Shown: positions 1-64,000 of the stretch, one piece after another | How the letters are laid out: every line of letters begins with the position of its first letter | Numbering within the stretch: the first letter of the stretch is position 1 | DNA from: Cytophagales bacterium | Lineage (GTDB): Bacteria > Bacteroidota > Bacteroidia > Cytophagales > Microscillaceae | Assembly: GCA_004293905.1 (NCBI GenBank) | Contig: RDZE01000039.1 | Coordinates: 1-64,000 of the forward strand | Direction of reading: 5' to 3' | Length of the DNA: 64,000 nucleotides | Notes under the pieces: generated by a model | Databases searched by the model: none | What the model was told of the DNA's origin: nothing | Seen by the model: only the letters and a program-made list of their open reading frames with translations | Made by a program: the position numbers and the translations under genes

Positions 1-52
1 GATTTAAAAGTTCCATTTTCAATACTTGTTAAAATATTTTGGGAAATGTTTG
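1..52. repeat. 52-bp direct repeat, copy 1
   Basis: These 52 bases recur without change at 1534-1585, in the same orientation, on the far side of the DUF1016 gene. The two copies diverge immediately after the shared TTTG. The window starts inside or at the edge of this copy, so its left limit is unknown. The pair brackets the nuclease gene and may mark a duplication or an inserted unit. Confidence 0.85.
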
Positions 53-451
53 GTAAATTGACTATGATTTACTATATTTGTATGTAGAAAGGCGTGGGTG
101 TGGGCTATTTTAATCAACCGAAAACCAAAACTAAATGCAAATCAACTGGATAAACATCAAAGCCGAAATTTTGGCAGAAACGAAAGATATTTTACAAACA
201 GAACCAAACTTTAATACATAAAAAATTTGTTTTACCCTATGAACGAAACAGATTTATCAGGTGTTGCAACACGAATTTCCCAATGCATTGCAAAAGGTAT
301 TTTTAGAAAACTTGCCCAGAATAGATAAAAATGTTTATTTTCCTGATGTAGCTAAAATTGAACCCTATTTCAGAAGGATTGTATTCAACGAGTAGCCAAT
401 AGTAAAATTTTTAATTCGAGTTTTTGATGCAATTCAAAAAATCACAAAAAA
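53..451. other. gene-poor stretch with decayed coding remnants
   Basis: No intact gene is visible. Short open stretches in several + strand frames are interrupted by stops, for example one around 250-395, which suggests eroded coding sequence. I cannot assign it to a family. It ends in the short leader of the DUF1016 gene. Confidence 0.4.
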
Positions 452-1477
452 ATGAAAAATAAAGACTACCAACATTTATTGGAAAACATCACTCTATTGA
501 TAGAACAGGCACGCACCAAAGCCTTGATACAAGTCAATCGCGAGTTGTTGCTTTTGTATTGGAACATTGGTAAAACCATTTTAGAAAAGCAAGAAGAACA
601 AGGTTGGGGAGCAAAAATTATAGATAATCTTGCCAAAGACTTAGCCCAAAACCTTCCTGATAGCAAAGGTTTTTCGGTGCGAAACCTCAAAAATATGCAG
701 AAATTCGCCAAAGCCTATCCCAATTTTGAAATTGTGCAGACAGTGTCTGCACAATTAAGTTGGTCGCATCATATTCTTATTTTGGATAAATTTAAAGAGG
801 AAAAATTGCGTTTATGGTATTTGCTCAAATCTGCCGAACAAGGTTGGTCTTATCGAGTTTTACAACATCAAATTGATATGCAAATACACACACAATTAGG
901 TACTTTGCCCAATAATTTTGAAAGTTATTTGCCGCAGCCACAATCGGAATTGGTGCAACAACTTTTCAAAGATGAATACATTTTTAATTTTATTGCCCAA
1001 GACGAAAAACGCAAAGAAAAGGACTTTGAGAAAGAAATTATCCAAAATATTACCGATTTTTTGTTGGCATTGGGCAAGGGTTTTTCCTACATAGGCAAGC
1101 AATACCATTTGGAAATAGGAGGGCAGGATTTTTACATAGATTTGTTGTTTTATCATTTCAAACTCAAATGTTTTATTGTGATAGAACTCAAAATAGACGA
1201 TTTCAAGCCCGAATATATCGGAAAATTAAATTTCTATTTATCGGCAGTTGATGATTTGCTCAAACAAGACAATGATCAGGCAAGTATCGGGTTGCTGCTT
1301 TGCCGAAACAAAAATAACACAGTAGTTGAATATGCCTTGCGTGATGTAAGCAAGCCAATGGGTGTAGCTTCCTACAAACTAACCAAACAAATTCCCGAAA
1401 ACTTAAAAAGCAACCTCCCTTCCGAACAGGAACTAAAAGCCCTTTTAGATAAGATAAACAGAAATAAAAATGGATAA
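452..1477 (+). CDS. DUF1016 / YhcG-family PDDEXK nuclease
   Basis: This 341-residue protein has the two-part layout of the YhcG (DUF1016) family. An N-terminal helical domain (about residues 10-150) contains the family-typical LLYWNIGKTI and the GWGAKIIDNLAKDL region. A C-terminal PDDEXK-like nuclease domain (about 170-330) contains FYIDLLFYH followed by FIVIELK, the D...ExK metal-binding arrangement. Family members are often found inside or beside type I restriction-modification loci and mobile DNA, and are thought to act on DNA. Here the gene stands alone between two 52-bp direct repeats and just upstream of a recombinase stub, so it is probably cargo of a mobile or rearranged segment. The start is the first ATG, after an A-rich leader. 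Substrate unknown. Confidence 0.85.
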   Translation: MKNKDYQHLLENITLLIEQARTKALIQVNRELLLLYWNIGKTILEKQEEQGWGAKIIDNLAKDLAQNLPDSKGFSVRNLKNMQKFAKAYPNFEIVQTVSAQLSWSHHILILDKFKEEKLRLWYLLKSAEQGWSYRVLQHQIDMQIHTQLGTLPNNFESYLPQPQSELVQQLFKDEYIFNFIAQDEKRKEKDFEKEIIQNITDFLLALGKGFSYIGKQYHLEIGGQDFYIDLLFYHFKLKCFIVIELKIDDFKPEYIGKLNFYLSAVDDLLKQDNDQASIGLLLCRNKNNTVVEYALRDVSKPMGVASYKLTKQIPENLKSNLPSEQELKALLDKINRNKNG

Positions 1478-1533
1478 AGACCTACTGTAAAAACAACTTA
1501 ATCAGTTTCACTCCTATTCAGCACCATCAACAA

Positions 1534-1585
1534 GATTTAAAAGTTCCATTTTCAATACTTGTTAAAATATTTTGGGAAATGTTTG
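1534..1585. repeat. 52-bp direct repeat, copy 2
   Basis: Identical over 52 bases to positions 1-52. Immediately after its last base the C-terminal reading frame of a tyrosine recombinase begins, while the same frame inside the repeat is closed by a stop. The repeat boundary is therefore also the truncation point of the recombinase. Confidence 0.85.
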
Positions 1586-1712
1586 TCTCAAAAAACTACC
1601 TATTATCCAAGAATTTTTAGAAAATAGCAACATAAAAACCACTATGCACTATACACATATAAGCGAGAAAAGTATCAAAAAAATCAAGAGTCCTTTAAAC
1701 AATATGGAATAA
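1586..1712 (+). pseudogene. C-terminal stub of an IntI-like tyrosine recombinase
   Basis: About 40 codons remain. The frame reads LPIIQEFLENSNIKTTMHY, then THIS and KIKSPLNN, and stops at 1710-1712. LPIIQEFL-x-x-SNIKTT matches the region around the last catalytic His of phage-type integrases, and HYTHI holds the catalytic Tyr. The SPLNN ending resembles the SPLD(A/N)L ending of integron integrases and of related Bacteroidota recombinases rather than XerC/XerD ends. Everything before the stub has been replaced by the 52-bp repeat and the DUF1016 gene. It lies 170 bp upstream of the first cassette boundary and on the same strand as the cassettes, so it may be the remains of the enzyme that built the arrays. 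Assignment to IntI proper is an inference. Confidence 0.65.
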
Positions 1713-1748
1713 CAATACAAAAAAATGCATTGCGCATTTTGTATTGTT
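1711..1748 (+). terminator. hairpin just after the recombinase stub
   Basis: A perfect 12-bp inverted repeat (AACAATACAAAA at 1711-1722 with its complement at 1737-1748) encloses the smaller palindrome ATGCATTGCGCAT. It starts at the last bases of the recombinase stop codon, as expected for its terminator. Related GCGCATTTTGTATTG text also occurs at about 38872 upstream of the second array, so it may instead be part of a shared array leader. Confidence 0.5.
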
Positions 1749-1806
1749 TGTAAACATAAGTAATTGATAATCAAATATTTAATATTTTAACTGAAAATTT
1801 GTAAGT

Positions 1807-1844
1807 ATCAAAAACAACCTCTACCATCAAAAACAACCTCTACC
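1807..1844. repeat. tandem duplication of 19 bp in the array A leader
   Basis: ATCAAAAACAACCTCTACC occurs twice back to back (1807-1825 and 1826-1844), directly before the promoter-like box. The corresponding place in the array B leader does not have it. Confidence 0.85.
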
Positions 1845-1886
1845 TTTACTTAAAAATGTACGCGAGTTGCGTATATTATAACGTTA
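1841..1886 (+). promoter_or_regulatory. array A leader: -7-like box plus shared 31-bp integration-site-like sequence
   Basis: TACCTTTA (1841-1848) lies 8 bp before a 31-bp sequence (1856-1886) containing GAGTTGCGTATATTATAACG and ending in GTTA. The same 31 bp with one mismatch, again 8 bp after a TAnnTTTG-type box, opens array B at 38986-39016. In integrons the matching position holds the cassette promoter and the primary site attI. I infer the same role here. The right core GTTACCGCC of the first cassette starts at 1883. Confidence 0.6.
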
Positions 1887-1953
1887 CCGCCAATGCTATA
1901 AAGACAATGACAGCGAACAAAATGAACGACAGAGATAAAATGCCGACCGCACA

Positions 1954-2013
1954 TTCAAGCACATTTGGTTTTGCCGACACGCAAAGCCAAACAAAAAACC
2001 AAAAGAGCTTGAA
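1954..2013. repeat. long hairpin at the left side of cassette A1
   Basis: TTCAAGC (1954-1960) pairs with GCTTGAA (2007-2013), with an inner arm TTTGGTTTTG (1964-1973) pairing with CAAAGCCAAA (1982-1991). The loop contains GCCGACACGCAAA. A hairpin with a similar loop (CTGACACGCAAA) lies at the other end of the cassette (6403-6461). The function is unknown. It lies in the leader of the methyltransferase operon and could be an RNA structure. Confidence 0.65.
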
Positions 2014-2052
2014 TTTTGCCAACACGCAGACATAAAAACATAAATTTGAAGA

Positions 2053-3033
2053 ATGAAAGAAAGTAAAATATTCTATGAAACCGACCTTGGGAAACTACTC
2101 CTTACAGACTCTTACAAAGAGTTAAAGAATGGTACATTGAAAAAATATAAGGGCAAGATAAATCTAATTATCACTTCACCACCGTTTCCATTAAACAACA
2201 AGAAAAAATATGGAAACCTTCAAGGTGAAGAATACAAAGAGTGGTTTATTAGTCTTGCTCCAATCTTTGAAGAATTATTAGCTAATGATGGTTCACTTGT
2301 TATTGAAATCGGGAATGCTTGGGAATCAGAACGACCAGTGCAGTCTCTTTTACATTTAGAGTGTTTACTTGGGCTAGTTAAAAATTCCAATCTAAGATTG
2401 ATACAAGAATTTATATGCTATAATCCTTCAAAACTTCCTTCTCCAGCTCAATGGGTAACAGTGAATCGTATTAGGACGGTAGATAGCTATACTCATATTT
2501 GGTGGCTTGCGAAATCAGACTTTCCAAAGGCTGACAATACGAAGGTTTTGAGACCTTACAGTAAAAGTATGAAACAACTCCTCAAAAATCAGAAATATAA
2601 TTCAGGTAAAAGGCCTTCGGAACACGTGATATCTGAAAATGGATTTCTGAAAGATAATGGAGGAAGTATTGCTCATAATTTCTTTGAAATGGAGCCAATT
2701 GATGAAAAAAGAGAGGTTAGACTACCTCACAGTGTTTTAAGCTTTTCTAATACTCATTCAAACGACTACTATCTTAAAGCTTGTAGAAAAAATGATATTA
2801 TCCCTCATCCTGCTAGAATGAACCAAGGGATTGTTAGTTTTTTCATCAATTATCTAACAGATGAAAGGGACTTAGTTTTAGACCCTTTCGCAGGTAGTAA
2901 TACAACCGGAGCAACAGCTGAAAAGCTCAACAGAAAATGGTTGGCAATGGAAATTGACCGAGAATTTGCAGACCAATCAATTTACAGATTTGAAGACAAA
3001 GAACTTAATGCAGAACTTAAAATCCACTTCTAA
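2053..3033 (+). CDS. DNA methyltransferase (beta class, N4-cytosine or N6-adenine)
   Basis: The protein (326 residues) is an AdoMet-dependent DNA amino-methyltransferase. The catalytic motif IV is TSPPF near residues 41-45 (LIITSPPFPLNN), and the AdoMet-binding motif I, LDPFAGSNTTGATA, comes near the C-terminus (about 274-290). This permuted order defines the beta group, and the S in SPP(F/Y) is typical of N4-cytosine enzymes. The gene is the first of a tight three-gene operon: its TAA overlaps the ATG of the HerA-like gene by one base (TAATG). In this context it probably marks host DNA so that the partner ATPase and nuclease spare it. No specificity subunit is nearby. The modified base cannot be told from sequence alone. 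Confidence 0.85.
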   Translation: MKESKIFYETDLGKLLLTDSYKELKNGTLKKYKGKINLIITSPPFPLNNKKKYGNLQGEEYKEWFISLAPIFEELLANDGSLVIEIGNAWESERPVQSLLHLECLLGLVKNSNLRLIQEFICYNPSKLPSPAQWVTVNRIRTVDSYTHIWWLAKSDFPKADNTKVLRPYSKSMKQLLKNQKYNSGKRPSEHVISENGFLKDNGGSIAHNFFEMEPIDEKREVRLPHSVLSFSNTHSNDYYLKACRKNDIIPHPARMNQGIVSFFINYLTDERDLVLDPFAGSNTTGATAEKLNRKWLAMEIDREFADQSIYRFEDKELNAELKIHF

Positions 3034-5039
3034 TGCTAGATGTAATAAAAAAAATAACAGACATTGACTTTTTTAAAGAAGGACAAAATGAAGACCTTTT
3101 TGTGGGTAGACCTTATTCGATAAACTACAATAAGGCTAATTTACTTATTTCAGACTTTTGGAAACACAAAGTAAAAGGAATACCACAAGGTTCTTTTTTG
3201 TTGGCATTTTACGACAATCCATTTGAAGAAAACATCCAAGAAGCCTTGCTCCTTCGCGTGTTAAACCCCTCTTCCCTTCCTACGGACAATAATGTCATTT
3301 CGTCAATGATTGAGTATTACAAAGACAATCTTAATACATCAGGAAAAAAGAGTGAACTAGACGATTTCACGAGATATGAATTTAGTTTTTCAGGTTTGGA
3401 GTGCAGGATATTAGGAGCATTTTACAAAGAGGGAAATTCATTTGAATTTGGTGCTGATGTGGAAAATTTTTATTCAGCTCACAACTATAAAGTATTTAAA
3501 GCAAGCTCCAAAATTTTAGAGCTTATAGTAAATCAAAGAGACAAAGATTTAGTTGCAGGTGGTGAGAATGAATTTCCTATAGGTACAGTTCGCTATAGCT
3601 CAACTAGACGATTCTATGCTACAGATGATTCAGTTAAAAGTGTTAAGGTATTTATCAATCCAGGTGATATGCTTGGAAAGAGAACCGCTCTTTTCGGTAT
3701 GACTAGAACAGGTAAGTCTAACTCTGTTAAGAAAATAATTGAAGCTTCTGTTGAGATTTCTAGAAAATCGAAATATAAAACTTTAAGCACCAATTCAAGT
3801 CAGTCTGATAACCTTATGGAAGCAATTGACAAGGAATCAGGTGCACCTAAATTTCCTGTTGGTCAAATTATTTTTGATATTAATGGTGAATATGCCAATG
3901 CTAATATGCAAGATAAGGGAACTGCTATTTTTGAATTATACTCTGACATTACTACAAGGTTTTCGACCTTGCCTAAGACAGATTTCAAAATTATGAAGGT
4001 TAACTTCTATAATGACTTAGAAGCAGGTTTTGAGCTTGTTCGTTCTCATTTATTACAAAGTTCAGGCAACTACATAGAAAGCTTTTGTGCAATCGACTTT
4101 ACACCACCCGAGAATTATGATTTTTTCAGTTCTGAGGGCACTCGTCACGATAGATTAAAAGCTGCTTATTTCTGCTGCCTTTATAAAGCCAATATTCCGG
4201 TTCCAAAGAATTTCAAAGTTAAGTTTCGTGGCAATGACATACTAAATAAGTTAGTAAAAGAAGATGGCTCAATAAAACCAGACAACGGAATTTCACTTGA
4301 AGACGCTTACAATTGGTTCAAAGCCGTTGCAGATAATTATAATACTCACGAATACTTTAGTAAATATAAAGCTCAAAAGGGTCACGAATGGGCAGACGAA
4401 GATTTAAAAGCAGTACTAGTATTTCTTTCAAGAAAAAAAGACGGTAGAGTTGTAGATGGATATGTTAAACTTAGAAGCTTAAAGGAATTACATACAGAGA
4501 CAATAGACAAACCTTTTGATGTTGAGATAATTGATGAGTTAAGAAAAGGTAAGATTGTCATTATTGATTTGTCTCAGGGAAATCCTGAAATTCAACAACT
4601 ATATTCTGAGCGAATTTGTAAGAAGATATTCAATGATTCTATGAATAGATTCATTTCAAACTCACCCAACAATTTTATCCAATTCTATTTTGAAGAGGCT
4701 CATAATTTGTTTCCTAAAAAGGACGACAAAGATTTAAGTCAGATATATAACCGAATTGCCAAGGAAGGTGCAAAATTGAATCTTGGAATGATTTACGCAA
4801 CACAAGAGGTTAGCTCTATAAGTTCAAACATTCTTAAAAATACTCAAAATTGGTTTATTGCTCATTTAAACAACGAAGATGAAACTAGGGAGCTTAAAAA
4901 GTATTACGACTTTGAAGATTTTACAGAATCACTAGTTCGTTTTAGTGCTAAAAATGACAAAGGTTTCGTGAGAATGAAAACTTATTCAAATCCGTTTGTC
5001 GTACCAGTCCAAATAGACCAATTTTTAGCAAATAAGTAA
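3033..5039 (+). CDS. HerA/FtsK-like ATPase (DUF87 type)
   Basis: This 668-residue P-loop ATPase resembles HerA, the hexameric DNA translocase that works with NurA nuclease. The Walker A motif GMTRTGKS lies near residues 222-229. The Walker B region KIVIIDLSQG is near 507-516, and the HerA-typical acidic helix YFEEAHNLFP follows near 550. The N-terminal 200 residues would form the beta-barrel (HAS-like) region of the family. The ATG overlaps the methyltransferase stop codon, which suggests translational coupling, and the NurA-like gene starts 3 bp after its stop. Known HerA proteins pump or open DNA ends for a partner nuclease, and HerA-nuclease pairs are known in anti-phage systems. A defence role here is an inference from this operon. 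Confidence 0.85.
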   Translation: MLDVIKKITDIDFFKEGQNEDLFVGRPYSINYNKANLLISDFWKHKVKGIPQGSFLLAFYDNPFEENIQEALLLRVLNPSSLPTDNNVISSMIEYYKDNLNTSGKKSELDDFTRYEFSFSGLECRILGAFYKEGNSFEFGADVENFYSAHNYKVFKASSKILELIVNQRDKDLVAGGENEFPIGTVRYSSTRRFYATDDSVKSVKVFINPGDMLGKRTALFGMTRTGKSNSVKKIIEASVEISRKSKYKTLSTNSSQSDNLMEAIDKESGAPKFPVGQIIFDINGEYANANMQDKGTAIFELYSDITTRFSTLPKTDFKIMKVNFYNDLEAGFELVRSHLLQSSGNYIESFCAIDFTPPENYDFFSSEGTRHDRLKAAYFCCLYKANIPVPKNFKVKFRGNDILNKLVKEDGSIKPDNGISLEDAYNWFKAVADNYNTHEYFSKYKAQKGHEWADEDLKAVLVFLSRKKDGRVVDGYVKLRSLKELHTETIDKPFDVEIIDELRKGKIVIIDLSQGNPEIQQLYSERICKKIFNDSMNRFISNSPNNFIQFYFEEAHNLFPKKDDKDLSQIYNRIAKEGAKLNLGMIYATQEVSSISSNILKNTQNWFIAHLNNEDETRELKKYYDFEDFTESLVRFSAKNDKGFVRMKTYSNPFVVPVQIDQFLANK

Positions 5040-5042
5040 GGT

Positions 5043-6377
5043 ATGTCATACAACAAAACAGGAAACAGGCCATTTGAGTTTGCTAGTAAGAGCAACCATA
5101 TTCATATTATCAAAGACCCAGAAGTTCAGAAGTTTTTAAGCCAACACGAACTTCCCAAAGAGGGTGATGAGATTTCTCTATTTGACCAGTATTTGGTGGA
5201 TATAGATTATGATGTTGCAGATTCTGTAGAATTCATTATTGCAGTAGATGGAGGTGATACAACGGTTCCAGTCAAATCAAAATTCCCTTCTTCCACAATA
5301 ACCTTTTTTCAGTTCGGGGCTAACTTATTGAAAATTTCAGACCTTAAAGAATTGAGGGAGCAACCTTTCATTTCTCCACAATCAATCTCAAAACTAAAAG
5401 AATTACAGCGGATAAAATTTACCTTACCGACCAAGAACATTGGCTTAATTGATGAAAATGGTAAACGAGCAACACTGACTTATTCTGTCAGAAAAGCCCT
5501 TTATGAATTTTTCAAGCAACACGATTTCCTATCAACTTTGAAATGGTTTCTTTTTGAAGAGTACAAGAAAAATCCAAAGTCAGAGAGAGAACTTGCAAGC
5601 CACCCAAATAATTCTGCGACAAAGAAAGTGGTTATTGAAAGAGATAAAATCAATTCCGAATATAAAATACAGCACGCAGACGGTGATTTGTTTTTGACAG
5701 ATATTTTCAGGCTTCACGAAGTAGTGGATGAAGATTTAGGTGCAGGAGGTATTGTTGGCTATTTAAGAAATTTAATTGAACATTTCATTCTGATTGACAC
5801 CATTAGAGGATTGTATAGAGTTAAGAAAGATACCTTAAAGGAAGTGTTATTTGTAAAAGATGGCCCATTAGGTTTCTTTGGACAAACTGCGAATATGCAC
5901 GAGCCTATGCGAGAATTATTAAATCACTTGAATTCTGAAATAAATATCTTTTTAGCAGGAATAGAGAAATCGGGTCCGTTTGTAGAACACGCATTGGAAA
6001 TTAAAGACAAAATAAAGCAAGGACAGGCTTATTTACTTTCAAACAAGCACATTTACAAGTATATAAAACCGGGTGACTCTGACAATCCAGAAGCGTATGG
6101 GCGTTCCTCATATTATGGCAGCAAAGTAATTTTTAAATCCAGAGATGAAAGAATTTATGTGGTGACTATTCCTACTGAGAAAAGTGAAGTAGTTCTTAAT
6201 CCTATTAAGTCGGACTTTAAGCATATTGACATCATAATGAAATACATTGAACGACTAAAAAGTGATATGTATGACAATTCACTTTTACCGATTGCACTTG
6301 CAAACAAACTTGTTTCACTTTCAGACCACCCAAGCTCTGTTTTGCTTGAAAAGTTTGCTAAACACAATATAAAATAG
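5043..6377 (+). CDS. NurA-like nuclease
   Basis: The protein (444 residues) has the sparse signature of NurA, an RNase H-like, metal-dependent nuclease partnered with HerA. There is an early Asp motif, EFIIAVDGGD (about residues 62-71). A second Asp motif, LFVKDGPLGFF, lies near 270-280, and is followed by IFLAGIEKSG near 302-311, the place where NurA has its conserved (I/V)xGxxK. Overall identity to known NurA is not obvious by eye, so the call rests on these motifs and on the HerA gene 3 bp upstream. It is the last gene of the cassette A1 operon. I expect a DNA end- or strand-degrading enzyme kept from host DNA by the methyltransferase. Confidence 0.7.
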   Translation: MSYNKTGNRPFEFASKSNHIHIIKDPEVQKFLSQHELPKEGDEISLFDQYLVDIDYDVADSVEFIIAVDGGDTTVPVKSKFPSSTITFFQFGANLLKISDLKELREQPFISPQSISKLKELQRIKFTLPTKNIGLIDENGKRATLTYSVRKALYEFFKQHDFLSTLKWFLFEEYKKNPKSERELASHPNNSATKKVVIERDKINSEYKIQHADGDLFLTDIFRLHEVVDEDLGAGGIVGYLRNLIEHFILIDTIRGLYRVKKDTLKEVLFVKDGPLGFFGQTANMHEPMRELLNHLNSEINIFLAGIEKSGPFVEHALEIKDKIKQGQAYLLSNKHIYKYIKPGDSDNPEAYGRSSYYGSKVIFKSRDERIYVVTIPTEKSEVVLNPIKSDFKHIDIIMKYIERLKSDMYDNSLLPIALANKLVSLSDHPSSVLLEKFAKHNIK

Positions 6378-6402
6378 ATTGAAATGCTAATGCCTCACAG
6401 CC

Positions 6403-6461
6403 ACACACATTGCCAAGTCGCACCAGCTGACACGCAAACCAATACTTGGCAAAGAGTGTGT
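6403..6461. repeat. long hairpin downstream of the defence operon
   Basis: TTGCCAAGT (6410-6418) pairs with ACTTGGCAA (6444-6452), extended outward by ACACACA against GTGTGT. The loop holds CTGACACGCAAACC, very like the loop of the hairpin at 1954-2013. It may act as terminator of the operon. The recurrence at both ends of one cassette suggests a conserved element. Confidence 0.65.
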
Positions 6462-6512
6462 CTGCCCAATCGCACGACTGACCGACAAACAGACGAAGAA
6501 AAAGAAGCACTA

Positions 6513-6647
6513 GGCGGTAACAGGCGTTTGGCTCAATGGCGGGTGACGTGGATAATTGAACATTCTACCTCGCATCAACATTTGTGGTGTATTGACAGTT
6601 TTGTGCTCCGAAATCCGCCACTGCGCCAAGCCCCGAAACGTTATAGG
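6513..6647 (+). other. attC-like recombination site A1
   Basis: Left core GGCGGTAAC (6513-6521) is the exact complement of the cassette start at 1883. The arms TTTGGCTCAATGGCGG (6527-6542) and CCGCCACTGCGCCAAG (6615-6630) pair with few mismatches around a spacer containing TTTGTGGTG. The right core is GTTATAGG (6640-6647). Its layout matches that of the seven sites in array B. Confidence 0.7.
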
Positions 6648-6715
6648 TAATGCTTTGACGATAATGCTAACTTGAAACTTTTATGCAATAAACGAACAGA
6701 CAAAAACAAAATATA

Positions 6716-6760
6716 TGCTACTCCCAAAAATTAGTATCATTGAATAAGGTGTAAAATTAG
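6716..6760 (-). repeat. dispersed ~45-bp repeat, copy 1
   Basis: Read on the minus strand this begins CTAATTTTACACCTTATTCA. Near-identical copies lie on the + strand at 21259-21303 and 48719-48763. This copy lies just past the last site of array A, and copy 3 lies just past array B. It may be the end of a lost insertion element; no transposase is visible. Confidence 0.75.
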
Positions 6761-6793
6761 TATATTTATCACTTGAAAAAACACACAAAAACA

Positions 6794-6940
6794 ATGAATA
6801 AATTACTACTCATAATATGCCTTTTTTATATGGTTGGTTGTAAAGATTGCGAATAGGAGAAATCTGAATACGACCCTGCCTTACACTTATCGCCAAAAGA
6901 CATAAAGATTAAAGCCATTAGTGATGCCTTGCTAACTTAA
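6794..6940 (+). pseudogene. broken lipoprotein gene fragment
   Basis: The frame opens with a lipoprotein signal peptide (MNKLLLIICLFYMVGC, lipobox VGC) but meets TAG after 20 codons (6854-6856). The same frame then stays open for 27 more codons to TAA at 6938-6940. It reads as a small lipoprotein gene with a nonsense mutation and a missing 3' part. The rest of 6941-7015 holds nothing I recognise. Confidence 0.5.
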
Positions 6941-7015
6941 CCCTGTAAGTATTTGATTTAAAATATGTTATGAAATTTTATGTGTAATAAAAAGTGTCAA
7001 TTACTTAGTTTTTTT

Positions 7016-7264
7016 TCAATCTCTTGAAAGTTCCATGTTGATATTGGCGCAGAGTGTATCTAAATCGTCAAAAGGGGCAACTACCCACTCTTTCCACCAT
7101 AGTTTGTATTGCAAAGTGCCTTCTACTTCTATAGTAAAATCGCCCTCTGTGTATATTTTATTCCCTTCGTGCTTTATTACTTGTATTTGATAGTGCTCTA
7201 ACACAAAAAGCAGCAGTTCTTTGGGGTCGTATTGTTTGAGGTTTTCTTTTGTATTATTGTCCAT
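7016..7264 (-). CDS. small hypothetical protein at the end of the hydrogenase locus
   Basis: An 82-residue acidic protein without signal peptide or recognised motif. It contains the hydrophobic strand pattern FTIEVEGTLQYKLWWKEWVVAPF and ends with DLDTLCANINMELS. Its start overlaps the 3' end of the nickel permease gene by 11 bp, so it is probably the last cistron of the hydrogenase gene group. I do not recognise the family. The overlap and good length-to-gap fit support a real gene. Confidence 0.6.
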   Translation of the reverse strand: MDNNTKENLKQYDPKELLLFVLEHYQIQVIKHEGNKIYTEGDFTIEVEGTLQYKLWWKEWVVAPFDDLDTLCANINMELSRD

Positions 7265-7877
7265 AAATATTTTCGTAAAGTATAAAAAAGCCCAATAAAA
7301 TACATACTATGGAAGATAAGAGAGAGAATAAAGCCCCTAACCATTGATAAGTACCCAATTTTTTGGAAAATGGCAAACTAAACAGCCCAGCGGCGATGAG
7401 CATACCCACAATAGACCCCATACCAAAAATACACAAATAGAGCAAACTGAAAAAAGTGTCTTTTGCTTCGGTCATTACAACCAATATCAATGCGCCACTT
7501 CCTGCTAAGCCATGAATAGCCCCTACGCCATAAGCCAAACTATGCGTATGGGTGTGGCTATGAAGATGTGTATGGTTGCGCTGGTTATTCATTTTATAGA
7601 TTCGCGTGATTCCTAAAACTATCAACATGAGCCCTACTATTGCTTCCAATTTCATAAAAAGTTGTTCTGAAAGCATGAATTTGCCAATGAGTACAATAAT
7701 GCCTATCAATAAAATGGTGGAGGTATGTCCTAATCCCCAATAAATACCATCTTTGACTGCCAAATAAGGGTTTTTTCTTTTGGCTACCAAACTACTCACT
7801 GCTACAAGGTGGTCTGCTTCGAAGGCATGCTGAAACCCTACGAGGGCAGCTAAGGACAAAGGTACGAGTGTTTCCAT
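7254..7877 (-). CDS. nickel/cobalt permease (NicO/UreH-HupE type)
   Basis: A 207-residue membrane protein with about six hydrophobic segments. The first helix carries HAFEADH, which fits the metal-binding HX4DH signature of nickel/cobalt permeases. A His-rich cytoplasmic loop (THLHSHTHTHS, about residues 102-112) precedes a second cluster with AIHGLAGSGAL. Such proteins bring in Ni2+ for metalloenzymes. Its place at the end of a [NiFe]-hydrogenase cluster makes nickel supply to HypA/HypB the likely role. The gene lies 14 bp after the NHL-repeat gene and overlaps the small downstream gene. Confidence 0.8.
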   Translation of the reverse strand: METLVPLSLAALVGFQHAFEADHLVAVSSLVAKRKNPYLAVKDGIYWGLGHTSTILLIGIIVLIGKFMLSEQLFMKLEAIVGLMLIVLGITRIYKMNNQRNHTHLHSHTHTHSLAYGVGAIHGLAGSGALILVVMTEAKDTFFSLLYLCIFGMGSIVGMLIAAGLFSLPFSKKLGTYQWLGALFSLLSSIVCILLGFFILYENIYGQ

Positions 7878-7891
7878 AAAGTAATATAGGG

Positions 7892-8995
7892 TTAATTGAT
7901 GATAAAAGAGGAATCTAAATGAACTAAAATAATACGGTGATTGCCTGTATCGGCAATGGCAAGGGTGTTTTGGTCAGTGGCTATAGAAAATGCCCAATAG
8001 AGTGTATTTTCGGTGGTGCGTATGGTGTCTAAGTTTTCACTGCCCGTAGTGAAGTTTTTTTGCCCAATGAGGTCATCGGCGGGCTGGTTGTTTTGGGTAG
8101 GTACTTTCACATACCACAAAAGTCGGCTATTGCCTGTATCGGCAATCCAAATGCCTGTTTTATAAAAACAAATGTCATAAGTCCAGCTAAGGGTATTGGC
8201 TTTGGGAAATAAATCAAATTGATTCATGCCATTCTGTTCGGGGTTGGGCTGCCCGATGAGTGTTTGGGCTTTTTGCTGAAAAGCATCTTTCCAATTTTCC
8301 CAAAGTAAAATGCGGTAGTATTGTGTATCGGCAATGGCTAACTGCCCTGTTTGTGGATTTATTTTGACGGCATAAGGCCACACTGCATTGGCAGGGTCAT
8401 AGTCGCGCTCTTCAAAACTATTTTGCCCAATTACGCCATCGGCTTCTGCAAATGATTGGGTGGGTATATTCTCATAAAATAATACTCTTCTGTTGCCCGT
8501 ATCGGCTATCCATAAGCGTTTCCCATCAGAAAAAACTCCATAACACCAATATAGGCTTTTCGCATTAGGTGGCTGACTGATGCCTTTGATATTGGGCAAA
8601 TTGCTCTCAAAATCGGGTTGCCCAATGACTATATCGGCAGGTTGTGCGTTTTGGGTCGGAATTTCGTTCCATATCAATACTCTATGATTCCAAGCATCTG
8701 CCACAATGAGTTTTTTGCCATCAGTCCATAAACCAGAAGGGTAGAGTAGAGAACTTGCAGACACTTCTCCTTCGTTGTTTCTTCCTGTATGTTGCATTTG
8801 GTATTGCCCCAATACAACCTCTGGAGCTTGGTGCATTTCAGTAGGTATTTTTTTCCAAATGAATACCCTATTTTGGGCTGTATCGGCTACAAAAAGCATA
8901 TTGTTTTTGATAAAAACGCCTCTTGGTGCTAAGAGTGGGTTGTTATTATCGCCTTTGAATATCTGTTTTGTGTTCAGTTCGTAGCTTGTATTCAT
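7892..8995 (-). CDS. NHL-repeat (beta-propeller) protein
   Basis: The 367-residue protein consists of about five to six repeats with cores such as FVADTAQNRVFIW, VADAWNHRVLIW, IADTGNRRVLFY and IADTGNHRII, separated by IGQxxF segments. This is the NHL-repeat beta-propeller pattern, usually a binding scaffold rather than an enzyme. There is no clear signal peptide, so it may be cytoplasmic. It is encoded 13 bp downstream of hypE in the same direction. Its place in the locus suggests a role in hydrogenase maturation or partner binding, but no direct evidence is visible. Confidence 0.8.
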   Translation of the reverse strand: MNTSYELNTKQIFKGDNNNPLLAPRGVFIKNNMLFVADTAQNRVFIWKKIPTEMHQAPEVVLGQYQMQHTGRNNEGEVSASSLLYPSGLWTDGKKLIVADAWNHRVLIWNEIPTQNAQPADIVIGQPDFESNLPNIKGISQPPNAKSLYWCYGVFSDGKRLWIADTGNRRVLFYENIPTQSFAEADGVIGQNSFEERDYDPANAVWPYAVKINPQTGQLAIADTQYYRILLWENWKDAFQQKAQTLIGQPNPEQNGMNQFDLFPKANTLSWTYDICFYKTGIWIADTGNSRLLWYVKVPTQNNQPADDLIGQKNFTTGSENLDTIRTTENTLYWAFSIATDQNTLAIADTGNHRIILVHLDSSFIIN

Positions 8996-9008
8996 GAGAG
9001 TGTATATC

Positions 9009-10064
9009 TTAACAAATTCTTGGTAATTGTTCTCCTATGGGCATATTGACCACCCTTTTCCCTCCTATTTGGCTGTTCAAAACGACTTGTTTGGGGTGCT
9101 GTTCTACTACTTTTCCAATGATGGCAGCTTCTTTGCCTTCTGGGAGCGATTTTAGAAGTTCGAGATAATCATTGGCTATTTTTTCATCTACGATACTGAT
9201 GAAAATACCTTCATTGGCTACATAGAGGGGGTCAAGCCCTAAGATTTCACAAGCCCCTTCTACTTGTTCGGCTATGGGTATGTATTTTTGGTGTAGTTCT
9301 ATGCCTATTTTTGCATCGCGCGCTACTTCATTGAGCACTGCGGCTACTCCACCCCGTGTAGGGTCTTTGAGCAGGTGAATTTGTTCGCCGAAGTGGTCTA
9401 AAAGTATCTTTGTGGCGTGGTGTAGTGCTTTAGTATCACTTTGCAGGGTGGTTTCGAAGGTAAGTCCTTCTCTGACAGACATAATGGCTATACCGTGATT
9501 GGCTATACTTCCGCTGATGATGATGGCATCATTGGGTTTGATACGTTGTAGGCTAATTTGGGCTTTGGGGTGTAGTGTTCCGATGCCTGCCGTGTTGATG
9601 AAAATTTTATCTCCTTTTCCTTTTTCTACTACTTTAGTATCACCTGTAACTATCTGAATGCCTGCTTTTTCAGTAGCTACTTTAATGGCTAATAGTATTT
9701 CCCAAAGTTCTTCCATTGTGAGTCCTTCTTCTAAAATAAAACTAAGTGAAAGGTATTGAGGAATGGCACCACACATGGCTAAGTCGTTCAATGTGCCATG
9801 AATGGCTAACTCGCCGATATTACTATTGGGGAAAAATAGGGGTGAAATCACAAAACTATCTGTAGTAAAGGCTATTTGACCAGTGATAGGCAAGATAGCA
9901 CCATCGTGTTTTTGGGCAAGAATTTCGTTGTTCAGAATATTAAAAACGCCACTTTCTAAAAGTTGATTGGTGAGTAAGCCACCACTGCCGTGCCCTAAGG
10001 TGATGACCTCAAAGTCTAATTTTGGCATAGGGCATTGCAGTTGCATAGAGAGTTTAGGTTGCAT
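9009..10064 (-). CDS. hypE: hydrogenase maturation protein HypE
   Basis: HypE (351 residues) dehydrates the carbamoyl group placed on its C-terminal cysteine by HypF, giving the thiocyanate that becomes the CN ligands of the [NiFe] site. The sequence begins with ITLGHGSGG, contains the ATP-binding GDTKVVEKG and the LKDPTRGGVA motif of the PurM/SelD-like fold, and ends in PRIC with the essential terminal cysteine. The gene follows hypD by 12 bp. Confidence 0.96.
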   Translation of the reverse strand: MQPKLSMQLQCPMPKLDFEVITLGHGSGGLLTNQLLESGVFNILNNEILAQKHDGAILPITGQIAFTTDSFVISPLFFPNSNIGELAIHGTLNDLAMCGAIPQYLSLSFILEEGLTMEELWEILLAIKVATEKAGIQIVTGDTKVVEKGKGDKIFINTAGIGTLHPKAQISLQRIKPNDAIIISGSIANHGIAIMSVREGLTFETTLQSDTKALHHATKILLDHFGEQIHLLKDPTRGGVAAVLNEVARDAKIGIELHQKYIPIAEQVEGACEILGLDPLYVANEGIFISIVDEKIANDYLELLKSLPEGKEAAIIGKVVEQHPKQVVLNSQIGGKRVVNMPIGEQLPRIC

Positions 10065-10076
10065 GTTTTCTTGTTT

Positions 10077-11192
10077 TTATTGAGTGATGATGCTTTCTGT
10101 TTCTTCTTTGGTTTGGGCAAAATGATAATAAGCAGCGCAAGCCCCTTCAGAAGATACCATAGGTGCGCCTAAAGGAGTGATAGGGGTACATTTTTTACCA
10201 AATTGGGAGCATTGGTGTGGTTTTTTGATGCCTTTGAGCACCTGCCCTGCTATACACTCGGAAGATTCTTGGGCTTTTTCAAGTGTGATTTCAAATTTTT
10301 GGTCTGCATCGTACAGTGCCAATTCGGGGCGTAGTGCGTAGCCACTTTTAGGAATAGTGCCGATACCGCGCCATTCTCTATCGCATATCTCAAAGACCTG
10401 AGCCATTATTTTGCGTGCTTCGGGGTTGCCTTCGGGCTTTACTACGCGGCTGTATTGGTTTTCGAGATGGGCTTTTCCTTGTTCTAATTGTTGCACTACT
10501 TTGTAAATACCCTCTAATAAATCTACAGGCTCGAAACCCGTTACGACTATCGGAATTTGGTAGCGTTGCACAATAGGCTCGTATTCGCTTAAACCCATAA
10601 TAGTACATACATGCCCTGCGGCTAAAAAACCTTGTATGGTGGCGGTTTCATCTTGCATAACGGCTTCCATCGCAGGTGGCACTAATACATGGGAGGCAAG
10701 AATGGAGTAGTTGGTAATGCCTTGCCTTTGGGCGTGCAAAACAGAAAGTGCATTGGCAGGGGCAGTAGTTTCGAAACCTACCGCAAAAAAGACAACTTCT
10801 TTTTGAGGGTTTTCTTTGGCTAACTGTACGGCTTCTAAAGGCGAATAAAGTATTCTAACCTCTGCACCTTGCGCTTTGGCTTCTAAGAGGCTTTTTTGGG
10901 AGCCCGGTACGCGGAGCATGTCGCCAAAAGAGCAAAGTATGACATTGGGTTGTTGTGCTAAATAGACTGCTTTATCGATAAGATGCAAAGGGGTAACGCA
11001 AACAGGGCAACCCGGTCCGTGTACCATTTGTACTTTTTGGGGAAGCATGGAAAGCAGTCCATTTTTGACTAAACTGTGTGTTTGTCCTCCGCATACTTCC
11101 ATGATAGTCCATGTTTGTGTGGTGATTTGGTTGAGTTTGTGAATGTATTTTTCTACCCATTCGGGGTTGCGGTATTCGGTGATGTATTTCAT
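10077..11192 (-). CDS. hypD: hydrogenase maturation protein HypD
   Basis: HypD (371 residues) is the [4Fe-4S] scaffold on which, with HypC, the Fe(CN)2CO unit is put together. Visible motifs are MEVCGGQTHS, the GPGCPVCVTP loop with its CxxC thiols, GFETTAPA, and the C-terminal cysteine cluster (ECIAGQVLKG, then CSQFGKKC and GACAAYY). The length is normal. It lies 17 bp after hypC. Confidence 0.96.
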   Translation of the reverse strand: MKYITEYRNPEWVEKYIHKLNQITTQTWTIMEVCGGQTHSLVKNGLLSMLPQKVQMVHGPGCPVCVTPLHLIDKAVYLAQQPNVILCSFGDMLRVPGSQKSLLEAKAQGAEVRILYSPLEAVQLAKENPQKEVVFFAVGFETTAPANALSVLHAQRQGITNYSILASHVLVPPAMEAVMQDETATIQGFLAAGHVCTIMGLSEYEPIVQRYQIPIVVTGFEPVDLLEGIYKVVQQLEQGKAHLENQYSRVVKPEGNPEARKIMAQVFEICDREWRGIGTIPKSGYALRPELALYDADQKFEITLEKAQESSECIAGQVLKGIKKPHQCSQFGKKCTPITPLGAPMVSSEGACAAYYHFAQTKEETESIITQ

Positions 11193-11209
11193 ATTTGTAT
11201 GGTTTTGAG

Positions 11210-11464
11210 TTAGTTTTCAGGCATTAATTCGTCTAATTCGCCTATTTCGGCAAGGTATTGAAATGTTTTTTTGGCTTCTTGCTCATCTACAATGCTGATG
11301 GCTACGCCAACGTGTACGAGCACATAGTCATTGATTTTGGCAGCGGGCACCATCTCGAGGCTTGCTTCTTTGATGATGCCTCCAAATTGTACTTTTGCCA
11401 TGCGTGTGGTATCATTGAATTGTTTTTCGATGGATATGATTTTACCCGGAATTGCTAAACACAT
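11210..11464 (-). CDS. hypC: hydrogenase maturation chaperone HypC
   Basis: The 84-residue HypC/HupF-type chaperone starts with MCLAIPGKI, which includes the essential Cys2 that binds the iron complex and the large-subunit precursor, and has the VHVGVAISIVDEQEA segment of the OB-fold. Its ATG overlaps the 3' end of hypF by 10 bp, indicating one transcript. Confidence 0.96.
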   Translation of the reverse strand: MCLAIPGKIISIEKQFNDTTRMAKVQFGGIIKEASLEMVPAAKINDYVLVHVGVAISIVDEQEAKKTFQYLAEIGELDELMPEN

Positions 11465-13758
11465 AATTGTAAATTGTTTTTAAGGTTTATGGAATAATGT
11501 CCTACTATAAGTTGCCCAAAGGCTATATTTTCGTCATTGGTTGGTATTTTTTCGTGAAAATGGAGTTGGTATTTTTTTTCTAATCTTTGTTTTAAAAGTG
11601 TGATTAAAAGCATATTTTGGAATACGCCTCCACTAAAAGCCAACTGTTGTACTTGTTGCTTTTCAGCGATGTGGTCTATGTATTCTACACATCTGATATG
11701 GAGTTTGAGTGCTATGTATTCCTTATTTTTTTTATTTTCTATGTCTTTTTGTATTTCTTGCCAGCAGTGCAATGGGTCGGGGGCGGGTTCGATGATGGTA
11801 TTTTTCCGCCATGCTTTCCAAGCCATTTGCTCGAGATAGGCGGCGGCTTGCCCCTCGTATGATGCTTTATCGAGGAGGGAAAGTGAGGCAGCTACGGCAT
11901 CGAACACTCTGCCCATGCTGGAGGTTTTGAGTGTGTTTTGAGTGAGTATTTTTTGGTAGATATTCCATTCTGTAGTTGTAAAAAGAGGTTGTATATTTTC
12001 GTAAGAGGTTTGGTATTGATGTGCTAAACACAAGGCTGATAGGCGTGGTTCTTTGGGCATTTTATCGCCTAATATGAAGGGAAAGTAGGGCAGATGGTGT
12101 ACTCTTTCTATCTGTTTTTGTTGATAAACAAAAAATTCTCCTCCCCATATTTGCCCATCAGTTCCCCAGCCCGTACCGTCCCAGATAATTCCTAATATTT
12201 TTTCGTTGGAATCAAGGAGTGTTTTTTCGGCTAAAATGGCTGCAAAATGCGCTGTATGATGCTGTACTTGTAGGAGTGGGATTTGGTACTTTTCGCTGAG
12301 TGTTTTTCCCCATTGTGTGGAAAAATATTCGGGGTGTTGGTCAGTGATTATCTTTTGGGGTTGCGTGTTGAAAAGTTGTAGGTAGTGTTGTATGATATGA
12401 CAATAGTTTTCTTGAGCCTCGAGGCTGTCTATATCGCCTATATATTGAGAAAGAAATATATTTTTTTGGTGTGAAAGAGCGATAGTGCTTTTCATCATTG
12501 CTCCTGTGGCGAGCATGGTGTCTTTCTGTAAAATATTGGTTGAATCTATATAATTGGGTGCAAATCCTCGCGCGCGCCTTAGGAGGTGGGTGTGGTTTTG
12601 TTCGTCTAATTGAACTATACTATCATCTTGCGGAATGAGTATGGGGCGGTTGTGTGTGATGATATAATCGGCGATGAGTGCTAACTCTGAAAAGGCTTTT
12701 TCATTGGTAAATACGATGGGTTGTTGGCTAAGATTGCCACTTGTTGCAACGATTGGTTTTTTAAATTTTTGGAGTAGAATGGCAAAAAGTGGGTTGTAGG
12801 GCATCATAATACCTACTTTGTCGAGTTGTGGGGCTATTTCTTGGAGTGCTATTGTGTGTTTTGCTTCGGCGAGAATGGGAAGCAAGACAATGGGACTTTC
12901 AGAACTTTCTAAGCAGTTTTTGGCTTTTTCAGAAAGTACTATGTCTTTTGTTATACTTTCAACATCGGGATACATGAGCGCAAAAGGCTTATGAGGGCGT
13001 TTTTTGCGTTGGCGTAGGGTGCGTATGGCTTTGGCTTGTGTGGCATCGCAGGTAAGCAAATAACCTCCTATCCCTTTAATGGCTACAATTTTTCCGTCTT
13101 TCCAATATTGTATGATTTCATTCAGGATAGTAGGTGTATGTGTATAAAGTGGTATGAGTGTGTTGTTTTCGTTTTGTTCTTGGTGAATTACTTGGTAGCT
13201 GTGTATATCAATCGCGCATTGTGGGCAACTATTCGTTTGCGAATAATATCTTCTATCTTGAGGATTTTGATACTCTTGTTGGCAGTGTTTGCAGGGTTCA
13301 AAATGTCGCATTGTGGTATGTATGCGGTCATAGGGCAGTTTTTCAATGATGGAGTAGCGCACTCCACAATTGGTGCAGGTAATGAATGGATATAAATAAC
13401 GCCTATTGTGGGGGTCGAAAAGTTCGCTTTTGCATGCTTCGCAGAGGGCAGCATCTGGAGTAATGAGTAATTGAGGGGTGTAGTTGGTTTGGCTGTGTTT
13501 GATTTCGAAATTATCAAAGTATCTTTCTTCCATTTGGGCTATCTCTACTTGCGTAATTTTAGCCAATGGTGGGCTTTGCAAAAGTAACTGGTCTTTGAAG
13601 TGGCTCAGTTGTGTGTCTTCTGCATTGATTTCAATATGCACACCATTGGCATCGTTGCTTACCCAGCCTTTTAACTTCATTTCTTGAGCCAAACGAAATA
13701 CAAAAGGTCTGAAGCCTACGCCTTGTACTTGTCCCAAAATATGAAGGTGATAGGTCAT
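11455..13758 (-). CDS. hypF: hydrogenase maturation carbamoyltransferase HypF
   Basis: HypF (767 residues from the chosen start) makes carbamoyl-AMP and moves the carbamoyl group to HypE. Domains in order: acylphosphatase (residues 1-90, GQVQGVGFRPF), two zinc-finger units (CEACKSEL, CTNCG, CKHCQQEY, CPQC; about 105-190), a YrdC-like domain (about 210-390) and a Kae1-like domain with HHTAHFAAILAE. The start at 13758 is set by homology to the acylphosphatase start and by an ATGA overlap with the hypB stop codon; the frame is open further upstream, but that part would lie inside hypB. Confidence 0.95.
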   Translation of the reverse strand: MTYHLHILGQVQGVGFRPFVFRLAQEMKLKGWVSNDANGVHIEINAEDTQLSHFKDQLLLQSPPLAKITQVEIAQMEERYFDNFEIKHSQTNYTPQLLITPDAALCEACKSELFDPHNRRYLYPFITCTNCGVRYSIIEKLPYDRIHTTMRHFEPCKHCQQEYQNPQDRRYYSQTNSCPQCAIDIHSYQVIHQEQNENNTLIPLYTHTPTILNEIIQYWKDGKIVAIKGIGGYLLTCDATQAKAIRTLRQRKKRPHKPFALMYPDVESITKDIVLSEKAKNCLESSESPIVLLPILAEAKHTIALQEIAPQLDKVGIMMPYNPLFAILLQKFKKPIVATSGNLSQQPIVFTNEKAFSELALIADYIITHNRPILIPQDDSIVQLDEQNHTHLLRRARGFAPNYIDSTNILQKDTMLATGAMMKSTIALSHQKNIFLSQYIGDIDSLEAQENYCHIIQHYLQLFNTQPQKIITDQHPEYFSTQWGKTLSEKYQIPLLQVQHHTAHFAAILAEKTLLDSNEKILGIIWDGTGWGTDGQIWGGEFFVYQQKQIERVHHLPYFPFILGDKMPKEPRLSALCLAHQYQTSYENIQPLFTTTEWNIYQKILTQNTLKTSSMGRVFDAVAASLSLLDKASYEGQAAAYLEQMAWKAWRKNTIIEPAPDPLHCWQEIQKDIENKKNKEYIALKLHIRCVEYIDHIAEKQQVQQLAFSGGVFQNMLLITLLKQRLEKKYQLHFHEKIPTNDENIAFGQLIVGHYSINLKNNLQLCV

Positions 13759-14489
13759 ACGGTTTGTGCGGCATCTGCTACTAAGTTGGTTTCTCTTTTT
13801 TCTTTGAGTTTGGCAACTAACCAATTGCACCAAGCCTCTATGCCTTCGCCAGAAGTACTGGAAACTGTTATGTGTTCTATATTGGGGTTTACTTCTTTAG
13901 CATCTTTGATAACTGCCTCTACCGAAAAAGGTAAATAAGGTAATAAATCGGCTTTAGAAATGAGCATCATTTCGCTGGTAAGAAACATTTTGGGGTACTT
14001 GCGGGGTTTGTCGTCTCCTTCGGTAGTGGCGATGAGCGTAATGCGGTAATCTTCGCCCAAATCGAAAGAGGCAGGGCAAACTAAATTACCAACATTTTCT
14101 ATAATAAGTACATCGGTATTGTCTATGTCTATCTTTTGCATTGCCTGCCATATCATCTGTGCTTCTAAGTGGCAGATGCCTCCTGTTACGATTTGTAGTG
14201 CCTCTATGCCTGTTTGTTTTATTCTCTCGGCATCGCGTTCGGTTTCGAGGTCGCCTACCAATACTTTGATTCTTAGGCGGTCTTTGAGGCGTTTGGCGGT
14301 TTCTTGCAAAAGGGTGGTTTTGCCGCTTCCTGCCGAAGATACTATATTGATGAGTAAGATATTGCGTTCGTTTACTGCCTTACGAATGGCATCTGCTACA
14401 AAATCGTTGGCTTGGAGTAGGTGCATGGTGGTGTTGTCGCATTGGATAGTGCCACGTGCATTTTTAGAAGAACGAGGTATTTGCATCAT
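13755..14489 (-). CDS. hypB: hydrogenase nickel-incorporation GTPase HypB
   Basis: HypB (244 residues) is the SIMIBI-class GTPase that helps deliver Ni2+ with HypA. The Walker A motif SSAGSGKTTLL is near residues 50-60, followed by VGDLETERDAERI, the HLEAQMIW segment and IIENVGNLVCP. There is no His-rich N-terminal stretch of the kind that stores nickel in some homologues. Storage may instead fall to the permease loop, but that is a guess. hypB lies between hypA (17 bp gap) and hypF (4-bp overlap). Confidence 0.95.
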   Translation of the reverse strand: MMQIPRSSKNARGTIQCDNTTMHLLQANDFVADAIRKAVNERNILLINIVSSAGSGKTTLLQETAKRLKDRLRIKVLVGDLETERDAERIKQTGIEALQIVTGGICHLEAQMIWQAMQKIDIDNTDVLIIENVGNLVCPASFDLGEDYRITLIATTEGDDKPRKYPKMFLTSEMMLISKADLLPYLPFSVEAVIKDAKEVNPNIEHITVSSTSGEGIEAWCNWLVAKLKEKRETNLVADAAQTV

Positions 14490-14506
14490 AATTTTATTGG
14501 TTTGGG

Positions 14507-14869
14507 TTAAGACTGATAGGTAAAATTTTCTTTGAAATGTACTTGACTAATGAGTAGTTCGTTTCCTTGAATGATTTGGTTGGTAGGCGTGCCACAACTG
14601 CACACAAAGCGATAATTTTGGACTGTATGCTCTTTTTGGCAAGCAGGGCAATGCACTACTATTGGTAAAAGGTCTATGTGCAGGGTAGTATTTGCGTATT
14701 GAGGTTCGGTTTGGGTAACTGCCTCAAAAGCAGATTGCATCAGTATAGGTTCTACATTGGCAAGTAACCCCACTTTTAGGTCTATTTGAGTGATTTGGGA
14801 TAGTTCTTCTTTAGAAAATTTATCTTCTAAGGTTCGGAATATACTACGGACTAATGAGATTTCGTGCAT
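14507..14869 (-). CDS. hypA: hydrogenase nickel chaperone HypA
   Basis: HypA (120 residues) starts MHEISLVRSI, containing His2, which binds nickel. The zinc site normally has two CxxC pairs. Here the first is normal (CPAC), but the second reads VCSCG, a CxC spacing, which is unusual for HypA. The gene opens the hyp part of the locus, 18 bp after the TPR gene. Confidence 0.93.
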   Translation of the reverse strand: MHEISLVRSIFRTLEDKFSKEELSQITQIDLKVGLLANVEPILMQSAFEAVTQTEPQYANTTLHIDLLPIVVHCPACQKEHTVQNYRFVCSCGTPTNQIIQGNELLISQVHFKENFTYQS

Positions 14870-14887
14870 ATTGTTCTATGAGAATTG

Positions 14888-16399
14888 TTAGGAAATAATA
14901 GACTTTAATTTTACGAGTGCCTCTATGTGTTTATTGGCTTCTTCTATGAAAGTTTCCTCTTCGGTAAGTTGTTTTATTTCTTGTGCTTTTTGCCACATAT
15001 CGGCATATCTTTCTTCGTTAAAGGGTTCTTCATTGCTTACATGCCAACTTGCCTCTAAGAAATTGAGAAGTGTAAGCATTCTTTCGTGAGGGAAATATTG
15101 GGCTTCTCTTATTTTTAATACTTCTTCGTAGAGTTCTAAGGCTTTGGCGTAGTTGTCGGCTTTTTTCATGGGAGGGTAGAGTGTCATCGCATTGGCGTAG
15201 TTGTTGCAAATGGTGGCATATTCTATTGGGAAGTTTTGTTTGTCGAAATAGCTGAGGGCTTCTTTGAAAGAGGAAGCACTAAGGGCAGCCCAAACGCTTC
15301 TTTTTTTGTTTTCATCGGGCATTTCGGAGTAAATGATGCCTAAATGATGGTGGATTTCGGCAAACATCTCAGGGGAGTCTTCTTTGGTAAATATTTTGAG
15401 TGCGCTTTGGAAAGTTTCTAATGCACTTCGGTAAAATTGTGGATTGCCATTTTTTGACCAAGTGTATAATAACACAGCTTTTCTTACTAAGGCATTGGCT
15501 TGTAAAAAAATAGTACTGGGGTCATTGAGGTACTGTATGGCTTTATTGATGTACCCTAATGCTTCTGAAAAACTATCTTCTAAGTTGGCTATCCAAGTAG
15601 CATCGATGAGGAGCAATCCTGCTTCTGTCCATTTTTCTTTTTTCTCATAGTATTGAAGTGTATCCCAAAGTAAGGGTTTGAGTTTTTCCCAAAGAGCTGA
15701 ATCATAAGGAATTGTGAGTTTTTGCATCAATAGTTGTACTTGTATGTATTGTACAGAAAAAAAGGCTTCGGATTGTTTGGGTAGCCAAGCAAGGATAGTT
15801 GCGATGAGGTCTTCGGCAGCCTCGAGTTGTTCTGTATCTAAAAGTAAACTTAGGTATTGTTTGGCGGTGAATGCTTTTTGGTTGGAGTTGGGCGCAGTTT
15901 GAATTGCTTTTTGATAGTATTTTTGTGCTTCCACCATACCTGTTTCGCTATCGGCGTAGCCATAGTGGTAGGCAATGGCTAAGTTGTGGAGTTGTCTATA
16001 GGTATTTTTTTCTGCATCTTGGATATACTGAAAATCTATGGGGTAGTTGTTGAGTATTCTTGCAAAAGTATCCCATTCTTTTCTGGTTTCGGGTAGGTTT
16101 TGGGTGTAGTGCCAAGTTTTTTCCAGATTTCCCAATAAGCCAAATACAAAAGCCAAGAAGTTGTTTTTTTCTAACTCTAAAGGTTCAAGGAAAAGATAAG
16201 GAGGTATGATATTGTTCCAATCGAGCATCACCTTGAATCCTTTTTCTTCTACGGCTATGCTTATCTGAGATTGGTTATTTTCAATGGTTGCTATGTCTTC
16301 GCAAGGCTCTATATGAAGAAGTTCGTGTAGTCTTTCTTCAGTGGCAATCCATTCTTCTATGGTTTTGATTTGATTAGTTGGGGTGTAAATTGATAACAT
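14888..16399 (-). CDS. TPR-repeat protein in the hydrogenase locus
   Basis: A soluble, helical protein of about 503 residues. Several tetratricopeptide-like pairs are visible, such as YHYGYADSETGMVEAQKYYQKAI and EIHHHLGIIYSEMPDENK, and AYA/ALELYEEVLKIREAQ near the C-terminus. I chose the ATG at 16399 (MLSIYTPTNQ) because the upstream ATG at 16462 would overlap the previous gene by 89 bp; the chosen one overlaps by 26 bp. The gene lies between hydrogenase-linked hypothetical genes and hypA. I infer a scaffold role in assembly of the enzyme, but no catalytic motif is visible. Confidence 0.75.
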   Translation of the reverse strand: MLSIYTPTNQIKTIEEWIATEERLHELLHIEPCEDIATIENNQSQISIAVEEKGFKVMLDWNNIIPPYLFLEPLELEKNNFLAFVFGLLGNLEKTWHYTQNLPETRKEWDTFARILNNYPIDFQYIQDAEKNTYRQLHNLAIAYHYGYADSETGMVEAQKYYQKAIQTAPNSNQKAFTAKQYLSLLLDTEQLEAAEDLIATILAWLPKQSEAFFSVQYIQVQLLMQKLTIPYDSALWEKLKPLLWDTLQYYEKKEKWTEAGLLLIDATWIANLEDSFSEALGYINKAIQYLNDPSTIFLQANALVRKAVLLYTWSKNGNPQFYRSALETFQSALKIFTKEDSPEMFAEIHHHLGIIYSEMPDENKKRSVWAALSASSFKEALSYFDKQNFPIEYATICNNYANAMTLYPPMKKADNYAKALELYEEVLKIREAQYFPHERMLTLLNFLEASWHVSNEEPFNEERYADMWQKAQEIKQLTEEETFIEEANKHIEALVKLKSIIS

Positions 16400-16679
16400 T
16401 TTGATTTGTTTTTTGAGTTCCACGTGCATCTTTTTGCATAGTTCTTTTGAATAGTTCGGCATGTAAAATTGCCTTTTTTTCCGATTCGTAGTCTGCCATT
16501 TCTTGGCATATAAATCGTAAGGGGTCGTGTATAGAAATGTAGAGCATTGTCAGACACCATCGCCCTTTTGATGGGGCAATATAGTAGCGTACTTCACTGT
16601 CTTTGAGCCAAGCACCTTCTTGCATGAATATCCAATCTTGGGCAGTACCTTTAGTTTCGGGTGAAAATTGTAGTGTCAT
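16374..16679 (-). CDS. hydrogenase-associated hypothetical protein
   Basis: A 101-residue protein rich in aromatic residues (DWIFMQEGAWLKDSEVRYYI, then RWCLTMLYISIHDPLRFIC). No known motif, signal peptide or membrane helix is seen. It is encoded 24 bp downstream of another small gene and overlaps the TPR gene, so it is co-transcribed with the hydrogenase genes. I do not recognise the family. Confidence 0.65.
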   Translation of the reverse strand: MTLQFSPETKGTAQDWIFMQEGAWLKDSEVRYYIAPSKGRWCLTMLYISIHDPLRFICQEMADYESEKKAILHAELFKRTMQKDARGTQKTNQNVINLHPN

Positions 16680-16703
16680 GGTATCTAACAGTGGTTTAGG
16701 TTC

Positions 16704-17075
16704 TTATAAATTAATGACTAACATTTTTCTTTTTTCTCTGATTTCGTATTCTAATGTGCGGTCTTCATTGGGTATTTCGTTGTCTATCAATGTTTCTCTG
16801 ATGGAAATGCTTTTTTCAGGGTTTTCACCTCTTTGTTTGAGCATTTGCATGGCGGGTTGGTGTAGTTTTTTGAATACTTCGTCAGTATAACTCACAATGA
16901 ACAGCTTTTTAATGGCTACTTGGTAAGCGATATACACAAAGGGGCTTTCGCCAAAAAGTGCATCAGCTATAGTTTTATGCAGTATAATATGGTCGTTTTT
17001 GAGGTATACTTTTGGGATATTCTCATTGTTTTGTTCGCGCAGTTGGTCTATGTATTTGGCTGGTGGTATGAACAT
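16704..17075 (-). CDS. hydrogenase-associated hypothetical protein
   Basis: A 123-residue soluble protein beginning MFIPPAKYIDQLREQ. It has alternating strand/helix pattern (FVYIAYQVAIKKLFIVSYTDE) and a charged C-terminal half. No catalytic motif can be named. It starts 5 bp after the end of the maturation protease gene, so it belongs to the structural-gene operon. Confidence 0.7.
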   Translation of the reverse strand: MFIPPAKYIDQLREQNNENIPKVYLKNDHIILHKTIADALFGESPFVYIAYQVAIKKLFIVSYTDEVFKKLHQPAMQMLKQRGENPEKSISIRETLIDNEIPNEDRTLEYEIREKRKMLVINL

Positions 17076-17080
17076 AGTAT

Positions 17081-17569
17081 TTAAGGAGTTAGGGTATTTT
17101 CGTAGAGTGTTTCTTGCAGTATATTCACTAAATTATCGGCGGCTTCTTTCACTGAAAGGCTCATTTGTATTTCTAAACGGGTGTCTTCTATGGCTATTAG
17201 GTATACTTCTATGTTTTTGGGATACTCTTCTTGCAGTATTTTTTTGGCATAAGACAATGCCTGACTCCATTTTAGACTGTGTAGAAATACTAAGGGGTCG
17301 TCTTCTATGTATCCTTCTATTTCGTTGGCAGGTACTTTGAAAAGCGTTCCTATGGGTTCGCCTGAGTGAATTACGGCATCTATGATGATGATGCGCTGAT
17401 GCCCTTTGAGTTGGAAAAGCACCTCAAAGGCAGATGTTCCCATATCGAGTAGGGTGATATGCTCGGAAGCGATGCCTTTCTCTTTTAATTGTGTTATGAC
17501 ATACACCCCTACGGCATCATCACTTCTGACAGGATTACCAAATCCCATCACTACGGTTTTGTCAGTCAT
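17081..17569 (-). CDS. hupD: hydrogenase maturation protease (HupD/HyaD family)
   Basis: A 162-residue endopeptidase of the HybD/HupD type. Motifs are MGFGNPVRSDDAVG at the N-terminus (the GxGN...DDG-like nickel-sensing loop, here DDAVG), LDMGTSAFEVL with a conserved Asp, and IIIDAVIHSGEPIGT. The enzyme cuts the C-terminal tail of the large subunit after the conserved His once nickel is in place. The target HupL is encoded 89 bp upstream. Confidence 0.92.
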   Translation of the reverse strand: MTDKTVVMGFGNPVRSDDAVGVYVITQLKEKGIASEHITLLDMGTSAFEVLFQLKGHQRIIIIDAVIHSGEPIGTLFKVPANEIEGYIEDDPLVFLHSLKWSQALSYAKKILQEEYPKNIEVYLIAIEDTRLEIQMSLSVKEAADNLVNILQETLYENTLTP

Positions 17570-17658
17570 TTTTTCGATTAGTTAGTGTGTTATTTAAGAG
17601 AATAAAGAGGCGTTTGCATCTCTTATCAAACAATACAAACGCTCTTATGGGTAAGGTA

Positions 17659-19251
17659 CTATAATTTGAATTGGGCTAATTGTTTGCCTGATTTCTCATC
17701 GTGAGCGTGCACAGTACATACCAAACAAGAATCAAATGAGCGTGCCACCATACCTACTTCTACGGGGTCGTGTGGGTCTTCTATTTCTGTGCCTGTGAGT
17801 GCGGCTTCGATGGGTCCGGGGTTGTTGCCTTCGTCATTGGGTCCTACGTTCCAAGTAGTAGGGGCAATCACTTGGTAGTTTTTAATCACACCACCTTCTA
17901 TTTCTATCCAATGCGCCAATGCGCCACGCGCGGCTTCGGTAGCTCCAAATCCTTTTCCGTCTATTTCTTGTGGTTTGATGTAGAACTCTGCATCTAAGTC
18001 TATTTCAGTAAGCCATTGATTGATGAGCTCGTACAAACGTGGGGCTTCGTGTACGCGCGCAAGTGTGCGGGTGAACACACTGGGTCCCATTTTTTGCATA
18101 ATATCTCCGAATAGTGGGTCTTGAATTTGGTGCGCTTTATTGGCAGGGTTCGAGTTCATGATTACTCTTGAAAGAGGACCTGCTTCGGCAGCGAAGCCCA
18201 TGTATCGGGGTGCTTTTGCCCAGCTATATTTGCCATCAAATTGGGTATTGACCAAGTTTTGCGATTCTAAAGGAGTGGGCAGGGGTTCGTTCCAAGGGTG
18301 TGCAGCGGCTACATCTTCGTACCAAGAGTGTTTTACGTGCTCTAATACTTGTTGGTGGTCAAAAACGTGGTAGTTTTTGCCGTCAAAGAATCCACTGGAA
18401 GAGATAAGGGCGTTGTTTCTGCCTTCTATGGTGGGTTTATTATAGTGGTCTTTGTGTAGGTACGTACCATAGGCTAAGAATTTGCCCACACCTTGCCCAA
18501 ATTTATCCAATCCGAACTCTAAGGAAGCTCTAATAAACAAGCCTAAGTCGCTATTGCGTTGCGATTCGTTTTCTTCTACCCATGCCATGAGGTCGTCCCA
18601 AGATTTGATTTGTAAGTATCGTTCTACGGAGCAACCCAGCCAAGTAGTTTCGAGCCAGTCGTGTCTGAATTGGTTCATGATGGCGTGTGCGCGGGTGATG
18701 TCTTTGAGTGTAGGGGCACACATTACACCGCCGGGCACCATATAACTGGAGTGAGGCCATTGCCCCCCAAAAAGGGCATAGACTTCTACGGGTCTGCCGC
18801 TGGCAACTACGCCCGATTGGAAGGAAGTACCTACATAGGCAGAAAAACGTTTGGCTACTTCTTGGTATAGCGGTTTGTTTGCAAATTTTTTATTTGCCAA
18901 ATCAGTTGCAAAAATAGCATAAAACCAACGTGGTATACTTTGTATGGTTTCGGTTGCCTGACCGATGGCTCTGAGTAAGAGGGCATTGGGTGTAAGTGTA
19001 GTTTTCCAAGCGGTATCTAAGGCAGAGGACGCACAATACAAGTGAGAACCTCCGCAAATACCACAAATACGAGGCGTAACAATAAGCCCTGATTGAGGGT
19101 CTTTGCCTGCCATGATGCGCTCGAAACCACGAAACATGGCGGCTTGAGTATGGGCACGCGTTACTACACCATTTTCCATATATACTTTCACATCTAAGTC
19201 GCCTTCTACGCGCCCTACAGGTGATATATTGAGTTCTTTGACATTTGCCAT
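17659..19251 (-). CDS. hupL: [NiFe]-hydrogenase large subunit, group 2a uptake type
   Basis: The catalytic subunit (530 residues) holds the Ni-Fe centre. The L1 motif RICGICGGSH is at residues 61-70, and the L2 motif DSCLVCTVH is near the C-terminus, followed by a 15-residue tail starting AHDEKSGK that the protease removes. The GGSH after L1 and the C-terminal sequence match the cyanobacterial HupL / group 2a class of H2-oxidising enzymes rather than membrane-bound group 1. It lies 19 bp after the small subunit gene. Confidence 0.96.
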   Translation of the reverse strand: MANVKELNISPVGRVEGDLDVKVYMENGVVTRAHTQAAMFRGFERIMAGKDPQSGLIVTPRICGICGGSHLYCASSALDTAWKTTLTPNALLLRAIGQATETIQSIPRWFYAIFATDLANKKFANKPLYQEVAKRFSAYVGTSFQSGVVASGRPVEVYALFGGQWPHSSYMVPGGVMCAPTLKDITRAHAIMNQFRHDWLETTWLGCSVERYLQIKSWDDLMAWVEENESQRNSDLGLFIRASLEFGLDKFGQGVGKFLAYGTYLHKDHYNKPTIEGRNNALISSSGFFDGKNYHVFDHQQVLEHVKHSWYEDVAAAHPWNEPLPTPLESQNLVNTQFDGKYSWAKAPRYMGFAAEAGPLSRVIMNSNPANKAHQIQDPLFGDIMQKMGPSVFTRTLARVHEAPRLYELINQWLTEIDLDAEFYIKPQEIDGKGFGATEAARGALAHWIEIEGGVIKNYQVIAPTTWNVGPNDEGNNPGPIEAALTGTEIEDPHDPVEVGMVARSFDSCLVCTVHAHDEKSGKQLAQFKL

Positions 19252-19270
19252 ATTTTGATGAGTTAGAGTT

Positions 19271-20230
19271 TTATTTAGAGGTTTGTTTTAATAATTTATT
19301 CACAGGAAGTATTTTTTCCCAACCTGCGCGAATGTAGTACTTCAATCTGCCTTCGCCTGCGGGTACATCGCGTGGGAATAGCCCTGCATATTTGAGGGTT
19401 TTTAGTACACTTCCTTTTACTAAATCGTGGTGTGGGAAACCCGGTTCGGTACAACCTAAACAAGGGTGGTTTGCACGTGTTTTACTTGATTGGCGATTCC
19501 AAAGAATACGATTACAACTTGCCCTTGTCATAGGACCTCTACAGCCTACTTCGTAGAACAAACAGCCACCTCTTTTGCCAAAATGCCCATCTATTTTCTG
19601 TGCAAAATTATTCACATTGGGACAACCCGTTTGCACAAAATCGGTAAAGAAGGTTTTAGGGCGGTGGTATTCGTCAAGGAGTACGTCTTTGATACGCCCT
19701 ACCGAAATGGCAACTAAAATTTGGGTTATCCAATCGGGGTGTGCAGGGCAACCGGGGATATTGATAACGGGCAATCCTCCTTTTGAACGGTAATTAGCCC
19801 CTAAGAAGCCTCCTATTTTTTGTTTATGAAATTGTACGCCTGTAGATTCGCTTGGGTTGGGTGGTACTGCGGGAATGCCTCCCCAAGTAGCACAGTCGCC
19901 TATAGCTACTACATAGCCTGCTACGGCGGCTAATTCTTTGACCCAATCTTTCATGGGGCGGTCGCAGAAGTAGTTCATAGTACCTGTGTTTTTGGGTCCT
20001 TGCACTATGGAGCCTTCATATACTAAGATGTCTAATTGTTGTTTCCCTTGAATAAGGTCATCGAGGAGTTGTGTTACTTGTTCGCCTATTTCTAAGCCTA
20101 TAGAGGGGTGCCAAAGGATATTTACACCATAATCGGTAACTAACTCGATTACGGTAGGTTCCTCAGCATTTAGGAAAGACATTGTATTACCACTACAAGC
20201 TCCTCCCTGTAACCAAAGTACGTTTGCCAT
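19271..20230 (-). CDS. hupS: [NiFe]-hydrogenase small subunit, group 2a uptake type
   Basis: The electron-transfer subunit (319 residues) carries the FeS-cluster cysteines: LQGGACSGNTMSF, GDCATWGGIPA, NIPGCPAHPDW, TGCPNVNN, CLFYEVGCRGP, then CNRILWN and CLGCTEPGFP. It begins directly with MANVLWLQGGACSG and has no twin-arginine signal peptide, so the enzyme is cytoplasmic, as known for group 2a. It is the first gene of a long same-strand series that runs down to 7016, so the operon promoter should lie in 20231-20680. Confidence 0.96.
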   Translation of the reverse strand: MANVLWLQGGACSGNTMSFLNAEEPTVIELVTDYGVNILWHPSIGLEIGEQVTQLLDDLIQGKQQLDILVYEGSIVQGPKNTGTMNYFCDRPMKDWVKELAAVAGYVVAIGDCATWGGIPAVPPNPSESTGVQFHKQKIGGFLGANYRSKGGLPVINIPGCPAHPDWITQILVAISVGRIKDVLLDEYHRPKTFFTDFVQTGCPNVNNFAQKIDGHFGKRGGCLFYEVGCRGPMTRASCNRILWNRQSSKTRANHPCLGCTEPGFPHHDLVKGSVLKTLKYAGLFPRDVPAGEGRLKYYIRAGWEKILPVNKLLKQTSK

Positions 20231-20680
20231 AAGTTATTATTTTTGATAGTTAAGTAATACAAATAAGTATAGATGTGCTACAATTATTTGTTCGTAGGCA
20301 AATATTACATTTATTTTTTTAAAAAACAATGAAATAATATGATTATTTTTAGTTCTAAGGTCTATTTATATTTATTCTAACTAAAAAAAGATGATGATGA
20401 GGCTTTTATACCGTTTTGCTTTGCATTCGCCAAATAGTTTTTCGAAACTAAAATGAGTATAAGGATTGAGGCATTTTGCTATTGTGGTATTGATTTATTT
20501 TGGTAAACAAAGTTACACTTTTTTGGGTGAAAAGTTACTCTTTTTCGTACTAATAAAAAAACACTGAAAAAATTTCATTTTTCAAATACTTTGTTTATGT
20601 TTGTAGGGTGGTGTAGTATAATATTGGTAGTAATTTTATGAATAAACTAAAAATAGCTTTTTCTGAAAAAAAATATCGTT
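20231..20680 (-). promoter_or_regulatory. upstream region of the hydrogenase operon
   Basis: 450 bp without a gene, AT-rich. On the minus strand, TAACTTTG (complement of 20508-20515) fits the Bacteroidota -7 box TAnnTTTG, but no good -33 TTTG is seen at the right spacing. It lies about 280 bp before hupS, so a long leader would be implied. This is a weak candidate only, and no operator repeat stands out. Confidence 0.3.
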
Positions 20681-21100
20681 ATGAAGCAAAATTATCCAAA
20701 TGCGTTGATACAAGTAAATAAAATTATCCTATTTTTAAATTCCATCATTATCTATGAGTCTTCTAATATTCTCATAATGGAAACATCAAACTCTTGGGAA
20801 TTCCATGTAAAGCATCATCTTTGGGAGTTTTTATTTCTAAGAATGATTATCAACTCTATTGTGATTACTGTTTTGAGTTTGTTCACTTTTCTCATCAATC
20901 ATCTTATTATCGAAATGTTTGAAATAGAAGTGAAAAAAACAATTAGGTACGCATTTGTATTTCCTTTTTTGCTGATGCAAGCATTATCAATCTTATTTTT
21001 AATAATTTCGGTGTCTTTTCCTCGCTCATTATTCTATTTTATTGATAATTTTATTCAACATGTCTCCTCAATATTCAAACCACTCTTTTATTTCTACTAA
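20681..21100 (+). CDS. small hypothetical membrane protein
   Basis: A 139-residue protein, very rich in Ile, Phe and Leu, with about three membrane segments (near residues 10-30, 60-85 and 95-120). Codon content is even more AT-rich than the neighbours. No family recognised. It is alone between the hydrogenase promoter region and an RHS fragment, so it could be accessory DNA or an immunity-type membrane protein. This is a guess. Confidence 0.5.
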   Translation: MKQNYPNALIQVNKIILFLNSIIIYESSNILIMETSNSWEFHVKHHLWEFLFLRMIINSIVITVLSLFTFLINHLIIEMFEIEVKKTIRYAFVFPFLLMQALSILFLIISVSFPRSLFYFIDNFIQHVSSIFKPLFYFY

Positions 21101-21127
21101 TAAAAAAACAAAGAAACCCAACAACGC

Positions 21128-21262
21128 ATGAAAAATAATGTAACCCTACACCCCCATCCATACAACAGCAAAGAAAAACAAGAAGATTTTGAGTTGGGTT
21201 GGTTAGATGATGGCGCAAGAATGTACAGCCCAGACGTACCAAGATGGTGGGTAGTTTGCTAA
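21128..21262 (+). pseudogene. RHS/YD-repeat core fragment
   Basis: A 44-codon frame contains NSKEKQEDFELGWLDDGARM, then YSPDVPRWW. This matches the conserved end of the RHS-repeat-associated core (YDYGARMYDPxxGRW). The long repeat region before it and the variable toxin tip after it are missing, and the frame stops at once. It marks a lost polymorphic-toxin gene. The dispersed repeat copy 2 overlaps its end. Confidence 0.7.
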
Positions 21263-21303
21263 TTTTACACCTTATTCAATGGTACTAATTTGGGGGAGCA
21301 GTA
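21259..21303 (+). repeat. dispersed ~45-bp repeat, copy 2
   Basis: Begins CTAATTTTACACCTTATTCA and runs through GGTACTAATTTGGGGGAGCA. It is nearly identical to the minus-strand copy at 6716-6760 and the + strand copy at 48719-48763. It overlaps the end of the RHS fragment. Confidence 0.75.
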
Positions 21304-21396
21304 TAAACCTCAAGATTAGTAGGTTTTATTACTTAAAAAAGGCTTTTATCTTCCTTTTAGCAACAAAGATAATCATCAATAACCCAAAAATATAAT

Positions 21397-21885
21397 TTGA
21401 AATCAATAACACTATTTATAATGATATTACTTGTTTGCTTCATTTGTAGGGGACAAGAAAAATTAACACTGACTTACGTTGGAAGTCAATATAAAGAAAC
21501 CAAGAACAAGAGTTTCATAAACAGAGAGTTTACATTTTTAGATGTGAGCAATGATACACTATACATTAATTTAAGAATGGCATTTGATGTAAAAAATCCT
21601 CAACTTATGAATCCAAATATTTATTATAATGCTCATTTGAAAAAATCAGAAATCTATACCATTACATTGAGGAAGATATGTATAAAAGATATTCCTGAAA
21701 CACTCAATAGTTACTATATAACAAATACCATTCCTGATGAAAAAGATTGCTCAAGGTTTATTGAGATAGAGAATAATACGAAGTATAATTATACTGGTAA
21801 CTATGGAAAATATGTAGATATTGATGGTGTATTATATGAAGTTGATGGAGTAACTCCATGTAATGGATGTTTTTTTCAGCATTGA
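21397..21885 (+). CDS. small secreted protein of unknown function
   Basis: About 154-162 residues. A hydrophobic N-terminus (FIMILLVCFICRG) looks like a signal peptide and is followed by a beta-rich, polar domain with two nearby cysteines at the C-terminus (TPCNGCFFQH). The frame opens with TTG at 21397; an ATG at 21421 gives a shorter but still plausible signal. Lies just past the RHS remnant and repeat copy 2, so it may have been part of a toxin/immunity patch. No family recognised. Confidence 0.55.
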   Translation: MKSITLFIMILLVCFICRGQEKLTLTYVGSQYKETKNKSFINREFTFLDVSNDTLYINLRMAFDVKNPQLMNPNIYYNAHLKKSEIYTITLRKICIKDIPETLNSYYITNTIPDEKDCSRFIEIENNTKYNYTGNYGKYVDIDGVLYEVDGVTPCNGCFFQH

Positions 21886-21934
21886 GTATGTTTTACTTTC
21901 CTCTATTTTTAAACATTTTTGATGGAATTTGATG

Positions 21935-22162
21935 TTATAAATTTATTTCAAAATAAAATTCATACCTACGCAAATGAATATACAACTCCAAAATATTCAT
22001 ACCCGAAGGACGAAATGCTCGCTCGGTAATAGGGTTTCTGGCTATCATGCTATCAAAATACACACACAGAAAATCTAAAAAATCGAGTTCCAATGCCTTG
22101 CAACGCCAATACCTATACAAAGCAACATCAAGACTATAAGCATAAGGTTTGGAAACACTCAT
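21935..22162 (-). CDS. possible small hypothetical protein
   Basis: A 75-residue frame (MSVSKPYAYSLDVALYRYW..., ending HLRRYEFYFEINL) lies in an otherwise empty gap on the minus strand. It is open further upstream but that part is poor in coding character. No motif recognised. It could be a fragment of a longer lost gene. Confidence 0.3.
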   Translation of the reverse strand: MSVSKPYAYSLDVALYRYWRCKALELDFLDFLCVYFDSMIARNPITERAFRPSGMNILELYIHLRRYEFYFEINL

Positions 22163-22334
22163 AAAACATGCAAATTGATTCGAACAAAAATACAACAAAT
22201 AAACAACATTTAAAAAAAATATGTTTAACTTTGATTTTATCGAATAAAAACTAAAATATTTTGCTTGTATTTTGGAAAAGTACAATCCAGCATTTTAAAT
22301 TTTAACAAGTGTTTTATAAAACCCAAACAAAAAA

Positions 22335-24565
22335 ATGTTCCAAGATTTTAACTTCAAACAACTCGACTCCCCTGACTTCAAAGAAGACTCCGTAAGAGAA
22401 GTATTGATTTTGCCTATCTTACAAAGATTGGGTTATAAACAAGCGCAAATCGTAAGAAGCAAGACCTTACAACACCCTTTTTTAAAAATTGGCTCAAAAA
22501 AAAGAGCCGTAAATCTTGTGCCCGATTATCTGCTCAAAATTGAAGAAAACTATGCTTGGGTATTAGATGCAAAAGCCCCTAACGAAAACATAACACAAGG
22601 CGAAAATGTAGAACAAATCTACAGCTATGCCATTCACCCAGAAATCAGAACTAAATTTTTTGCCCTTTGCAATGGTAGAGAGTTTATTCTTTTTAGGCAA
22701 GACGAAGAAAAACCTGTTTTATACTTCCTTTTAAAAGACATAGAAAACTATTGGGAACAAATAGAACGCTATCTTTCGCCCGAAGCCTTCCAAAGTGGAA
22801 AAACATTTGAATACACCACCTACACACCCCAAAAAAAAGCCCATTTTGACTACCTCGCAAGACCCCTTTTGGAGGAAATACCTGTAAAAAAGCAAGGTGT
22901 AAAAAGACACTTTGGCGTACACGGCTACTTTACCAAACAATCTTGGAACATTGTGCAAGAGTATATCCGTAATTTTTCACAAGCAGGCGATGTAGTCCTT
23001 GACCCTTTTGGCGGCTCAGGTGTTACGGCTATCGAGGCTCTCATGACGGATAGAAAAGCCATACACATAGACCTTAACCCTATGAGTACGTTTATGGTAG
23101 ATGCGTTGATTACTCCTATAAAAATTTCTGAATTGACGAATAGTTTTGAAAAAATCAAAAAAGACTATGAAAATTCAAAGGTAGCTCAATTTGATACACT
23201 CACTAAAAAAGAACAACAAGAATTACTCAAAAAATATCCTTATCCCACTCGTATAACTTTACCTAAAGGTTCTGATGTAAAAAGTATTGAACAACTTTTT
23301 TCAGACAAACAATTAGCACAATTGGCTTATCTAAAACATCTGATTTTACAATTAAAAAATAAAAATATTCAGAAATCTTTATTATTGGCTTTTTCAAGTA
23401 CTGTTACCAAAATAAATTTGACTTACCATAATTCAAGTTCTCGTGGTGAAAATGCTGGTGATAGTGCGGCATTTAGATATTACAGATATAGAATTGCTAG
23501 TGAAAAAGTAGATTTAGACCTAATGAACACATTTGAAACAAAGTTCAAGAAAGTAGTCAATGCCAAACAAGAAATGGAGCTAAAAATCAATGCACAAACC
23601 ATACAAAACGCACAAATTTTGAAAGGAACGGCTACAGATTTAAGTTTTTTGAAAAAAGAAAGTGTAGATTATATCTATACTGACCCGCCTTATGGGAAGA
23701 AAATACCTTATTTAGACCTTTCTACCATGTGGAATGGTTGGTTAGATTTGGAAGTAACAGAAAAAGACTATGCATTAGAGGCTATAGAGGGAGGCAAAAA
23801 CGAAAAAAGCAAAGATGAGTACAACGAACTAATGAAGAAGTCGATAGAAGAAATGTATCGTGTTCTGAAATTTGATAGATGGATGTCGTTTGTATTTGCA
23901 CACAAAGACCCTGAATTTTGGCACTGATAGTAGAAACTGCCGAAAAATGCGGTTTTGAATATGCGGGTGCAGTTTCTCAAAAAAATGGGCAAACCAGTTT
24001 CAAAAAACGGCAAAACCCCTTTACAGTACTCTCAGGTCAGTTAATCATCAACTTTAGGAAAGTACGCAAGCCAAAAGCCATTATGAAAGCCAACTTAGGT
24101 ATGGAAATCAGCGAAATTTTTATGCAAACGGTAGAAGGCATCATAGCTAAAAACAATGGCGCAACACTCGAACAAATCAATGATGAATTGATTATCAAGG
24201 GTTTAGAATTAGGCTTTTTAGATTTATTGAAAAAAGAATATTCCGACCTTACGCCTTTTTTGTTAGATACTTTTGACTATGACGATAAAACAGAACTTTT
24301 CACCATTAAGAAAAATAAAAAATTCAAAACGCACATAGATTTGAATTTGCGTGTGCGTTATTATTTAATTTCCTATCTTCGCCGAATGGATTTAGAGAAG
24401 AAACAGCCCACTTTCGATGAAATCATACTACATATTATACCCTTGCTCAAAAACGGCATCACTCCCGAAAATCAAACTGTTTTGAATGTACTTAGCCAAA
24501 TAGCCGAACGCGTAGGAAAAGACCAATGGAAACTCAAAAAAGAAGGACAGCAGGGGTTGTTTTAG
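22335..24565 (+). pseudogene. nuclease-methyltransferase fusion (restriction-modification), frameshifted
   Basis: Two frames together encode one protein of about 743 residues. Residues 1-150 look like the nuclease domain at the N-terminus of type I HsdR (VPDYLLKIEENYAWVLDAKAP, a PD...DxK pattern). A DNA methyltransferase follows, with motif I VLDPFGGSGVTAIEAL (near 220) and motif IV YTDPPYGKKIPY (near 450). At about 23920 the first frame reads EFWH-stop. Inserting one C (GGCACTG to GGCACCTG) restores EFWHLIVETAEKCGF, which carries on to 24565. It resembles a one-piece type IIG-like restriction-modification enzyme. The one-base loss may be a sequence error or a real inactivation. Confidence 0.75.
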
Positions 24566-24674
24566 GGGTTAGCCTTCACTTCCTACAAACGACCTAAAGA
24601 CTCATAAATAAATAAGGTATCTTTCTGCATCATTTGTATCTTTTTAGGGGTTATTGTGGGTATTTGAGGAGCTA

Positions 24675-25616
24675 CTATACCCTTTGAAAAAGGCGTATTT
24701 CGTCCCAAAGATTTAGTGCTAAGAGTTTTTCTAAGAGTATTTTTCCCCCTTCTACCATCACTGACTGTATGCCCAAAGTGGCTAAATCTGCAAAAGTTTG
24801 GGGCAAAAAATCATCATTGTCTATTTTTCTATACAAGGGTTGGTTAGGTTCTTGGGTAGCCCTGATGGTATTGTAAATAATCGTTTTTTGGTGTTTTGTA
24901 TCCAATATATGATAATTTTGGTGCATTAGTTGGCATTTTCTATCTATGACTACTCGCGTTGGGTTTCGCCCTTTTGCCTCTCTTACATTCAGTTGGGGGT
25001 TATCAGCAATTACGGTTTTGCTGCCTACCATAATCGCATCTTCTTCCGTGCGCCATTGGTGTACCAAAGCGCGTGCAATCGGTTGGGTTATCCAATAGGG
25101 GTGCGCTTCGGGGTCAGGAGCTATGAATCCATCTTTCGACACTGCCCATTTGAGAATAATATAGGGTCTTTTTTGGGTAATATAGGTAAAAAAACGCCTA
25201 TTAAGCCACAATCCTCTCTCTTTTTCTACCTCTGTTATTACTTCTATGCCTGCATTTCTGAGTTTTTCTATGCCTTTTCCTGCCACTAAGGGGTTCGGGT
25301 CTTGGTTAGCAATAATGACACGGCGGGGCTTTCGTAGCACAAGTTGGTCAGCACAGGGGGGCGTTTTTCCGAAGTGCGCACAAGGCTCAAGATTTACATA
25401 AATATCGGCTTGGCTGAGGTCTTCCTCAGAGGGTAATTGACGAAGGGCATTGATTTCAGCGTGTGCTTCGCCATATTTTTCGTGCCAGCCTTCGGCTATT
25501 ATTTTATTTTCTCTTACAATCACACAACCTACTAAGGGGTTAGGACTCACAGCCCCAACCCCTAAGGAAGCCAATTGCAAGGCTCTTTGCATAAAAAGTG
25601 CTTCTTCGGCTACCAA
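24675..25616 (-). CDS. ribD: riboflavin biosynthesis deaminase/reductase RibD (3' end frameshifted)
   Basis: RibD carries out the deamination and reduction steps after GTP cyclohydrolase II in riboflavin synthesis. The N-terminal deaminase has HAEINAL and PCAHFGKTPPCADQL, the zinc site; the C-terminal reductase has KWAVSKDGFIA and VEGGKILL. The visible frame ends LFQRV after 313 residues, slightly short. Adding one T to the T5 run near 24690 gives LFSKGIVAPQIPTITP and a normal-looking tail ending at 24583. So the complete gene would be 24583-25616. It starts 3 bp after the lipoprotein gene upstream and is probably co-transcribed with it. Confidence 0.92.
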   Translation of the reverse strand: MVAEEALFMQRALQLASLGVGAVSPNPLVGCVIVRENKIIAEGWHEKYGEAHAEINALRQLPSEEDLSQADIYVNLEPCAHFGKTPPCADQLVLRKPRRVIIANQDPNPLVAGKGIEKLRNAGIEVITEVEKERGLWLNRRFFTYITQKRPYIILKWAVSKDGFIAPDPEAHPYWITQPIARALVHQWRTEEDAIMVGSKTVIADNPQLNVREAKGRNPTRVVIDRKCQLMHQNYHILDTKHQKTIIYNTIRATQEPNQPLYRKIDNDDFLPQTFADLATLGIQSVMVEGGKILLEKLLALNLWDEIRLFQRV

Positions 25617-25619
25617 TTT

Positions 25620-26180
25620 TTATTGTCCTAAGATATTAAATTTCAATACTTTAGTGCCTTTTTTCCATTCTCCTGCAAAACTTTCAGAGGCATTGCTTAC
25701 TCCGCTGAAAAACTCAGGGTCTTTGCCTGCCGTAGTAAGGTCAATGATGAGCGTACCTTTGGCAGTGCGCGTAATCATACCCGTAAATTTGATAGGTATT
25801 TTGGTAGTTTCGTAGTAGTAGTAGCCATCTACATCGCCTTCGGTAAGGTTACCATCTTTGTCGCGAGGGGCATTGAGTTGCATTCTGATTTTGAATTTGT
25901 CTATTTTACCCAAAAAATTGTGTTTAGGCATTTGGGTTTCTTTTTTCTCATCTTTTTTGGTAGTTTCTTCGCTTTCTTCTTCTTCGGCTTCTACTTTTTT
26001 CTTTTGGTTCTTTTTAGTATCTTTTTCTTCGGTTTCTTCAGTATTTTCCTCTTCCGATTGTTTATTTTCTTCAGATTGGGTTTCTTTGTTTTCTTCTTTT
26101 TTATTTTCATCTTGTTTATCGCAAGCGACAAATACACCAAGAGAAATAAGGAATAGGGTGATTGAGAGTATTTTTTTCAT
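25620..26180 (-). CDS. lipoprotein with a highly charged linker
   Basis: A 186-residue lipoprotein: signal peptide ILSITLFLISLGVFV with lipobox VACD (acylated Cys at residue 20), then about 65 residues almost entirely of Glu, Lys, Asn, Thr and Gln, a disordered linker, and a C-terminal beta-rich domain (from about 95; NFLGKIDKFKIRMQL, DVDGYYYYETTKIPIKF). It probably sits in the outer membrane or periplasm. Such YYYY-x-I-x-(F/L)-x-G domains are seen in Bacteroidota lipoproteins of unknown role. Confidence 0.8.
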   Translation of the reverse strand: MKKILSITLFLISLGVFVACDKQDENKKEENKETQSEENKQSEEENTEETEEKDTKKNQKKKVEAEEEESEETTKKDEKKETQMPKHNFLGKIDKFKIRMQLNAPRDKDGNLTEGDVDGYYYYETTKIPIKFTGMITRTAKGTLIIDLTTAGKDPEFFSGVSNASESFAGEWKKGTKVLKFNILGQ

Positions 26181-26376
26181 ATTTTTTTATTTTAGTATTT
26201 GTATTTAAAAGTAGGCAAAATTAGCAAGTTTTTTAATTTATCTTTGGCTTTATCATCTAAAAATTTAGAAAAGGGTTTTATTATTGCTATCTTGCAAAAA
26301 GCATGAACTTTATCTCTAAAAAAATAGTTACTATAAAATATATAATAGTAATACTATCAAAATCTTTTTTTCATCT

Positions 26377-27762
26377 ATGTTAGGAATTTCAGAAAATAAA
26401 TTCGACCCTCACGAAATCACCTCCCATGTATATTCTCTCAAAACCTTAGGGAATCCTCGTGCAGCGCGTATTTTGTCTTATTGGTTGGTAGGTATTATTT
26501 TGCTTCTTTTCCTTTGTTTGTTTTTGCCTTGGCAGCAAAATATAGAAGCTACTGGCACCGTAACCCCCCTTTACCCCGAAGACCGCCCCCAAGATATTCA
26601 ATCGGCAATTCCGGGTCGTATCAAAGAATGGCGCGTACAAGAGGGTCAGTTTGTAAGTAAAAACGATACTTTAGTGGTACTTTCAGAGATAAAAGACGAT
26701 TATTTTGACCCCGAACTCCTAAAACGCATTGAGGAGCAATTAGACGCTAAAAATCAGGGCATCAATGCTACACAAACTAAAGTAAATGCCATCTCAAACC
26801 AAATAGGGGCATTGAACCAAGCCTTGCAATTGAGCCTTAGTAAGGCAAGAAATAAATACCAACAAGCCATATTGAAAGTAGTAAGTGATAGCACAGACTA
26901 CGAAGCGGCAAAAATTAACTTTAATATTTCCAAACTACAATTTGACCGCTACGACCAACTTTACCAACAAGGATTGATAGCGCGTACTGATTGGGAGAAA
27001 CGACAACAAGCCTTTCAGGAGTATTCTGCAAAGATGGTTTCGCAACAGAACAAATTTTTAGTAGCCAAAACCGAAATGATCAATGCTTATATAGAACTTA
27101 GCTCTTTGCAAGCAGAATATTTAGATAAAATTTCTAAATCGGAGTCAGATAGAAGTTCAGCAGTAGGCTATTTGGCAGATGCACAAGCCGAACTATCGAA
27201 GTTGCGCAATAAATACAGCAATATGGTCATTCGCAACAATCAATATTATATTTTAGCCCCTCAAGATGGCTACATAGTAAAAACCTTGAAAACAGGTATA
27301 GGCGAAACACTGAAAGAAAATGAGCCCATAGCAACGATTATGCCCTCAGAGCCAAAAATAGGCGTAGAAGTCTATGTAAAAGCAATGGATGTGCCCTTGA
27401 TAGCCAAAGGACGACAAGTGCGTTTGGAGTTTGACGGCTGGCCTGCTTTGCAATTTACGGGGTGGCCTAGTGTATCAGTAGGTACTTTTGGAGGCATCGT
27501 AAAAGTAATAGATTATGTAGATAGTAAAGAAGGTAAATATAGGCTTTTGATAGCCCCTGACCCCAATGATGAGCCTTGGCCTGAGCAATTGCGCGTTGGT
27601 TCGGGTGTATATGGTTGGGTAATGCTCGAGGACGTGCCGGTTTGGTTCGAGTTTTGGCGACAACTCAACGGATTCCCGCCAAGCCTCTACGAAGCCCCCG
27701 ACAAAGACGAGGTAAAAGAAAAGAAAAGCGACAAAAAAATAAAAATAAAAGTAAAACGATAA
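26377..27762 (+). CDS. HlyD-family membrane fusion protein
   Basis: The 461-residue periplasmic adaptor has one N-terminal membrane helix (about residues 30-52, LVGIILLLFLCLFLPW) and a lipoyl/barrel-sandwich half motif (IQSAIPGRIKEWRVQEGQ). A long coiled coil follows (about 110-280), then the second half (ILAPQDGYIVKTLKTGIGE) and a beta-barrel domain. The C-terminus is Lys-rich. HlyD proteins link an inner-membrane exporter with an outer-membrane channel of the TolC type. Neither partner gene is adjacent here, so the exported substrate is unknown. Confidence 0.88.
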   Translation: MLGISENKFDPHEITSHVYSLKTLGNPRAARILSYWLVGIILLLFLCLFLPWQQNIEATGTVTPLYPEDRPQDIQSAIPGRIKEWRVQEGQFVSKNDTLVVLSEIKDDYFDPELLKRIEEQLDAKNQGINATQTKVNAISNQIGALNQALQLSLSKARNKYQQAILKVVSDSTDYEAAKINFNISKLQFDRYDQLYQQGLIARTDWEKRQQAFQEYSAKMVSQQNKFLVAKTEMINAYIELSSLQAEYLDKISKSESDRSSAVGYLADAQAELSKLRNKYSNMVIRNNQYYILAPQDGYIVKTLKTGIGETLKENEPIATIMPSEPKIGVEVYVKAMDVPLIAKGRQVRLEFDGWPALQFTGWPSVSVGTFGGIVKVIDYVDSKEGKYRLLIAPDPNDEPWPEQLRVGSGVYGWVMLEDVPVWFEFWRQLNGFPPSLYEAPDKDEVKEKKSDKKIKIKVKR

Positions 27763-27842
27763 GTACCCATACTTACATTTATTTGCTCTATAAAACCCTG
27801 TCGGTCATTGCATTTGGGTACTTGGCAGAAAAAGCTGTAAAA

Positions 27843-27882
27843 AAAAAAACCTTTCTTAATTGACAATAAGAAAGGTTTTTTT
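27843..27882. terminator. bidirectional rho-independent terminator
   Basis: AAACCTTTCTTA and its complement TAAGAAAGGTTT form a perfect stem around an 8-base loop, with an A run before and a T run after. It separates the HlyD gene from the convergent cas6 gene and can serve both. Confidence 0.9.
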
Positions 27883-27906
27883 AGTTTAAATAGTACTCAA
27901 TCGTGT

Positions 27907-28746
27907 CTAAGAATCTGTAGGTTCTTCATTATTAGGGGTTGGTTGTGGCTGCGGAAAAAGAGACGTATCCAATGTATAAGGGTTGGTTCCGCGTTGTCTT
28001 TCATTTTGAGTTTGGTCTATCATACCGAAACCTCTTTCGGTGAAAGTGCCCAAACCTGTATTGAAGACAAACTCCTGCACCACAGGGTCAGCATACAGTA
28101 CAAATGGGAGCGTATAGCCTCTTACCTCTATCTTAAACAAACGGTTTTGAAGAGAGTAAATCCTTGCAAATTTCTTTTCTCCGTCTTTGATACGGTCTAA
28201 ATATTCTTTATCAGGCAAAAATTGGAACTGATAAAAACTATTAATTTGCTCTTGGCTAAACTGCCCCGATTTTTCCATGCGCTGCATGGTAGTTTCATAG
28301 AGTAAATCAGAGAAAACATCGGAATCTGGGGGAATAAATTTTTTGGTATTGACCCCGCCAAATGACTTATCTGAAATCACCAAAGGCGATATACAAATAT
28401 ATTTCATCTGATTAGCAAAAGCAGGTCTTTCCTCCGCTTCCACGCTTTCGGGGCGTAAAAGCAAAGCACCTACTTTGATCTGTTTTCTTTCGAACAACTT
28501 AGAAAGAAAAAGTTGTGCGAACTCTTCCGAATCAGTAGAGAATACCAAGGTAACCTTCGAAGAGTAGTATCGAAGTCCCTTACGGCTTACTTTGGTCAAA
28601 CCTTTCAAACTTGAAAAGTTATAGTGTGGATAGCGAATTGCACCCTTCTGCAAAATATCCTCTATGATTTGTGACAATATGTGTTGATGATGAAACGGCA
28701 CATATTCTCCACGGTTCAAAACGGCAAATATTATCCTCACTCGCAT
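27907..28746 (-). CDS. cas6: Cas6-like CRISPR RNA endoribonuclease, orphan
   Basis: The 279-residue protein has the Cas6 layout of two ferredoxin-like domains. The N-terminus MRVRIIFAVLNRGEYVPFHHQ is followed by HILSQIIEDIL, matching the family's strand, loop and helix; His19/His20 could supply the catalytic His. The glycine-rich loop GLGTFTERGFGMI at the C-terminus (about 240-252) is diagnostic. A Gln/Pro-rich tail follows. Cas6 cuts precursor crRNA in type I and III systems. No CRISPR array or other cas gene occurs in the window, so it may serve an array elsewhere or be a domesticated RNA-processing enzyme. Confidence 0.8.
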   Translation of the reverse strand: MRVRIIFAVLNRGEYVPFHHQHILSQIIEDILQKGAIRYPHYNFSSLKGLTKVSRKGLRYYSSKVTLVFSTDSEEFAQLFLSKLFERKQIKVGALLLRPESVEAEERPAFANQMKYICISPLVISDKSFGGVNTKKFIPPDSDVFSDLLYETTMQRMEKSGQFSQEQINSFYQFQFLPDKEYLDRIKDGEKKFARIYSLQNRLFKIEVRGYTLPFVLYADPVVQEFVFNTGLGTFTERGFGMIDQTQNERQRGTNPYTLDTSLFPQPQPTPNNEEPTDS

Positions 28747-28829
28747 AGTGATATGTAAAATTTAAACATTTGATACAAGTTGATTGTTTTACAAAAATGT
28801 TTTTAATTTTACGAAAAAGCAAAAAAATC

Positions 28830-29806
28830 ATGAAAGCACTCATTCTTCAGGAAAGTCAGGAAAAAAAAATTGAAATTCAGGAAATAGCAAAACCTACTCT
28901 ACAAGCAGGGGAGGCACTTATTAAATTAAAAGCATCAGCACTCAACCATCGCGACCAATGGTGTCGTGTGGGAATGTATCCGGGATTGCGTTATCCTTCA
29001 GTTTTGGGCTCTGATGGTTGTGGTGTGCGCATTGGGTAGGCAAAACAGTGATTTTGAACCCCAACGTAAACTGGGGCAATCATCCTGATTATCAACAACT
29101 TAATTATACTATTTTGGGTATGCCTACCGCAGGCACTTTTGCCGAGTGGGTAGCAGTTCCCGTGCATCGTTTGCACGAAAAACCTTCGCATCTGAGCGAT
29201 GAAGAGGCAGCAGCATTGCCTTTAGCAGGCTTAACTGCTTACAGGGCGGTTTTTACTAAAGGTAAGGTAAAAAAAGACGATGCAGTTTTGGTAACGGGCA
29301 TTGGTGGTGGTGTGGCACTTTTTGCTTTTCAATTTGCCCATGCAGCAGGCGCAAAGGTGTACATCACTTCTAGCAACGACGAAAAAATAGCCACCGTTGT
29401 AGGTTTGGGCGCAAAAATGGGCGTGAATTATAAGCAAGAAAATTGGCAGAAAGAACTTACCCGCAAAGAATATATGGGTTTTCAGGCAATTATAGATGGT
29501 GCAGGCGGTGAAGATTTTGGCAAATTGGCAACGTTGATAGCCCCTGCGGGTACTTTGGTAGTTTATGGTACTACGGCAGGCAAGCCTTCTGCTATTCAGC
29601 TTCCACGTTTGTTCTTTTCACAAGCCACCATCACAGGAACAACGATGGGCAACGATGAAGAATTTGCGGCAATGGTTGCTTTTGTGGCACAACACCAAAT
29701 CAAGCCTATTGTGAGTTCAGTCCGACCTTTTGACCAAATTGTAAGTGCGCTCGATGAAATGGACGCAGGCAAACAATTTGGCAAATTGGTAGTTTCTTTT
29801 GTATAG
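28830..29806 (+). pseudogene. zinc-type alcohol dehydrogenase / quinone oxidoreductase, frameshifted
   Basis: The first frame encodes the GroES-like start (KALILQESQEKKIEIQEI, LNHRDQWCRVGMYPG, LGSDGCG) and stops at 29037-29039. The second frame continues from HWVGKTVILNPNVNWG through the NAD(P)-binding Rossmann part (VLVTGIGGGVALFAFQFAHAAGAKV) to the end. At the junction near 29025 about ten residues that normally follow SDGCG are missing and the frame is shifted. The rest is well conserved. It is either a recent pseudogene or a local sequence error. Confidence 0.8.
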
Positions 29807-29827
29807 TTTTTACAGTTTTTGAGCTTT

Positions 29828-29866
29828 AAAACGATTGAATGGTTTTTTTACGATTCAGTCGTTTTG
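29828..29866. terminator. bidirectional terminator-like hairpin
   Basis: AAAACGATTGAAT (29828-29840) pairs with ATTCAGTCGTTTT (29853-29865) with one mismatch, around a T-rich loop. It lies between the convergent oxidoreductase and symporter genes and overlaps the last codons of the symporter. Confidence 0.65.
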
Positions 29867-31548
29867 CTTTTTGTAAAAAATGGAGCCAATAAAAAGGCAT
29901 AAACGACTACTAATATACACCCTATCATATTGAGCCATAGGTAAGCAATGTCATTTTGCCAGAAAAGAAATACAACGCTAACTTCAGCAATGAGGGCGGC
30001 TATGAATACAGCTTTGGCAGATACTATTTTGTAGGCAAATAAAGCCAATAAAAATACACCTAAAATGGTACCATAGAATAAAGAGCCCAAAATATTCACT
30101 GCTTCAATGAGCGTACCTAATTGTGTGGCTAAGTTGGCAAAGATAAGCGTGATGATTCCCCAGAAAACAACAAACGCTTTGGAAAGGAATACATTCCTTC
30201 GTTTGTTTTGCTCATTCTCAGGTACTGCTTTTCTGTAAATATCTAACAATGTGGTAGAGCCAAGCGCGCTTAGTTCGGAAGCCGTAGTAGACATAGAGGC
30301 AAATAAAATAACTACTATCAACAAGCCTATCAACCCTTGTGGCAGGTATCGGACTACAAAAGTGAGGAATATATAGTTGGTATCATTGGTATTGCTATCT
30401 GGGTCGTTTTTTTTCATCAATGCCACTGCTTTTTTCTTAATGCTTTGCAGTTGTTGGTCTTCTTTGATAAAGGCTTGTGTGGCTTGTTCTACGGCATTGT
30501 CTTGGCGTATGCTTTCTAAAAGAATTTTGGCTTTTTCGCCCCTGTTATTCAGTTGTTGTTCGTATTCTTTTTCTATGGTCTGAAATTCTTTGGCATAGGT
30601 ACTATTTTGTATCTTTTTCAGCTCTACGGGGTTAAAAAAAACAGGGTGTTGCTCAAATTGATAGAAAACAAAAAGAATAACCCCAATCAATAAGATAGAA
30701 AACTGCATTGGAATTTTGAAGATACCATTGAAAAGCAATCCGAGTCGGCTTTGTGTCATATTTTTACCACCCAAATAACGCCCTACTTGCGATTGGTCAG
30801 TGCCAAAATAGGCAAGTTGTAAGAAAAAACCGCCTAATAAACCAGACCAAAAATTATAACGATTGTTAAGGTCAAAGTTAAAATCCATCGTATTGATTTT
30901 TCCTGCTTTGCCCGCTACCTGCATCATTTCGTGGAAGGTCATTTGGTAGGGCAATAACCAAAAAAGGTACACGCCCGCCACAAACATGCCCGCAAGAATG
31001 ATAATCATTTGCAGTTTTTGGGTTTGGCTTACGGCTTTTGCCCCTCCTGATACGGTATAGATGATGACAATGCCTCCTAATAAGAGATTTGTAAGGAAAA
31101 TATTCCAACCCAACACAATGGTAAGCACTATGGCAGGAGCTGCAATGCTGATGGCGGCAGCCAAACTCCTTTGCGCTAAAAAGAAAAGCGCGATTAGTAC
31201 CCTTACTTTGGCATCAAAACGAGTTTCCAGAAATTGATAAGCAGTGTATACATTCAGACGATAATAAATAGGAATCAGTACCGCCGAAACAAAAATCATA
31301 GCTAAAGGCAACCCCAAATAAAACAATACAAAGCGCATACCATCAGTATAGGCTTGTCCGGGAGCAGATAAAAACGTAACTGCACTTGCTTGCGTAGAAA
31401 TGACAGCCAAAGTAATAGTGTACCAAGGCAGCGAATTATCGGCTTTGATGTAGCCCTCAATATCTTTGTTATTTCGTCCTCGCCACAATCCATACCCTAC
31501 AATGCCTATTGTAGTAAAGGCAATGACCAACCAATCAAGCGTACTCAT
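29848..31548 (-). CDS. sodium:solute symporter (SSS family)
   Basis: A 566-residue inner-membrane transporter with about 13 helices. The SSS-type N-terminus shows GYGLWRGRNNKDIEGYIKA, then PWYTITLAVISTQASAVTFL, which contains the Na+-site helix, and ETRFDAKVR. A polar loop of about 90 residues (residues 310-400) is inserted between two helices. The substrate cannot be told; sugars and organic acids are common for Bacteroidota members. The start ATG overlaps a 41-codon gene encoding a one-helix protein, probably an accessory subunit. Confidence 0.9.
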   Translation of the reverse strand: MSTLDWLVIAFTTIGIVGYGLWRGRNNKDIEGYIKADNSLPWYTITLAVISTQASAVTFLSAPGQAYTDGMRFVLFYLGLPLAMIFVSAVLIPIYYRLNVYTAYQFLETRFDAKVRVLIALFFLAQRSLAAAISIAAPAIVLTIVLGWNIFLTNLLLGGIVIIYTVSGGAKAVSQTQKLQMIIILAGMFVAGVYLFWLLPYQMTFHEMMQVAGKAGKINTMDFNFDLNNRYNFWSGLLGGFFLQLAYFGTDQSQVGRYLGGKNMTQSRLGLLFNGIFKIPMQFSILLIGVILFVFYQFEQHPVFFNPVELKKIQNSTYAKEFQTIEKEYEQQLNNRGEKAKILLESIRQDNAVEQATQAFIKEDQQLQSIKKKAVALMKKNDPDSNTNDTNYIFLTFVVRYLPQGLIGLLIVVILFASMSTTASELSALGSTTLLDIYRKAVPENEQNKRRNVFLSKAFVVFWGIITLIFANLATQLGTLIEAVNILGSLFYGTILGVFLLALFAYKIVSAKAVFIAALIAEVSVVFLFWQNDIAYLWLNMIGCILVVVYAFLLAPFFTKSKTTES

Positions 31549-31660
31549 AAGCCAACCAAGTAAGGAATAGAACCATTAATACCATTAATATTACTACCAC
31601 GCCATATACTTGCTGCCAATTTCGCAAAAATGGAGGTTTTAGGGTGTTTTTTTCTTTCAT
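31535..31660 (-). CDS. small single-helix partner of the symporter
   Basis: A 41-codon frame: a basic N-terminus (MKEKNTLKPPFLRNWQQ), then one membrane helix (VYGVVVILMVLMVLFLTWLA). Its stop codon lies 11 bp inside the symporter gene, so translation should be coupled. Some SSS transporters are known to have such small subunits. The organisation and the helix make it likely to be real. Confidence 0.65.
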   Translation of the reverse strand: MKEKNTLKPPFLRNWQQVYGVVVILMVLMVLFLTWLAYEYA

Positions 31661-31746
31661 TTTGTGATTTTTAAAAAATTAATGCTGCAAATATCTGTAA
31701 AAAAAGCCTTAAGATATGTTAAAAAAACATAAGGGTTCATAAAAAG

Positions 31747-31790
31747 CAAAAAACCTATGAGTAATTATGGATAGCTCATAGGTTTTTTTG
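31747..31790. terminator. bidirectional rho-independent terminator
   Basis: AAAACCTATGAG pairs with CTCATAGGTTTT around a 13-base loop, with flanking A and T runs. It lies downstream of sucD (minus strand). Confidence 0.88.
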
Positions 31791-31807
31791 GTGTATAAAC
31801 TTAAAAA

Positions 31808-32683
31808 TTATTTTCCTAAAAGTTGTTTGATTGTTTCGCCAATGTCGGCAGGTGAAGCCACTACTTCCAATCCACAATCGCGCATAATACGCATTTTGGC
31901 TTCGGCAGTATCTTCTGCCCCACCAATGATAGCCCCTGCGTGTCCCATTCTTCTTCCTTTTGGTGCGGTTTGCCCTGCAATGAAGCCTACTACGGGTTTT
32001 TTATTGCCATGGTCGCGAATCCAGCGAGCGGCTTCGGCTTCCATGCCTCCGCCTATTTCGCCAATGATTACTAAGGCTTCTGTTTCGTCATCGTTCATGA
32101 GTAGTTCGGCGGCTTCGCGCGTAGTAGTGCCTATGATGGGGTCGCCACCAATTCCTATGGCAGTAGTGATGCCTAAACCTGCTTTCACGATTTGGTCAGA
32201 GGCTTCATAGGTAAGCGTACCCGATTTTGATACAATGCCTATGCTTCCTTTTTTGAAAACGAAACCGGGCATAATACCTACTTTGGCTTCGCCGGGTGTA
32301 ATGACACCGGGACAGTTGGGACCCACTAAACGGGTATTGGTGCCGCTCAAATATTCTTTCACTGCCACCATATCTCTGACGGGTATGCCTTCGGTGATAG
32401 TAACGACTAACTCTATGCCTGCATCAGCAGCTTCCATGATGGCATCGGCGGCAAAAGCGGGGGGAACAAAGATGATGGACACATTGGCACCTGCTTTTTC
32501 GCGTGCTTCTTTTACAGTATTGAATACGGGGCGGTCAAGGTGGGTTTGTCCTCCTTTGCCGGGAGTAACACCTCCTACTAATTGTGTGCCGTACTCTATC
32601 ATTTGGCTGGCGTGAAAGCTACCTTCCGAGCCTGTAAAGCCTTGTACGATTACTTTTGAATTTTTATTGACTAAAACGCTCAT
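31808..32683 (-). CDS. sucD: succinyl-CoA synthetase alpha subunit
   Basis: SucD (291 residues) binds CoA and carries the phosphohistidine intermediate of the TCA-cycle enzyme. It has [18 protein letters not shown] (the CoA-binding Rossmann part), [12 protein letters not shown], and the GHAGAII motif with the active His near residue 250. The normal family length is kept. The beta subunit gene is not adjacent. Terminator at its 3' side. Confidence 0.96.
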
Positions 32684-32745
32684 GATACAATGTTGAGATT
32701 AAATATTTGGGTACAAAAATAGTTCTTTTTCGTTGTAATGCAAAT

Positions 32746-33159
32746 TTAGCTTCTGAAATCTAACTCTTTATCTCTTTTTTGTTTGTATAGGTACATATCT
32801 TCCCAGTCTATTTGAAGTGCTTCGGCTACCCTGTAGAGTAGTTCATCGTGGTCAGAGTGAGCGGGTTGTGTATATACAATATCTACTTCTAAGATAATAA
32901 GTAACCAATACAATGCCTCTAAACCTGCATCGGTTGCATATTTTTGGAGTACCTGCAAAATGAGTTCCTCGAAGAGGGCAGGGTCTAATTCGCGGGCTAA
33001 ATCAATGATAAACTTATACTCAGTAGGGGCTATAGGGTGTATTTCGGTAGTAAGTTTAATGATGATTTCTTTTTCGCGGTGCTGAAACATACCATCGGCG
33101 CGTGCGCCTGCTAATAATAAGCCTAAAATGGCTTGGTCGTAAGTGATTGCATACTGCAT
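32746..33159 (-). CDS. TerB-like small protein
   Basis: About 137 residues from the chosen ATG (MQYAITYDQAILGLL). The helical pattern AILGLLLAGARADGMFQHREKEIIIKL resembles the start of TerB/DjlA-like domains (xxAD(G)xxxxxExxxI). An Asp/His-rich region near the C-terminus (PAHSDHDELLYRV) could bind metal. Function unknown. The frame opens 39 bp earlier, but that part lacks similarity. Confidence 0.65.
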   Translation of the reverse strand: MQYAITYDQAILGLLLAGARADGMFQHREKEIIIKLTTEIHPIAPTEYKFIIDLARELDPALFEELILQVLQKYATDAGLEALYWLLIILEVDIVYTQPAHSDHDELLYRVAEALQIDWEDMYLYKQKRDKELDFRS

Positions 33160-33221
33160 AAATGTATATTTTGAGTGAGCAATACTACCTACTTGCAAAT
33201 TCTATGCTTTTTTTCAATGGG

Positions 33222-33253
33222 TTTGAAACTTTCGTATATTCTATATAGATTTG
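33222..33253 (+). promoter_or_regulatory. Bacteroidota-type promoter of the esterase gene
   Basis: TTTG (33222-33225), 20 bp, then TAGATTTG (33246-33253): a full match to TTTG-N19-21-TAnnTTTG. Transcription would start close to 33260, which rules against the ATG at 33258 and favours the one at 33285. Confidence 0.75.
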
Positions 33254-33284
33254 TGCTATGTTCAAAAACTTACTTTTTAATTTT

Positions 33285-34121
33285 ATGAAATACTTTATTG
33301 TGTTAGTTTGTTGTATTGGCTCTTTTAATGGGCTCGCTTGGGGGCAAAAAATACCTAAAAAAATAAGTGAAAGTGATTTTAGCATCGGAAAATCTATCAA
33401 AATAGCTTCTACAGTTTTGGGAGAAAATCGTGTTGTAAATGTCTATTTACCGCTCAGTTATGCAAACAACCCAAAACAGACTTACCCTGTCATTTATTTG
33501 CTTGATGGTTCTAAGGACGAAGATTTTATACACATTGCGGGCATTGTTCAGTTTGGTTCTTTTTCTTGGATTCATTTCGTGCCCGAATCCATTGTAGTAG
33601 GCATTGAGAATGTAGACAGAAAAAGAGATTTTACTTACCCTTCTGGCAATGCCTTAGACCAAAAAGAATTTACTACTGCTGGAAAATCAGCCAATTTTAT
33701 CCAATTCATTGAAAAAGAATTGCAACCATTGATTGAGGCAAAATTCAGAACCCAAAAAACGAAAACCATCATTGGGCAATCCTTAGGCGGCTTATTGGCA
33801 ACCGAAATTTTATTTAAAAATCCTCATTTGTTTGATAATTATGTAATTGTTAGCCCTAGTTTATGGTGGGACGATGAAAAACTCTTGAAGTACGAACCTG
33901 TTCAATATAACACTAATAAATCTATCTATGTTGCGGTAGGTAAGGAAGGCGAAACTATGGAAAGAACTGCTAAAGAATTGTTTGAAAAACTCAATCAACA
34001 AAAAAAGGAAAATACAACCTTATTTTTTGATTTTCTACCAGATAAAACGCACGGAGATGCACTGCACGAGGCAGTTTATAAGGCTTTAGGAAAAATTTTT
34101 AGCCCACAAGAAAATAAATAA
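33285..34121 (+). CDS. secreted alpha/beta-hydrolase (esterase D / enterochelin-esterase type)
   Basis: About 278 residues. A signal peptide (MKYFIVLVCCIGSFNGLAWG) leads to an esterase domain of the PF00756 type: VNVYLPLSYANNPKQTYPVI, then YLLDGSKDE, the nucleophile elbow IGQSLGGLLA (Ser near residue 169), VIVSPSLWW and a late His in KTHGDAL. It is likely periplasmic. Homologues cleave siderophore or acyl esters; the substrate here is unknown. The start is set by the promoter just upstream. Confidence 0.85.
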   Translation: MKYFIVLVCCIGSFNGLAWGQKIPKKISESDFSIGKSIKIASTVLGENRVVNVYLPLSYANNPKQTYPVIYLLDGSKDEDFIHIAGIVQFGSFSWIHFVPESIVVGIENVDRKRDFTYPSGNALDQKEFTTAGKSANFIQFIEKELQPLIEAKFRTQKTKTIIGQSLGGLLATEILFKNPHLFDNYVIVSPSLWWDDEKLLKYEPVQYNTNKSIYVAVGKEGETMERTAKELFEKLNQQKKENTTLFFDFLPDKTHGDALHEAVYKALGKIFSPQENK

Positions 34122-34148
34122 AAATGTGAGCCAAGTTCAAAAAAAATA

Positions 34149-34177
34149 TTGCCAATCATTGTTTTTTACTACTTTTG
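34149..34177 (+). promoter_or_regulatory. promoter candidate for apt
   Basis: TTG (34149-34151), 18 bp, then TACTTTTG (34170-34177), which matches the TAnnTTTG box. It lies 27 bp before the apt start. Confidence 0.6.
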
Positions 34178-34204
34178 TAACCATCATTCATTTACCTTTT
34201 TAAT

Positions 34205-34723
34205 ATGCAAGAAGACTTAAAAAAATACATTCGTGATGTAAAAGATTTCCCCAAAGAGGGCATTGTTTTCAAAGACATCACCACCCTACTCAAAGAGCCA
34301 AAAGCCATCAAAGCAACCATAGACCAACTCTATGAAAAAGCCAAAGACCTAAAAATAGACAAAGTAGTAGCGATAGAATCGCGAGGATTTATGTTTGGGG
34401 TAATGTTAGCAGAAAAATTGGGCGCGGGCTTCGTTCCTATTCGCAAACCCAAAAAACTACCTGCCGATGTTTTTAGACAAGAATACCAACTTGAGTATGG
34501 CTCCGATATAATAGAAATGCACAAAGACGCTATCACGGCAGGCGAAAATATACTTTTGCACGATGATGTATTGGCTACAGGAGGTACTGCAAAAGCCGCT
34601 TGCCAGCTCATAGAACAAGCAAAAGGCAACATCGTTCAGGTATCTTTTCTGATAGAATTGGGCTTTTTGGAAGGTAAAAAAATGATTGAAAAATATCCTA
34701 TTGAGGCTTTGATGCGTTATTAA
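34205..34723 (+). CDS. apt: adenine phosphoribosyltransferase
   Basis: Apt (172 residues) makes AMP from adenine and PRPP in purine salvage. It shows IRDVKDFPKEGIVFKDIT at the N-terminus, VVAIESRGFMFG, and the PRPP loop ILLHDDVLATGGTAKAA. The length is normal. Its stop codon lies one base from the end of the convergent nuoN gene. Confidence 0.97.
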   Translation: MQEDLKKYIRDVKDFPKEGIVFKDITTLLKEPKAIKATIDQLYEKAKDLKIDKVVAIESRGFMFGVMLAEKLGAGFVPIRKPKKLPADVFRQEYQLEYGSDIIEMHKDAITAGENILLHDDVLATGGTAKAACQLIEQAKGNIVQVSFLIELGFLEGKKMIEKYPIEALMRY

Positions 34724-34724
34724 A

Positions 34725-36257
34725 TCAACCTAATTTAATTTGTTGTATGGCTGCCATAATGATATTGGGAGCAAAAAACAAAACCAATAATGCCAAACTC
34801 AATATCAAAACTAATACCTTAGCATATACATCATAAAAAGTGGAAGGTCTTTCCAAGGGAATTGCTGAAGTATTGGGCAGGAAAAAAGTTTGGTAGGGTA
34901 CTTTCAAATAATAAAACAACGCTACCAAACTCAAAAATACGGACAGGAACAATATCCAAAGTATCCATTGAGAGGCAAGCAGATGGTAATTTTCCCATAA
35001 AGTGCTGTATAGCAATAACTTAGCACTGAACCCTACTAAGGGAGGAATTCCTGCCAAACTGAGCATAGCAAGCAAAAAAGCAACACTTTCCAACCCTTTG
35101 ACTGTCCCTATGCCTTTGTAGTTTTCAATAGCATAGGGCATTTCGTTTTGTTGCCCAAAAAAATGCGCAAAAATATCTACCAAAGCAAAGGCTAAAAAAT
35201 TAGCAATACTGTAACTGATAAGGTAAAAAAGCAAACTACTGAGGTTAAAATCTTTTCCTACCAATACCATTGCAAGCAAAAAACCTGCTTGCCCTATAGA
35301 AGAGTAAGCCAATAATCTTTTGATATTGTCTTGCCAAAAAGCGGCTAAATTACCAACTAACATAGTAGCCACTGCTATAAAACCTACAGCATAAACCCAC
35401 TCCAATTGCCCCGAAGGAAACCAACTTGCCCAACGAAATACGAAAGCCAATACTGCCGCTTTGGGCACTACCGAAAAAAAAGCAACTACAGGCGAAGGGG
35501 CAGATTCGTAAATATCGGGCGTCCAGAAATGAAAAGGGAAGGCTGCTAATTTAAAAAGAATACCCGCCGCAAAAAAAGACAATGCCAAGTAATGCAATAA
35601 AGTTGGTGTTTTGAAAATGGTAGTAATCCATTGGGGCTCACCTACTTGTAAAGTGCCCGTAAGCCCATACAACAAAGACATTCCATACAACATCATTGCC
35701 GATGAAAAAGCCCCAAAGAGTATGTATTTTAGGCTACCTTCAGCACTTTTTTTATCGAAGTTGAAACCCACTAATAAATACGAAGCTATAGAGATAAGCT
35801 CTAAGGCTAAATAAAACATAAGTAAATGCTGTGCCATTGCTACTAAATAAGCACCTATAAGCACCGCCACAATCAGGTAAAAATATTCTCCTCTGAAAAA
35901 ATTTTCTTTGGCGCGAAAAGTAGGCGAAAGAGGTATCAAAAAAGCAGTAAGCAAGGTAGCCCCTACTAAAAATAATTTGAAAAAAACGCCGAAAGTATCT
36001 AAATAAAGCATTTTTGCAAAGAAAAATTGCTCAAATTGGCAACTGCAACTATTGAACTGCAAAATAGTAACAATCATTGTAGCAACAAGCCCTCCTGCAA
36101 AAAGCGACCATAGTAGCCAAATACGCTGCTTTTTGAACCATAAATCTGCCACGAAAAGCCCCAAAAAAGTGATGCACAACACCCATTCGGGCATAAGCAG
36201 GGCACTGTCTTTGTAGAGTGATTGCAAAAAAACGACTACTTCATTGTGTGGTTTCAT
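34725..36257 (-). CDS. nuoN: NADH-quinone oxidoreductase subunit N
   Basis: An antiporter-like proton-pumping subunit of complex I (510 residues, about 14 helices). It shows LLMFYLALELISIASYLL with the conserved Glu, FKLAAFPFHFWTPDIYE with the conserved Lys, and AYSSIGQAGFLLA. Its start overlaps the nuoM stop by 4 bp. Only these two of the nuo genes lie here, so the rest of complex I is encoded beyond or elsewhere (trpA follows upstream). Confidence 0.95.
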   Translation of the reverse strand: MKPHNEVVVFLQSLYKDSALLMPEWVLCITFLGLFVADLWFKKQRIWLLWSLFAGGLVATMIVTILQFNSCSCQFEQFFFAKMLYLDTFGVFFKLFLVGATLLTAFLIPLSPTFRAKENFFRGEYFYLIVAVLIGAYLVAMAQHLLMFYLALELISIASYLLVGFNFDKKSAEGSLKYILFGAFSSAMMLYGMSLLYGLTGTLQVGEPQWITTIFKTPTLLHYLALSFFAAGILFKLAAFPFHFWTPDIYESAPSPVVAFFSVVPKAAVLAFVFRWASWFPSGQLEWVYAVGFIAVATMLVGNLAAFWQDNIKRLLAYSSIGQAGFLLAMVLVGKDFNLSSLLFYLISYSIANFLAFALVDIFAHFFGQQNEMPYAIENYKGIGTVKGLESVAFLLAMLSLAGIPPLVGFSAKLLLYSTLWENYHLLASQWILWILFLSVFLSLVALFYYLKVPYQTFFLPNTSAIPLERPSTFYDVYAKVLVLILSLALLVLFFAPNIIMAAIQQIKLG

Positions 36258-37948
36258 GGGGCTGATGAGGTACCTAAAATTTCTAAAAATTGTATGACGC
36301 CTTGCGCAGAAGAACTAAAAAACCAAGTAGGGAAAATGCCTAATGCCAAAGTAAGCACAGATAAAAATAGCAATAATACCCACTCTCTCGTGTTTATATC
36401 TTCTAAAAGGGGGGCATTGGTTGTACTTTCTTTAGTCCAAAATTTGCCAAAAAACATTTTTTGCAAAGTCCATAAAAAGTATACCGCACCCAAAACAATA
36501 CCGATGACTGCCCAAACAGACCAATAAGTTTGTATGTGTATGGAGCGGAAGCCACCCAAAAGTACGAAAAACTCCCCGATGAACCCTGAAAAACCGGGCA
36601 AACCCAATGAGGCAAAAAAGGCTATCATTACGAACGTGGTATAGTAGGGCATTTGACTAAACAAACCACTATAATGGGCAATGGTGCGGTCGTGGGTGCG
36701 GTCGTAAATGACACCTGCCAAAAGAAACAACATAGATGATAATAGCCCATGGCTAAACATTTGGAACAATGCCCCATTGACTCCTTCTTGAGTCGCTGAA
36801 GCGATGCCTACAAGCACAAAACCCATGTGAGAAACCGAAGAATAGGCTATCATTTTTTTAAGGTCGGTCATGGCTAAAGCGTTCATCGCCCCGTATAGAA
36901 TGGACAAAACGCCTAACCCTGCCACCAAATTGCCAAAACTGAGGGCTTCAGTAGGGAAAATACAATAAGCAAAGCGAATGATGCCATACCCTCCTATTTT
37001 GAGCAGAATACCCGCCAAAACTACTGAAATAGGCGTTGGGGCTTCTACGTGCGCATCGGGTAGCCAAGTATGCAAGGGTACGGCGGGTAGTTTTACCAAA
37101 AAACCTATCAGCAGGAGCAAAAAAGCTACTTCGCGAAGGCTAAAGCCACTAAAAATCAAGGGGTTTTGGTTGGGGTGCAAAGAAGCATAGAGCAAATAAT
37201 TTTCTTTTTGCATCATTTGGCGAATATCAAAGCTATGCACAATGTGCTTAGGGTCAATGGTTTGCGTGTTGATTTGGCGAAGTAAGGTTATTTTTTGGTT
37301 TTCGCTGAGTGTTGTGTTAGACTGTTGAAGTATGCCCGCGCGCAAAGCCGTTTGGGGCAAATCTACCACTGACAAGTAGAGCATAATAATGACAATGAGA
37401 ATAGCCAAAGAACCTGCTAAGGTATAAATCAAAAATTTGATGGAGGCATAGCCACTTTTTTCGCCCCCCCAAATGCCTATCAGAAAATACATAGGCAGAA
37501 GCATAAACTCGAAAAAAAGATAAAAAAGGAAAAAATCGAAAGCTACAAAACACCCTATCACCGAACTACTCATCAGTAAATAAAGAGCAAAATAGCCTTT
37601 TTGGTGGTGTGCTATGTTCCAAGAGGCTACACTACCTACCCAAAGTATGATGCCGCTTAGAAGTACTAAACCTATATTGATACCATCTATACCCACATAG
37701 TAGTTGATTTGTAAAGCCCCCAAAGAGCCCATTTCCAAATCAATCCAAGGAAGGCGCGTAACGGCTTGCAGTGTGGTTATTTGGGTATCGAAACCCACAT
37801 AAAGCACCCCACTCAGCAGCAATTCAATGGACATTGTAACAAGGGTAATGTATTTGCTTGATGATGCCCATTTTTGAGGTAGCAAAATGACAAAGAACAC
37901 AGCCGTAAGGGGTAGAAAAATAAGCAAGGAGAGTATATAACTATCCAT
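36254..37948 (-). CDS. nuoM: NADH-quinone oxidoreductase subunit M
   Basis: The second antiporter-like subunit of complex I (564 residues). Visible are FFLFYLFFEFMLLPMYFLIG with the key Glu, VKLPAVPLHTWLPDAHVEAP with the Lys and the family's HTWLPDAH, and AYSSVSHMGFVL. An extra stretch of about 60 residues (near 205-265, NTQTIDPKHIVHSFDI) lies between helices, longer than in E. coli NuoM. It forms an overlapping pair with nuoN. Confidence 0.95.
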   Translation of the reverse strand: MDSYILSLLIFLPLTAVFFVILLPQKWASSSKYITLVTMSIELLLSGVLYVGFDTQITTLQAVTRLPWIDLEMGSLGALQINYYVGIDGINIGLVLLSGIILWVGSVASWNIAHHQKGYFALYLLMSSSVIGCFVAFDFFLFYLFFEFMLLPMYFLIGIWGGEKSGYASIKFLIYTLAGSLAILIVIIMLYLSVVDLPQTALRAGILQQSNTTLSENQKITLLRQINTQTIDPKHIVHSFDIRQMMQKENYLLYASLHPNQNPLIFSGFSLREVAFLLLLIGFLVKLPAVPLHTWLPDAHVEAPTPISVVLAGILLKIGGYGIIRFAYCIFPTEALSFGNLVAGLGVLSILYGAMNALAMTDLKKMIAYSSVSHMGFVLVGIASATQEGVNGALFQMFSHGLLSSMLFLLAGVIYDRTHDRTIAHYSGLFSQMPYYTTFVMIAFFASLGLPGFSGFIGEFFVLLGGFRSIHIQTYWSVWAVIGIVLGAVYFLWTLQKMFFGKFWTKESTTNAPLLEDINTREWVLLLFLSVLTLALGIFPTWFFSSSAQGVIQFLEILGTSSAP

Positions 37949-38015
37949 AGGTGTTTTTTGAGGTACAATTAAGATGAATACACAAAGAAATACAATTGTG
38001 GTTTAAAAACCAATT

Positions 38016-38801
38016 TTATGCTTTTATTTCTTTGACAAATTGCGTTACAAGCAATTCCAAAGGGGTTTTTGAGGGATTGGCTTGCAAATGTTTGATAAAA
38101 GCACTGCCAATGATAGCCCCTTGAGCATATTGGCAGGCAGTTTGAAAACTGGAACGGTCGTAAATGCCAAAACCTATTTGTTTGGGAGTTTTTAAAGGCA
38201 TATTGGCTATGCGTTCGAAGTATTGTTTTTGTTCGGTAGAGATGCCTTGAGTTTTGCCTGTGATACTTGCTGAGGATACCATGTAAATGAAACCTTCGCT
38301 CAGTTCGTCTATTTTTGCAATACGCTCAGGGCTCGTGAATGGTGTAATGAGAAAAACATGGGCTAAATGGTATTGCTCAAAGATGCTTTTATAATGTTGC
38401 TCATATTCTTCTAAGGGCAAATCAGGAATGATGAGCCCATCTATGCCTATTTCGGAGGCTTTTTTACAAAAATTTTCTATGCCATATTGCAATATTGGGT
38501 TCAGATAGCCCATCAATAGTACGGGAAGGCTCACGTGTTGGCGTAGTTGGCTAAGTTGTTCGAACAATACACTTACTGACATGCCATTTTGGAGAGCTAC
38601 CATATTGCTCTGCTGAATCACCTCGCCATCGGCTATAGGGTCGGAGAAGGGAATCCCGATTTCGATAAGGTCTGCCCCTGCGCTTTCTAATGTTTGGGCG
38701 ATGGTGAGCGTGTCGTTGAGGTTAGGAAAACCTGCGGTATAGTAGATAGTAAGTAGCTCTTTTTTATTCTTTTCAAAGGCAACTTGTATTCGTTTCTGCA
38801 T
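38016..38801 (-). CDS. trpA: tryptophan synthase alpha chain
   Basis: TrpA (261 residues from the chosen ATG) splits indole-3-glycerol phosphate. It has YYTAGFPNLNDT, the family motif LIEIGIPFSDPIADGEVIQ with the catalytic Glu and Asp, and GLIIPDLPLEEYE. The late GFGIYDR matches GFGI. An in-frame ATG eight codons earlier is less likely. The rest of the trp operon is not in view. The array B leader lies 170 bp upstream of its start. Confidence 0.95.
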   Translation of the reverse strand: MQKRIQVAFEKNKKELLTIYYTAGFPNLNDTLTIAQTLESAGADLIEIGIPFSDPIADGEVIQQSNMVALQNGMSVSVLFEQLSQLRQHVSLPVLLMGYLNPILQYGIENFCKKASEIGIDGLIIPDLPLEEYEQHYKSIFEQYHLAHVFLITPFTSPERIAKIDELSEGFIYMVSSASITGKTQGISTEQKQYFERIANMPLKTPKQIGFGIYDRSSFQTACQYAQGAIIGSAFIKHLQANPSKTPLELLVTQFVKEIKA

Positions 38802-38970
38802 AGTTGTTTGTTTTACACTGCGCAAATTTAGTTTCTTTTTCCTGATTTCTCAAAGCATTTTGAATAGCGTAGCGCATTTTGTATTGTACAAAACTTAACT
38901 ACCCAAAAAGCGCAATAAATGGGACAAAAGACGCAATGCGTATTTTGTATTATTTTTTAAGTTTACTTCT

Positions 38971-39016
38971 TATCTTTGCCTAAAGATGTATGCGAGTTGC
39001 GTATATTATAACGTTA
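38971..39016 (+). promoter_or_regulatory. array B leader: -7 box plus shared 31-bp integration-site-like sequence
   Basis: TATCTTTG (38971-38978) fully matches the TAnnTTTG box, and a TTTG lies 23 bp before it (38944-38947). Eight bp later starts the 31-bp sequence shared with array A (38986-39016; one mismatch), ending at GTTA, where the first cassette begins. Upstream, GCGCATTTTGTATTG (38872-38886) and a diverged copy at 38937 also echo the array A leader. Interpreted as cassette promoter plus attI-like site. Confidence 0.6.
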
Positions 39017-39148
39017 GTGGCTATTTTAAAGACAGTAAAACAAATCTTTGATTCCAAACACCTTGAAAATAGTTGTTTAGCGACGAAAAAACTGCGAATA
39101 AGCCGAAAAATCAGTTAAAAAAGGAAGTAGGCATTTACTTTAAATTCT

Positions 39149-39316
39149 ATGTATATGAACCAAATAGTTCAGAAACAAGACCAATTTAATGAAGTTAGCA
39201 TTTTTGGAGTGGAAGAAATGCTAAAAGTTGTTAATTCAACACCACTTCATTCAGACAGTGAAAAAATTGAAGATTATGGAGATTTATGCGACAGTGATTG
39301 CGTAGATTGTGATTAA
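39149..39316 (+). CDS. candidate RiPP precursor peptide
   Basis: A 55-codon frame (53 from the second ATG at 39155). The N-terminal part (NQIVQKQDQFNEVSIFGVEE) looks like a leader, with a helical region ending near VVNSTPLHSD. The C-terminal core is acidic and Cys-rich: YGDLCDSDCVDCD, with three Cys spaced C-x3-C-x2-C and alternating Asp. It lies right upstream of a radical SAM/SPASM enzyme and a 2OG-type oxygenase in the same cassette, with a strong hairpin in between, the usual layout of a precursor. The chemistry of the product (thioether, epimer, beta-hydroxy-Asp) cannot be told. Confidence 0.7.
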   Translation: MYMNQIVQKQDQFNEVSIFGVEEMLKVVNSTPLHSDSEKIEDYGDLCDSDCVDCD

Positions 39317-39327
39317 ACTTCGATTTT

Positions 39328-39355
39328 ACAGGGAAGTTTTACTTAACTTCCCTGT
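39328..39355 (+). terminator. attenuator-like hairpin between precursor and maturase
   Basis: ACAGGGAAGTT (39328-39338) and AACTTCCCTGT (39345-39355) pair perfectly over 11 bp around a 6-base loop, and TTTT follows. It begins 12 bp after the precursor stop codon. A partial terminator here would give much more precursor than enzyme transcript, a common RiPP arrangement. Confidence 0.8.
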
Positions 39356-39377
39356 TTTCAATAATAAATTAAAACCA

Positions 39378-40802
39378 ATGAATCTTATGCAAAAAGTAAA
39401 TAGTATTTCTCAGGTGGGTAGTTTACGTCAAATTTATATAAATACTTTTGATGACGGTTCAGGGTATGTATTTAATCCTGAAAATCCTTTTGGAGTGAAG
39501 TATCTTTCAAAACAAGCATTATCTTTATATAATGATATGATTGGAGAATATGGTAATCCGCCAATAATTGAATCGCCAAATGTTATTGAGAAACAATTTA
39601 TTGCTCAAGGTTTGGCAAGTTCCCCTAATTCTGTTTTTGAATTGGCAAAAAAGCCAAAGAAAGCATTAACTGTTTGGTATCATATTTCAAATGCTTGCAA
39701 CTTGTCTTGTCAATATTGCTACATTCCTAAATTAATGAAAGCAGTTGACTTGAACAATATGGAGAAGTTTTTTATGAGTTCTGAAACAACTAAAATATCA
39801 ACTGATAGTCTTTTCAAATATTGCTTAAGTGCTGGAATAACGCACTTGCAAATGAAATTTGCTGGTGGCGAACCTACCTTAAATACAGATTTAATAGAGC
39901 AAACTTGCAAATATGCACTAGATAAGTCAGAAGAAACAGGAGTTAAAGTAGGCTTTAGGATACTTACTAATGGAGTATTTATAAATAATGACATCTATGA
40001 TATTTTCAAAAAGTACAAGTTTGGAGTATCAATATCAATAGATGGAGACAAAAACAGACACGATGAAATACGATTTACTATACCTAAAAGTAGGGTTTTG
40101 GAGAATGATGAAAAATATAAAAAAGGAACTTGGGATGTTATTTCTGATAACATTGATAAACTTCTTTCGTTAGGAATAAAGCCTTATATTCTATGCACGG
40201 TAACACAAAAAAATTATAAATATTTGATGAATCTTGTCGAGTTTTGCGTAAGTAAAAAAATTGGCTTTAGGTTAAGTCCTGTACGTGATAATAAAACGCA
40301 CTTATTACCAAACTTACAAGAGGATATGCTTCAGCAACTTATAAGAATATATGATTGGCTTGGCGATAACCTTCCTATAACAATGCCTTTAGAAAGATTT
40401 GCAAGGTTTGCCGAGTGGAATCTTTTAGTAAAAAAGCAAATTGTTTGTGGTACTTGCAAAAGTATGATGTCAATTGACCAAAACGGAAATGTTGGAAGTT
40501 GTCAAATGAGAATGGATAAAGTATTTGGGAATGTTAATAATCAAACTCTTTCAGAGATTGTAAATGCTATTCAATCTGATGAGTCAAACAAATACATAGT
40601 AAATCCAAATGAAAAGACACAAGATTGTGTAACGTGCTTTTGGAGATACACTTGTGCAGGTGGATGTCCTGAACATACAAGAAACGCTATAGGTACAACT
40701 AACTCGCCTTCGCCTTGGTGTCATCTGTATCAAGAACTTTTACCATATTATATCAGGTCAATTGCAAAACAATATAAAAGGGCAAGCGAAATTAGTAAAT
40801 AA
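39378..40802 (+). CDS. radical SAM/SPASM peptide maturase
   Basis: About 474 residues. The radical SAM motif CNLSCQYCY (CX3CX2C) is near residue 110 of the chosen frame, followed by the GGEPTLN motif (MKFAGGEPTL). The C-terminal SPASM domain supplies more FeS ligands: CGTCKSMMSIDQNGNVGSCQ and CVTCFWRYTCAGGCPEH with a final Cys near SPWCHLY. The N-terminal 100 residues could hold a peptide-recognition region. Such enzymes make thioether, C-C or epimer changes in RiPP precursors. I start at ATG 39378 (another ATG is at 39387) because the longer GTG-started frame overlaps the precursor and the hairpin. It is followed by the oxygenase 8 bp later. Confidence 0.9.
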   Translation: MNLMQKVNSISQVGSLRQIYINTFDDGSGYVFNPENPFGVKYLSKQALSLYNDMIGEYGNPPIIESPNVIEKQFIAQGLASSPNSVFELAKKPKKALTVWYHISNACNLSCQYCYIPKLMKAVDLNNMEKFFMSSETTKISTDSLFKYCLSAGITHLQMKFAGGEPTLNTDLIEQTCKYALDKSEETGVKVGFRILTNGVFINNDIYDIFKKYKFGVSISIDGDKNRHDEIRFTIPKSRVLENDEKYKKGTWDVISDNIDKLLSLGIKPYILCTVTQKNYKYLMNLVEFCVSKKIGFRLSPVRDNKTHLLPNLQEDMLQQLIRIYDWLGDNLPITMPLERFARFAEWNLLVKKQIVCGTCKSMMSIDQNGNVGSCQMRMDKVFGNVNNQTLSEIVNAIQSDESNKYIVNPNEKTQDCVTCFWRYTCAGGCPEHTRNAIGTTNSPSPWCHLYQELLPYYIRSIAKQYKRASEISK

Positions 40803-40810
40803 ATACAACT

Positions 40811-41539
40811 ATGATTTACACTTTGATTCACTCGAATCATTTTGAAAATAATGCTCACAAGATACTACAGAACTTGGGTATTGGTAATGCTGTTCTTATT
40901 AAAAATGTTCCGACTCAAGACAATATCAGTTTGTTATCATATTGTGATATTTTAGGAGTGCCAAGTAAGGCAACAATTCGGTATCCTAATTTGCAAGATG
41001 ACTTTATTCATATTGTTCAAGATAGTCAAGTACCTATTAAAGACAAAAATGATAATATCGTTATATCATCTACATCACAGGAATTTGATTTACATACAGA
41101 TGAATATTTTCATTCTAACCCTGCTGATTATGTATTGTTACATTGTATAAAGGCAGATGAAAATAATGGAGGTCTATCCCGTATATGTTTTTTATCTAAA
41201 ATTTTGGATAAAATCCCTGAATGGCTATACCAAAATCTTCAAGAAGAAATATATCCTTGTCGTAAAAAAAAGACATCTATACTTTTTACTGAAAAAGATA
41301 GATTGAAAATAAAATTTAATCCATATGAAATACTTAGGGATTGTGAAAACCCAATAATTGAAAATGCTGTAAAAGAACTTCTAAATATTGCCCACCAAAG
41401 AATGATACATTTTGCTTTAGAAGAAGGCGATTGCCTAATTCTCAATAATAAAGAAGTTTTACACGGTCGAACAGCATTTTCAAAAAATAGTGGTCGATTA
41501 TTGAAAAGGGTACGATTGAACATTACCAATATAAAATAA
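40811..41539 (+). CDS. TauD/clavaminate synthase-like Fe(II)/2-oxoglutarate oxygenase
   Basis: A 242-residue enzyme with the TauD-type facial triad: HTD in FDLHTDEYFH (about residues 95-104), a distal His in EVLHGRTAF (near 219), and an Arg that would bind 2-oxoglutarate in RLLKRVRL (near 230-237). These enzymes hydroxylate, desaturate or close rings. It lies 8 bp after the radical SAM gene, in the same cassette as a Cys/Asp-rich peptide, so the peptide is its likely substrate, for instance by hydroxylation of Asp side chains. That substrate assignment is an inference. Confidence 0.85.
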   Translation: MIYTLIHSNHFENNAHKILQNLGIGNAVLIKNVPTQDNISLLSYCDILGVPSKATIRYPNLQDDFIHIVQDSQVPIKDKNDNIVISSTSQEFDLHTDEYFHSNPADYVLLHCIKADENNGGLSRICFLSKILDKIPEWLYQNLQEEIYPCRKKKTSILFTEKDRLKIKFNPYEILRDCENPIIENAVKELLNIAHQRMIHFALEEGDCLILNNKEVLHGRTAFSKNSGRLLKRVRLNITNIK

Positions 41540-41543
41540 AAAC

Positions 41544-41679
41544 AGCCACTAACATTGTATTATGAAAAAGGGGCAGAAGTGCTAAATTTGGGCTAAGGTG
41601 CTTTTTAGTAGCTTTGTGCTTAATGAAACTTTTGTACTTTTAAATCCCCTTCTTCATAAATACCTGTCCGTTAGCGGTA
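41544..41679 (+). other. attC-like recombination site B1
   Basis: Left core AGCCACTAAC (41544-41553) is the exact complement of the B1 cassette start at 39013. Arms TATGAAAAAGGGG (41561-41573) and CCCCTTCTTCATA (41646-41658) pair with one mismatch. The spacer holds AAGTGCTAAAT and AAGGTGCTTTT, text shared by several other sites. The right core GTTAGCGGTA (41670-41679) opens cassette B2. Confidence 0.8.
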
Positions 41680-41699
41680 ATCTTACAGAGACAGCGTAA

Positions 41700-42563
41700 A
41701 TGAATAAACTACCGAAAATAAAATTTAGGACAGACCTCGACCAATATGGTTTTGAGATTTTGTTGTTAGAAAATTTGACAAGTTCTGAACTGCCGACTGA
41801 CCACAATCCTTTTCAACCTCACAGACTTAATTTTTTTGCAGTTTTAATGCTTTCGGAAGGTAAAGTAAATCATATTTTAGACTTTACTAACACCACTATA
41901 AAAGAAAATGAAAGTATAGTAATCTCAAAGGGACAAGTACATTCTTTTGACAAGCTAAATGTTTACAAAGGATATTTAATCCTTTTTACGGAAGATTTTT
42001 TACAGAAAAATTTATCTAAATCAATCATAGATAATATTTCAAGAATCTACAATTACCATATTTTCGGTTCAAAATATAAAGTAGATACTGAAAGCTATGA
42101 AATTTTTAAATTGCTATATAAAGAGCAAGAACTAAAACATACTAATCTAAAAACAAATATTGTTGCTTCGTTACTTGCTTCTTTTTTGTTGAAATTAGAA
42201 AATCACAATCAGAAAGAACCCTTTAAAGTGACCTTTAATCACCAATACGATTTATTCACAACATTTGAAAAAAATGTGGAACTACATTTTACCGATAGTA
42301 GAAATGCCAATTTTTATGCCGATATGCAAAACATTACATACAAACATTTAAACGAAGTTTGCAAACAATTTTCCAATAAATCTGTCAAAGAGTTTATAGA
42401 CGATTTTATTATTCTAGAAGCCAAAAGACAACTTTCTTCTACTACTCTATCGGTTAAAGAAATTGCTTTCAATTGTGGCTTTGATGAAGTAACAAACTTT
42501 CAAAAATATTTCAAAAAAATAACCACAGAAACACCAGTAACTTTTAGACAAAAATTTCAATAG
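41700..42563 (+). CDS. AraC-family transcriptional regulator
   Basis: A 287-residue protein with an N-terminal cupin-like effector domain (residues 30-110, with HRLNFFAVLMLSEGKVNHIL and SKGQVHSF) and a C-terminal AraC helix-turn-helix pair (about 205-287; LSVKEIAFNCGFDEVTNFQK, then YFKKITTETPVTFRQKF). It is the first gene in cassette B2 and lies 92 bp before a membrane protein gene that it may regulate. Effector unknown. Confidence 0.9.
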   Translation: MNKLPKIKFRTDLDQYGFEILLLENLTSSELPTDHNPFQPHRLNFFAVLMLSEGKVNHILDFTNTTIKENESIVISKGQVHSFDKLNVYKGYLILFTEDFLQKNLSKSIIDNISRIYNYHIFGSKYKVDTESYEIFKLLYKEQELKHTNLKTNIVASLLASFLLKLENHNQKEPFKVTFNHQYDLFTTFEKNVELHFTDSRNANFYADMQNITYKHLNEVCKQFSNKSVKEFIDDFIILEAKRQLSSTTLSVKEIAFNCGFDEVTNFQKYFKKITTETPVTFRQKFQ

Positions 42564-42655
42564 GTTATACATTTACCATTCTTTGTGCTTTCTTGACCTT
42601 TCAGAATTTTGACAACCAAACTACTTTTGCATTTCATTAAATACAAAATAATAAA

Positions 42656-43051
42656 ATGATACAAGAAAATTCAATTCAAACAATGCCAAAATGGATAACA
42701 ATTTATTTGTGGATAGCTACCATAATGGCAACAATGTTCAGCATTTTAGCATATTTTAAACCCGAAGTGCAATTTGCCACTTGGGAAACTTTAACAGCTA
42801 CAGGTGCTACTTCATTAGCAGGTCCAATAGGACTGTATATTGCAAGAAATTTAGCTACAGCTTTTTCAGGATTTTATGCTTTGACACAAAAATCATTTCC
42901 AATGCTAAAAATGTTATTGGTATTAAGGCTAATAACTGATGGTTTAGATTTTGCACACAACGCAACAGCAGGAAATATGCAAGGTGGAGCTTTTGCCTTA
43001 ATTATGTTTTTAATAGAAGCATTTGCACTATTCAAAATTTCTAAAAAGTAA
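42656..43051 (+). CDS. small four-helix membrane protein
   Basis: 131 residues with about four hydrophobic segments (near 12-35, 55-75, 80-100, 105-128). The segment GLYIARNLATAFSGFYAL and the LVLRLITDGLDFAHNATAG loop resemble small DoxX/DUF4267-like membrane proteins of Bacteroidota. Function unknown. It is the second gene of cassette B2 after the AraC regulator. Confidence 0.7.
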   Translation: MIQENSIQTMPKWITIYLWIATIMATMFSILAYFKPEVQFATWETLTATGATSLAGPIGLYIARNLATAFSGFYALTQKSFPMLKMLLVLRLITDGLDFAHNATAGNMQGGAFALIMFLIEAFALFKISKK

Positions 43052-43124
43052 ATTTAAATCGAAATATCTTTAAAGGGACAATGCAGAAATGTATTGTCCT
43101 TTTTGGCATTGACGAACAAAAGAC

Positions 43125-43239
43125 TACCGCTAACAAGGATTTGCCAAAATGGGGGCATAAGTGCTAAATTAAACATTTGGAATTCTATTGAACTTTTTGC
43201 TAAAAATCCGCCACATCGCCAAGCCTTTTCCGTTATTCC
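43125..43239 (+). other. attC-like recombination site B2
   Basis: Left core TACCGCTAAC (43125-43134) is the exact complement of the B2 cassette start at 41670. Arms AAGGATTTGCCAAAATGGGG and CCGCCACATCGCCAAGCCTT pair imperfectly, with AAGTGCTAAAT in the spacer. The right core GTTATTCC (43232) opens cassette B3. Confidence 0.75.
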
Positions 43240-43426
43240 TCATTCTATGGACGACCGTGCTAACTCCAAACTTTCGGGCTGACAAACAAACGGACAATAA
43301 ACAAAAAACGACAACTAACTTTTACAAACTCCGCCTACAAAAAAAAATAAAATTTCATTTTTGTGATTTTTTTATAGCCGTTGCGAATAATTAGGAAAAT
43401 AGTGTTCAATTAAAAATATACTGACA

Positions 43427-43618
43427 ATGAACTTTAAGAAAATTCATCCTCTTTTTTGTGGCGTAGCTATTGTACTTGTTATTATTTGCTCGTTTAAATT
43501 AAAGGTTACACAAACTATAAATAACCTGCCTGCAAATTGTGCAGAAACTGCCGAAACAAAAACTTTTTTCATAGAACTTGTACATATAAATCCTCTTGAC
43601 TATGAAAAAGGAAGATAA
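43427..43618 (+). CDS. small membrane or secreted peptide
   Basis: A 63-residue frame with a hydrophobic stretch (LFCGVAIVLVIICSFKL) and two Cys after it. Its end overlaps the start of the sigma-factor gene by 17 bp. It could be a coupled small gene or a leader peptide. No family recognised. Confidence 0.4.
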   Translation: MNFKKIHPLFCGVAIVLVIICSFKLKVTQTINNLPANCAETAETKTFFIELVHINPLDYEKGR

Positions 43619-44093
43619 ATTCCTTTCGGTAATAGATAATCATAAGGGTATTCTATATAAGGTTGCCAATAACTATTGCAAGAATAGCGAAGATAGAAAG
43701 GACTTGATACAGGGAATAATCTATCAGCTTTGGAAAGCATTTGACAATTACAATCCACAGTTTCAATATTCTACTTGGATATATCGAATTTCTTTAAATG
43801 TAGCTATTTCATTTTATCGGAAAGAACGGACTATTACCCAAGCCAAAGTTGATATAGACGATAGTTTGCTTATTGTTTCTGACATTCTATTTAATCAGGA
43901 AATGGAAGATAATTTGAACTTGCTACATCAGTTTATATCCGAATTAAAGGAAGTGGACAAAGCCATAATGCTATTGTATTTGGAACAAAAATCTCATAAG
44001 GAGATAGCCGAAATTATAGGTATTAGTGAAAGTAACGTTGGCACTAAGGTCAGCAGAATTAAAATGTTATTAACTCAAAAATTTAAAAAATAA
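43602..44093 (+). CDS. ECF-type RNA polymerase sigma factor
   Basis: A 163-residue sigma-70-family protein of ECF type. Region 2 is seen in GIIYQLWKAFDNYNPQFQYS, then TWIYRISLNVAISFYRKE. Region 4 is in DKAIMLLYLEQKSHKEIAEI, then IGISESNVGTKVSRIKMLL. The ATG at 43602 gives the normal start. It is 4 bp from the downstream membrane protein gene, its probable partner. It is in cassette B3. An alternative sigma factor as cassette cargo could rewire host transcription. Confidence 0.9.
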   Translation: MKKEDKFLSVIDNHKGILYKVANNYCKNSEDRKDLIQGIIYQLWKAFDNYNPQFQYSTWIYRISLNVAISFYRKERTITQAKVDIDDSLLIVSDILFNQEMEDNLNLLHQFISELKEVDKAIMLLYLEQKSHKEIAEIIGISESNVGTKVSRIKMLLTQKFKK

Positions 44094-44097
44094 AAAA

Positions 44098-44772
44098 ATG
44101 GAACATACAGAAGTTTTAAACCTATGGAAAATGTATGACGACAAAGTAGAACAAGCATTGTCGCTCAACAAGAAAAATACGCAGGAAATATTGCGGATAA
44201 AAACAAAATCAGTATTATCTGAAATGAAACCGATAAAAATATTTACACTATTTGTCGGTATTATTTGGGTGCTGCTTGTCGGTATTATTGTTACAAATCT
44301 TTTCGTTTATGCTTATGATAAAGTAAGTTTATTTTTCCTCTATTCGGCTGCTGCACAGCTTTTATTGACTGCCGTTGCAATAGGTATTTATCTTTATCAG
44401 CTAATAATGATCTCTAATGTAAACATTTCTGAAAGCGTTATTACTGCTCAAAAAAAATTATCCTACTTAAAAGGCTCAACACTATGGTCTGCAAAAATTC
44501 TATTTTTACAGTTGCCTTTTTGGACAACCTTTTATTTATCAAAAGAAATGATAGTTAGCGGAAACATTGCTTACATTCTTGTAAACGGCTTCTTTACTTT
44601 GTTATTCGCTTATTTGGCAATTTGGTTATTTACCAATATTAAATACTCAAACAGAGACAAAAAATGGTTCAAAATGCTTTTTGAGGGCAAGGAATGGACT
44701 CCGATTATTAACTCTATTGAATTTTACAAAGAAATTGAGCAATATGAACAAAGTCAGGACAGCAAAGAATGA
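44098..44772 (+). CDS. membrane protein, probable anti-sigma partner
   Basis: A 224-residue protein with a soluble N-terminal part (MEHTEVLNLWKMYDDKVEQA...KTKSVLSEMKP, about 45 residues) and four membrane segments (near 47-70, 80-105, 135-155, 160-185), then a charged tail. This layout and the location 4 bp after the sigma gene fit an anti-sigma factor that holds the sigma at the membrane. Bacteroidota ECF operons often have such partners without clear zinc motifs. The role is inferred. Confidence 0.7.
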   Translation: MEHTEVLNLWKMYDDKVEQALSLNKKNTQEILRIKTKSVLSEMKPIKIFTLFVGIIWVLLVGIIVTNLFVYAYDKVSLFFLYSAAAQLLLTAVAIGIYLYQLIMISNVNISESVITAQKKLSYLKGSTLWSAKILFLQLPFWTTFYLSKEMIVSGNIAYILVNGFFTLLFAYLAIWLFTNIKYSNRDKKWFKMLFEGKEWTPIINSIEFYKEIEQYEQSQDSKE

Positions 44773-45025
44773 TGAACCCCGAAGAATACAGGCAACTCTT
44801 TTGATTGACGAGCCATATAAGGAAATCATCGAAAAAATCAGAAGAAAATATAATCCAGAATAGTGTAATTTAATCGGGTGTCATATCACTTTGCTAAGAG
44901 ATGACAAACTAACAGACATTGAAAACCTAACTAAAAATCTTTCAGAACTAAATGAGGAAACCTTTGAAATAGATTTGGGAAAACTCCTCAGGTCAGATGA
45001 CGACAAAAGACCAACCACTGATTGA
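44744..45025 (+). pseudogene. 2'-5' RNA ligase/phosphodiesterase family fragment with nonsense codon
   Basis: One frame reads ATLLIDEPYKEIIEKIRRKY, then NPE, TAG at 44861, then CNLIGCHITLLRDDKLTDIE, and ends at 45023-45025. DEPYKEI and HITLLRDD match the start of the 2'-5' RNA ligase (2H) family, with the first HxT motif (HIT). The second HxT half is absent. A TAG in place of a likely CAG and the missing C-terminal half show it is decayed. It overlaps the end of the anti-sigma-like gene in another frame and ends 10 bp before site B3. Confidence 0.55.
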
Positions 45026-45035
45026 TAGAAGAACG

Positions 45036-45173
45036 ATTCATAACACGATTTTGGCAAAAATGGCGAGTTCAGTGCTCCGCAGACAGTTTTGTGGTTAATC
45101 AAAGCTTGGTTCTCCGCATCAACATTTGTGTTGAAAATCGCCAACTTCGCCAAGCCGAAAATCGTTGTGCGTA
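45036..45173 (+). other. attC-like recombination site B3
   Basis: Left core ends ATAAC (45040-45044), complementary over only five bases to the cassette start GTTAT at 43232. Arms CGATTTTGGC and TGGCGA pair with TCGCCA and GCCGAAAATCG. An inner arm with AACATTTGTGTTG is also palindromic. The right core GTTGTGCGTA (45164) opens cassette B4. Confidence 0.65.
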
Positions 45174-45200
45174 ATTATAGAAACAAACAAATAAAAAAGT

Positions 45201-45791
45201 ATGGGCTTAGATATTGTAGAACTTCTTATGCGATTTGAAAAAGAGTTTAAAAAAGACGTACCAGACCAAGACGTAGGAAATATTAGCACTGTTGGTGATA
45301 TGGCAAATTGGTTTTACAACAATCTAACCATTTATCAACCAGACAAGAAAGTAGAAGAAATAATTTTCAATTCACTGAAAAAAGCCTTCCTCAAACTAAA
45401 TTTACAAAGTAATTTTAACTATGAAAATACGCTTGGAGATTTTATACCCAAAAATGATTTGTTAAACATTTGGAAAGAACTTGAACAGCAACTAAATTTA
45501 AAAATACCTGAACTTAATCCACAAGATTTGGCTGATAAAGAACTGAAAGAAATAAAAATATTCGGATTGACTATTTCAAAACCTAAACCACGAATTTTAG
45601 ACACGAATTTTCGTAGATTTGTAGAGTGTATTGGTGCATTGAATTATGAAAAATTTGTAGATTTTGATAACTTGACAAGTTTATTTGAGATAACGATTGC
45701 AATAATTGGCTTAACACAAGAAAAGTGTGGAATGGACATTGATGAAATATTTGTAGATAGTTCGTTTGTAAACGACTTGGGAATTGACTAA
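45201..45791 (+). CDS. acyl-carrier-protein-like protein, apparently circularly permuted
   Basis: A 196-residue protein. The N-terminus (GLDIVELLMRFEKEFKKDVP, then ISTVGDMANWFY) matches the second half of an acyl carrier protein, starting at the place of the DSL motif but with Gly instead of the Ser that takes phosphopantetheine. The C-terminus (DIDEIFVDSSFVNDLGID) matches the first half and stops at the residue before that Ser. The middle (about 50-110; SLKKAFLKL, TLGDFIPKNDLLNIWKELE, LNLKIPEL) resembles a second, degenerate ACP-type helix bundle. Without a Ser it cannot be a normal carrier. Sole gene of cassette B4. Confidence 0.7.
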   Translation: MGLDIVELLMRFEKEFKKDVPDQDVGNISTVGDMANWFYNNLTIYQPDKKVEEIIFNSLKKAFLKLNLQSNFNYENTLGDFIPKNDLLNIWKELEQQLNLKIPELNPQDLADKELKEIKIFGLTISKPKPRILDTNFRRFVECIGALNYEKFVDFDNLTSLFEITIAIIGLTQEKCGMDIDEIFVDSSFVNDLGID

Positions 45792-45801
45792 CAAAAATAA
45801 C

Positions 45802-45939
45802 TACGCACAACATTATTTTTGCGAAAATGCGGGCTGATGTGCTAAATTTAGGCTTTTGTGCTTTCTACAAACTTTGTGCGTAGGGCAAGGGAAGTGCTAT
45901 AAAATCCCGCCCTTCGCAAACATTTTTCCGTTGGCTGAA
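45802..45939 (+). other. attC-like recombination site B4
   Basis: Left core TACGCACAAC (45802-45811) is the exact complement of the B4 cassette start at 45164. Arms TTTGCGAAAATGCGGG (45818-45833) and CCCGCCCTTCGCAAA (45906-45920) pair well. The spacer has GTGCTAAAT. The right core GTTGGCTGAA (45930) opens cassette B5. Confidence 0.8.
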
Positions 45940-45972
45940 ATTGTAAGAAACGAAAACTAAAAAAACAAAAAT

Positions 45973-46200
45973 ATGCGAACAGTTCAGATAAAAATAAGTG
46001 AAACCGACTTCCAAAAATACAACTTAGGGAGTGGCGAAATGAAATTTACCGATTTGGTAGAAGTAATAAAACAAGAGTATGCACGTCAAGCATTATTGGA
46101 GTGTAACGAAATAGCCGATAAAGTTGGACTTTCCAAAATGACAATGGACGAAATCAACGCTGAAATCAAAGCCGTAAGAGATGCAAAAACTAATTCTTGA
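45973..46200 (+). CDS. antitoxin of a PIN-type toxin-antitoxin pair
   Basis: A 75-residue protein (MRTVQIKISETDFQKYNLGS..., with a helical LVEVIKQEYARQALLECNEIA segment and a charged C-terminal tail, SKMTMDEINAEIKAVRDAK). It is encoded directly before a PIN-domain toxin, overlapping it by 20 bp, as usual for such pairs. The N-terminal strand suggests a ribbon-helix-helix-type or similar DNA-binding fold. It is the first gene in cassette B5. Confidence 0.75.
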   Translation: MRTVQIKISETDFQKYNLGSGEMKFTDLVEVIKQEYARQALLECNEIADKVGLSKMTMDEINAEIKAVRDAKTNS

Positions 46201-46644
46201 CACGAATGTCATTGTTTCGGCACTTATTTCAAGTTCCATTCCAAGCAAGATTTTTACGAGTTGGTGCTAACCCGGAAAGTAGAAATTTGCCTTTCAGAAG
46301 AAGTTTTGGCTGAGTATGTAGAAGTGCTGAATAGAGATAAGTTCTCTAAATTTGCCAACTTCAAAACCAAAGCCGAAGTAGTGTTGAATAGGCTACGAGA
46401 AATCGCTACTTTCTATCAAACAGACCGAAAAATTGAAGTTTTGACAGATACAAGTGATAACAAATTTTTGGAATTAGCAGCAGTAAGTTCGGCAGACTAC
46501 TTCACAACAGGTAACACGCTTGACTTTACTATAACGGAGTTTGAATACACGAAAATATTGACACCGAGAGAATATTGGGACAATTACGCACCCCTAAATA
46601 ACAACAAATTCAGCCAACATTGCATTTGTGGCAAGGCGGGCTAA
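46181..46644 (+). pseudogene. PIN-domain toxin, frameshifted
   Basis: The start is MQKLILDTNVIVSALISSSI with the first acidic residue of the PIN active site. The frame breaks at a run of five T (46251-46255); one more T would give SKIFYELVLTRKVEICLSEE and lead on to SSADYFTTGNTLDF with the later acidic residues. So one T is missing, or frameshifting is programmed. PIN toxins are Mg-dependent ribonucleases. The stop codon (46642-46644) lies inside attC-like site B5, so the last 12 residues or so are encoded by the recombination site. Confidence 0.8.
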
Positions 46645-46746
46645 GGTGCTAAATGTGAACTTTGGTGCTTTTTATTTGGTTAGGTGCTTTGTGGGGCAAT
46701 AGTGCTATCAAACCCGCCCTGCACAAATGCTTTTCCGTTATGGGCA
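46609..46746 (+). other. attC-like recombination site B5
   Basis: Left core TTCAGCCAAC (46609-46618) is the exact complement of the B5 cassette start at 45930. Arms GCATTTGTGGCAAGGCGGG (46622-46640) and CCCGCCCTGCACAAATGC (46713-46730) pair almost fully. The spacer has AAGGTGCTAAAT and TTTGGTGCTTT. The right core GTTATGGGCA (46737-46746) opens cassette B6. Confidence 0.85.
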
Positions 46747-46766
46747 ATTTTGGAAACAAATATGAT

Positions 46767-47267
46767 ATGAGAAACGCATTAACAATTATAAATTCATTTT
46801 CTGTTGCATACAGAATAGCGGAGTTAATAATAGAAAGTTTAAAAATTTGGATTGCAATAAAACCCTTGCAATTTCTATTCAAAAAAAGGGACAAGAAAAT
46901 TCGAGCAATGTTAGAGAATTGTGCAGAAAATTCTGTTGGAAAAGATATTATCAAAATGCTTGACCAATATGACCTAAAACTCATTCCGTTCTACGAAGAA
47001 CACGACCTGAAACACATAGTTTTGGACTATGGAATGACCTCCGAAGAAGAAATTAGAATGCAAGCCTATTTATTTGGGAATGGTAATTGCAGTTTACCAT
47101 GTGTGTTATTCTTATTATCAGGTATTCTCTTGCCATCAGCGTGGGGTAAATTTTATGAAGATTATTGTAAAGGGAAAAATTCACCCAATATTTCACGCTT
47201 GAAACTTGAAAATTGTATGAACTTACCAACAACAGAATTGAAAAAGAAATATAAAAACTGCCCATAA
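46767..47267 (+). CDS. COQ4-like HDxxH protein
   Basis: A 166-residue protein. The segment FYEEHDLKHIVLDYGMTSEEEIRMQAY, with HDLKH and an acidic pair farther on, resembles the metal-binding HDxxH(x)E site of COQ4-type proteins. The FGNGNCSLPC and LSGILLPSAWGKF stretches resemble Bacteroidota homologues. COQ4 acts in ubiquinone synthesis in other bacteria and mitochondria; a role here is unproven. An upstream in-frame ATG at 46740 lies in the recombination core and is unlikely to be used. The TAA stop lies within the left core TGCCCATAAC of site B6. Only gene of cassette B6. Confidence 0.65.
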   Translation: MRNALTIINSFSVAYRIAELIIESLKIWIAIKPLQFLFKKRDKKIRAMLENCAENSVGKDIIKMLDQYDLKLIPFYEEHDLKHIVLDYGMTSEEEIRMQAYLFGNGNCSLPCVLFLLSGILLPSAWGKFYEDYCKGKNSPNISRLKLENCMNLPTTELKKKYKNCP

Positions 47268-47359
47268 CATTGCATTTGTAGCAAGGCGGGGCTAAGGTGC
47301 TAAATATGAACTTTGTGCCATTTAATCCTGCCCTTCCCCAACATTTTTCCGTTGTGTTC
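47259..47359 (+). other. attC-like recombination site B6
   Basis: Left core TGCCCATAAC (47259-47268) is the exact complement of the B6 cassette start at 46737. The left arm GCATTTGTAGCAAGGCGGGG is close to that of site B5; the right arm (CCTGCCCTTCCCCAACATTT) pairs less well and the spacer is shorter. The right core GTTGTGTTC (47351) opens cassette B7. Confidence 0.75.
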
Positions 47360-47392
47360 TATTTTATTTAGCATTTTTAAAAGCAAATTACA

Positions 47393-48289
47393 ATGAAAAA
47401 AATATTTTGCCTACTTATAATCTTCATCAACTTTATTGGTTTTACCAATGCACAAGATAACAACAGTATCGCTAATATAAATTCCATTTTTGACAAAATG
47501 GAACTTCAAGGTGTAGATACTAAAAAACCTTTACTATTTGGTTACTTTTTTTATGACACAGATAAATCAAAACTCGAACAACTCAAAAATGAGTTGCTTA
47601 AAGACGGTTATAAATTAGTCAGGCTTGAAAATACCGAAAAAAACATGTTTATTCTTCACGTAGAAAAAGTAGAAATACATACAAGAACCTCGCTATTGGA
47701 AAGAGGAAATGAACTCAATAAATTGGCTAAGAAATTTCAGGTAGCAACTTATGACGGTTGGGACGTTGGGAATGTAGACCCAACAAAACCTTTAGTTTCT
47801 ATGGATAGTTTTGACAAAAACTTGGACAGTAAATCAGATATTGAACTTTATAAAATTGCAAACGACTTCTATGACAGTGAAACAAATGATAAAGCTATTT
47901 TAGCATTTCAAAAATGTATCGACCGCAACTATAAATTAGACACCTGCTACTACAAACAAGGCGTTAGTTATATCGGTTTAGGGCAGACGAAAACAGGAAT
48001 TGAAAAGTTAGAACAAGCTTTAAAAGTCAATCCAAAATATTTCAAGGCTTGTTTCAACATTGGTGCGATTTGCTATGACAATCAAGAATATCAAAAATCA
48101 ATTGACTATTACCAAAGGGCTGCTAAACTTGAACCAAAAGACGACAGAGTTTATTATGGTATTGCTGCCTCACAGTTTGTTTTAGGGCTACTCAAAGACG
48201 CAGAAGTTAATTGCCAAACAGCCTTGAAATTCAATCCAAACAACAATAATGCAAAGATGCTTTTGGAGAGCATACAACGGAAAAAATAA
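47393..48289 (+). CDS. secreted TPR-repeat protein
   Basis: A 298-residue protein. A signal peptide (KKIFCLLIIFINFIGFTNAQ) is followed by a ribonuclease-E-inhibitor-like domain (residues 40-130, FDKMELQGVDTKKPLLFGYF, then KDGYKLVRLE and HTRTSLLERGNELNKLAKKF). TPR repeats lie at 150-295 (YKIANDFYDSETNDKAILAF, CYYKQGVSYIGLG, YFKACFNIGAICYDNQEYQK). The middle LVSMDSFDKN is a linker. Probably periplasmic and scaffold-like. The domain match is by eye and weak. Cargo of cassette B7. Confidence 0.75.
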   Translation: MKKIFCLLIIFINFIGFTNAQDNNSIANINSIFDKMELQGVDTKKPLLFGYFFYDTDKSKLEQLKNELLKDGYKLVRLENTEKNMFILHVEKVEIHTRTSLLERGNELNKLAKKFQVATYDGWDVGNVDPTKPLVSMDSFDKNLDSKSDIELYKIANDFYDSETNDKAILAFQKCIDRNYKLDTCYYKQGVSYIGLGQTKTGIEKLEQALKVNPKYFKACFNIGAICYDNQEYQKSIDYYQRAAKLEPKDDRVYYGIAASQFVLGLLKDAEVNCQTALKFNPNNNNAKMLLESIQRKK

Positions 48290-48310
48290 CAGGCAGATGC
48301 AAATAAAAAT

Positions 48311-48421
48311 AACTTATAACATATTTTTTGTATCGGGCGAGCTAAGGCACTGAAAATGAACTTATTTAGGAAGTAATAGTGCTGCTAAATCCCACCTTCG
48401 CCAAGCCGAAAACATTACTAA
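48311..48421 (+). other. attC-like recombination site B7, decayed
   Basis: CTTATAACATATTTTTTGTA has the AAC-ATTxxxTTTGT form of the other left sides, and the CCCACCTTCGCCAAGCCGAA arm and the GCTAAGGCACTGAAAAT spacer are recognisable. The left core does not match the B7 start (GTTGTGTTC), and no GTT follows on the right. It appears to have lost function. Confidence 0.55.
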
Positions 48422-48442
48422 TTATTATAAAACAACAACGCA

Positions 48443-48559
48443 ATGACAAATCAACCTGACTTTGACATAAAATCTATAGAACAAATTTCAAAAGAATTTA
48501 TCAACAGAAATATTTTGACTTTTGTAACTTGGCTCGAAAAAAACAAACAAATACATTGA
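48443..48559 (+). pseudogene. short frame in a decayed eighth cassette
   Basis: A 38-codon frame (MTNQPDFDIKSIEQISKEFI...) ends after a run of seven A. Reading one A less lets it continue for about 20 codons. It is followed at 48634-48665 by a half site (AATAACATTTTTTTTGCAAA, then GCGTGGCTTTCATGC) resembling the left half of an attC-like site. It is likely the remains of a last cassette. No family recognised. Confidence 0.35.
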
Positions 48560-48718
48560 TCACTTGACAATATTTGGAAAATTAGAAAACAATGTATTCA
48601 AGATTTAGCAAACAATTAGAACGAACAACCAATAATAACATTTTTTTTGCAAAAGCGTGGCTTTCATGCTTCTATGGTAATTTGTGATAAGTTTAAAATT
48701 TGTTTTTAGGATAAATAC

Positions 48719-48763
48719 ACTAAATTTTAGACCTTATTCAATGGTACTCATTTTGGGGAGTAA
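48719..48763 (+). repeat. dispersed ~45-bp repeat, copy 3
   Basis: Contains ACCTTATTCAATGGTACT and TTTTGGGGAGTAACA and aligns over its length with copies at 6716-6760 (minus) and 21259-21303 (+). It closes array B on the right. Confidence 0.7.
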
Positions 48764-48775
48764 CATACAAAACTA

Positions 48776-49879
48776 CTACCTTCCAAATCCTATTTTTCCA
48801 TTTACATTGTTTTTATCAGAAAAATCGGTATCGGTTTGGTTATAAATATCTGCCAAACTCATAGGTTCGTTGATGAGGGTCTGGAAACCTAATTGTTGTG
48901 AGAGTGTACGCGCTTTTTCGGTTGCCAATGCCTTAAACTCATAAGTAGCAATGAGGCGACCTTTGCGGAGTAGGGCTCGGTCTATGTTGTTAATATGTGT
49001 ATTGAAGGTACAAATGATTTGAATATTCAAACAATCAGAGAGCAAGCCATCAGAAAGATTCAGCAAGTTCGAAACCGATATATTTCTGCCTGCTTCGCGT
49101 GCTTCTACAATTTCTTCGGCATCTTCAATGATGAGTACTGAATTAGGGTTAGAAATGAGCAAGGGCAAAAAATCGGGGGAAGCTATTTTGTAGGCATACT
49201 CTGGCGGAATATAAATCATGCGCTTATTGATGAGCGAAGTGAGGTATCTGATATAGCTTGTTTTGCCTGTACCGGGGTTGCCATAGAGCAATACAAGCCC
49301 CTTATCGTCAGAAGTATTCAAACGTTTTACGATGAGTTCGTGCACATCAGCAAAGTCGTCATTATAATTTTCTTTTATATTGATGTGGCTTTTTTTGACC
49401 TCAAAATCTTTAAGGCAAAGCGTTTTTTGGCTTTCATAAAGCAAAAATATCTTACTTTCGGCTTTAGGTTCTTCTATGCCTTTTTTGATACAACTGATGA
49501 TTGCCAGTATTTGTTCCTGCGCAATTCGGTCGCTGTGCAATATTTTCAATTCGCCATCATCTTCATCTAAATAGAGTAAAAAATCGGTTTCGAGTTGCAC
49601 GAAAAAACCAGAAAGTTTTAATTTATCTTCTTTCTTGTCGTATCGTTGGTAAAGGCAGGAATTTTCTTTGCTGATGTTTTTATATTCTTCTTGAAGCAGT
49701 TTATAAAGCCTTTCAGCATCAAAATAGCCATAAAAAACAGTTACATGAGGGAGGTCATCATTGATTGCTAAAAAATATTGCGCATATTCTACCTTACTTT
49801 GGTAATCGAGAATGTCTTCGTACTGAAAGTTAAGTTGATAGTTTTCCTTGCCATTTTTTTGCGTAATAAAGTTTTTCAT
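48776..49879 (-). CDS. AAA-type ATPase
   Basis: A 367-residue protein. The N-terminal 170 residues are not recognised. The AAA domain (about 190-330) has Walker A YGNPGTGKTSYI, Walker B SVLIIEDAEE, a sensor-1 region IICTFNTHINNID and the arginine-finger region RALLRKGRLI. Such proteins remodel other proteins. No partner gene is adjacent. A 3' tail ending GKIGFGR is typical of a Bacteroidota subfamily I have seen but cannot name. Confidence 0.82.
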   Translation of the reverse strand: MKNFITQKNGKENYQLNFQYEDILDYQSKVEYAQYFLAINDDLPHVTVFYGYFDAERLYKLLQEEYKNISKENSCLYQRYDKKEDKLKLSGFFVQLETDFLLYLDEDDGELKILHSDRIAQEQILAIISCIKKGIEEPKAESKIFLLYESQKTLCLKDFEVKKSHINIKENYNDDFADVHELIVKRLNTSDDKGLVLLYGNPGTGKTSYIRYLTSLINKRMIYIPPEYAYKIASPDFLPLLISNPNSVLIIEDAEEIVEAREAGRNISVSNLLNLSDGLLSDCLNIQIICTFNTHINNIDRALLRKGRLIATYEFKALATEKARTLSQQLGFQTLINEPMSLADIYNQTDTDFSDKNNVNGKIGFGR

Positions 49880-49932
49880 GTATGCTCGTTTATAGATGAT
49901 GATTGTGTTATTTTTGAAAAAATCCTACAAAG

Positions 49933-50199
49933 TTAAGATTTTTTTTTGATATTTTTCTTCAATGCCTTTTTTATTGTTTTTTTGCTGGCTTCCCAAATCC
50001 ATTCATTTTGGGGCATAAGGCAGGCTACAGGAGCAAGGGCGCATTTTTTGGTGCAGTGTGTATGAATAATTTGGTGGGTGTGTTCTTCTTTTTTCTTGCG
50101 CAAATAGTGTTTGGCAGTGAGATGGTTCTTTTTATTACCCTCTCTGCATTTGCTACCACTACACAAAAACAAAACAGCAACAGGTTCTTTCTTGGACAT
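49933..50199 (-). CDS. thioredoxin-like [2Fe-2S] ferredoxin
   Basis: An 88-residue protein (from the second ATG, MSKKEPVAVLFLCSG). Four cysteines are arranged LFLCSGSKCREG ... HCTKKCALAPVACLMPQNEW, the pattern of the thioredoxin-fold [2Fe-2S] ferredoxins (CX4C-type, then CX3C). The C-terminus is Lys-rich. The frame opens 54 bp earlier, without similarity. A likely role is electron transfer or metal binding. Confidence 0.75.
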   Translation of the reverse strand: MSKKEPVAVLFLCSGSKCREGNKKNHLTAKHYLRKKKEEHTHQIIHTHCTKKCALAPVACLMPQNEWIWEASKKTIKKALKKNIKKKS

Positions 50200-50371
50200 A
50201 TTTGGGTGAGGTCGGAAATTATTTCCCAAAATTACGCATAAATTTACAGTCATGAAATAGTTGGTAAATAATAATTTTATAATTTTTTATCTGAAAATTT
50301 TGTATTTATACAAAATGCTTATAATTTAGGGCTTCATTTAACAACTTTAAAATTATAAACATTAAAAAACT

Positions 50372-50698
50372 ATGGCAGAAATTCAAGTGAGCGGACGCAT
50401 GCTCGTAAAAACGCTAAAAGCACAATTCAAAGAAGCCTTCGGAGCTACTCTTCGCGTGTATGTAGGTTTGCACAAAGGCGCACAATTTGCTGATGATGAA
50501 GCAACTTTAGCCTCTATTCGTGATGAAGAAGAAGCCGATACAAAAGCAGACGATATCGTGATTGCAGGGCAAATGAAAGTAGGTAATTTTGAAGAAAAAT
50601 TTGCCGACATCTATGGTATCAAAGTACAAGTAGCTTCGCCTGATAACAGCAAATTAGTAGACAACGACATCACACTCAGCGCAGCAGGCAAACTATAA
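50372..50698 (+). CDS. conserved hypothetical protein
   Basis: A 108-residue acidic protein with two similar parts. QVSGRMLVKTLKAQFKEAFGATLRVYVG and AGQMKVGNFEEKFADIYGIKVQVAS share the pattern (G-M-x-V-x-x-(L/F)-x-x-x-F-x-x-x-(F/Y)-G-x-x-(L/V)-x-V). It is a tandem of beta-alpha-beta units. Homologues occur in many Bacteroidota, but the function is unknown. Alone, with its own leader. Confidence 0.75.
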   Translation: MAEIQVSGRMLVKTLKAQFKEAFGATLRVYVGLHKGAQFADDEATLASIRDEEEADTKADDIVIAGQMKVGNFEEKFADIYGIKVQVASPDNSKLVDNDITLSAAGKL

Positions 50699-50806
50699 AA
50701 GTTTGATTGTTTCTAAAATTATCATTTTTTTTCGCAGAATTATAAACAAATTCTGCGATTTTTTCTTTATCACTATACTATCCAAAATTTTAAAAAATCG
50801 GTGTTT

Positions 50807-51649
50807 ATGACGCAAAATTTCCAAAGTACAGATACTTATATCGCAAGCCAAGAACTCAGCGTAGCCGTCAATGCCTCCATAGCCCTACAACGCCCCTTAC
50901 TCATCAAAGGCGAACCGGGTACAGGAAAAACAATGCTTGCTTACGAAATAGCCAAATCGCTCAATAAATCTTTACTCACTTGGCACGTAAAATCTACCAC
51001 AAGTGCCCAACAAGGCTTGTATGAATACGATGCCGTTTCACGCCTCCGCGACTCACAATTAGGCGATATACGCATCAGCGATATAGCGAACTACATCAAA
51101 AAAGGCAAACTTTGGGAAGCCTTCGAAAGCCCCGAACAAGTAGTACTGTTGATAGATGAAATAGACAAAGCGGATATAGAATTCCCTAACGACTTGTTAT
51201 TAGAATTGGATAAAATGGAGTTTTATGTATACGAAACCCAAAAAACCATCAAAGCCATACACCGCCCCATCATCATCATCACCTCGAACAACGAAAAAGA
51301 ACTTCCCGATGCCTTCCTAAGACGTTGCTTTTTCCACTACATCACCTTCCCCGACCCCGCCACCATGCAAGACATCGTAAAGGTGCACTTCCCTACCTTA
51401 GAAGAGGATATGATAGACCACGCACTAAAAGTGTTTTACAATCTCCGCGATGTAAAAGGCTTGAAGAAAAAACCCTCTACGAGCGAATTAGTAGACTGGA
51501 TAAAGCTACTCCAAGTAGGTAAAATGAACTTCGCAGACCTCGAAAAAATAGACCTACTCAGCAATCAACCCCCTTATGTAGGTTCATTGCTTAAAAACGA
51601 ACAAGACTACACCATATTGGAGCGCATGAGGCGTTTTGGAAGATATTAA
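50807..51649 (+). CDS. MoxR-family AAA ATPase
   Basis: A 280-residue AAA ATPase of the MoxR type. Walker A IKGEPGTGKTMLAYEIA is near residue 38, Walker B VVLLIDEIDKADIEFPN near 110 and sensor-1 IIITSNNEKELPDAFLRRCFFHYI near 155, ending ILERMRRFGRY. MoxR proteins act as chaperones, often next to a VWA-domain protein, but none is adjacent. I chose the ATG at 50807 over the GTG at 50801. Confidence 0.9.
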   Translation: MTQNFQSTDTYIASQELSVAVNASIALQRPLLIKGEPGTGKTMLAYEIAKSLNKSLLTWHVKSTTSAQQGLYEYDAVSRLRDSQLGDIRISDIANYIKKGKLWEAFESPEQVVLLIDEIDKADIEFPNDLLLELDKMEFYVYETQKTIKAIHRPIIIITSNNEKELPDAFLRRCFFHYITFPDPATMQDIVKVHFPTLEEDMIDHALKVFYNLRDVKGLKKKPSTSELVDWIKLLQVGKMNFADLEKIDLLSNQPPYVGSLLKNEQDYTILERMRRFGRY

Positions 51650-51686
51650 AATACTAATTTGTTTTTAATACAAATCAAAAGTTTTA

Positions 51687-51718
51687 TTTGCGAATACTAT
51701 AGTTTTTTCATAGTATTG
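51687..51718 (+). promoter_or_regulatory. promoter candidate overlapping a palindrome, before the Pi transporter
   Basis: TTTG (51687-51690), 20 bp, then TAGTATTG (51711-51718), one mismatch from TAnnTTTG. Inside it AATACTAT (51693-51700) and ATAGTATT (51710-51717) form a perfect palindrome around a T run. This may be an operator over the promoter or the terminator of the moxR gene. Confidence 0.45.
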
Positions 51719-51763
51719 TACCAAAATTAAGCCTATATACTCAAATAGGTGTTTAACAATATT

Positions 51764-53164
51764 ATGCTCGGATTAGAGATTTACTTTTTTGCCATTTTAA
51801 TCTTCTGTATTGTAGCCGCAGCCGCATTCGAATTCATCAACGGATTTCATGACACTGCCAATGCCGTTGCCACCGTAATTTATACTAATTCTCTACGCCC
51901 CTATACGGCTGTCATATTGTCGGGTACACTCAATTTTATTGGAGTATTTGTAGGAGGTATTGGTGTCGCAATGGGCATTATCAATTTACTTCCTATGGAA
52001 GCACTTCTTGACAATAACCTCATGATGAGTTCAGCAGTGATACTTTCCATACTCCTTTCAGCCATCATCTGGAATTTAGGAACATGGTACTATGGTATTC
52101 CTTGCTCCAGTTCGCATACACTGATAGGTTCTATTTTGGGTATGGGCATGGCTTATTCTTTGTATGCTTCGGGCAATATAGCCAATGTGCCTTGGGATAA
52201 AGCAGGCGAAATAGGTATTTCCTTACTCATTTCTCCTCTGTTTGGCTTCCTAATGGCGGCTCTATTGATGATGCTTATTCGTAATCTGATTCGCAGTCCG
52301 CACCTTTTTGAGCAGCCTCCTGCTAATACACCTCCCCCTTGGTGGATACGTACTATATTGATTCTTACTTGTTCGGGCGTGAGTTTCTCACATGGCTCCA
52401 ACGATGGTCAGAAAGGGGTTGGTTTGGTGATGCTTATTTTGATTAGCTTTTTGCCTACTTATTATGCCTTAGACAGTTCGCAAAGCCCTAAGGAACTTCA
52501 TACAACCTTGCAAAACGTTACTGTCATTACCCAACATATACGCCCAGAGTCTTTAGGTACAGAAGAAAAAGCGACTTGGGCAAAAGCCAAAACACACCTC
52601 AACGAACTGCGTGTGATTATGGAGAACAGCGCAAAAAACAATTATACAATTGCTGATGACCAAAAAATTTGGGTACGCAAAAATATCAGTTATATTTATA
52701 AAAATCTTACCAAACTCAATAAATCGGCTATCGGATTGAGCGAAGCCGAAAGAAAACAACTCGGACAAGAACTAAAATCAATGGAGAAACACATTGCCTA
52801 CGCACCTTTTTTTGTGTTTTTGCTCATCTCTATTTCTTTAGGTTTGGGTACTATGGTAGGCTGGAAAAGAATAGTAGTTACTATTGGCGAAAAAATAGGG
52901 AAAGAACACCTTACCTATGCGCAAGGAGCAAGTTCTGAATTGGTGGCGGCAAGTACTATTGGGGTTTCTACCTTTTTGGCATTGCCTGTGAGTACTACGC
53001 ACGTGCTTTCATCGGGTATCGCGGGTAGTATGGTAGCAAACAAAGGTTTGAGTAATTTACAAGGCGGCACTATCAAAAATATTGCGATTGCTTGGTTGCT
53101 TACTTTGCCTGTTTGTATTTTTTTATCGTTTAGTATTTTTTACCTGCTCACTCTTTTCATATAA
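51764..53164 (+). CDS. pit: inorganic phosphate transporter (PiT family)
   Basis: A 466-residue transporter. It has the two inverted PiT signatures: FEFINGFHDTANAVATVIYT near the N-terminus and GVSTFLALPVSTTHVLSSGIAG near the C-terminus. In between are about nine helices and a long cytoplasmic loop (about 235-345; DSSQSPKELHTTLQNVTVIT). It moves phosphate with H+ or Na+. A GTG codon 15 bp upstream is an alternative start. Terminator after the gene. Confidence 0.93.
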   Translation: MLGLEIYFFAILIFCIVAAAAFEFINGFHDTANAVATVIYTNSLRPYTAVILSGTLNFIGVFVGGIGVAMGIINLLPMEALLDNNLMMSSAVILSILLSAIIWNLGTWYYGIPCSSSHTLIGSILGMGMAYSLYASGNIANVPWDKAGEIGISLLISPLFGFLMAALLMMLIRNLIRSPHLFEQPPANTPPPWWIRTILILTCSGVSFSHGSNDGQKGVGLVMLILISFLPTYYALDSSQSPKELHTTLQNVTVITQHIRPESLGTEEKATWAKAKTHLNELRVIMENSAKNNYTIADDQKIWVRKNISYIYKNLTKLNKSAIGLSEAERKQLGQELKSMEKHIAYAPFFVFLLISISLGLGTMVGWKRIVVTIGEKIGKEHLTYAQGASSELVAASTIGVSTFLALPVSTTHVLSSGIAGSMVANKGLSNLQGGTIKNIAIAWLLTLPVCIFLSFSIFYLLTLFI

Positions 53165-53180
53165 AAAAATTACTCTCTAT

Positions 53181-53226
53181 AAAAAAAGGTTGTTTGTATG
53201 ATGAGTACAAACAACCTTTTTGTTTT
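53181..53226. terminator. bidirectional rho-independent terminator
   Basis: AAAGGTTGTTTGTA pairs perfectly with TACAAACAACCTTT around a 7-base loop, with A run and T run on the two sides. It serves the Pi transporter and the convergent DUF1573 gene. Confidence 0.92.
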
Positions 53227-53240
53227 ATTTGAAAGTTACT

Positions 53241-53666
53241 TTATTTTGCAGCAACTACTTCCCCTTTGATAGTAAGCGTTATAGTGCCTTCGGGTACATT
53301 GGCTGTTACAGTTACTGTTTTATTAAAAGCACCAACGGCAGCAGCATTGTAAGTAGCAGTTACACGTCCTTTTCCATTGAAAGGTACAGGCTCACGTGTA
53401 TAATCGGCTACTGTACAACCACAAGAACCAGTAGCACTTGAAATGATAAGAGGAGAATTACCTACATTGGTAAATTCAAAAGTAGCTGTTTTTGGTGAGT
53501 TTTGAGTGATAGTACCAAAATCTACTACTGTAGTTGTCCATTTGAATGTAGGGCTTAGTGCCAATTTTGCGGCTTTTAGCAATGTTGTAGCTTGCGAGTT
53601 TTGGGGTGTTAGCATAAAGGATATTGCTGCTAATAACAAAACTCCCCAGAGTGTTCTTTTTCTCAT
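53241..53666 (-). CDS. secreted DUF1573 (Ig-like) protein
   Basis: A 141-residue protein with a signal peptide (TLWGVLLLAAISFMLTPQNS) and one DUF1573 immunoglobulin-like domain. Motifs are DFGTITQNSPKTATFEFTN, VGNSPLIISSATGSCGCTVA with the CGC and a final EGTITLTIKGEV. This family is common in Bacteroidota and probably periplasmic. Role unknown. Confidence 0.9.
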   Translation of the reverse strand: MRKRTLWGVLLLAAISFMLTPQNSQATTLLKAAKLALSPTFKWTTTVVDFGTITQNSPKTATFEFTNVGNSPLIISSATGSCGCTVADYTREPVPFNGKGRVTATYNAAAVGAFNKTVTVTANVPEGTITLTIKGEVVAAK

Positions 53667-53785
53667 ATTTTTGAAGGAATTAAAAATTTGGATATTTTAA
53701 GTGCTTGTTTGCTCTTCTTTACAACGAAAAAATAGGGTAGAAAAGTTTTATTTTTGGAGTCATTTCTACCCTATGTATGTATTAT

Positions 53786-54847
53786 TTAGGCATTTACAGT
53801 TGTTTTTTGCTTCAATGCGTCATAAAAGCGTCTTTCTACACGTTCTTTGTAGCTGCCTTTGTGATAGGGATAACCAGCAATGAGAGGCATGGCTATGGTT
53901 GCTTCGGCAAATACCATTTGTTCAAAAGTAGTATCTACTTTTCCCCAAGAGCAGGCTTCTTTGAGTGTAGAGCCAGAGAGTGCGCCATCTCTTTCATCGG
54001 CTACGGTAATTTGTACGGCGTATTTGTGCATAGGAGTATCATAGCCCAATACTTCGCCAGCGACTACAGTATCTTGGATAAAGTTTTTGGGTACGCCTCC
54101 GCCAATCATAAAGATACCTGATTCTTGTTGCATGAGTTTGATGCGTGTAAGGTCTAAGAAATCTTTGGCAGAGTCTATAGAGAGGTGTTTGTCGGGGTTT
54201 TCGTATTGGTGTTTTACTAATCCGAAACCTGCCGAGCAATCAGAGAAAGCAGGTACAAAAATGGGAATACCTTTTTTGTAACATTGGTATACTATAGAGT
54301 TTTCGCGGTAGTTGGCATATTGGTCGTTTTCTGCCAAGTATTTACCCATTTCCCATACAAATTCATAAGAAGCATAGGGTCTTGGTTCTAATTGGTTGGC
54401 TATTTCGTACATGGTTTCGTCGCAAGTACGGAGGTCTTCTTCGTCTATATAAGTATCATAGATGCGGTCTATCATCAAAGCTCTTAGTTCTTGGTCATCT
54501 ACGAAAGGAGTTCCTTTGTAGTGTTTGAACCCTAAGGCTTCGAAAAAGTCTTGGTCTACGATGTTTGCACCTGTTGAAACGATGGCATCTACCATATTGT
54601 GTTTTACCAAGTCTACGATTACTTGTTTGAGTCCTGCCGAGATGAGCGAGCCAGCAAGGGTAAGGAATACGGTGGTTTCTTTTTCAGCGACCATTTTGTC
54701 GAAGATTTCGGCGGCGCGTGCTAAGTTGCGGGCTTGGAAAGCCATGTGGCTCATTGCCTCAACCATAGGTACTACATTGTGCTGTTTGATGTCGATGTGT
54801 TCGATAGTAGCACTCAAAAACTGTTGCTTTTTTTCTTTGTTTGACAT
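53786..54847 (-). CDS. deoxyhypusine-synthase-like protein
   Basis: A 353-residue protein of the deoxyhypusine synthase family. It shows VFLTLAGSLISAGLKQVIVD, VDAIVSTGANIVDQDFFEAL, GGVPKNFIQDT and the late SWGKVDTTF, placing the active Lys near residue 313 (CSWGKV). In eukaryotes and archaea the enzyme modifies eIF5A, which bacteria lack. Bacterial members may make polyamines such as homospermidine, so the reaction here cannot be assigned by eye. Confidence 0.88.
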   Translation of the reverse strand: MSNKEKKQQFLSATIEHIDIKQHNVVPMVEAMSHMAFQARNLARAAEIFDKMVAEKETTVFLTLAGSLISAGLKQVIVDLVKHNMVDAIVSTGANIVDQDFFEALGFKHYKGTPFVDDQELRALMIDRIYDTYIDEEDLRTCDETMYEIANQLEPRPYASYEFVWEMGKYLAENDQYANYRENSIVYQCYKKGIPIFVPAFSDCSAGFGLVKHQYENPDKHLSIDSAKDFLDLTRIKLMQQESGIFMIGGGVPKNFIQDTVVAGEVLGYDTPMHKYAVQITVADERDGALSGSTLKEACSWGKVDTTFEQMVFAEATIAMPLIAGYPYHKGSYKERVERRFYDALKQKTTVNA

Positions 54848-54940
54848 TCTATTGTAAGGAGGAATAAAATTGATACCATACCAAAACGTTGCAAATTTAG
54901 TGTTTTTTTTGCTTATAATGTTTTTTTTGGCAATAAATAT

Positions 54941-55618
54941 CTATTGAGGGAGGTCGTTCAGTAGGAGTTGTTCGAGTTGTAGTAGGAGCATATCGGCAAT
55001 AATTGTTAGGGGATATTTTTTGCCTGTTTTTTCAAGGATAGAAGTTGTTTTTTTTCCCTCTAAGCCACAAGCCACAATATAGTCGAAGTGTTTTAGGGAA
55101 GTATACACATTGAGTGCTAAACCATGCATGGTAACATTTCGGCTGGCTTTGATTCCTAAGGCACAAATTTTTTCGTTGGGGTTGAGCCAAACACCGGCGG
55201 CTTTTTCTAAGCGTTGTGCGGGTAGATTGAGCAGTTGAAGCGTTTGTATAACTGCTTGTTCAAGGGTATGTACGTATTGGCGTAGTCCTATTTTGAGGAG
55301 GTCGAGGTCGAGTATGGGATACAATACTAATTGCCCATAGCCATGATAAGTAATATCTCCTCCTCTATCGGCGGGGAAGTATTCTATGTTTTCATTTGCC
55401 AATGTTTGTGCATCTATGAGTAGATGATTGGTTTTTCCATTTTTACCTAATGTAAAAACAGGAGGATGCTCACAGAAAAGCAGATGCCCTACAAGGTTGC
55501 GGTCAGGATTGTTTTTTTGTTGTAGCATTTCCTCAAAAAGTAATTGTTGTTTTTTGAGGGCATCGGCATATCTGATAGATTCGAGGGAGTGTATTTGCCA
55601 ATGAAGGTTATAAGACAT
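54941..55618 (-). CDS. lipB: octanoyltransferase LipB
   Basis: LipB (225 residues from the chosen ATG) moves octanoyl groups from ACP to lipoyl domains. It has HLLFCEHPPVFTLGKNGKTN, the RGGDITYHGYGQLVLYP motif, GVWLNPNEKICALGIKASRN with the active Lys, and HGLALNV. The active Cys lies in VACGLEG. It overlaps lipA by 11 bp and both act in lipoate synthesis. Confidence 0.95.
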   Translation of the reverse strand: MSYNLHWQIHSLESIRYADALKKQQLLFEEMLQQKNNPDRNLVGHLLFCEHPPVFTLGKNGKTNHLLIDAQTLANENIEYFPADRGGDITYHGYGQLVLYPILDLDLLKIGLRQYVHTLEQAVIQTLQLLNLPAQRLEKAAGVWLNPNEKICALGIKASRNVTMHGLALNVYTSLKHFDYIVACGLEGKKTTSILEKTGKKYPLTIIADMLLLQLEQLLLNDLPQ

Positions 55619-56477
55619 GTTTTTCAGCATGGTAAGAACTGCGCACCAATGCACCACTTTCTACGAAAAGAAAGCCCTTTTCTAAGCCTATTTGTTCGTA
55701 TTTTTTGAAAGTTTCTGGGGTGATGAATTCCTGCACTTCGAGGTGTTCTTTGGTGGGTTGTAGGTATTGTCCTATGGTCATTACTTGGCAACCTGCGCGG
55801 CGGAGGTCGTCCATTGTTTCAAGTATTTCGGCTTCGGTTTCGCCCAATCCGAGCATGATGCCTGATTTGGGTCTGATGTTGTTTTGGGCTATTGTTTTGA
55901 TTACAGAGAGGCTGCGGTCGTAGTCAGAGTTGCGGCGCACTTGTCGGGTGAGCCTTCTTACTGTTTCCATGTTATGAGATATGACGTTGGGTTGTTGTTC
56001 TATGACCTGCAAGATGAGTTCTTCTTTGCCTTTGAAGTCGGGAATGAGTACTTCTATGGTGGTGTTAGGGTTAGTAGTTTTGATGGCTTTGATGGTTGCA
56101 GCCCATACTGCTGCGCCGCCATCGGGGAGGTCATCGCGGTCTACGGAGGTGATGACAGCGTGCTTTAGTTGCATGAGTTGTATGGATTGGGCTACTTTTT
56201 CGGGTTCGTTCCAATCTATGGCTTCGGGTTTGCCTGTTTTAACGGCGCAAAATCGGCAGGCTCTTGTGCATATATCGCCTAAAATCATGAAAGTGGCTGT
56301 TCCTGCTCCCCAACATTCTCCTACATTGGGGCATTTGCCGCTCTCGCAAATGGTATGTAGTTGGTGTTCTTTTACTATTTTCTTTACTTGTGCATATTCA
56401 CTTTCAGTGCTTGGGAGTTGTATTTTCAACCAATCGGGTTTGGTTCTTTTGGTTTGTTGTGAGGTAGATATTTCCAT
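55608..56477 (-). CDS. lipA: lipoyl synthase LipA
   Basis: LipA (289 residues) is a radical SAM enzyme that adds the two sulfurs. The auxiliary cluster motif is CESGKCPNVGEC (CX4CX5C), the radical SAM motif is CTRACRFC (CX3CX2C), and ALVRSSYHA holds the Ser of the RSSYH motif at the C-terminus. It has normal length. It is the first gene of the lipA-lipB pair. Confidence 0.96.
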   Translation of the reverse strand: MEISTSQQTKRTKPDWLKIQLPSTESEYAQVKKIVKEHQLHTICESGKCPNVGECWGAGTATFMILGDICTRACRFCAVKTGKPEAIDWNEPEKVAQSIQLMQLKHAVITSVDRDDLPDGGAAVWAATIKAIKTTNPNTTIEVLIPDFKGKEELILQVIEQQPNVISHNMETVRRLTRQVRRNSDYDRSLSVIKTIAQNNIRPKSGIMLGLGETEAEILETMDDLRRAGCQVMTIGQYLQPTKEHLEVQEFITPETFKKYEQIGLEKGFLFVESGALVRSSYHAEKHVL

Positions 56478-56631
56478 GTTCTAAAACAGTGATATTTGTA
56501 TGGACAAAATTATGCTTTTTTTTGCTTGTATGCATAAGTTTTTAAATTTTTTAGGGTTCAATAAAAAAAAATGGTAACTTTGTATTCATAAATGTATCTT
56601 TTTTTTTCACAATTCGTATAAATCGTTTTTC

Positions 56632-58704
56632 ATGATTTCGCCGCGCAGTGCCTTACTCATTTTTGTATATGCTAACATTGCAAGTTGGTTATTGGTGCTG
56701 TTTTTTAATTTTACCAATTTGATAGGGCTAAGCGACCGCCCTTTGTTCGATATTGATTTGCATCTGAATGGTTTGTTGATTAATTTTTTCTTCTTATTGG
56801 TATTTTTTTATTTTAAAAGAGAAAATGAAAAACAACGAGATTTTAACTTCATAGATGTACTTACTTCGTTGTTTATCAAGGGTTTATCTATCAATACAAT
56901 TGCTTTGTTTTTGCAGTATATTTCTACACAAATAGAGATGAACCCTCCGCATACTGAGTTTACTTCTAATTCGGCGAATGTGCTTTACCATGCCAATATT
57001 ATTTTATTGACTATATTCATTACAGATGCTTTTTTTGCTTGGAAACGCATGATACTTTATCAACATAGTCAAAGAGCTGAAAAGTTATGGTTGGTATGGG
57101 AATACTTACTGTTGGTAAGTCTTATTTTTAATTTTTTCGAGTTCGATTTTTCCAATACTGCTTTTGCTCTCACTGTAGTAGGTATGCTTTTGTTAGCATT
57201 TGTTATTTCACTCAATCAGCAGTGGGTTGCTTATCTGAATACGAAAGAAAAATGGCAAAGTATTTTATTGTTGTTGTTCATTGGCGGTTTTGGGGTGTTT
57301 TTCTTCCGAACGGTTATTATTCATGCCGAAAAGCCTTATCTGACTACAAATCTTTTACAGAGTGCTTATGTGATTTTAATGATTGGATTTGTGATTTTGT
57401 TCGCTTTTTTTTCTATTTTGGTCATCATTTTCAATTTGCCTACTACCTCTGCATTTGAGCGCAAAACAGAGGAAATTGTCAGTTTTCAGAAGTTAGTACA
57501 ATCTTTTAATAGTGGTTTTCAGGAGGAATATTTGTACCAAACCCTTTTGAATACTTCCGTAGATATGGTGGAGGCAGATGCTGCTTGGATAGACATTGTG
57601 AATGAACAAAAAAAGAAGTCTTATTTTATTCGCCACCAGATATCGATAGACCAAACCAATGAGCTGAAAAAAGTGCTTAAAAGTAATCAATTGAGCCGCA
57701 TCATTAACAATACTTTTCAAGGAAATAAGAAGGAAGAGGTAAGTTTAGAAGATGTTTTGCGTAGTTTTGGATATGGTTCTTTGCTTACAGTGCCTTTATC
57801 GGTACATGGACAGAATTTTGGTATATTGAATTTGTTGAAAAAACAAAAAAATGCATTTGATGTCCGTACTAAGCAGTTGGTCAATACATTTGCTCTGCAA
57901 ACAAGTTTGGCAATTGAGAATTTTAGGCTGTTGGCACGTACCATTGCTACCGAACGTTATAAGGAAGAAATAGAGATAGCACAAAAAGTACAAAAAAGTT
58001 TACTTCCTTCTTTGCCTACTTTGCACCCAAGTTTGGAGCTTACCGCTTTTTCTTACTCGGCTTATGAAGTAGGTGGTGATTATTATGATGCTTTTATGTT
58101 AGATGATAGTCGAATTTTTTTGCTCATTGCCGATGTTTCGGGCAAAGGGACTACGGCGGCTTTTAATATGGCACAAATGAAAGGTATTTTTCAGGCATTG
58201 ATGCAAATGCAACTCAATACGGGGGCTTTTTTGAGCTATGCCAATGATGCCTTAAGTGTTTGTTTGGATAAAAATTCTTTTGTAACTGCTACGGCGGTCA
58301 TCATCAATACTGAAACCAAAACTATAGAGATTACACGGGCGGGGCATTGTCCTACGCTTTACTACAATCATAAGGAACAAGCATGGGCTTATTTGCGCCA
58401 GCAAGGTTTAGGGTTGGGTATTGTGCGTAAAAATAACTATAGTACGATGCTTTCCACAGACCATTTGTCTTTTTTACCCGAAGATTTACTCATTTTGTAC
58501 ACAGATGGTATTATAGAGGCTAAAAACGAACAAAAAGAGGAGTATGGTTATGAGCGTTTGCAACAGATTATGGAAAAGAACAAACATTTGCCTGTCAAAG
58601 ATATGGAAGAGGCACTTATCAAAGACCTAAATACCTTTACGGGCAATATGCCTGCTTTCGATGACCATACAGGCGTGATAGTTCGTTTCAAAAATGGGTT
58701 ATGA
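56632..58704 (+). CDS. membrane-anchored SpoIIE/PP2C-type phosphatase with GAF domain
   Basis: A 690-residue signalling protein. About eight membrane helices (residues 1-265) lead to a GAF domain (about 285-435, [33 protein letters not shown]), a coiled helix ([20 protein letters not shown]) and a SpoIIE phosphatase domain. The latter shows [41 protein letters not shown] and DDHTGVIV, which supply the metal-binding Asp. It probably dephosphorylates an anti-anti-sigma factor in response to a membrane signal. The stop codon overlaps the convergent prfA by 6 bp. TAACTTTG at 56575 is a -7 candidate. Confidence 0.9.
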
Positions 58705-59766
58705 TTCGGCAGTCATTCTTTCAGCATTGTCTGCAATGCGCAGTTGCTCTATAAAATCTTCTATACTTCCGTCCATTACTTGTGTAAGGTTATAAACAGT
58801 ATAGCCAATTCTATGATCAGTAACACGGCTTTGAGGGTAGTTATAAGTTCTGATTTTTTCAGAGCGGTCGCCACTACGTACTTGCGATTTTCGTTGCTGT
58901 GTCAATTCTTTGTTCTTCTTTTCAAATTCTATTTCGTAGAGTTTTGTTCGGAGCATTTGCATGGCTCTTTCGCGGTTTGCAAGTTGGCTACGTTCTACTT
59001 GGCAGACCACTACAATACCAGTAGGTTTGTGCGTGAGTTGCACCTTAGTTTCTACTTTATTCACGTTTTGCCCTCCTGCGCCTCCACTTCTTGAGGTTTG
59101 TAGTTCTATATCACCTGGGTTTATTTCCACGTCTACTTCTTCTGCTTCGGGCAATACTATGACAGAAGCCGCAGAGGTATGTACGCGCCCTTGTGTTTCG
59201 GTTTCGGGTACGCGCTGTACGCGATGTACGCCCGATTCATATTTGAGCATTCCGTATACATCTTCGCCAGCAATACTGCAAATTACTTCTTTATAGCCTC
59301 CAGAAGTTCCTTCGGTAACATCTAAGACTTCTAATCGCCAATTTTTTTTCTCTGCCAATCGCATATACATACGATAAAGGTCGCCAGCAAAGATAGCGGC
59401 TTCGTCTCCTCCTGTACCTGCTCTGATTTCAAGCACTGCATTGCGGCTATCGTTCGGGTCTTTGGGTATGAGTAGCGTTTTGAGTTTTTCTTCTACGGCT
59501 TCTTTTTGTATGGCTAATTCGTCTAATTCAGCTTTTGCCATTGTTCTGAATTCGGCATCTTTTTCGGTTTCCAATATATTTTTAGCACTTTCTATGCCTT
59601 CCAATATATTTTCATACGCTTGGTACTCGATGTCTATTTTTTCTAAGTCTTTGTACTCTTTGCTCAATTTGGCAAACTGTTTCATATCTGCCATTGCATC
59701 GGGGCTTACTATTTTTTCGCCTATTTCTTTGAATTTTGCACGTATTGCCTCTAACTTATCAATCAT
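58699..59766 (-). CDS. prfA: peptide chain release factor 1
   Basis: RF1 (355 residues) ends translation at UAA and UAG. The GGQ loop reads [20 protein letters not shown] (about residue 230), and the anticodon-like region [20 protein letters not shown] is close by. Start chosen at [12 protein letters not shown] (59766). RF1 rather than RF2 because no internal frameshift site is present and because of the PET-type motif region. Confidence 0.95.
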
Positions 59767-59943
59767 AAATGTATGGATTATAGCCTGCAAATATACAGTA
59801 TTTTGAGGAGAATATTTTTTCTAAATCTATTAATCTTTTTACTTAAGTTTCGTATAAACTCTTAAAGTCTTTAGTTTTATACCAGCCTATCACTCAATAA
59901 TTATTCATAATAGGTATAAAACACTCACTCAAAATGACTCACA

Positions 59944-61002
59944 ATGCAAAAAAACACTAACTCAAAACTAAAAATTCTCATCATTAGATTTTCTTCTTTA
60001 GGCGATATAGTACTCACAACACCCGTAATCAGATGCATCAAAACCCAATTAGAAGGAGTAGAACTGCACTATTGTACTAAAGAAAAATACGCAATGGTAT
60101 TGGAAAACAACCCTTACATAGACCGTCTTATTTTACTCAAAGACTGCCTCAAGAGTATCTACAAAGAATTATTGAAAGAGCAATATGACTATGTTATTGA
60201 TTTACATGGTAGTTTGCGTAGTCATTGGCTCACTTGGGGTGGTGCATTGGTTACTTATCGTTTCAAAAAGTTGAATTTATTGAAGTGGTTATATGTCAAC
60301 TTTAAAATCAACCGTATGCCCGATAAACATATCGTTGATAGGTATTTAGATACTGTACGTCCTTTGGGAGTGTTCAATGATGGCAAAGGTTTGGATTATT
60401 TCATATCCAAACAAGAAGAAATCAAAACTGAAGAGCTACCACTGCCCTATCAAAAAGGTTTTGTCGCACTCTCAATAGGCGGAGGGGCACAAACCAAACG
60501 GTTACCTTTTCATAAATTAGTAGAGTTATGCAGTCAAATAAAAAGCCCTTTATTGCTTATTGGTGGTGAGGAAGAACAAGGAGAGGGAGAAAAAATAGAG
60601 CAATATTTTAAAAAACAAAAACAATATCAAGTAAAAAATGTATGTGGTAAATATAACTTCAATCAATCGGCTTCGCTATTAAAACAAGCACAATTAGTCA
60701 TAACCCACGATACAGGAATGATGCACATAGCTGCCGCTTTTCGTAAACCTATCATCAGTATTTGGGGTAGCACGACTCCTCATTTGGGCATGTACCCTTA
60801 CCAAACTCCATTTAGTGTGATAGAAAATAAAGATTTGGGTTGTCGCCCTTGCTCTAAGATAGGATTTGATAACTGCCCTAAAGGTCATTTTGAGTGTATG
60901 AACAGCCTCAATTTTGAGATGATTCATAAGAAGATAAGCCAATTAAAAATAGTTAATCCTGCTTTTGAATTGTCAGTATCAACCAAATCATCGTCCCTAT
61001 AA
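59944..61002 (+). CDS. glycosyltransferase family 9 (heptosyltransferase type)
   Basis: A 352-residue GT9 enzyme of the LPS heptosyltransferase type. It begins KILIIRFSSLGDIVLTTPVI (the Asp is catalytic in the family), then VIDLHGSLRSHWLT, and the C-terminal donor-binding half has LVITHDTGMMHIAAAFRKPI, SIWGSTTPH. It adds a sugar to lipid A core or related surface glycan. Its 3' end overlaps the convergent atpZ-like gene by 50 bp. Confidence 0.92.
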   Translation: MQKNTNSKLKILIIRFSSLGDIVLTTPVIRCIKTQLEGVELHYCTKEKYAMVLENNPYIDRLILLKDCLKSIYKELLKEQYDYVIDLHGSLRSHWLTWGGALVTYRFKKLNLLKWLYVNFKINRMPDKHIVDRYLDTVRPLGVFNDGKGLDYFISKQEEIKTEELPLPYQKGFVALSIGGGAQTKRLPFHKLVELCSQIKSPLLLIGGEEEQGEGEKIEQYFKKQKQYQVKNVCGKYNFNQSASLLKQAQLVITHDTGMMHIAAAFRKPIISIWGSTTPHLGMYPYQTPFSVIENKDLGCRPCSKIGFDNCPKGHFECMNSLNFEMIHKKISQLKIVNPAFELSVSTKSSSL

Positions 61003-61174
61003 TTCCGCTTAATACCAAAATAAGGGTAAAAATAGGGGTTTTGAGTTGCCAATATTTATCCAACGAAAGACCAGCCCAAGTGCTCAATAATATTATGAAG
61101 AGCATCTGAAAGGCTAATCCGCTGAATCGCAAGTAAGTATTAAGATATTTTTGCGGTTTCGGTGCTGTTTTCAT
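60953..61174 (-). CDS. AtpZ/AtpI-family ATP synthase assembly protein
   Basis: A 73-residue protein with two membrane helices (FQMLFIILLSTWAGLSLDKYW and PIFTLILVLSGIIGTMIWLIL). The loop AGLSLDKYWQLKTPIFTL is the (A/G)G-xxLD-xx motif of AtpZ/AtpI proteins, which lie before F0F1-ATPase genes in many bacteria. Here bactofilin precedes it, overlapping by 35 bp. ATP synthase genes are not in view downstream, where the gene runs into the convergent glycosyltransferase. Confidence 0.85.
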   Translation of the reverse strand: MKTAPKPQKYLNTYLRFSGLAFQMLFIILLSTWAGLSLDKYWQLKTPIFTLILVLSGIIGTMIWLILTIQKQD

Positions 61175-61589
61175 GGGTTTTAGTGCCTTGTAGTTTTGTT
61201 TCCAAATTTACTTGGCTTCCCATACGGCAACTTCCATTGAATACTGCTCCCGTTTCTACAATTAGTTTTCCACAATTGATATCGCCATTAATGATAGCTG
61301 TAGATTTCAGAATGAGTAACTCACTAATATCTACTTGCCCTTTTACCTCACCCGAAATCTCGGCATTTTGTGCCAAAATACTTCCATCAATATAAGAGCC
61401 TTCTCCTAATACGATTTTAGCTTTACTTTTTGTATTGCCGATGATGCGTCCTTCTACTCTTACGTTGCCAATGGTTTCGATATTACCCTCGAAATGTGCC
61501 CCTTTGCCAATGAGTGTATTAGAGTTTGTGGCATCACTGCTAATATTAGTTTTTGTGTCTTTACTTGTGTTGTTACCGAATACTGCCAT
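61140..61589 (-). CDS. bactofilin (polymer-forming cytoskeletal protein)
   Basis: A 149-residue bactofilin. A disordered N-terminus is followed by a right-handed beta-helix core (about 25-130): NTLIGKGAHFEGNIETIGNV, RVEGRIIGNTKSKAKIVLGE, AQNAEISGEVKGQVDISELL, IINGDINCGKLIVETGAVF. Bactofilins polymerise into membrane-linked filaments that guide cell shape. It follows an M23 peptidase gene in the same direction, a common pairing for shape control. Confidence 0.93.
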   Translation of the reverse strand: MAVFGNNTSKDTKTNISSDATNSNTLIGKGAHFEGNIETIGNVRVEGRIIGNTKSKAKIVLGEGSYIDGSILAQNAEISGEVKGQVDISELLILKSTAIINGDINCGKLIVETGAVFNGSCRMGSQVNLETKLQGTKTHENSTETAKIS

Positions 61590-61664
61590 AAAATTTGAAT
61601 AGTATATTTGAAAAAAGATTTATTTTTTTTTGATAAAAACCTCAATAATCAATCCAAAGCCTTT

Positions 61665-62564
61665 CTAAAAAACGACAAATTTTTCAGGATTAAGTGGGTT
61701 TCCTTTGTACCATATCTCGAAGTGAAGATGCGGACCGTTGGTTTTTTCACCTGTGTTACCTATAATAGCAATTACCTCGCCCGCTTCAATATTTTCCCCA
61801 ATGCGTTTAGTGAGTGTAGAACAATGTTTATATACAGAAACAAAGTCCGCTTTGTGCTGAACAGCAATTGTATAACCTGTCTCATCTGTCCAATTTGCTA
61901 ACAAGACTGTTCCGTCTGCTATTGATTGTATGGGTGCATCTTTTTGCGCCACTACATCTACTCCAAAATGAGAGGTGCGTTGGTCAAATTTTTGCGATAC
62001 AATGCCCTTAAGAGGACTATTGAAATAAAGTTGATTGAGTGATGTATTTTGATTTTCTCCTCCTGCATAGTCGCTATTTACGGCACTGCTTCCCTCAAAT
62101 TCACGCCGTAGTTGTAGGTCAGTAGGGTCTAAGGCTTCTAAGGCAGAGCGTGAGTTTTGTATATTTTTTTTCTTATCTTTGATGTTCGCGCTATCGTTAC
62201 TGCTCAATTTGGGAGCTTCGCCTTTTAAATGTTGAATATCCCCTCCGACCATTTTCTTGAAGTCTGACATATACTTTTCGCCACTTTGTACTTTTTCTGA
62301 AAGCGAATCGACCAGTAAATTGAGGCGAACAATGGTGTTATACATTTCGGCTTCATGTGCATTGCTGAAAACAGGGCGATTGAAAAGGAGGCTTGCAATA
62401 TAAAAACCAAGCCAAAAGACAACCATAGAAGCACCAAAAGCAATGACTAAAACTTTGGAGGGAGTATAGGGAATTGTGTGTTTTTCTTCAAAATTCTCTT
62501 CACTTCTGATAATAAGTTGGTAACGAGTGGTTAGCCAATTGTATAAAGTTTTTTGAAACTTCAT
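61665..62564 (-). CDS. M23-family peptidase
   Basis: A 299-residue endopeptidase that cuts peptidoglycan peptides. There is one N-terminal membrane helix (VLVIAFGASMVVFWLGFYIA, residues 38-58) and a coiled stalk (about 70-130). The zinc domain (about 185-299) has RTSHFGVDVVAQKDAPIQSI with the HxxxD motif and NGPHLHFEIWYKG with the HxH motif. It is likely an inner-membrane-anchored cell-wall enzyme. Next to bactofilin, a cell-shape pair. A minus-strand -7 box TAAATTTG lies at 62607-62614. Confidence 0.93.
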   Translation of the reverse strand: MKFQKTLYNWLTTRYQLIIRSEENFEEKHTIPYTPSKVLVIAFGASMVVFWLGFYIASLLFNRPVFSNAHEAEMYNTIVRLNLLVDSLSEKVQSGEKYMSDFKKMVGGDIQHLKGEAPKLSSNDSANIKDKKKNIQNSRSALEALDPTDLQLRREFEGSSAVNSDYAGGENQNTSLNQLYFNSPLKGIVSQKFDQRTSHFGVDVVAQKDAPIQSIADGTVLLANWTDETGYTIAVQHKADFVSVYKHCSTLTKRIGENIEAGEVIAIIGNTGEKTNGPHLHFEIWYKGNPLNPEKFVVF

Positions 62565-62654
62565 TCTGTGTTTTCATAAAAATTTGCGCAAGTTACATTT
62601 TTTTAGCAAATTTATAGCGTTTTTTATCGTTTTTTCCTAAAAGATTTATACCTT

Positions 62655-64000
62655 ATGGCTATGAAGGCTTTTCTAAGCAATTTTATGACTCGTGCAATAT
62701 TCATAGGTTTTTGCAGTTTGCTGGTGTGGGCTTGTAGTTCTACGGGCACGGGCTATGTGAGCAAAAATTATCATAACCTAACAGCACACTACAACGCTTA
62801 TTTCTTATCGAAAGAAATTCTAAGAGCTATTGATAAAGAATTGTTTGACAAAAGAAAAGATAACTATAACAAAATTTTAGACATCATTCCTCCTATAGAT
62901 ACCAACCTACTTCGGGCAAATGACAACAATCTACAAGACTGTATCAAGAAGGCAGCATTGGTCAAAAATTGGCACGAAAACAGCGAATGGGTCGACCCTG
63001 CCTACGTACTCATCGGCAAGGCACGTTTCTATGAACGCGACTATATCAATGCTATTACTACTCTTAAGTATGTAAACACACAAGCCAAAGAAGAACAAAC
63101 CAAAAATGAAGCACTTATTTTACTTACCCAAGTTTTTACTTATATCAAACAAACTGATAATGCACGCACAGTGCTCGAATACCTAAAAAAGCAACCCCTT
63201 GATAACGAAAATTTAGAAAATTTTTACCTCGTAGCGGCGCACTATTATAGAACAATGAATGACATGAAATCGGCTGCCAAATACCTCGAAAGAGCCTTGC
63301 CTATGATGAAAAATGGAGAGATAAAAGGGCGTGTTTTTTTCATATTAGGGCAAATTTATCAGCAAGCTGAACTCCGCGAGCAAGCCTTCAAATACTATAA
63401 AAAAGTAGCTAAAAACAACCCAAGTTATGAATTGGCTTTTTATACCAAACTTTACAAGGCACAAGTGCATAAATTTGACCAAAATTCGGACGCAAAAAAA
63501 ATTATGCGTTACTACAAAAAACTACTTAAAGATGATAAAAACATAGATTATAAAGATAAAATATACTATGAAATGGCACTCTTCCAACTCAAACGCGATA
63601 GTATAGGGGCTGCCGTCAGTTATCTAAAAAATTCGGTGGAAAATAGTACCAACAACCCCCTACAAAAAGCCTATTCTTTTCTCAAGTTGGCTGAAATAAG
63701 CTATGAAAGAACCCAAGAATACGAAGATGCAAAATTGTACTATGACAGTGCTTTAGTAGCTCTCCCACGCGATGCCGACAATTACGAACTCATACAAAAA
63801 AGAGGGCAAATATTGGGTGAGTTTGTAAAACAACTACAAACTGTTCGCTTACAAGATAGCCTTCTAAAATTAGCAGAGATGCCTCGTGAGGCACTTAGTG
63901 AATACCTTGACGAAAAACTTTTTGAACAAGAACTCAAAAAACAAAAAGAAGCTGAAAGATTGGCATTAGAAGCACAAAAAAAAGCTGCACAACAACAACA
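62655..64000 (+). CDS. gliding/type IX secretion TPR lipoprotein (PorW/SprE), partial
   Basis: An incomplete gene: 448 codons are visible and it runs past the window end. A signal peptide with lipobox (FIGFCSLLVWAC) is followed by YVSKNYHNLTAHYNAYFLSK, which is typical of SprE/PorW, then TPR-type repeats (WVDPAYVLIGKARFYERDYI, YLERALPMMKNGEIKGRVFF, YYKKVAKNNPSYELAFY), and a Glu/Gln/Lys-rich stretch at the edge. SprE/PorW is an outer-membrane lipoprotein needed for type IX secretion and gliding. Two close ATGs (62655, 62661) are possible starts. Confidence 0.88.
   Translation, partial: MAMKAFLSNFMTRAIFIGFCSLLVWACSSTGTGYVSKNYHNLTAHYNAYFLSKEILRAIDKELFDKRKDNYNKILDIIPPIDTNLLRANDNNLQDCIKKAALVKNWHENSEWVDPAYVLIGKARFYERDYINAITTLKYVNTQAKEEQTKNEALILLTQVFTYIKQTDNARTVLEYLKKQPLDNENLENFYLVAAHYYRTMNDMKSAAKYLERALPMMKNGEIKGRVFFILGQIYQQAELREQAFKYYKKVAKNNPSYELAFYTKLYKAQVHKFDQNSDAKKIMRYYKKLLKDDKNIDYKDKIYYEMALFQLKRDSIGAAVSYLKNSVENSTNNPLQKAYSFLKLAEISYERTQEYEDAKLYYDSALVALPRDADNYELIQKRGQILGEFVKQLQTVRLQDSLLKLAEMPREALSEYLDEKLFEQELKKQKEAERLALEAQKKAAQQQ

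What the first reader, a model, noticed from the sequence alone, without database searches (positions are those of the whole stretch)
1856..6647. A 4.8-kb cassette that carries a whole methyltransferase-HerA-NurA operon
The cassette start GTTACCGCC (1883) is complementary to GGCGGTAAC (6513) at the start of a palindrome of the same kind as in array B. Between them is a tight operon: beta-class DNA methyltransferase, HerA-type ATPase (overlap by one base) and a NurA-like protein (3-bp gap). HerA-NurA is a known DNA-end processing pair, and HerA-nuclease pairs are known in phage defence. A linked methyltransferase suggests self/non-self marking by a restriction-like translocating nuclease. This combination on a cassette would be a mobile defence system.
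Basis: partly seen in the sequence, partly recalled or inferred. Interest (0 to 1): 0.85.

Follow-up and report, generated by a model that had tools for sequence, protein, structure and literature searches.

The report
Restriction-like operon on integron cassette
A bacterium carries a complete three-gene DNA-guarding system (a DNA methylase, a DNA-pumping motor and a nuclease) inside one jumping integron cassette that has moved intact between unrelated bacteria, and its two ends bear a previously undescribed pair of hairpins that also bracket many other restriction-modification operons.

Summary
Positions 1883-6640 form one integron gene cassette: the R' start GTTACCGCC pairs with GGCGGTAAC of an attC site (6513-6648). 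The same cassette, with the same borders, sits in unrelated arrays in several other genomes. Two copies, in a Flavobacteriales assembly and an Ignavibacteriaceae MAG, are 100% identical over 4,761 bp in different contexts. Cargo: an M.PvuII-like N4-cytosine methyltransferase, a HerA-type translocase and a NurA-family nuclease, all under strong purifying selection (dN/dS 0.01-0.05). Relatives of this HerA-NurA pair recur beside at least three unrelated methyltransferase classes in bacteria, an archaeon and a Vibrio phage, so the best reading is a methylation-guarded, ATP-driven restriction-like system. No function was tested, and the NurA fold could not be modelled. The third protein is NurA by homology to relatives, not by a direct Pfam hit.

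The same hairpin pair brackets large cassettes elsewhere (13 of 19 of at least 3.2 kb, 0 of 52 smaller), mostly with restriction-modification operons, and unrelated cargoes share the same ends. An intI remnant and attI-like leader precede the cassette.

The parts
1605..1706 (+). remnant of an integron-integrase gene (C-terminal end, IQEFLENSNIKTTMHYTHISEKSIKKIKSPLNN), same strand as the cassettes
   Evidence: TIGR02249 positions 282-315, E 1.9e-4; 48% identity over 33 aa to a true IntI (G292, 433 bits), tblastn E 7.5e-6
1841..1886 (+). attI-like array leader
   Evidence: its core occurs only twice in the genome, each time at an array start, and not in 290 other genomes of the order; 46-nt alignment to 38971-39016
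1883..6640 (+). integron gene cassette (R' GTT to next R' GTT, 4,757 bp)
   Evidence: precise borders in L009, L010, L011, L014 and a 75%-identical cassette in L013
1948..2024 (+). 5' cassette hairpin (model R2)
2016..2048 (+). Bacteroidetes-type promoter candidate TTG-N22-TAAATTTG at the foot of the 5' hairpin
   Evidence: consensus match only
2053..3033 (+). beta-class N4-cytosine DNA methyltransferase, M.PvuII-like
   Evidence: PF01555 E 2e-29; M.PvuII 1boo E 1.6e-66, SPPF motif kept
3033..5039 (+). HerA/FtsK-type translocase ATPase
   Evidence: PF01935 E 9.9e-12; PADLOC HerA E 1.6e-17; best solved relative TdpA 8wet E 2.3e-17
5043..6377 (+). NurA-family nuclease, divergent; Zn-ribbon insert of relatives lost
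6394..6471 (+). 3' cassette hairpin (model R2)
6513..6648 (+). attC site of the cassette
   Evidence: R1 score 119 bits
38971..39016 (+). second attI-like leader, head of array B, with a TTG/TAnnTTTG promoter candidate from 38945

Best explanation
This is an integron gene cassette that carries a whole methylation-guarded restriction-like operon. Shown here: cassette structure and borders, movement of the intact cassette between unrelated genomes, gene identities by homology, purifying selection, and hairpins at both ends. Inferred: the methyltransferase adds N4-methylcytosine to a specific sequence in the host DNA; HerA forms a ring that threads and pumps duplex DNA; a NurA dimer docked on the ring nicks or degrades DNA whose target sites are unmethylated (phage, plasmid), while methylated sites stop loading, pumping or cutting on self DNA. 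The operon has its own promoter candidate, so it need not sit at the array head. The hairpin pair marks the border between an exchangeable operon and a reusable cassette shell (attC plus ends); its molecular role is not known.
For: Cassette; same borders in other genomes and 100% identity over 4,761 bp of the L010/L011 copies in different arrays. Genes. Selection: dN/dS 0.011-0.049 between the window and L009-L011. HerA-NurA next to at least three methyltransferase types (PvuII-like, SPPY-type ~375 aa, Dam/D12-type), on chromosomes, plasmids, an archaeal plasmid and a Vibrio phage. A second capture of a distant version (SPPY-type MTase) in attC cassettes of G347/G399. Hairpins: covariation score 0.664 against 0.158 shuffled and at most 0.12 when slid; both ends in 13/19 cassettes of at least 3.2 kb and 0/52 smaller, Fisher P 4.7e-10; bracketed genes rich in R-M families, flanking genes not; unrelated cargo with matching ends.
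Against: No phenotype or biochemistry. The third protein has no direct Pfam, PADLOC, NCBIfam or PDB sequence match and its model failed. A late-motif His present in about half of the family is Asn here. Cyanobacterial plasmid relatives have HerA-NurA with no adjacent methyltransferase, so the methylase may not always be the guard. No intact intI was found in this 90%-complete genome. Six of 19 large cassettes lack the full hairpin pair, and the cargo loci were picked because they have hairpins.
Confidence: 0.66

Rival explanations
1. The HerA-NurA pair is a DNA-end resection (repair) machine that travels with a methyltransferase for maintenance, not a restriction system.
For: HerA-NurA of Deinococcus resects DNA ends (PMC9960219); PGAP names 48%-identical plasmid relatives 'DNA double-strand break repair nuclease NurA'.
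Against: Variable presence (14 of 395 genomes in the phylum sample), plasmid, phage and cassette carriage, repeated association with unrelated methyltransferases, and neighbours such as AAA/HNH pairs and HsdM.
Confidence: 0.12
2. It defends by abortive infection or post-replicative triggering (for example sensing of phage DNA ends or proteins), with the methyltransferase as an accessory.
For: Another HerA-nuclease pair acts as a dual-enzyme anti-phage complex (PMC11291478). The middle of HerA is mosaic between alleles, as might be expected of a sensor under pressure.
Against: The methyltransferase is full-length with its catalytic motif, under purifying selection, and has been replaced by unrelated classes beside the same pair.
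Confidence: 0.17
3. The hairpins are ends of a non-autonomous ssDNA transposon (IS200/IS605-like) nested in the cassette, and the cassette only passively carries it.
For: Two same-strand hairpins bracket the operon, as at IS608 ends (own knowledge); some bracketed operons lack a detected attC (L015).
Against: Y1 transposases were not found in G087, G505, G347 and G399, which have hairpin pairs. Hairpins sit at cassette ends with shared outer sequence, not at random sites.
Confidence: 0.1
4. The hairpins are only transcription signals (insulators or terminators) that large cassettes need because they have their own promoters.
For: 5' hairpin lies just before the operon promoter candidate and 3' hairpin just after the last stop.
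Against: No T-run after the 3' hairpin. 5' and 3' hairpins share the same invariant internal-loop bases CACATT/AAAGAG, unlike generic terminators.
Confidence: 0.25

Closest known systems
Integron cassettes with anti-phage systems (Darracq 2025; Kieffer 2025; Getz 2025, as reviewed in PMC12409362)
   Same: attC-bounded cassettes that act as a store of defence genes
   Different: Those are streamlined and compact; [quoted passage not shown] This cassette has three genes and 4.76 kb, and hairpin-bracketed stretches in relatives reach 11.6 kb.
TdpA / TdpABC phosphorothioation-linked system
   Same: closest solved relative of the HerA protein (8wet, E 2.3e-17); own knowledge: a HerA-like motor with a NurA-like nuclease guarded by a DNA modification
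   Different: modification enzyme here is an N4-cytosine methyltransferase; no phosphorothioation gene in the operon; TdpB homology not shown
PvuII restriction-modification (Type II)
   Same: M.PvuII is a full-length homologue of the methyltransferase (E 1.6e-66)
   Different: no PvuII-like endonuclease; an ATP-driven translocase and a NurA nuclease instead
HerA-NurA DNA end-resection complex (Deinococcus, archaea)
   Same: same two protein families in one operon
   Different: mobile, patchy, linked to methyltransferases; Zn-ribbon insert in many relatives, lost here
HerA-DUF4297, HerA-SIR2, DndFGH and 'HerA/FtsK capture' defence systems (PMC11291478, PMC10853773, PMC12839542)
   Same: HerA-type motor coupled to an effector nuclease
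   Different: no DUF4297, SIR2 or Dnd parts; the word NurA does not occur in the texts of the two HerA/FtsK surveys

Membership tests
Integron gene cassette | attC site at the 3' end whose R'' pairs with the cassette's own R' | tested here: met
   9/9 complementary bases; stem -32.8 kcal/mol
Integron gene cassette | precise insertion between GTT sites in different contexts | tested here: met
Integron gene cassette | recombined by an integron integrase | not testable with these tools
   only a C-terminal intI remnant in this genome; a true IntI over the cut-off in G292, the genome of L010
NurA (PF09376) | direct match to the Pfam model | tested here: not met
   no hit for the window protein; relatives hit at 5e-23, 3e-17, 1e-11, 1.6e-6
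NurA (PF09376) | homology to NurA proteins | tested here: met
   window protein aligns to L017 (a PF09376 hit) at E 7.8e-29; PGAP%-identical proteins NurA
NurA (PF09376) | conserved acidic active-site residues | tested here: met
   D69, E246 and D273 kept in nearly all 20 aligned members; their assignment as active site is inferred
NurA (PF09376) | RNase H-like fold | tested here: inconclusive
   AlphaFold2 pLDDT 33.7 with six near-identical rows
HerA | HerA/DUF87 domain with P-loop | tested here: met
   GMTRTGKS
Restriction-modification system | cognate methyltransferase plus nuclease in one unit | tested here: met
   (by homology only)
Restriction-modification system | sequence-specific methylation that protects from the nuclease | not testable with these tools
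   needs methylome and restriction assays
TdpABC | phosphorothioation enzyme | tested here: not met
   the modification enzyme of the operon is an N4-cytosine MTase
BREX / DISARM / DndFGH | signature genes (PglZ, BrxC, DrmA-C, DndF-H) | tested here: not met
   three genes only; PADLOC best hits MTase_II and HerA, none for the third

The most novel reading that the evidence does not exclude
Bacteroidota integrons have a dedicated format for large cassettes: an attC shell with a conserved hairpin near each end, into which whole self-modifying restriction systems (Type I, II, III and MTase-HerA-NurA) are loaded and exchanged between species. The hairpins would be a new kind of functional DNA or RNA element that lets multi-gene operons travel as integron cassettes.
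Probability: 0.55. Interest if true: 0.88.

Novelty: new variant of a known kind. Interest (0 to 1): 0.77.

Why it matters
Integrons are thought to store small one- or two-gene defence functions; a recent review says larger systems are notably absent. Here a three-gene restriction-like system travels as one cassette and has reached genomes assigned to different phyla, and similar cassettes in relatives hold whole restriction-modification operons. The hairpin pair gives a handle on how operon-sized cassettes are built. The three-gene set, with interchangeable methyltransferases, gives a simple test of how a pumping nuclease tells self from non-self.

Tried and rejected
AlphaFold2 of the third protein failed because only six near-identical sequences were admissible. 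Sequence searches of the PDB with A1 and A2 found no NurA. Rfam knows neither the attC nor the hairpin. IS200/IS605 origin of the hairpins was tested by Y1 transposase content and disfavoured. The first-reader border 1856 was rejected in favour of 1883. The idea that the cassette is unique to this genome was rejected. The plasmid and phage collections hold no near copy of the cassette's 3' end or of the cassette.

Full report
What was checked. The cassette start GTTACCGCC (1883) and GGCGGTAAC (6513) are exact reverse complements, and the operon is as described, with a one-base overlap and a 3-bp gap. The GGCGGTAAC marks the 5' end of an attC site at 6513-6648; its stem is the most stable AAC..GTT stem on the + strand of the window. 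A covariance model built from 18 such sites finds 20 in this 3.29-Mb genome, seven of them in the window, and about 60 in one related genome. The cassette thus runs from 1883 to 6640.

The cassette moves. A protein search of one genome per species found relatives of the third gene at 97-99% identity in a Flavobacteriales MAG (L009), an Ignavibacteriaceae MAG (L010), a Flavobacteriales assembly (L011) and Sphingobacterium sp. T2 (L014), and at 79-80% in L012 and L013. DNA alignments begin at 1880/1882 and end at 6643/6644 in L010 and L011, and preceding cassettes differ in each genome. In L009 the identity stops in the attC, whose core has been replaced. L010 and L011, assigned to different phyla, share 4,761 bp without one difference while their neighbours differ. 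Misbinning could place either contig in the wrong genome, but two different arrays still hold the same cassette. L013 has the same borders at about 75% identity, and L012 carries the operon outside a cassette. dN/dS of the three genes between the window and L009-L011 is 0.011-0.049.

The integron. Just upstream, 1605-1706 encodes the C-terminal end of an integron integrase (TIGR02249, E 1.9e-4; 48% identity to a true IntI), on the same strand as the cassettes. In five of six loci with an integrase homologue and hairpin cassettes (L050, L080, L100, L102, L106; L089 is divergent) the integrase is also on the cassette strand. Reverse-oriented integrases are described as usual in Spirochaetota (PMC9668308). 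The 46-nt leader 1841-1886 recurs once, at the head of array B (38971-39016); its core is absent from 290 other genomes of the order. This is what an attI-like leader would look like, here duplicated. No intact intI was found in the genome.

The proteins. Gene 1 is a full-length homologue of M.PvuII (E 1.6e-66) with the SPPF motif of N4-cytosine methyltransferases. Gene 2 is a HerA-type ATPase; its best solved relative is TdpA. Gene 3 has no direct family match. Its relatives do: PF09376 NurA at 5e-23, 3e-17, 1e-11 and 1.6e-6, and one of these aligns to gene 3 at E 7.8e-29. Plasmid proteins 48% identical are annotated NurA. D69, E246 and D273 are nearly invariant; a late His is Asn here, and a CxxC..CxxC insert of many relatives is lost. 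The predicted structure was unusable, so the fold is unproven.

The three-gene theme. HerA and NurA are adjacent at essentially every relative examined, and a methyltransferase lies beside them in most: PvuII-like upstream (window, L009-L015, L047, L048), an SPPY-type of about 375 aa usually downstream (L017, L049-L051, L054, L056, L061, L062), or a Dam/D12 type (L016, L052, L055, L063). Contexts include a Deferribacter megaplasmid, a haloarchaeal plasmid and a Vibrio phage next to its integrase. Cyanobacterial plasmids have an HTH gene instead. Repeated pairing of one HerA-NurA pair with unrelated methyltransferases is the main argument that methylation guards self DNA. It is an argument from neighbourhoods, not a test.

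The hairpins. A hairpin with invariant CACATT and AAAGAG sides occurs at 1948-2024 and 6394-6471. In 14 first examples 14 of 18 pairs changed on both sides. In 124 matches 91.2% of cells pair, against 60.2% when shuffled; the covariation score is 0.664 against 0.158 shuffled and at most 0.12 when slid (this alignment was fitted to the model, which favours the structure). Rfam has no such family. This genome has exactly two matches, both here. In a phylum sample 46 of 247 genomes have matches, many as same-strand pairs 2-12 kb apart. Using attC sites of three genomes, 13 of 19 cassettes of at least 3.2 kb have a hairpin at both ends and 0 of 52 shorter ones do (Fisher P 4.7e-10). Cassettes in one array are not independent, and the attC and hairpin lists were taken at thresholds, so this P is indicative only.

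Cargo and shells. In 45 of 47 hairpin-bracketed stretches every ORF of at least 170 aa lies on the hairpin strand. Among 100 proteins inside, Pfam finds N6_N4_Mtase in 10, N6_Mtase in 8, ResIII in 8, Eco57I in 6, Methylase_S in 5 and HsdM_N in 4; among 106 flanking proteins each of these has at most two members, and PADLOC agrees. Cassettes with unrelated cargo share their ends: L106 and the window match over 94 bp (87%) at the 5' end and 268 bp (92.5%) at the 3' end with nothing in between. The distant HerA-NurA-SPPY operon of G347/G399 is also in an attC cassette with hairpins, an independent capture. These loci were chosen for having hairpins, so the share of defence cargo among all large cassettes is not measured.

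Function of the hairpins. Y1 transposases were not found in four genomes with hairpin pairs, against an IS200/IS605 origin. The 3' hairpin has no T-run, against a simple terminator. The operon has its own promoter candidate at 2016-2048. A role in cargo exchange, in recombination of large cassettes, or in transcriptional insulation remains open.

Comparison with what is known. [quoted passage not shown] The papers found on HerA defence do not describe a methyltransferase-HerA-NurA set, but the library lacks many subscription papers, including the 2004 HerA-FtsK survey. The system works like a modification-guarded translocating nuclease; it fails the defining tests of TdpABC, BREX, DISARM and Dnd.

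Verdict. Observation confirmed; interpretation supported as an inference. Novel as a combination and as a cassette format rather than as a new chemistry.

Noticed in passing
1948-2024 and 6394-6471; also loci L009-L110: Undescribed covarying hairpin pair near both ends of large integron cassettes, bracketing mostly restriction-modification operons; unrelated cargoes share the same shell.
   Followed up: partly
38971-48700: Array B: a second array with the same leader, at least six attC sites; its first cassette (about 39010-41670) holds a radical-SAM protein and a TauD-like protein, an unusual cassette cargo.
   Followed up: partly
1-1585: A DUF1016/YhcG nuclease gene (452-1477, PDC-S02) lies between two identical 52-nt direct repeats (1-52, 1534-1585), next to the intI remnant; possibly the event that broke intI.
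   Followed up: no
3033-5039 compared with L014 2042-4015 and L012 5584-7626: HerA is mosaic: N- and C-terminal parts nearly identical, middle (about residues 300-545) of two alleles, as if exchanged by recombination.
   Followed up: partly
L014 477-594 and 6695-6769; L010 16525-16606: Group II intron parts close to cassettes (Rfam RF01999, RF00029).
   Followed up: no
L061 3126-6921: HerA gene of Deferribacter desulfuricans pDF308 is split by an IS200/IS605 element with TnpB.
   Followed up: no
L009 9603-12801: The neighbouring cassette in L009 carries two genes that look like McrB/McrC, another multi-gene defence cassette, without the hairpin pair.
   Followed up: no
L046 1489-2886: A NurA N-terminus fused in frame to a DNA methyltransferase, perhaps a deletion product, in G606.
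   Followed up: no
9009-20230: Hydrogenase maturation genes and both hydrogenase subunits on the - strand directly after the cassette region.
   Followed up: no

Follow-up and report, generated by a model that had tools for sequence, protein, structure and literature searches.

A probable ranthipeptide-like RiPP modification operon of three genes in one cassette of an integron-like array from a Cytophagales bacterium

Three genes lie co-directionally on the forward strand between positions 39149 and 41539 of the window (the whole 64,000-nucleotide stretch of contig RDZE01000039.1 that was analyzed), and ORF calling places them where an earlier note on this DNA had put them (Table 1). The first encodes a short peptide, the second a radical SAM/SPASM enzyme (hereafter rSAM), and the third, which starts 8 nt past the rSAM stop, a TauD-family oxygenase. 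Pfam scores are 55 bits for Radical_SAM, 27 bits for SPASM and 75 bits for TauD, each above the curated cut-off (27 bits in the case of TauD).

Table 1. Features of cassette 1 and its surroundings, with positions in the window
Feature	Position	Strand	Evidence
Candidate array promoter, Bacteroidota-type consensus TTTG-N-TAnnTTTG, immediately before cassette 1	38944..38978	+	Pattern match
Cassette 1, three genes and nothing else	39014..41670	+	Matching ends; permutation test
Precursor peptide gene (putative), MYMNQIVQKQDQFNEVSIFGVEEMLKVVNSTPLHSDSEKIEDYGDLCDSDCVDCD	39149..39316	+	55 codons, or 53 from second ATG at 39155; no Pfam/NCBIfam family match
Putative core GDLCDSDCVDCD, residues 44–55, Cys 47/51/54	39278..39313	+	Sequence; motif count
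Strong hairpin between precursor gene and rSAM gene; possible attenuator or RNA-stability element	39328..39355	+	Folding versus shuffles
Radical SAM/SPASM peptide maturase (rSAM), 474 aa	39378..40802	+	Pfam PF04055, PF13186; PapB model; AlphaFold model nearest CteB 5wgg; tree
N-terminal RRE-like (PqqD-like) region of the maturase, about residues 14–90	39417..39647	+	Secondary structure of model; full-length CteB alignment
CX3CX2C motif, SAM-cleaving [4Fe-4S] cluster (C107, C111, C114)	39696..39719	+	Invariant in alignment
Seven-Cys SPASM domain, two auxiliary Fe-S clusters	40446..40721	+	Alignment; Pfam
TauD-family Fe(II)/2-oxoglutarate oxygenase, 242 aa	40811..41539	+	Pfam PF02668; alignment; structure search
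attC-like recombination site closing cassette 1	41540..41683	+	End symmetry; covariance model
Rest of array, six further cassettes	41671..48426	+	attC-like sites at about 43121, 45031, 45801, 46608, 47258, 48310

The first gene has the 53–55 codons (55, or 53 from the second ATG) and the terminal GDLCDSDCVDCD that had been described. The 12 residues of this putative core include three thiols and five carboxylates, with one exact CX3D spacing (C51–D55) and remaining Cys–Asp spacings of 0, 1, 2 and 5. Frames of at least 53 amino acids arise in 104 of 3000 dinucleotide shuffles of the stretch, and the length alone is therefore unremarkable. An ending with at least three Cys and at least four Asp in its last 12 residues arises in none of the 3000 shuffles, and of all frames in the window with 25 codons or more, this is the only one that ends so. 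In the manner of a RiPP operon, in which a short precursor gene stands beside genes for modifying enzymes, this gene lies in the same cassette as the two enzyme genes and directly ahead of them.

The strong hairpin claimed between the precursor gene and the enzyme genes is borne out by folding (−10.2 kcal/mol, z = −3.5, with 0 of 200 shuffles equally stable). A role for this hairpin as a terminator was rejected, as it departs from the terminator consensus and has too short a T-run (TTTT only after the stem). The promoter pattern is found 12 times in the window versus 7 expected by chance; any single match, such as the one ahead of the array, may be due to chance.

The rSAM contains the complete pattern of the SPASM family, with CX3CX2C at residues 107–114 and CX9–15GX4C–CX2CX5CX3C–C at residues 357–448. 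The spacing within the SPASM domain is canonical (C357-x12-G370-x4-C375 ... C417-x2-C420-x5-C426-x3-C430-x17-C448) and is invariant across 17 relatives. The motifs and Pfam thus sustain the earlier assignment to the radical SAM/SPASM enzymes, except that in the "CGTC" cited for it C357 is a ligand and the second Cys (C360) is not conserved. In the AlphaFold model (pLDDT 80, pTM 0.82), residues 20–76 are predicted to form a β-β-β-α-α arrangement, as in RRE domains, which recognize leader peptides. A fold search with this model matches CteB over the whole length, followed by TigE (8vpo, the second-best protein) and anaerobic sulfatase maturases; sequence comparison with the PDB likewise puts CteB first. 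Of the curated NCBIfam models, that of PapB gives the top score (155 bits, against an equivalog cut-off of 340) and that of QhpD ranks third (121 bits, likewise far short of its cut-off); DynA, nif11 and further maturase models also score on this protein. Two other assignments were rejected. An anaerobic sulfatase maturase is incompatible with a core that has no C/S-x-P-x-R motif and with a score far under the cut-off, and the PADLOC pVip matches (50–62 bits) that might suggest a viperin-like defense enzyme reflect the common radical SAM domain only. No close homologue of rSAM was found in 57 relatives, 396 phylum-level and 391 order-level genomes, plasmids and viral contigs; the best relatives, in GTDB contigs, are 24–29% identical, and identity to any relative found is 21–29%.

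The oxygenase has the ligands HTD...H...R that had been read from its sequence. H95-T-D97, H218 and R229 are all present and invariant in the alignment, and together with the Pfam score they give the HxD...H triad and 2-oxoglutarate Arg of a TauD-type enzyme. Structure search with the oxygenase model, the quality of which is modest (mean pLDDT 64), returns AsnO at the top, followed by clavaminate synthase, KDO1 and VioC as the nearest proteins. The AsnO/clavaminate synthase/VioC group includes amino-acid C3-hydroxylases, and several of the four nearest proteins hydroxylate an amino-acid β-carbon. The window oxygenase shares the fold and ligands of this group but is shorter (242 aa) and is 14–24% identical over the aligned parts, and the known enzymes of the group mostly have free amino acids, or else small molecules, as substrates.

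The three co-directional genes fill cassette 1 between matching ends, which supports the claim that a RiPP-type operon stands alone in a single cassette. The cassette start GTTAGTGGCTATTT (39013–39026) is identical at 13 of 14 positions to the reverse complement of the end (41540–41553, before AAC), in keeping with the complementary start and end (R′/R″) of integron cassettes. This 13/14 match is found in five of the seven cassettes (cassette 1 and four downstream) and is weaker in two. Of the 5040 permutations of starts and ends over the seven cassettes, the one that pairs each start with its own end fits best. The array is termed integron-like here. Clusters of attC sites without integrase are known as CALINs (PMC9024848), and the array resembles such integron cassettes in its co-orientation, imperfect palindromes and matching start and end cores. 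It differs in that its core is canonical for GTT...AAC only, no integrase was found and several of its cassettes carry more than one gene (two or three). Of the GTTRRRY core only GTT is constant, and the next four bases vary (GTTAGTG, GTTAGCG, GTTATTC, GTTGTGC, GTTGGCT). The term integron cassette, used in the earlier note, is therefore upheld by the start/end symmetry and not by the core or by an integrase. Folding of the seven attC-like sites gives z values of −1.5 to +1.3 versus shuffles, with visible palindromic arms and long loops.

With a covariance model of these sites, 21 matches were obtained on five contigs of this genome, and 12 of the 15 family genomes likewise had matches; the cassettes closed by such sites hold toxin–antitoxin-like and other small genes. 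Neither this genome nor 14 members of its family gave an IntI match above the cut-off; this does not prove that the integron integrase is absent, because the genome is about 90% complete and control genomes gave no match either. Six stretches of this genome and three relatives contain no other cassette or array with an rSAM or TauD gene. The cassette may still be mobile, although peptide-modifying pathways of this kind are not known to move as single cassettes.

An alignment-based scan of GTDB contigs for relatives of rSAM gave 75 loci. In the tree, the window rSAM lies inside a supported clade (95/95) of three groups, each with a support of 100, and its nearest neighbor is unsure because it forms a lone long branch. 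In Bacteroidota relatives, a short gene encoding the leader "N[DE]ILFDD" stands immediately upstream of the enzyme gene, and the stand-alone precursors of this family (loci L069, L074, L076 and others) have cores such as NCDCT, TDCDCSSY, YGDCGN and NDCTNN. In fused forms (from Chloroflexi, one KSB1 genome and one Streptosporangiaceae genome), one to three DCACAD/DCACPD-like motifs are located ahead of the RRE-like part of the enzyme itself; the Chloroflexi enzyme of locus L065, for example, has two DCACPDK motifs. CX3D is present in 15 of 20 fused forms versus 5.6 expected from shuffles, some of the 20 being near-copies, and the other CXnD spacings are near chance with the exception of CX1D. 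Not every member of the clade has CX3D: the Bacteroidota DCTNN and YGDCGN cores have no Asp downstream of Cys. In Chlorobium, a 157-aa neighbor of an rSAM relative has (CTQC)n repeats. The lack of a similar Cys/Asp peptide beside homologous enzymes in other genomes had been named beforehand as an outcome that would count against the pathway; enzymes of this clade do adjoin such peptides, or are fused to them. A leader common to the window precursor and the Bacteroidota LFDD precursors is plausible by eye and was ruled out by profile search and pairwise comparison: no precursor homologue was detected, the profile of LFDD precursors misses the window precursor, and alignment with the nearest-looking of them (L069) pairs four residues and no more.

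A TauD-family oxygenase is an uncommon partner for a SPASM enzyme, but the case is not unique: the pairing recurs in Pseudomonas and Azohydromonas. At loci of Pseudomonas rhodesiae, P. kielensis and Azohydromonas aeria (L071, L072, L092), the TauD gene adjoins an rSAM gene of the same clade, and upstream of both is encoded a GRDP-like protein of about 168 aa with the motif QKCPQVCPCN. Such a combination of rSAM, TauD and CPQVCPCN is thus seen independently in two proteobacterial lineages. The loci differ from that in the window in the GRDP-like protein as the substrate and in a UvrA-like ABC protein encoded next, and they are not known to lie in a cassette; their TauD proteins are weakly similar to the window oxygenase (phmmer E 8e-4 to 5e-3). 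The open-access literature yielded no description of an integron cassette that encodes a RiPP, nor of a SPASM–TauD pairing like the present one.

Likeness to characterized maturases is partial in each case. QhpD/PeaB, a member of the SPASM family, makes Cys–Asp and Cys–Glu thioethers. It matures the γ subunit of quinohemoprotein amine dehydrogenase and belongs to a conserved peaA-peaB-qhpC-peaD operon, none of which is present here. SCIFF precursors have a six-Cys motif and Thr, not Asp, as acceptors. Their maturase CteB (PDB 5wgg, 5why) resembles rSAM over the full length, including the RRE-like region, at 19% identity. PapB connects the Cys sulfur to the Asp β-carbon in CX3D and tolerates CXnD with n = 0–6, nested or in line (PMC9413430). 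The PapA/PapB ranthipeptide system (PMC9413430; NCBIfam NF047865) shares with the window an rSAM/SPASM enzyme, a short Cys/Asp-rich precursor and CX3D. The window system differs in an unrelated precursor with its motif at the C terminus only, one exact CX3D versus six in PapA, an added TauD oxygenase, carriage in a cassette and an enzyme far below the PapB cut-off. The system is termed ranthipeptide-like because PapB is the best model, CteB is the closest protein of solved structure and the core has a CX3D; with QhpD as the third model, these matches speak against the earlier statement that the locus matched no familiar RiPP class, even though the PapB cut-off is not reached.

Cassette 1 is probably a self-contained, three-gene ranthipeptide-like RiPP modification operon that forms one unit of the integron-like array. 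Its pathway probably makes a small peptide, cross-links the Cys residues and hydroxylates the peptide. The analysis shows the genes, their motifs and predicted folds, the cassette boundaries and the link between the enzyme clade and Cys/Asp peptides; the 55-aa peptide as substrate, the Cys–Asp thioether product, the β-hydroxylation and the order of the steps are inferred. The leader of the 55-aa precursor is predicted to bind the RRE-like N terminus of the SPASM enzyme, and the stretch FNEVSIFGVEEML is a candidate for the part that does so. The enzyme would then take hydrogen from an Asp β-carbon and join the Asp to a Cys thiol, with a loss of 2 Da for each thioether ring and a maximum of three rings within CDSDCVDCD; one to three Cys–Asp thioethers in the core LCDSDCVDCD are the likeliest product. 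The TauD-family oxygenase would add a hydroxyl group (+16 Da) to a β-carbon of this peptide, probably that of an Asp residue, and β-hydroxylation as the second step is judged likeliest because several of the nearest oxygenase structures hydroxylate an amino-acid β-carbon. Removal of the leader and export would be performed by host proteins, and the probable effect of the hairpin between the first and second genes is a higher level of precursor than of enzymes. To call the pathway complete, as had been done, is too strong, because protease, exporter and immunity genes are absent from the cassette, and the neighboring cassettes hold other genes; the cassette contains a complete modification operon.

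Several observations run counter to this explanation of the cassette. The rSAM is a lone long branch of 21–29% identity that scores 155 versus 340 bits with the PapB model, and the core has one exact CX3D. The precursor is without a detectable homologue, and the cassette is without protease, transporter or immunity gene. The oxygenase model has a mean pLDDT of 64, and the closest relatives of solved structure have mainly free amino acids as substrates.

A wider proposal, which is tentative and has somewhat less than even chances, is that the locus represents a RiPP subclass in which Cys–Asp thioethers made by a SPASM enzyme and hydroxylation by a TauD enzyme occur on the same Asp-rich core, encoded in a single recombinable cassette, and that the wider clade includes self-modifying fused forms. 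Rather unlikely, by comparison, is a RiPP operon with other SPASM chemistry, such as an α-carbon sactionine, a Cys–Cys or C–C link, epimerization or a cyclopropane (TigE type). SPASM enzymes of close sequence catalyze many reactions, TigE is the second-best protein by fold, DynA and nif11 models score too, and the Bacteroidota cores without Asp downstream of Cys are consistent with such chemistry; against it, PapB, QhpD and CteB (the best model, the third model and the best structure) all form non-α thioethers, the fused relatives have an excess of CX3D, and the window core consists almost only of Cys and Asp. Action of the two enzymes on a small molecule or a host protein, with the 55-aa frame being a regulatory leader peptide or a chance ORF, is improbable. 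The insignificant ORF length, the lack of a detectable homologue of the frame and the free amino-acid substrates of the oxygenase's structural relatives fit this alternative, but it leaves aside the Cys/Asp C terminus seen in none of the 3000 shuffles, the Cys/Asp peptides at the same place as, or fused to, rSAM relatives and the predicted RRE-like domain that rSAM retains. Least probable is a peptide that binds metal or has a redox role, serving as a metallophore or metal buffer with β-hydroxy-Asp and with free or metal-coordinating thiols: β-hydroxy-Asp is a common siderophore ligand and the 12-residue core offers three thiols alongside five carboxylates, but the SPASM enzyme would be left unexplained and the cassette has no uptake receptor or exporter.

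If cassette 1 is a ranthipeptide-like modification operon as proposed, a whole peptide-modifying pathway can move as one integron-like cassette, and arrays could gather natural-product chemistry as they gather single genes. Uncharacterized SPASM enzymes of Bacteroidota, Chloroflexi and Proteobacteria would also be linked by one substrate theme, Asp/Asn-Cys-x-Cys, often with CX3D. Members of this theme include enzymes with a fused substrate motif, which would make the chemistry testable with very small constructs. A gene for an NTPase of about 1000 aa lies beside the fused enzymes in 17 of 20 loci, mostly directly upstream.

The peptides encoded directly 5′ of the SPASM enzyme in Bacteroidota combine an N[DE]ILFDD leader with an NCDC or DC[GST]N core; they constitute an undescribed precursor family, and the two precursors searched have no match among Pfam or NCBIfam models. 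Other SPASM enzymes carry one to three [DN]CACAD- or DCACPD-like motifs at their own N-terminus, each a putative substrate motif fused to the enzyme. These fused-motif enzymes are adjoined by a gene for a STAND-like NTPase/TPR protein of about 1000 amino acids, which is conserved in 17 of 20 loci.

In three loci the gene order is GRDP-like protein, TauD, SPASM enzyme and UvrA-like ABC protein, and the GRDP-like protein has a conserved QKCPQVCPCN motif. This arrangement looks like a RiPP cluster, possibly including a self-resistance gene. Separately, a 157-amino-acid protein with (CTQC)n repeats adjoins a SPASM enzyme from the clade of the window enzyme (the supported tree group that contains it).

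Location of loci and features (coordinates without a locus name refer to the window; cassette cargo is that of the cassettes following the three-gene cassette)
Feature	Position or loci	Hosts
N[DE]ILFDD-leader precursors	L002, L018, L069, L074, L076-L088, L094-L106, L113	Bacteroidota
Fused-motif SPASM enzymes	L048-L066, L068, L075, L091	Chloroflexi, KSB1, Streptosporangiaceae
GRDP-like/TauD/SPASM/UvrA-like loci	L071:3457-9546; L072; L092:219-6379	
(CTQC)n repeat protein	L067:6183-6656	
Cassette cargo: AraC regulator and small membrane protein	within 41700-48289	
Cassette cargo: ECF sigma factor and membrane protein	within 41700-48289	
Cassette cargo: short gene and PIN-like gene, toxin-antitoxin-like	within 41700-48289	
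Cassette cargo: RraB-TPR protein	within 41700-48289	
Cassette cargo: protein starting inside an acyl-carrier-like domain	within 41700-48289	
Weak match to the C-terminal end of an integron integrase model	1605-1706	
Promoter consensus	41587-41616	

Cassette sites resembling attC are widespread across the bacterial family: they occur on contigs C38, C11, C18, C1 and C15 of the source genome and in 11 further genomes of the family. No integron integrase was found in the source genome (about 90% complete) or the family genomes; the family search gave no hit in any control genome either. A 48-codon frame in the window weakly matches the C-terminal end of an integron integrase model and is possibly a recombinase remnant. 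One attC-like site contains a pattern match to the Bacteroidota promoter consensus (12 matches in the window versus 7 expected by chance), which raises the possibility that attC-like sites supply a promoter to the cassette that follows.
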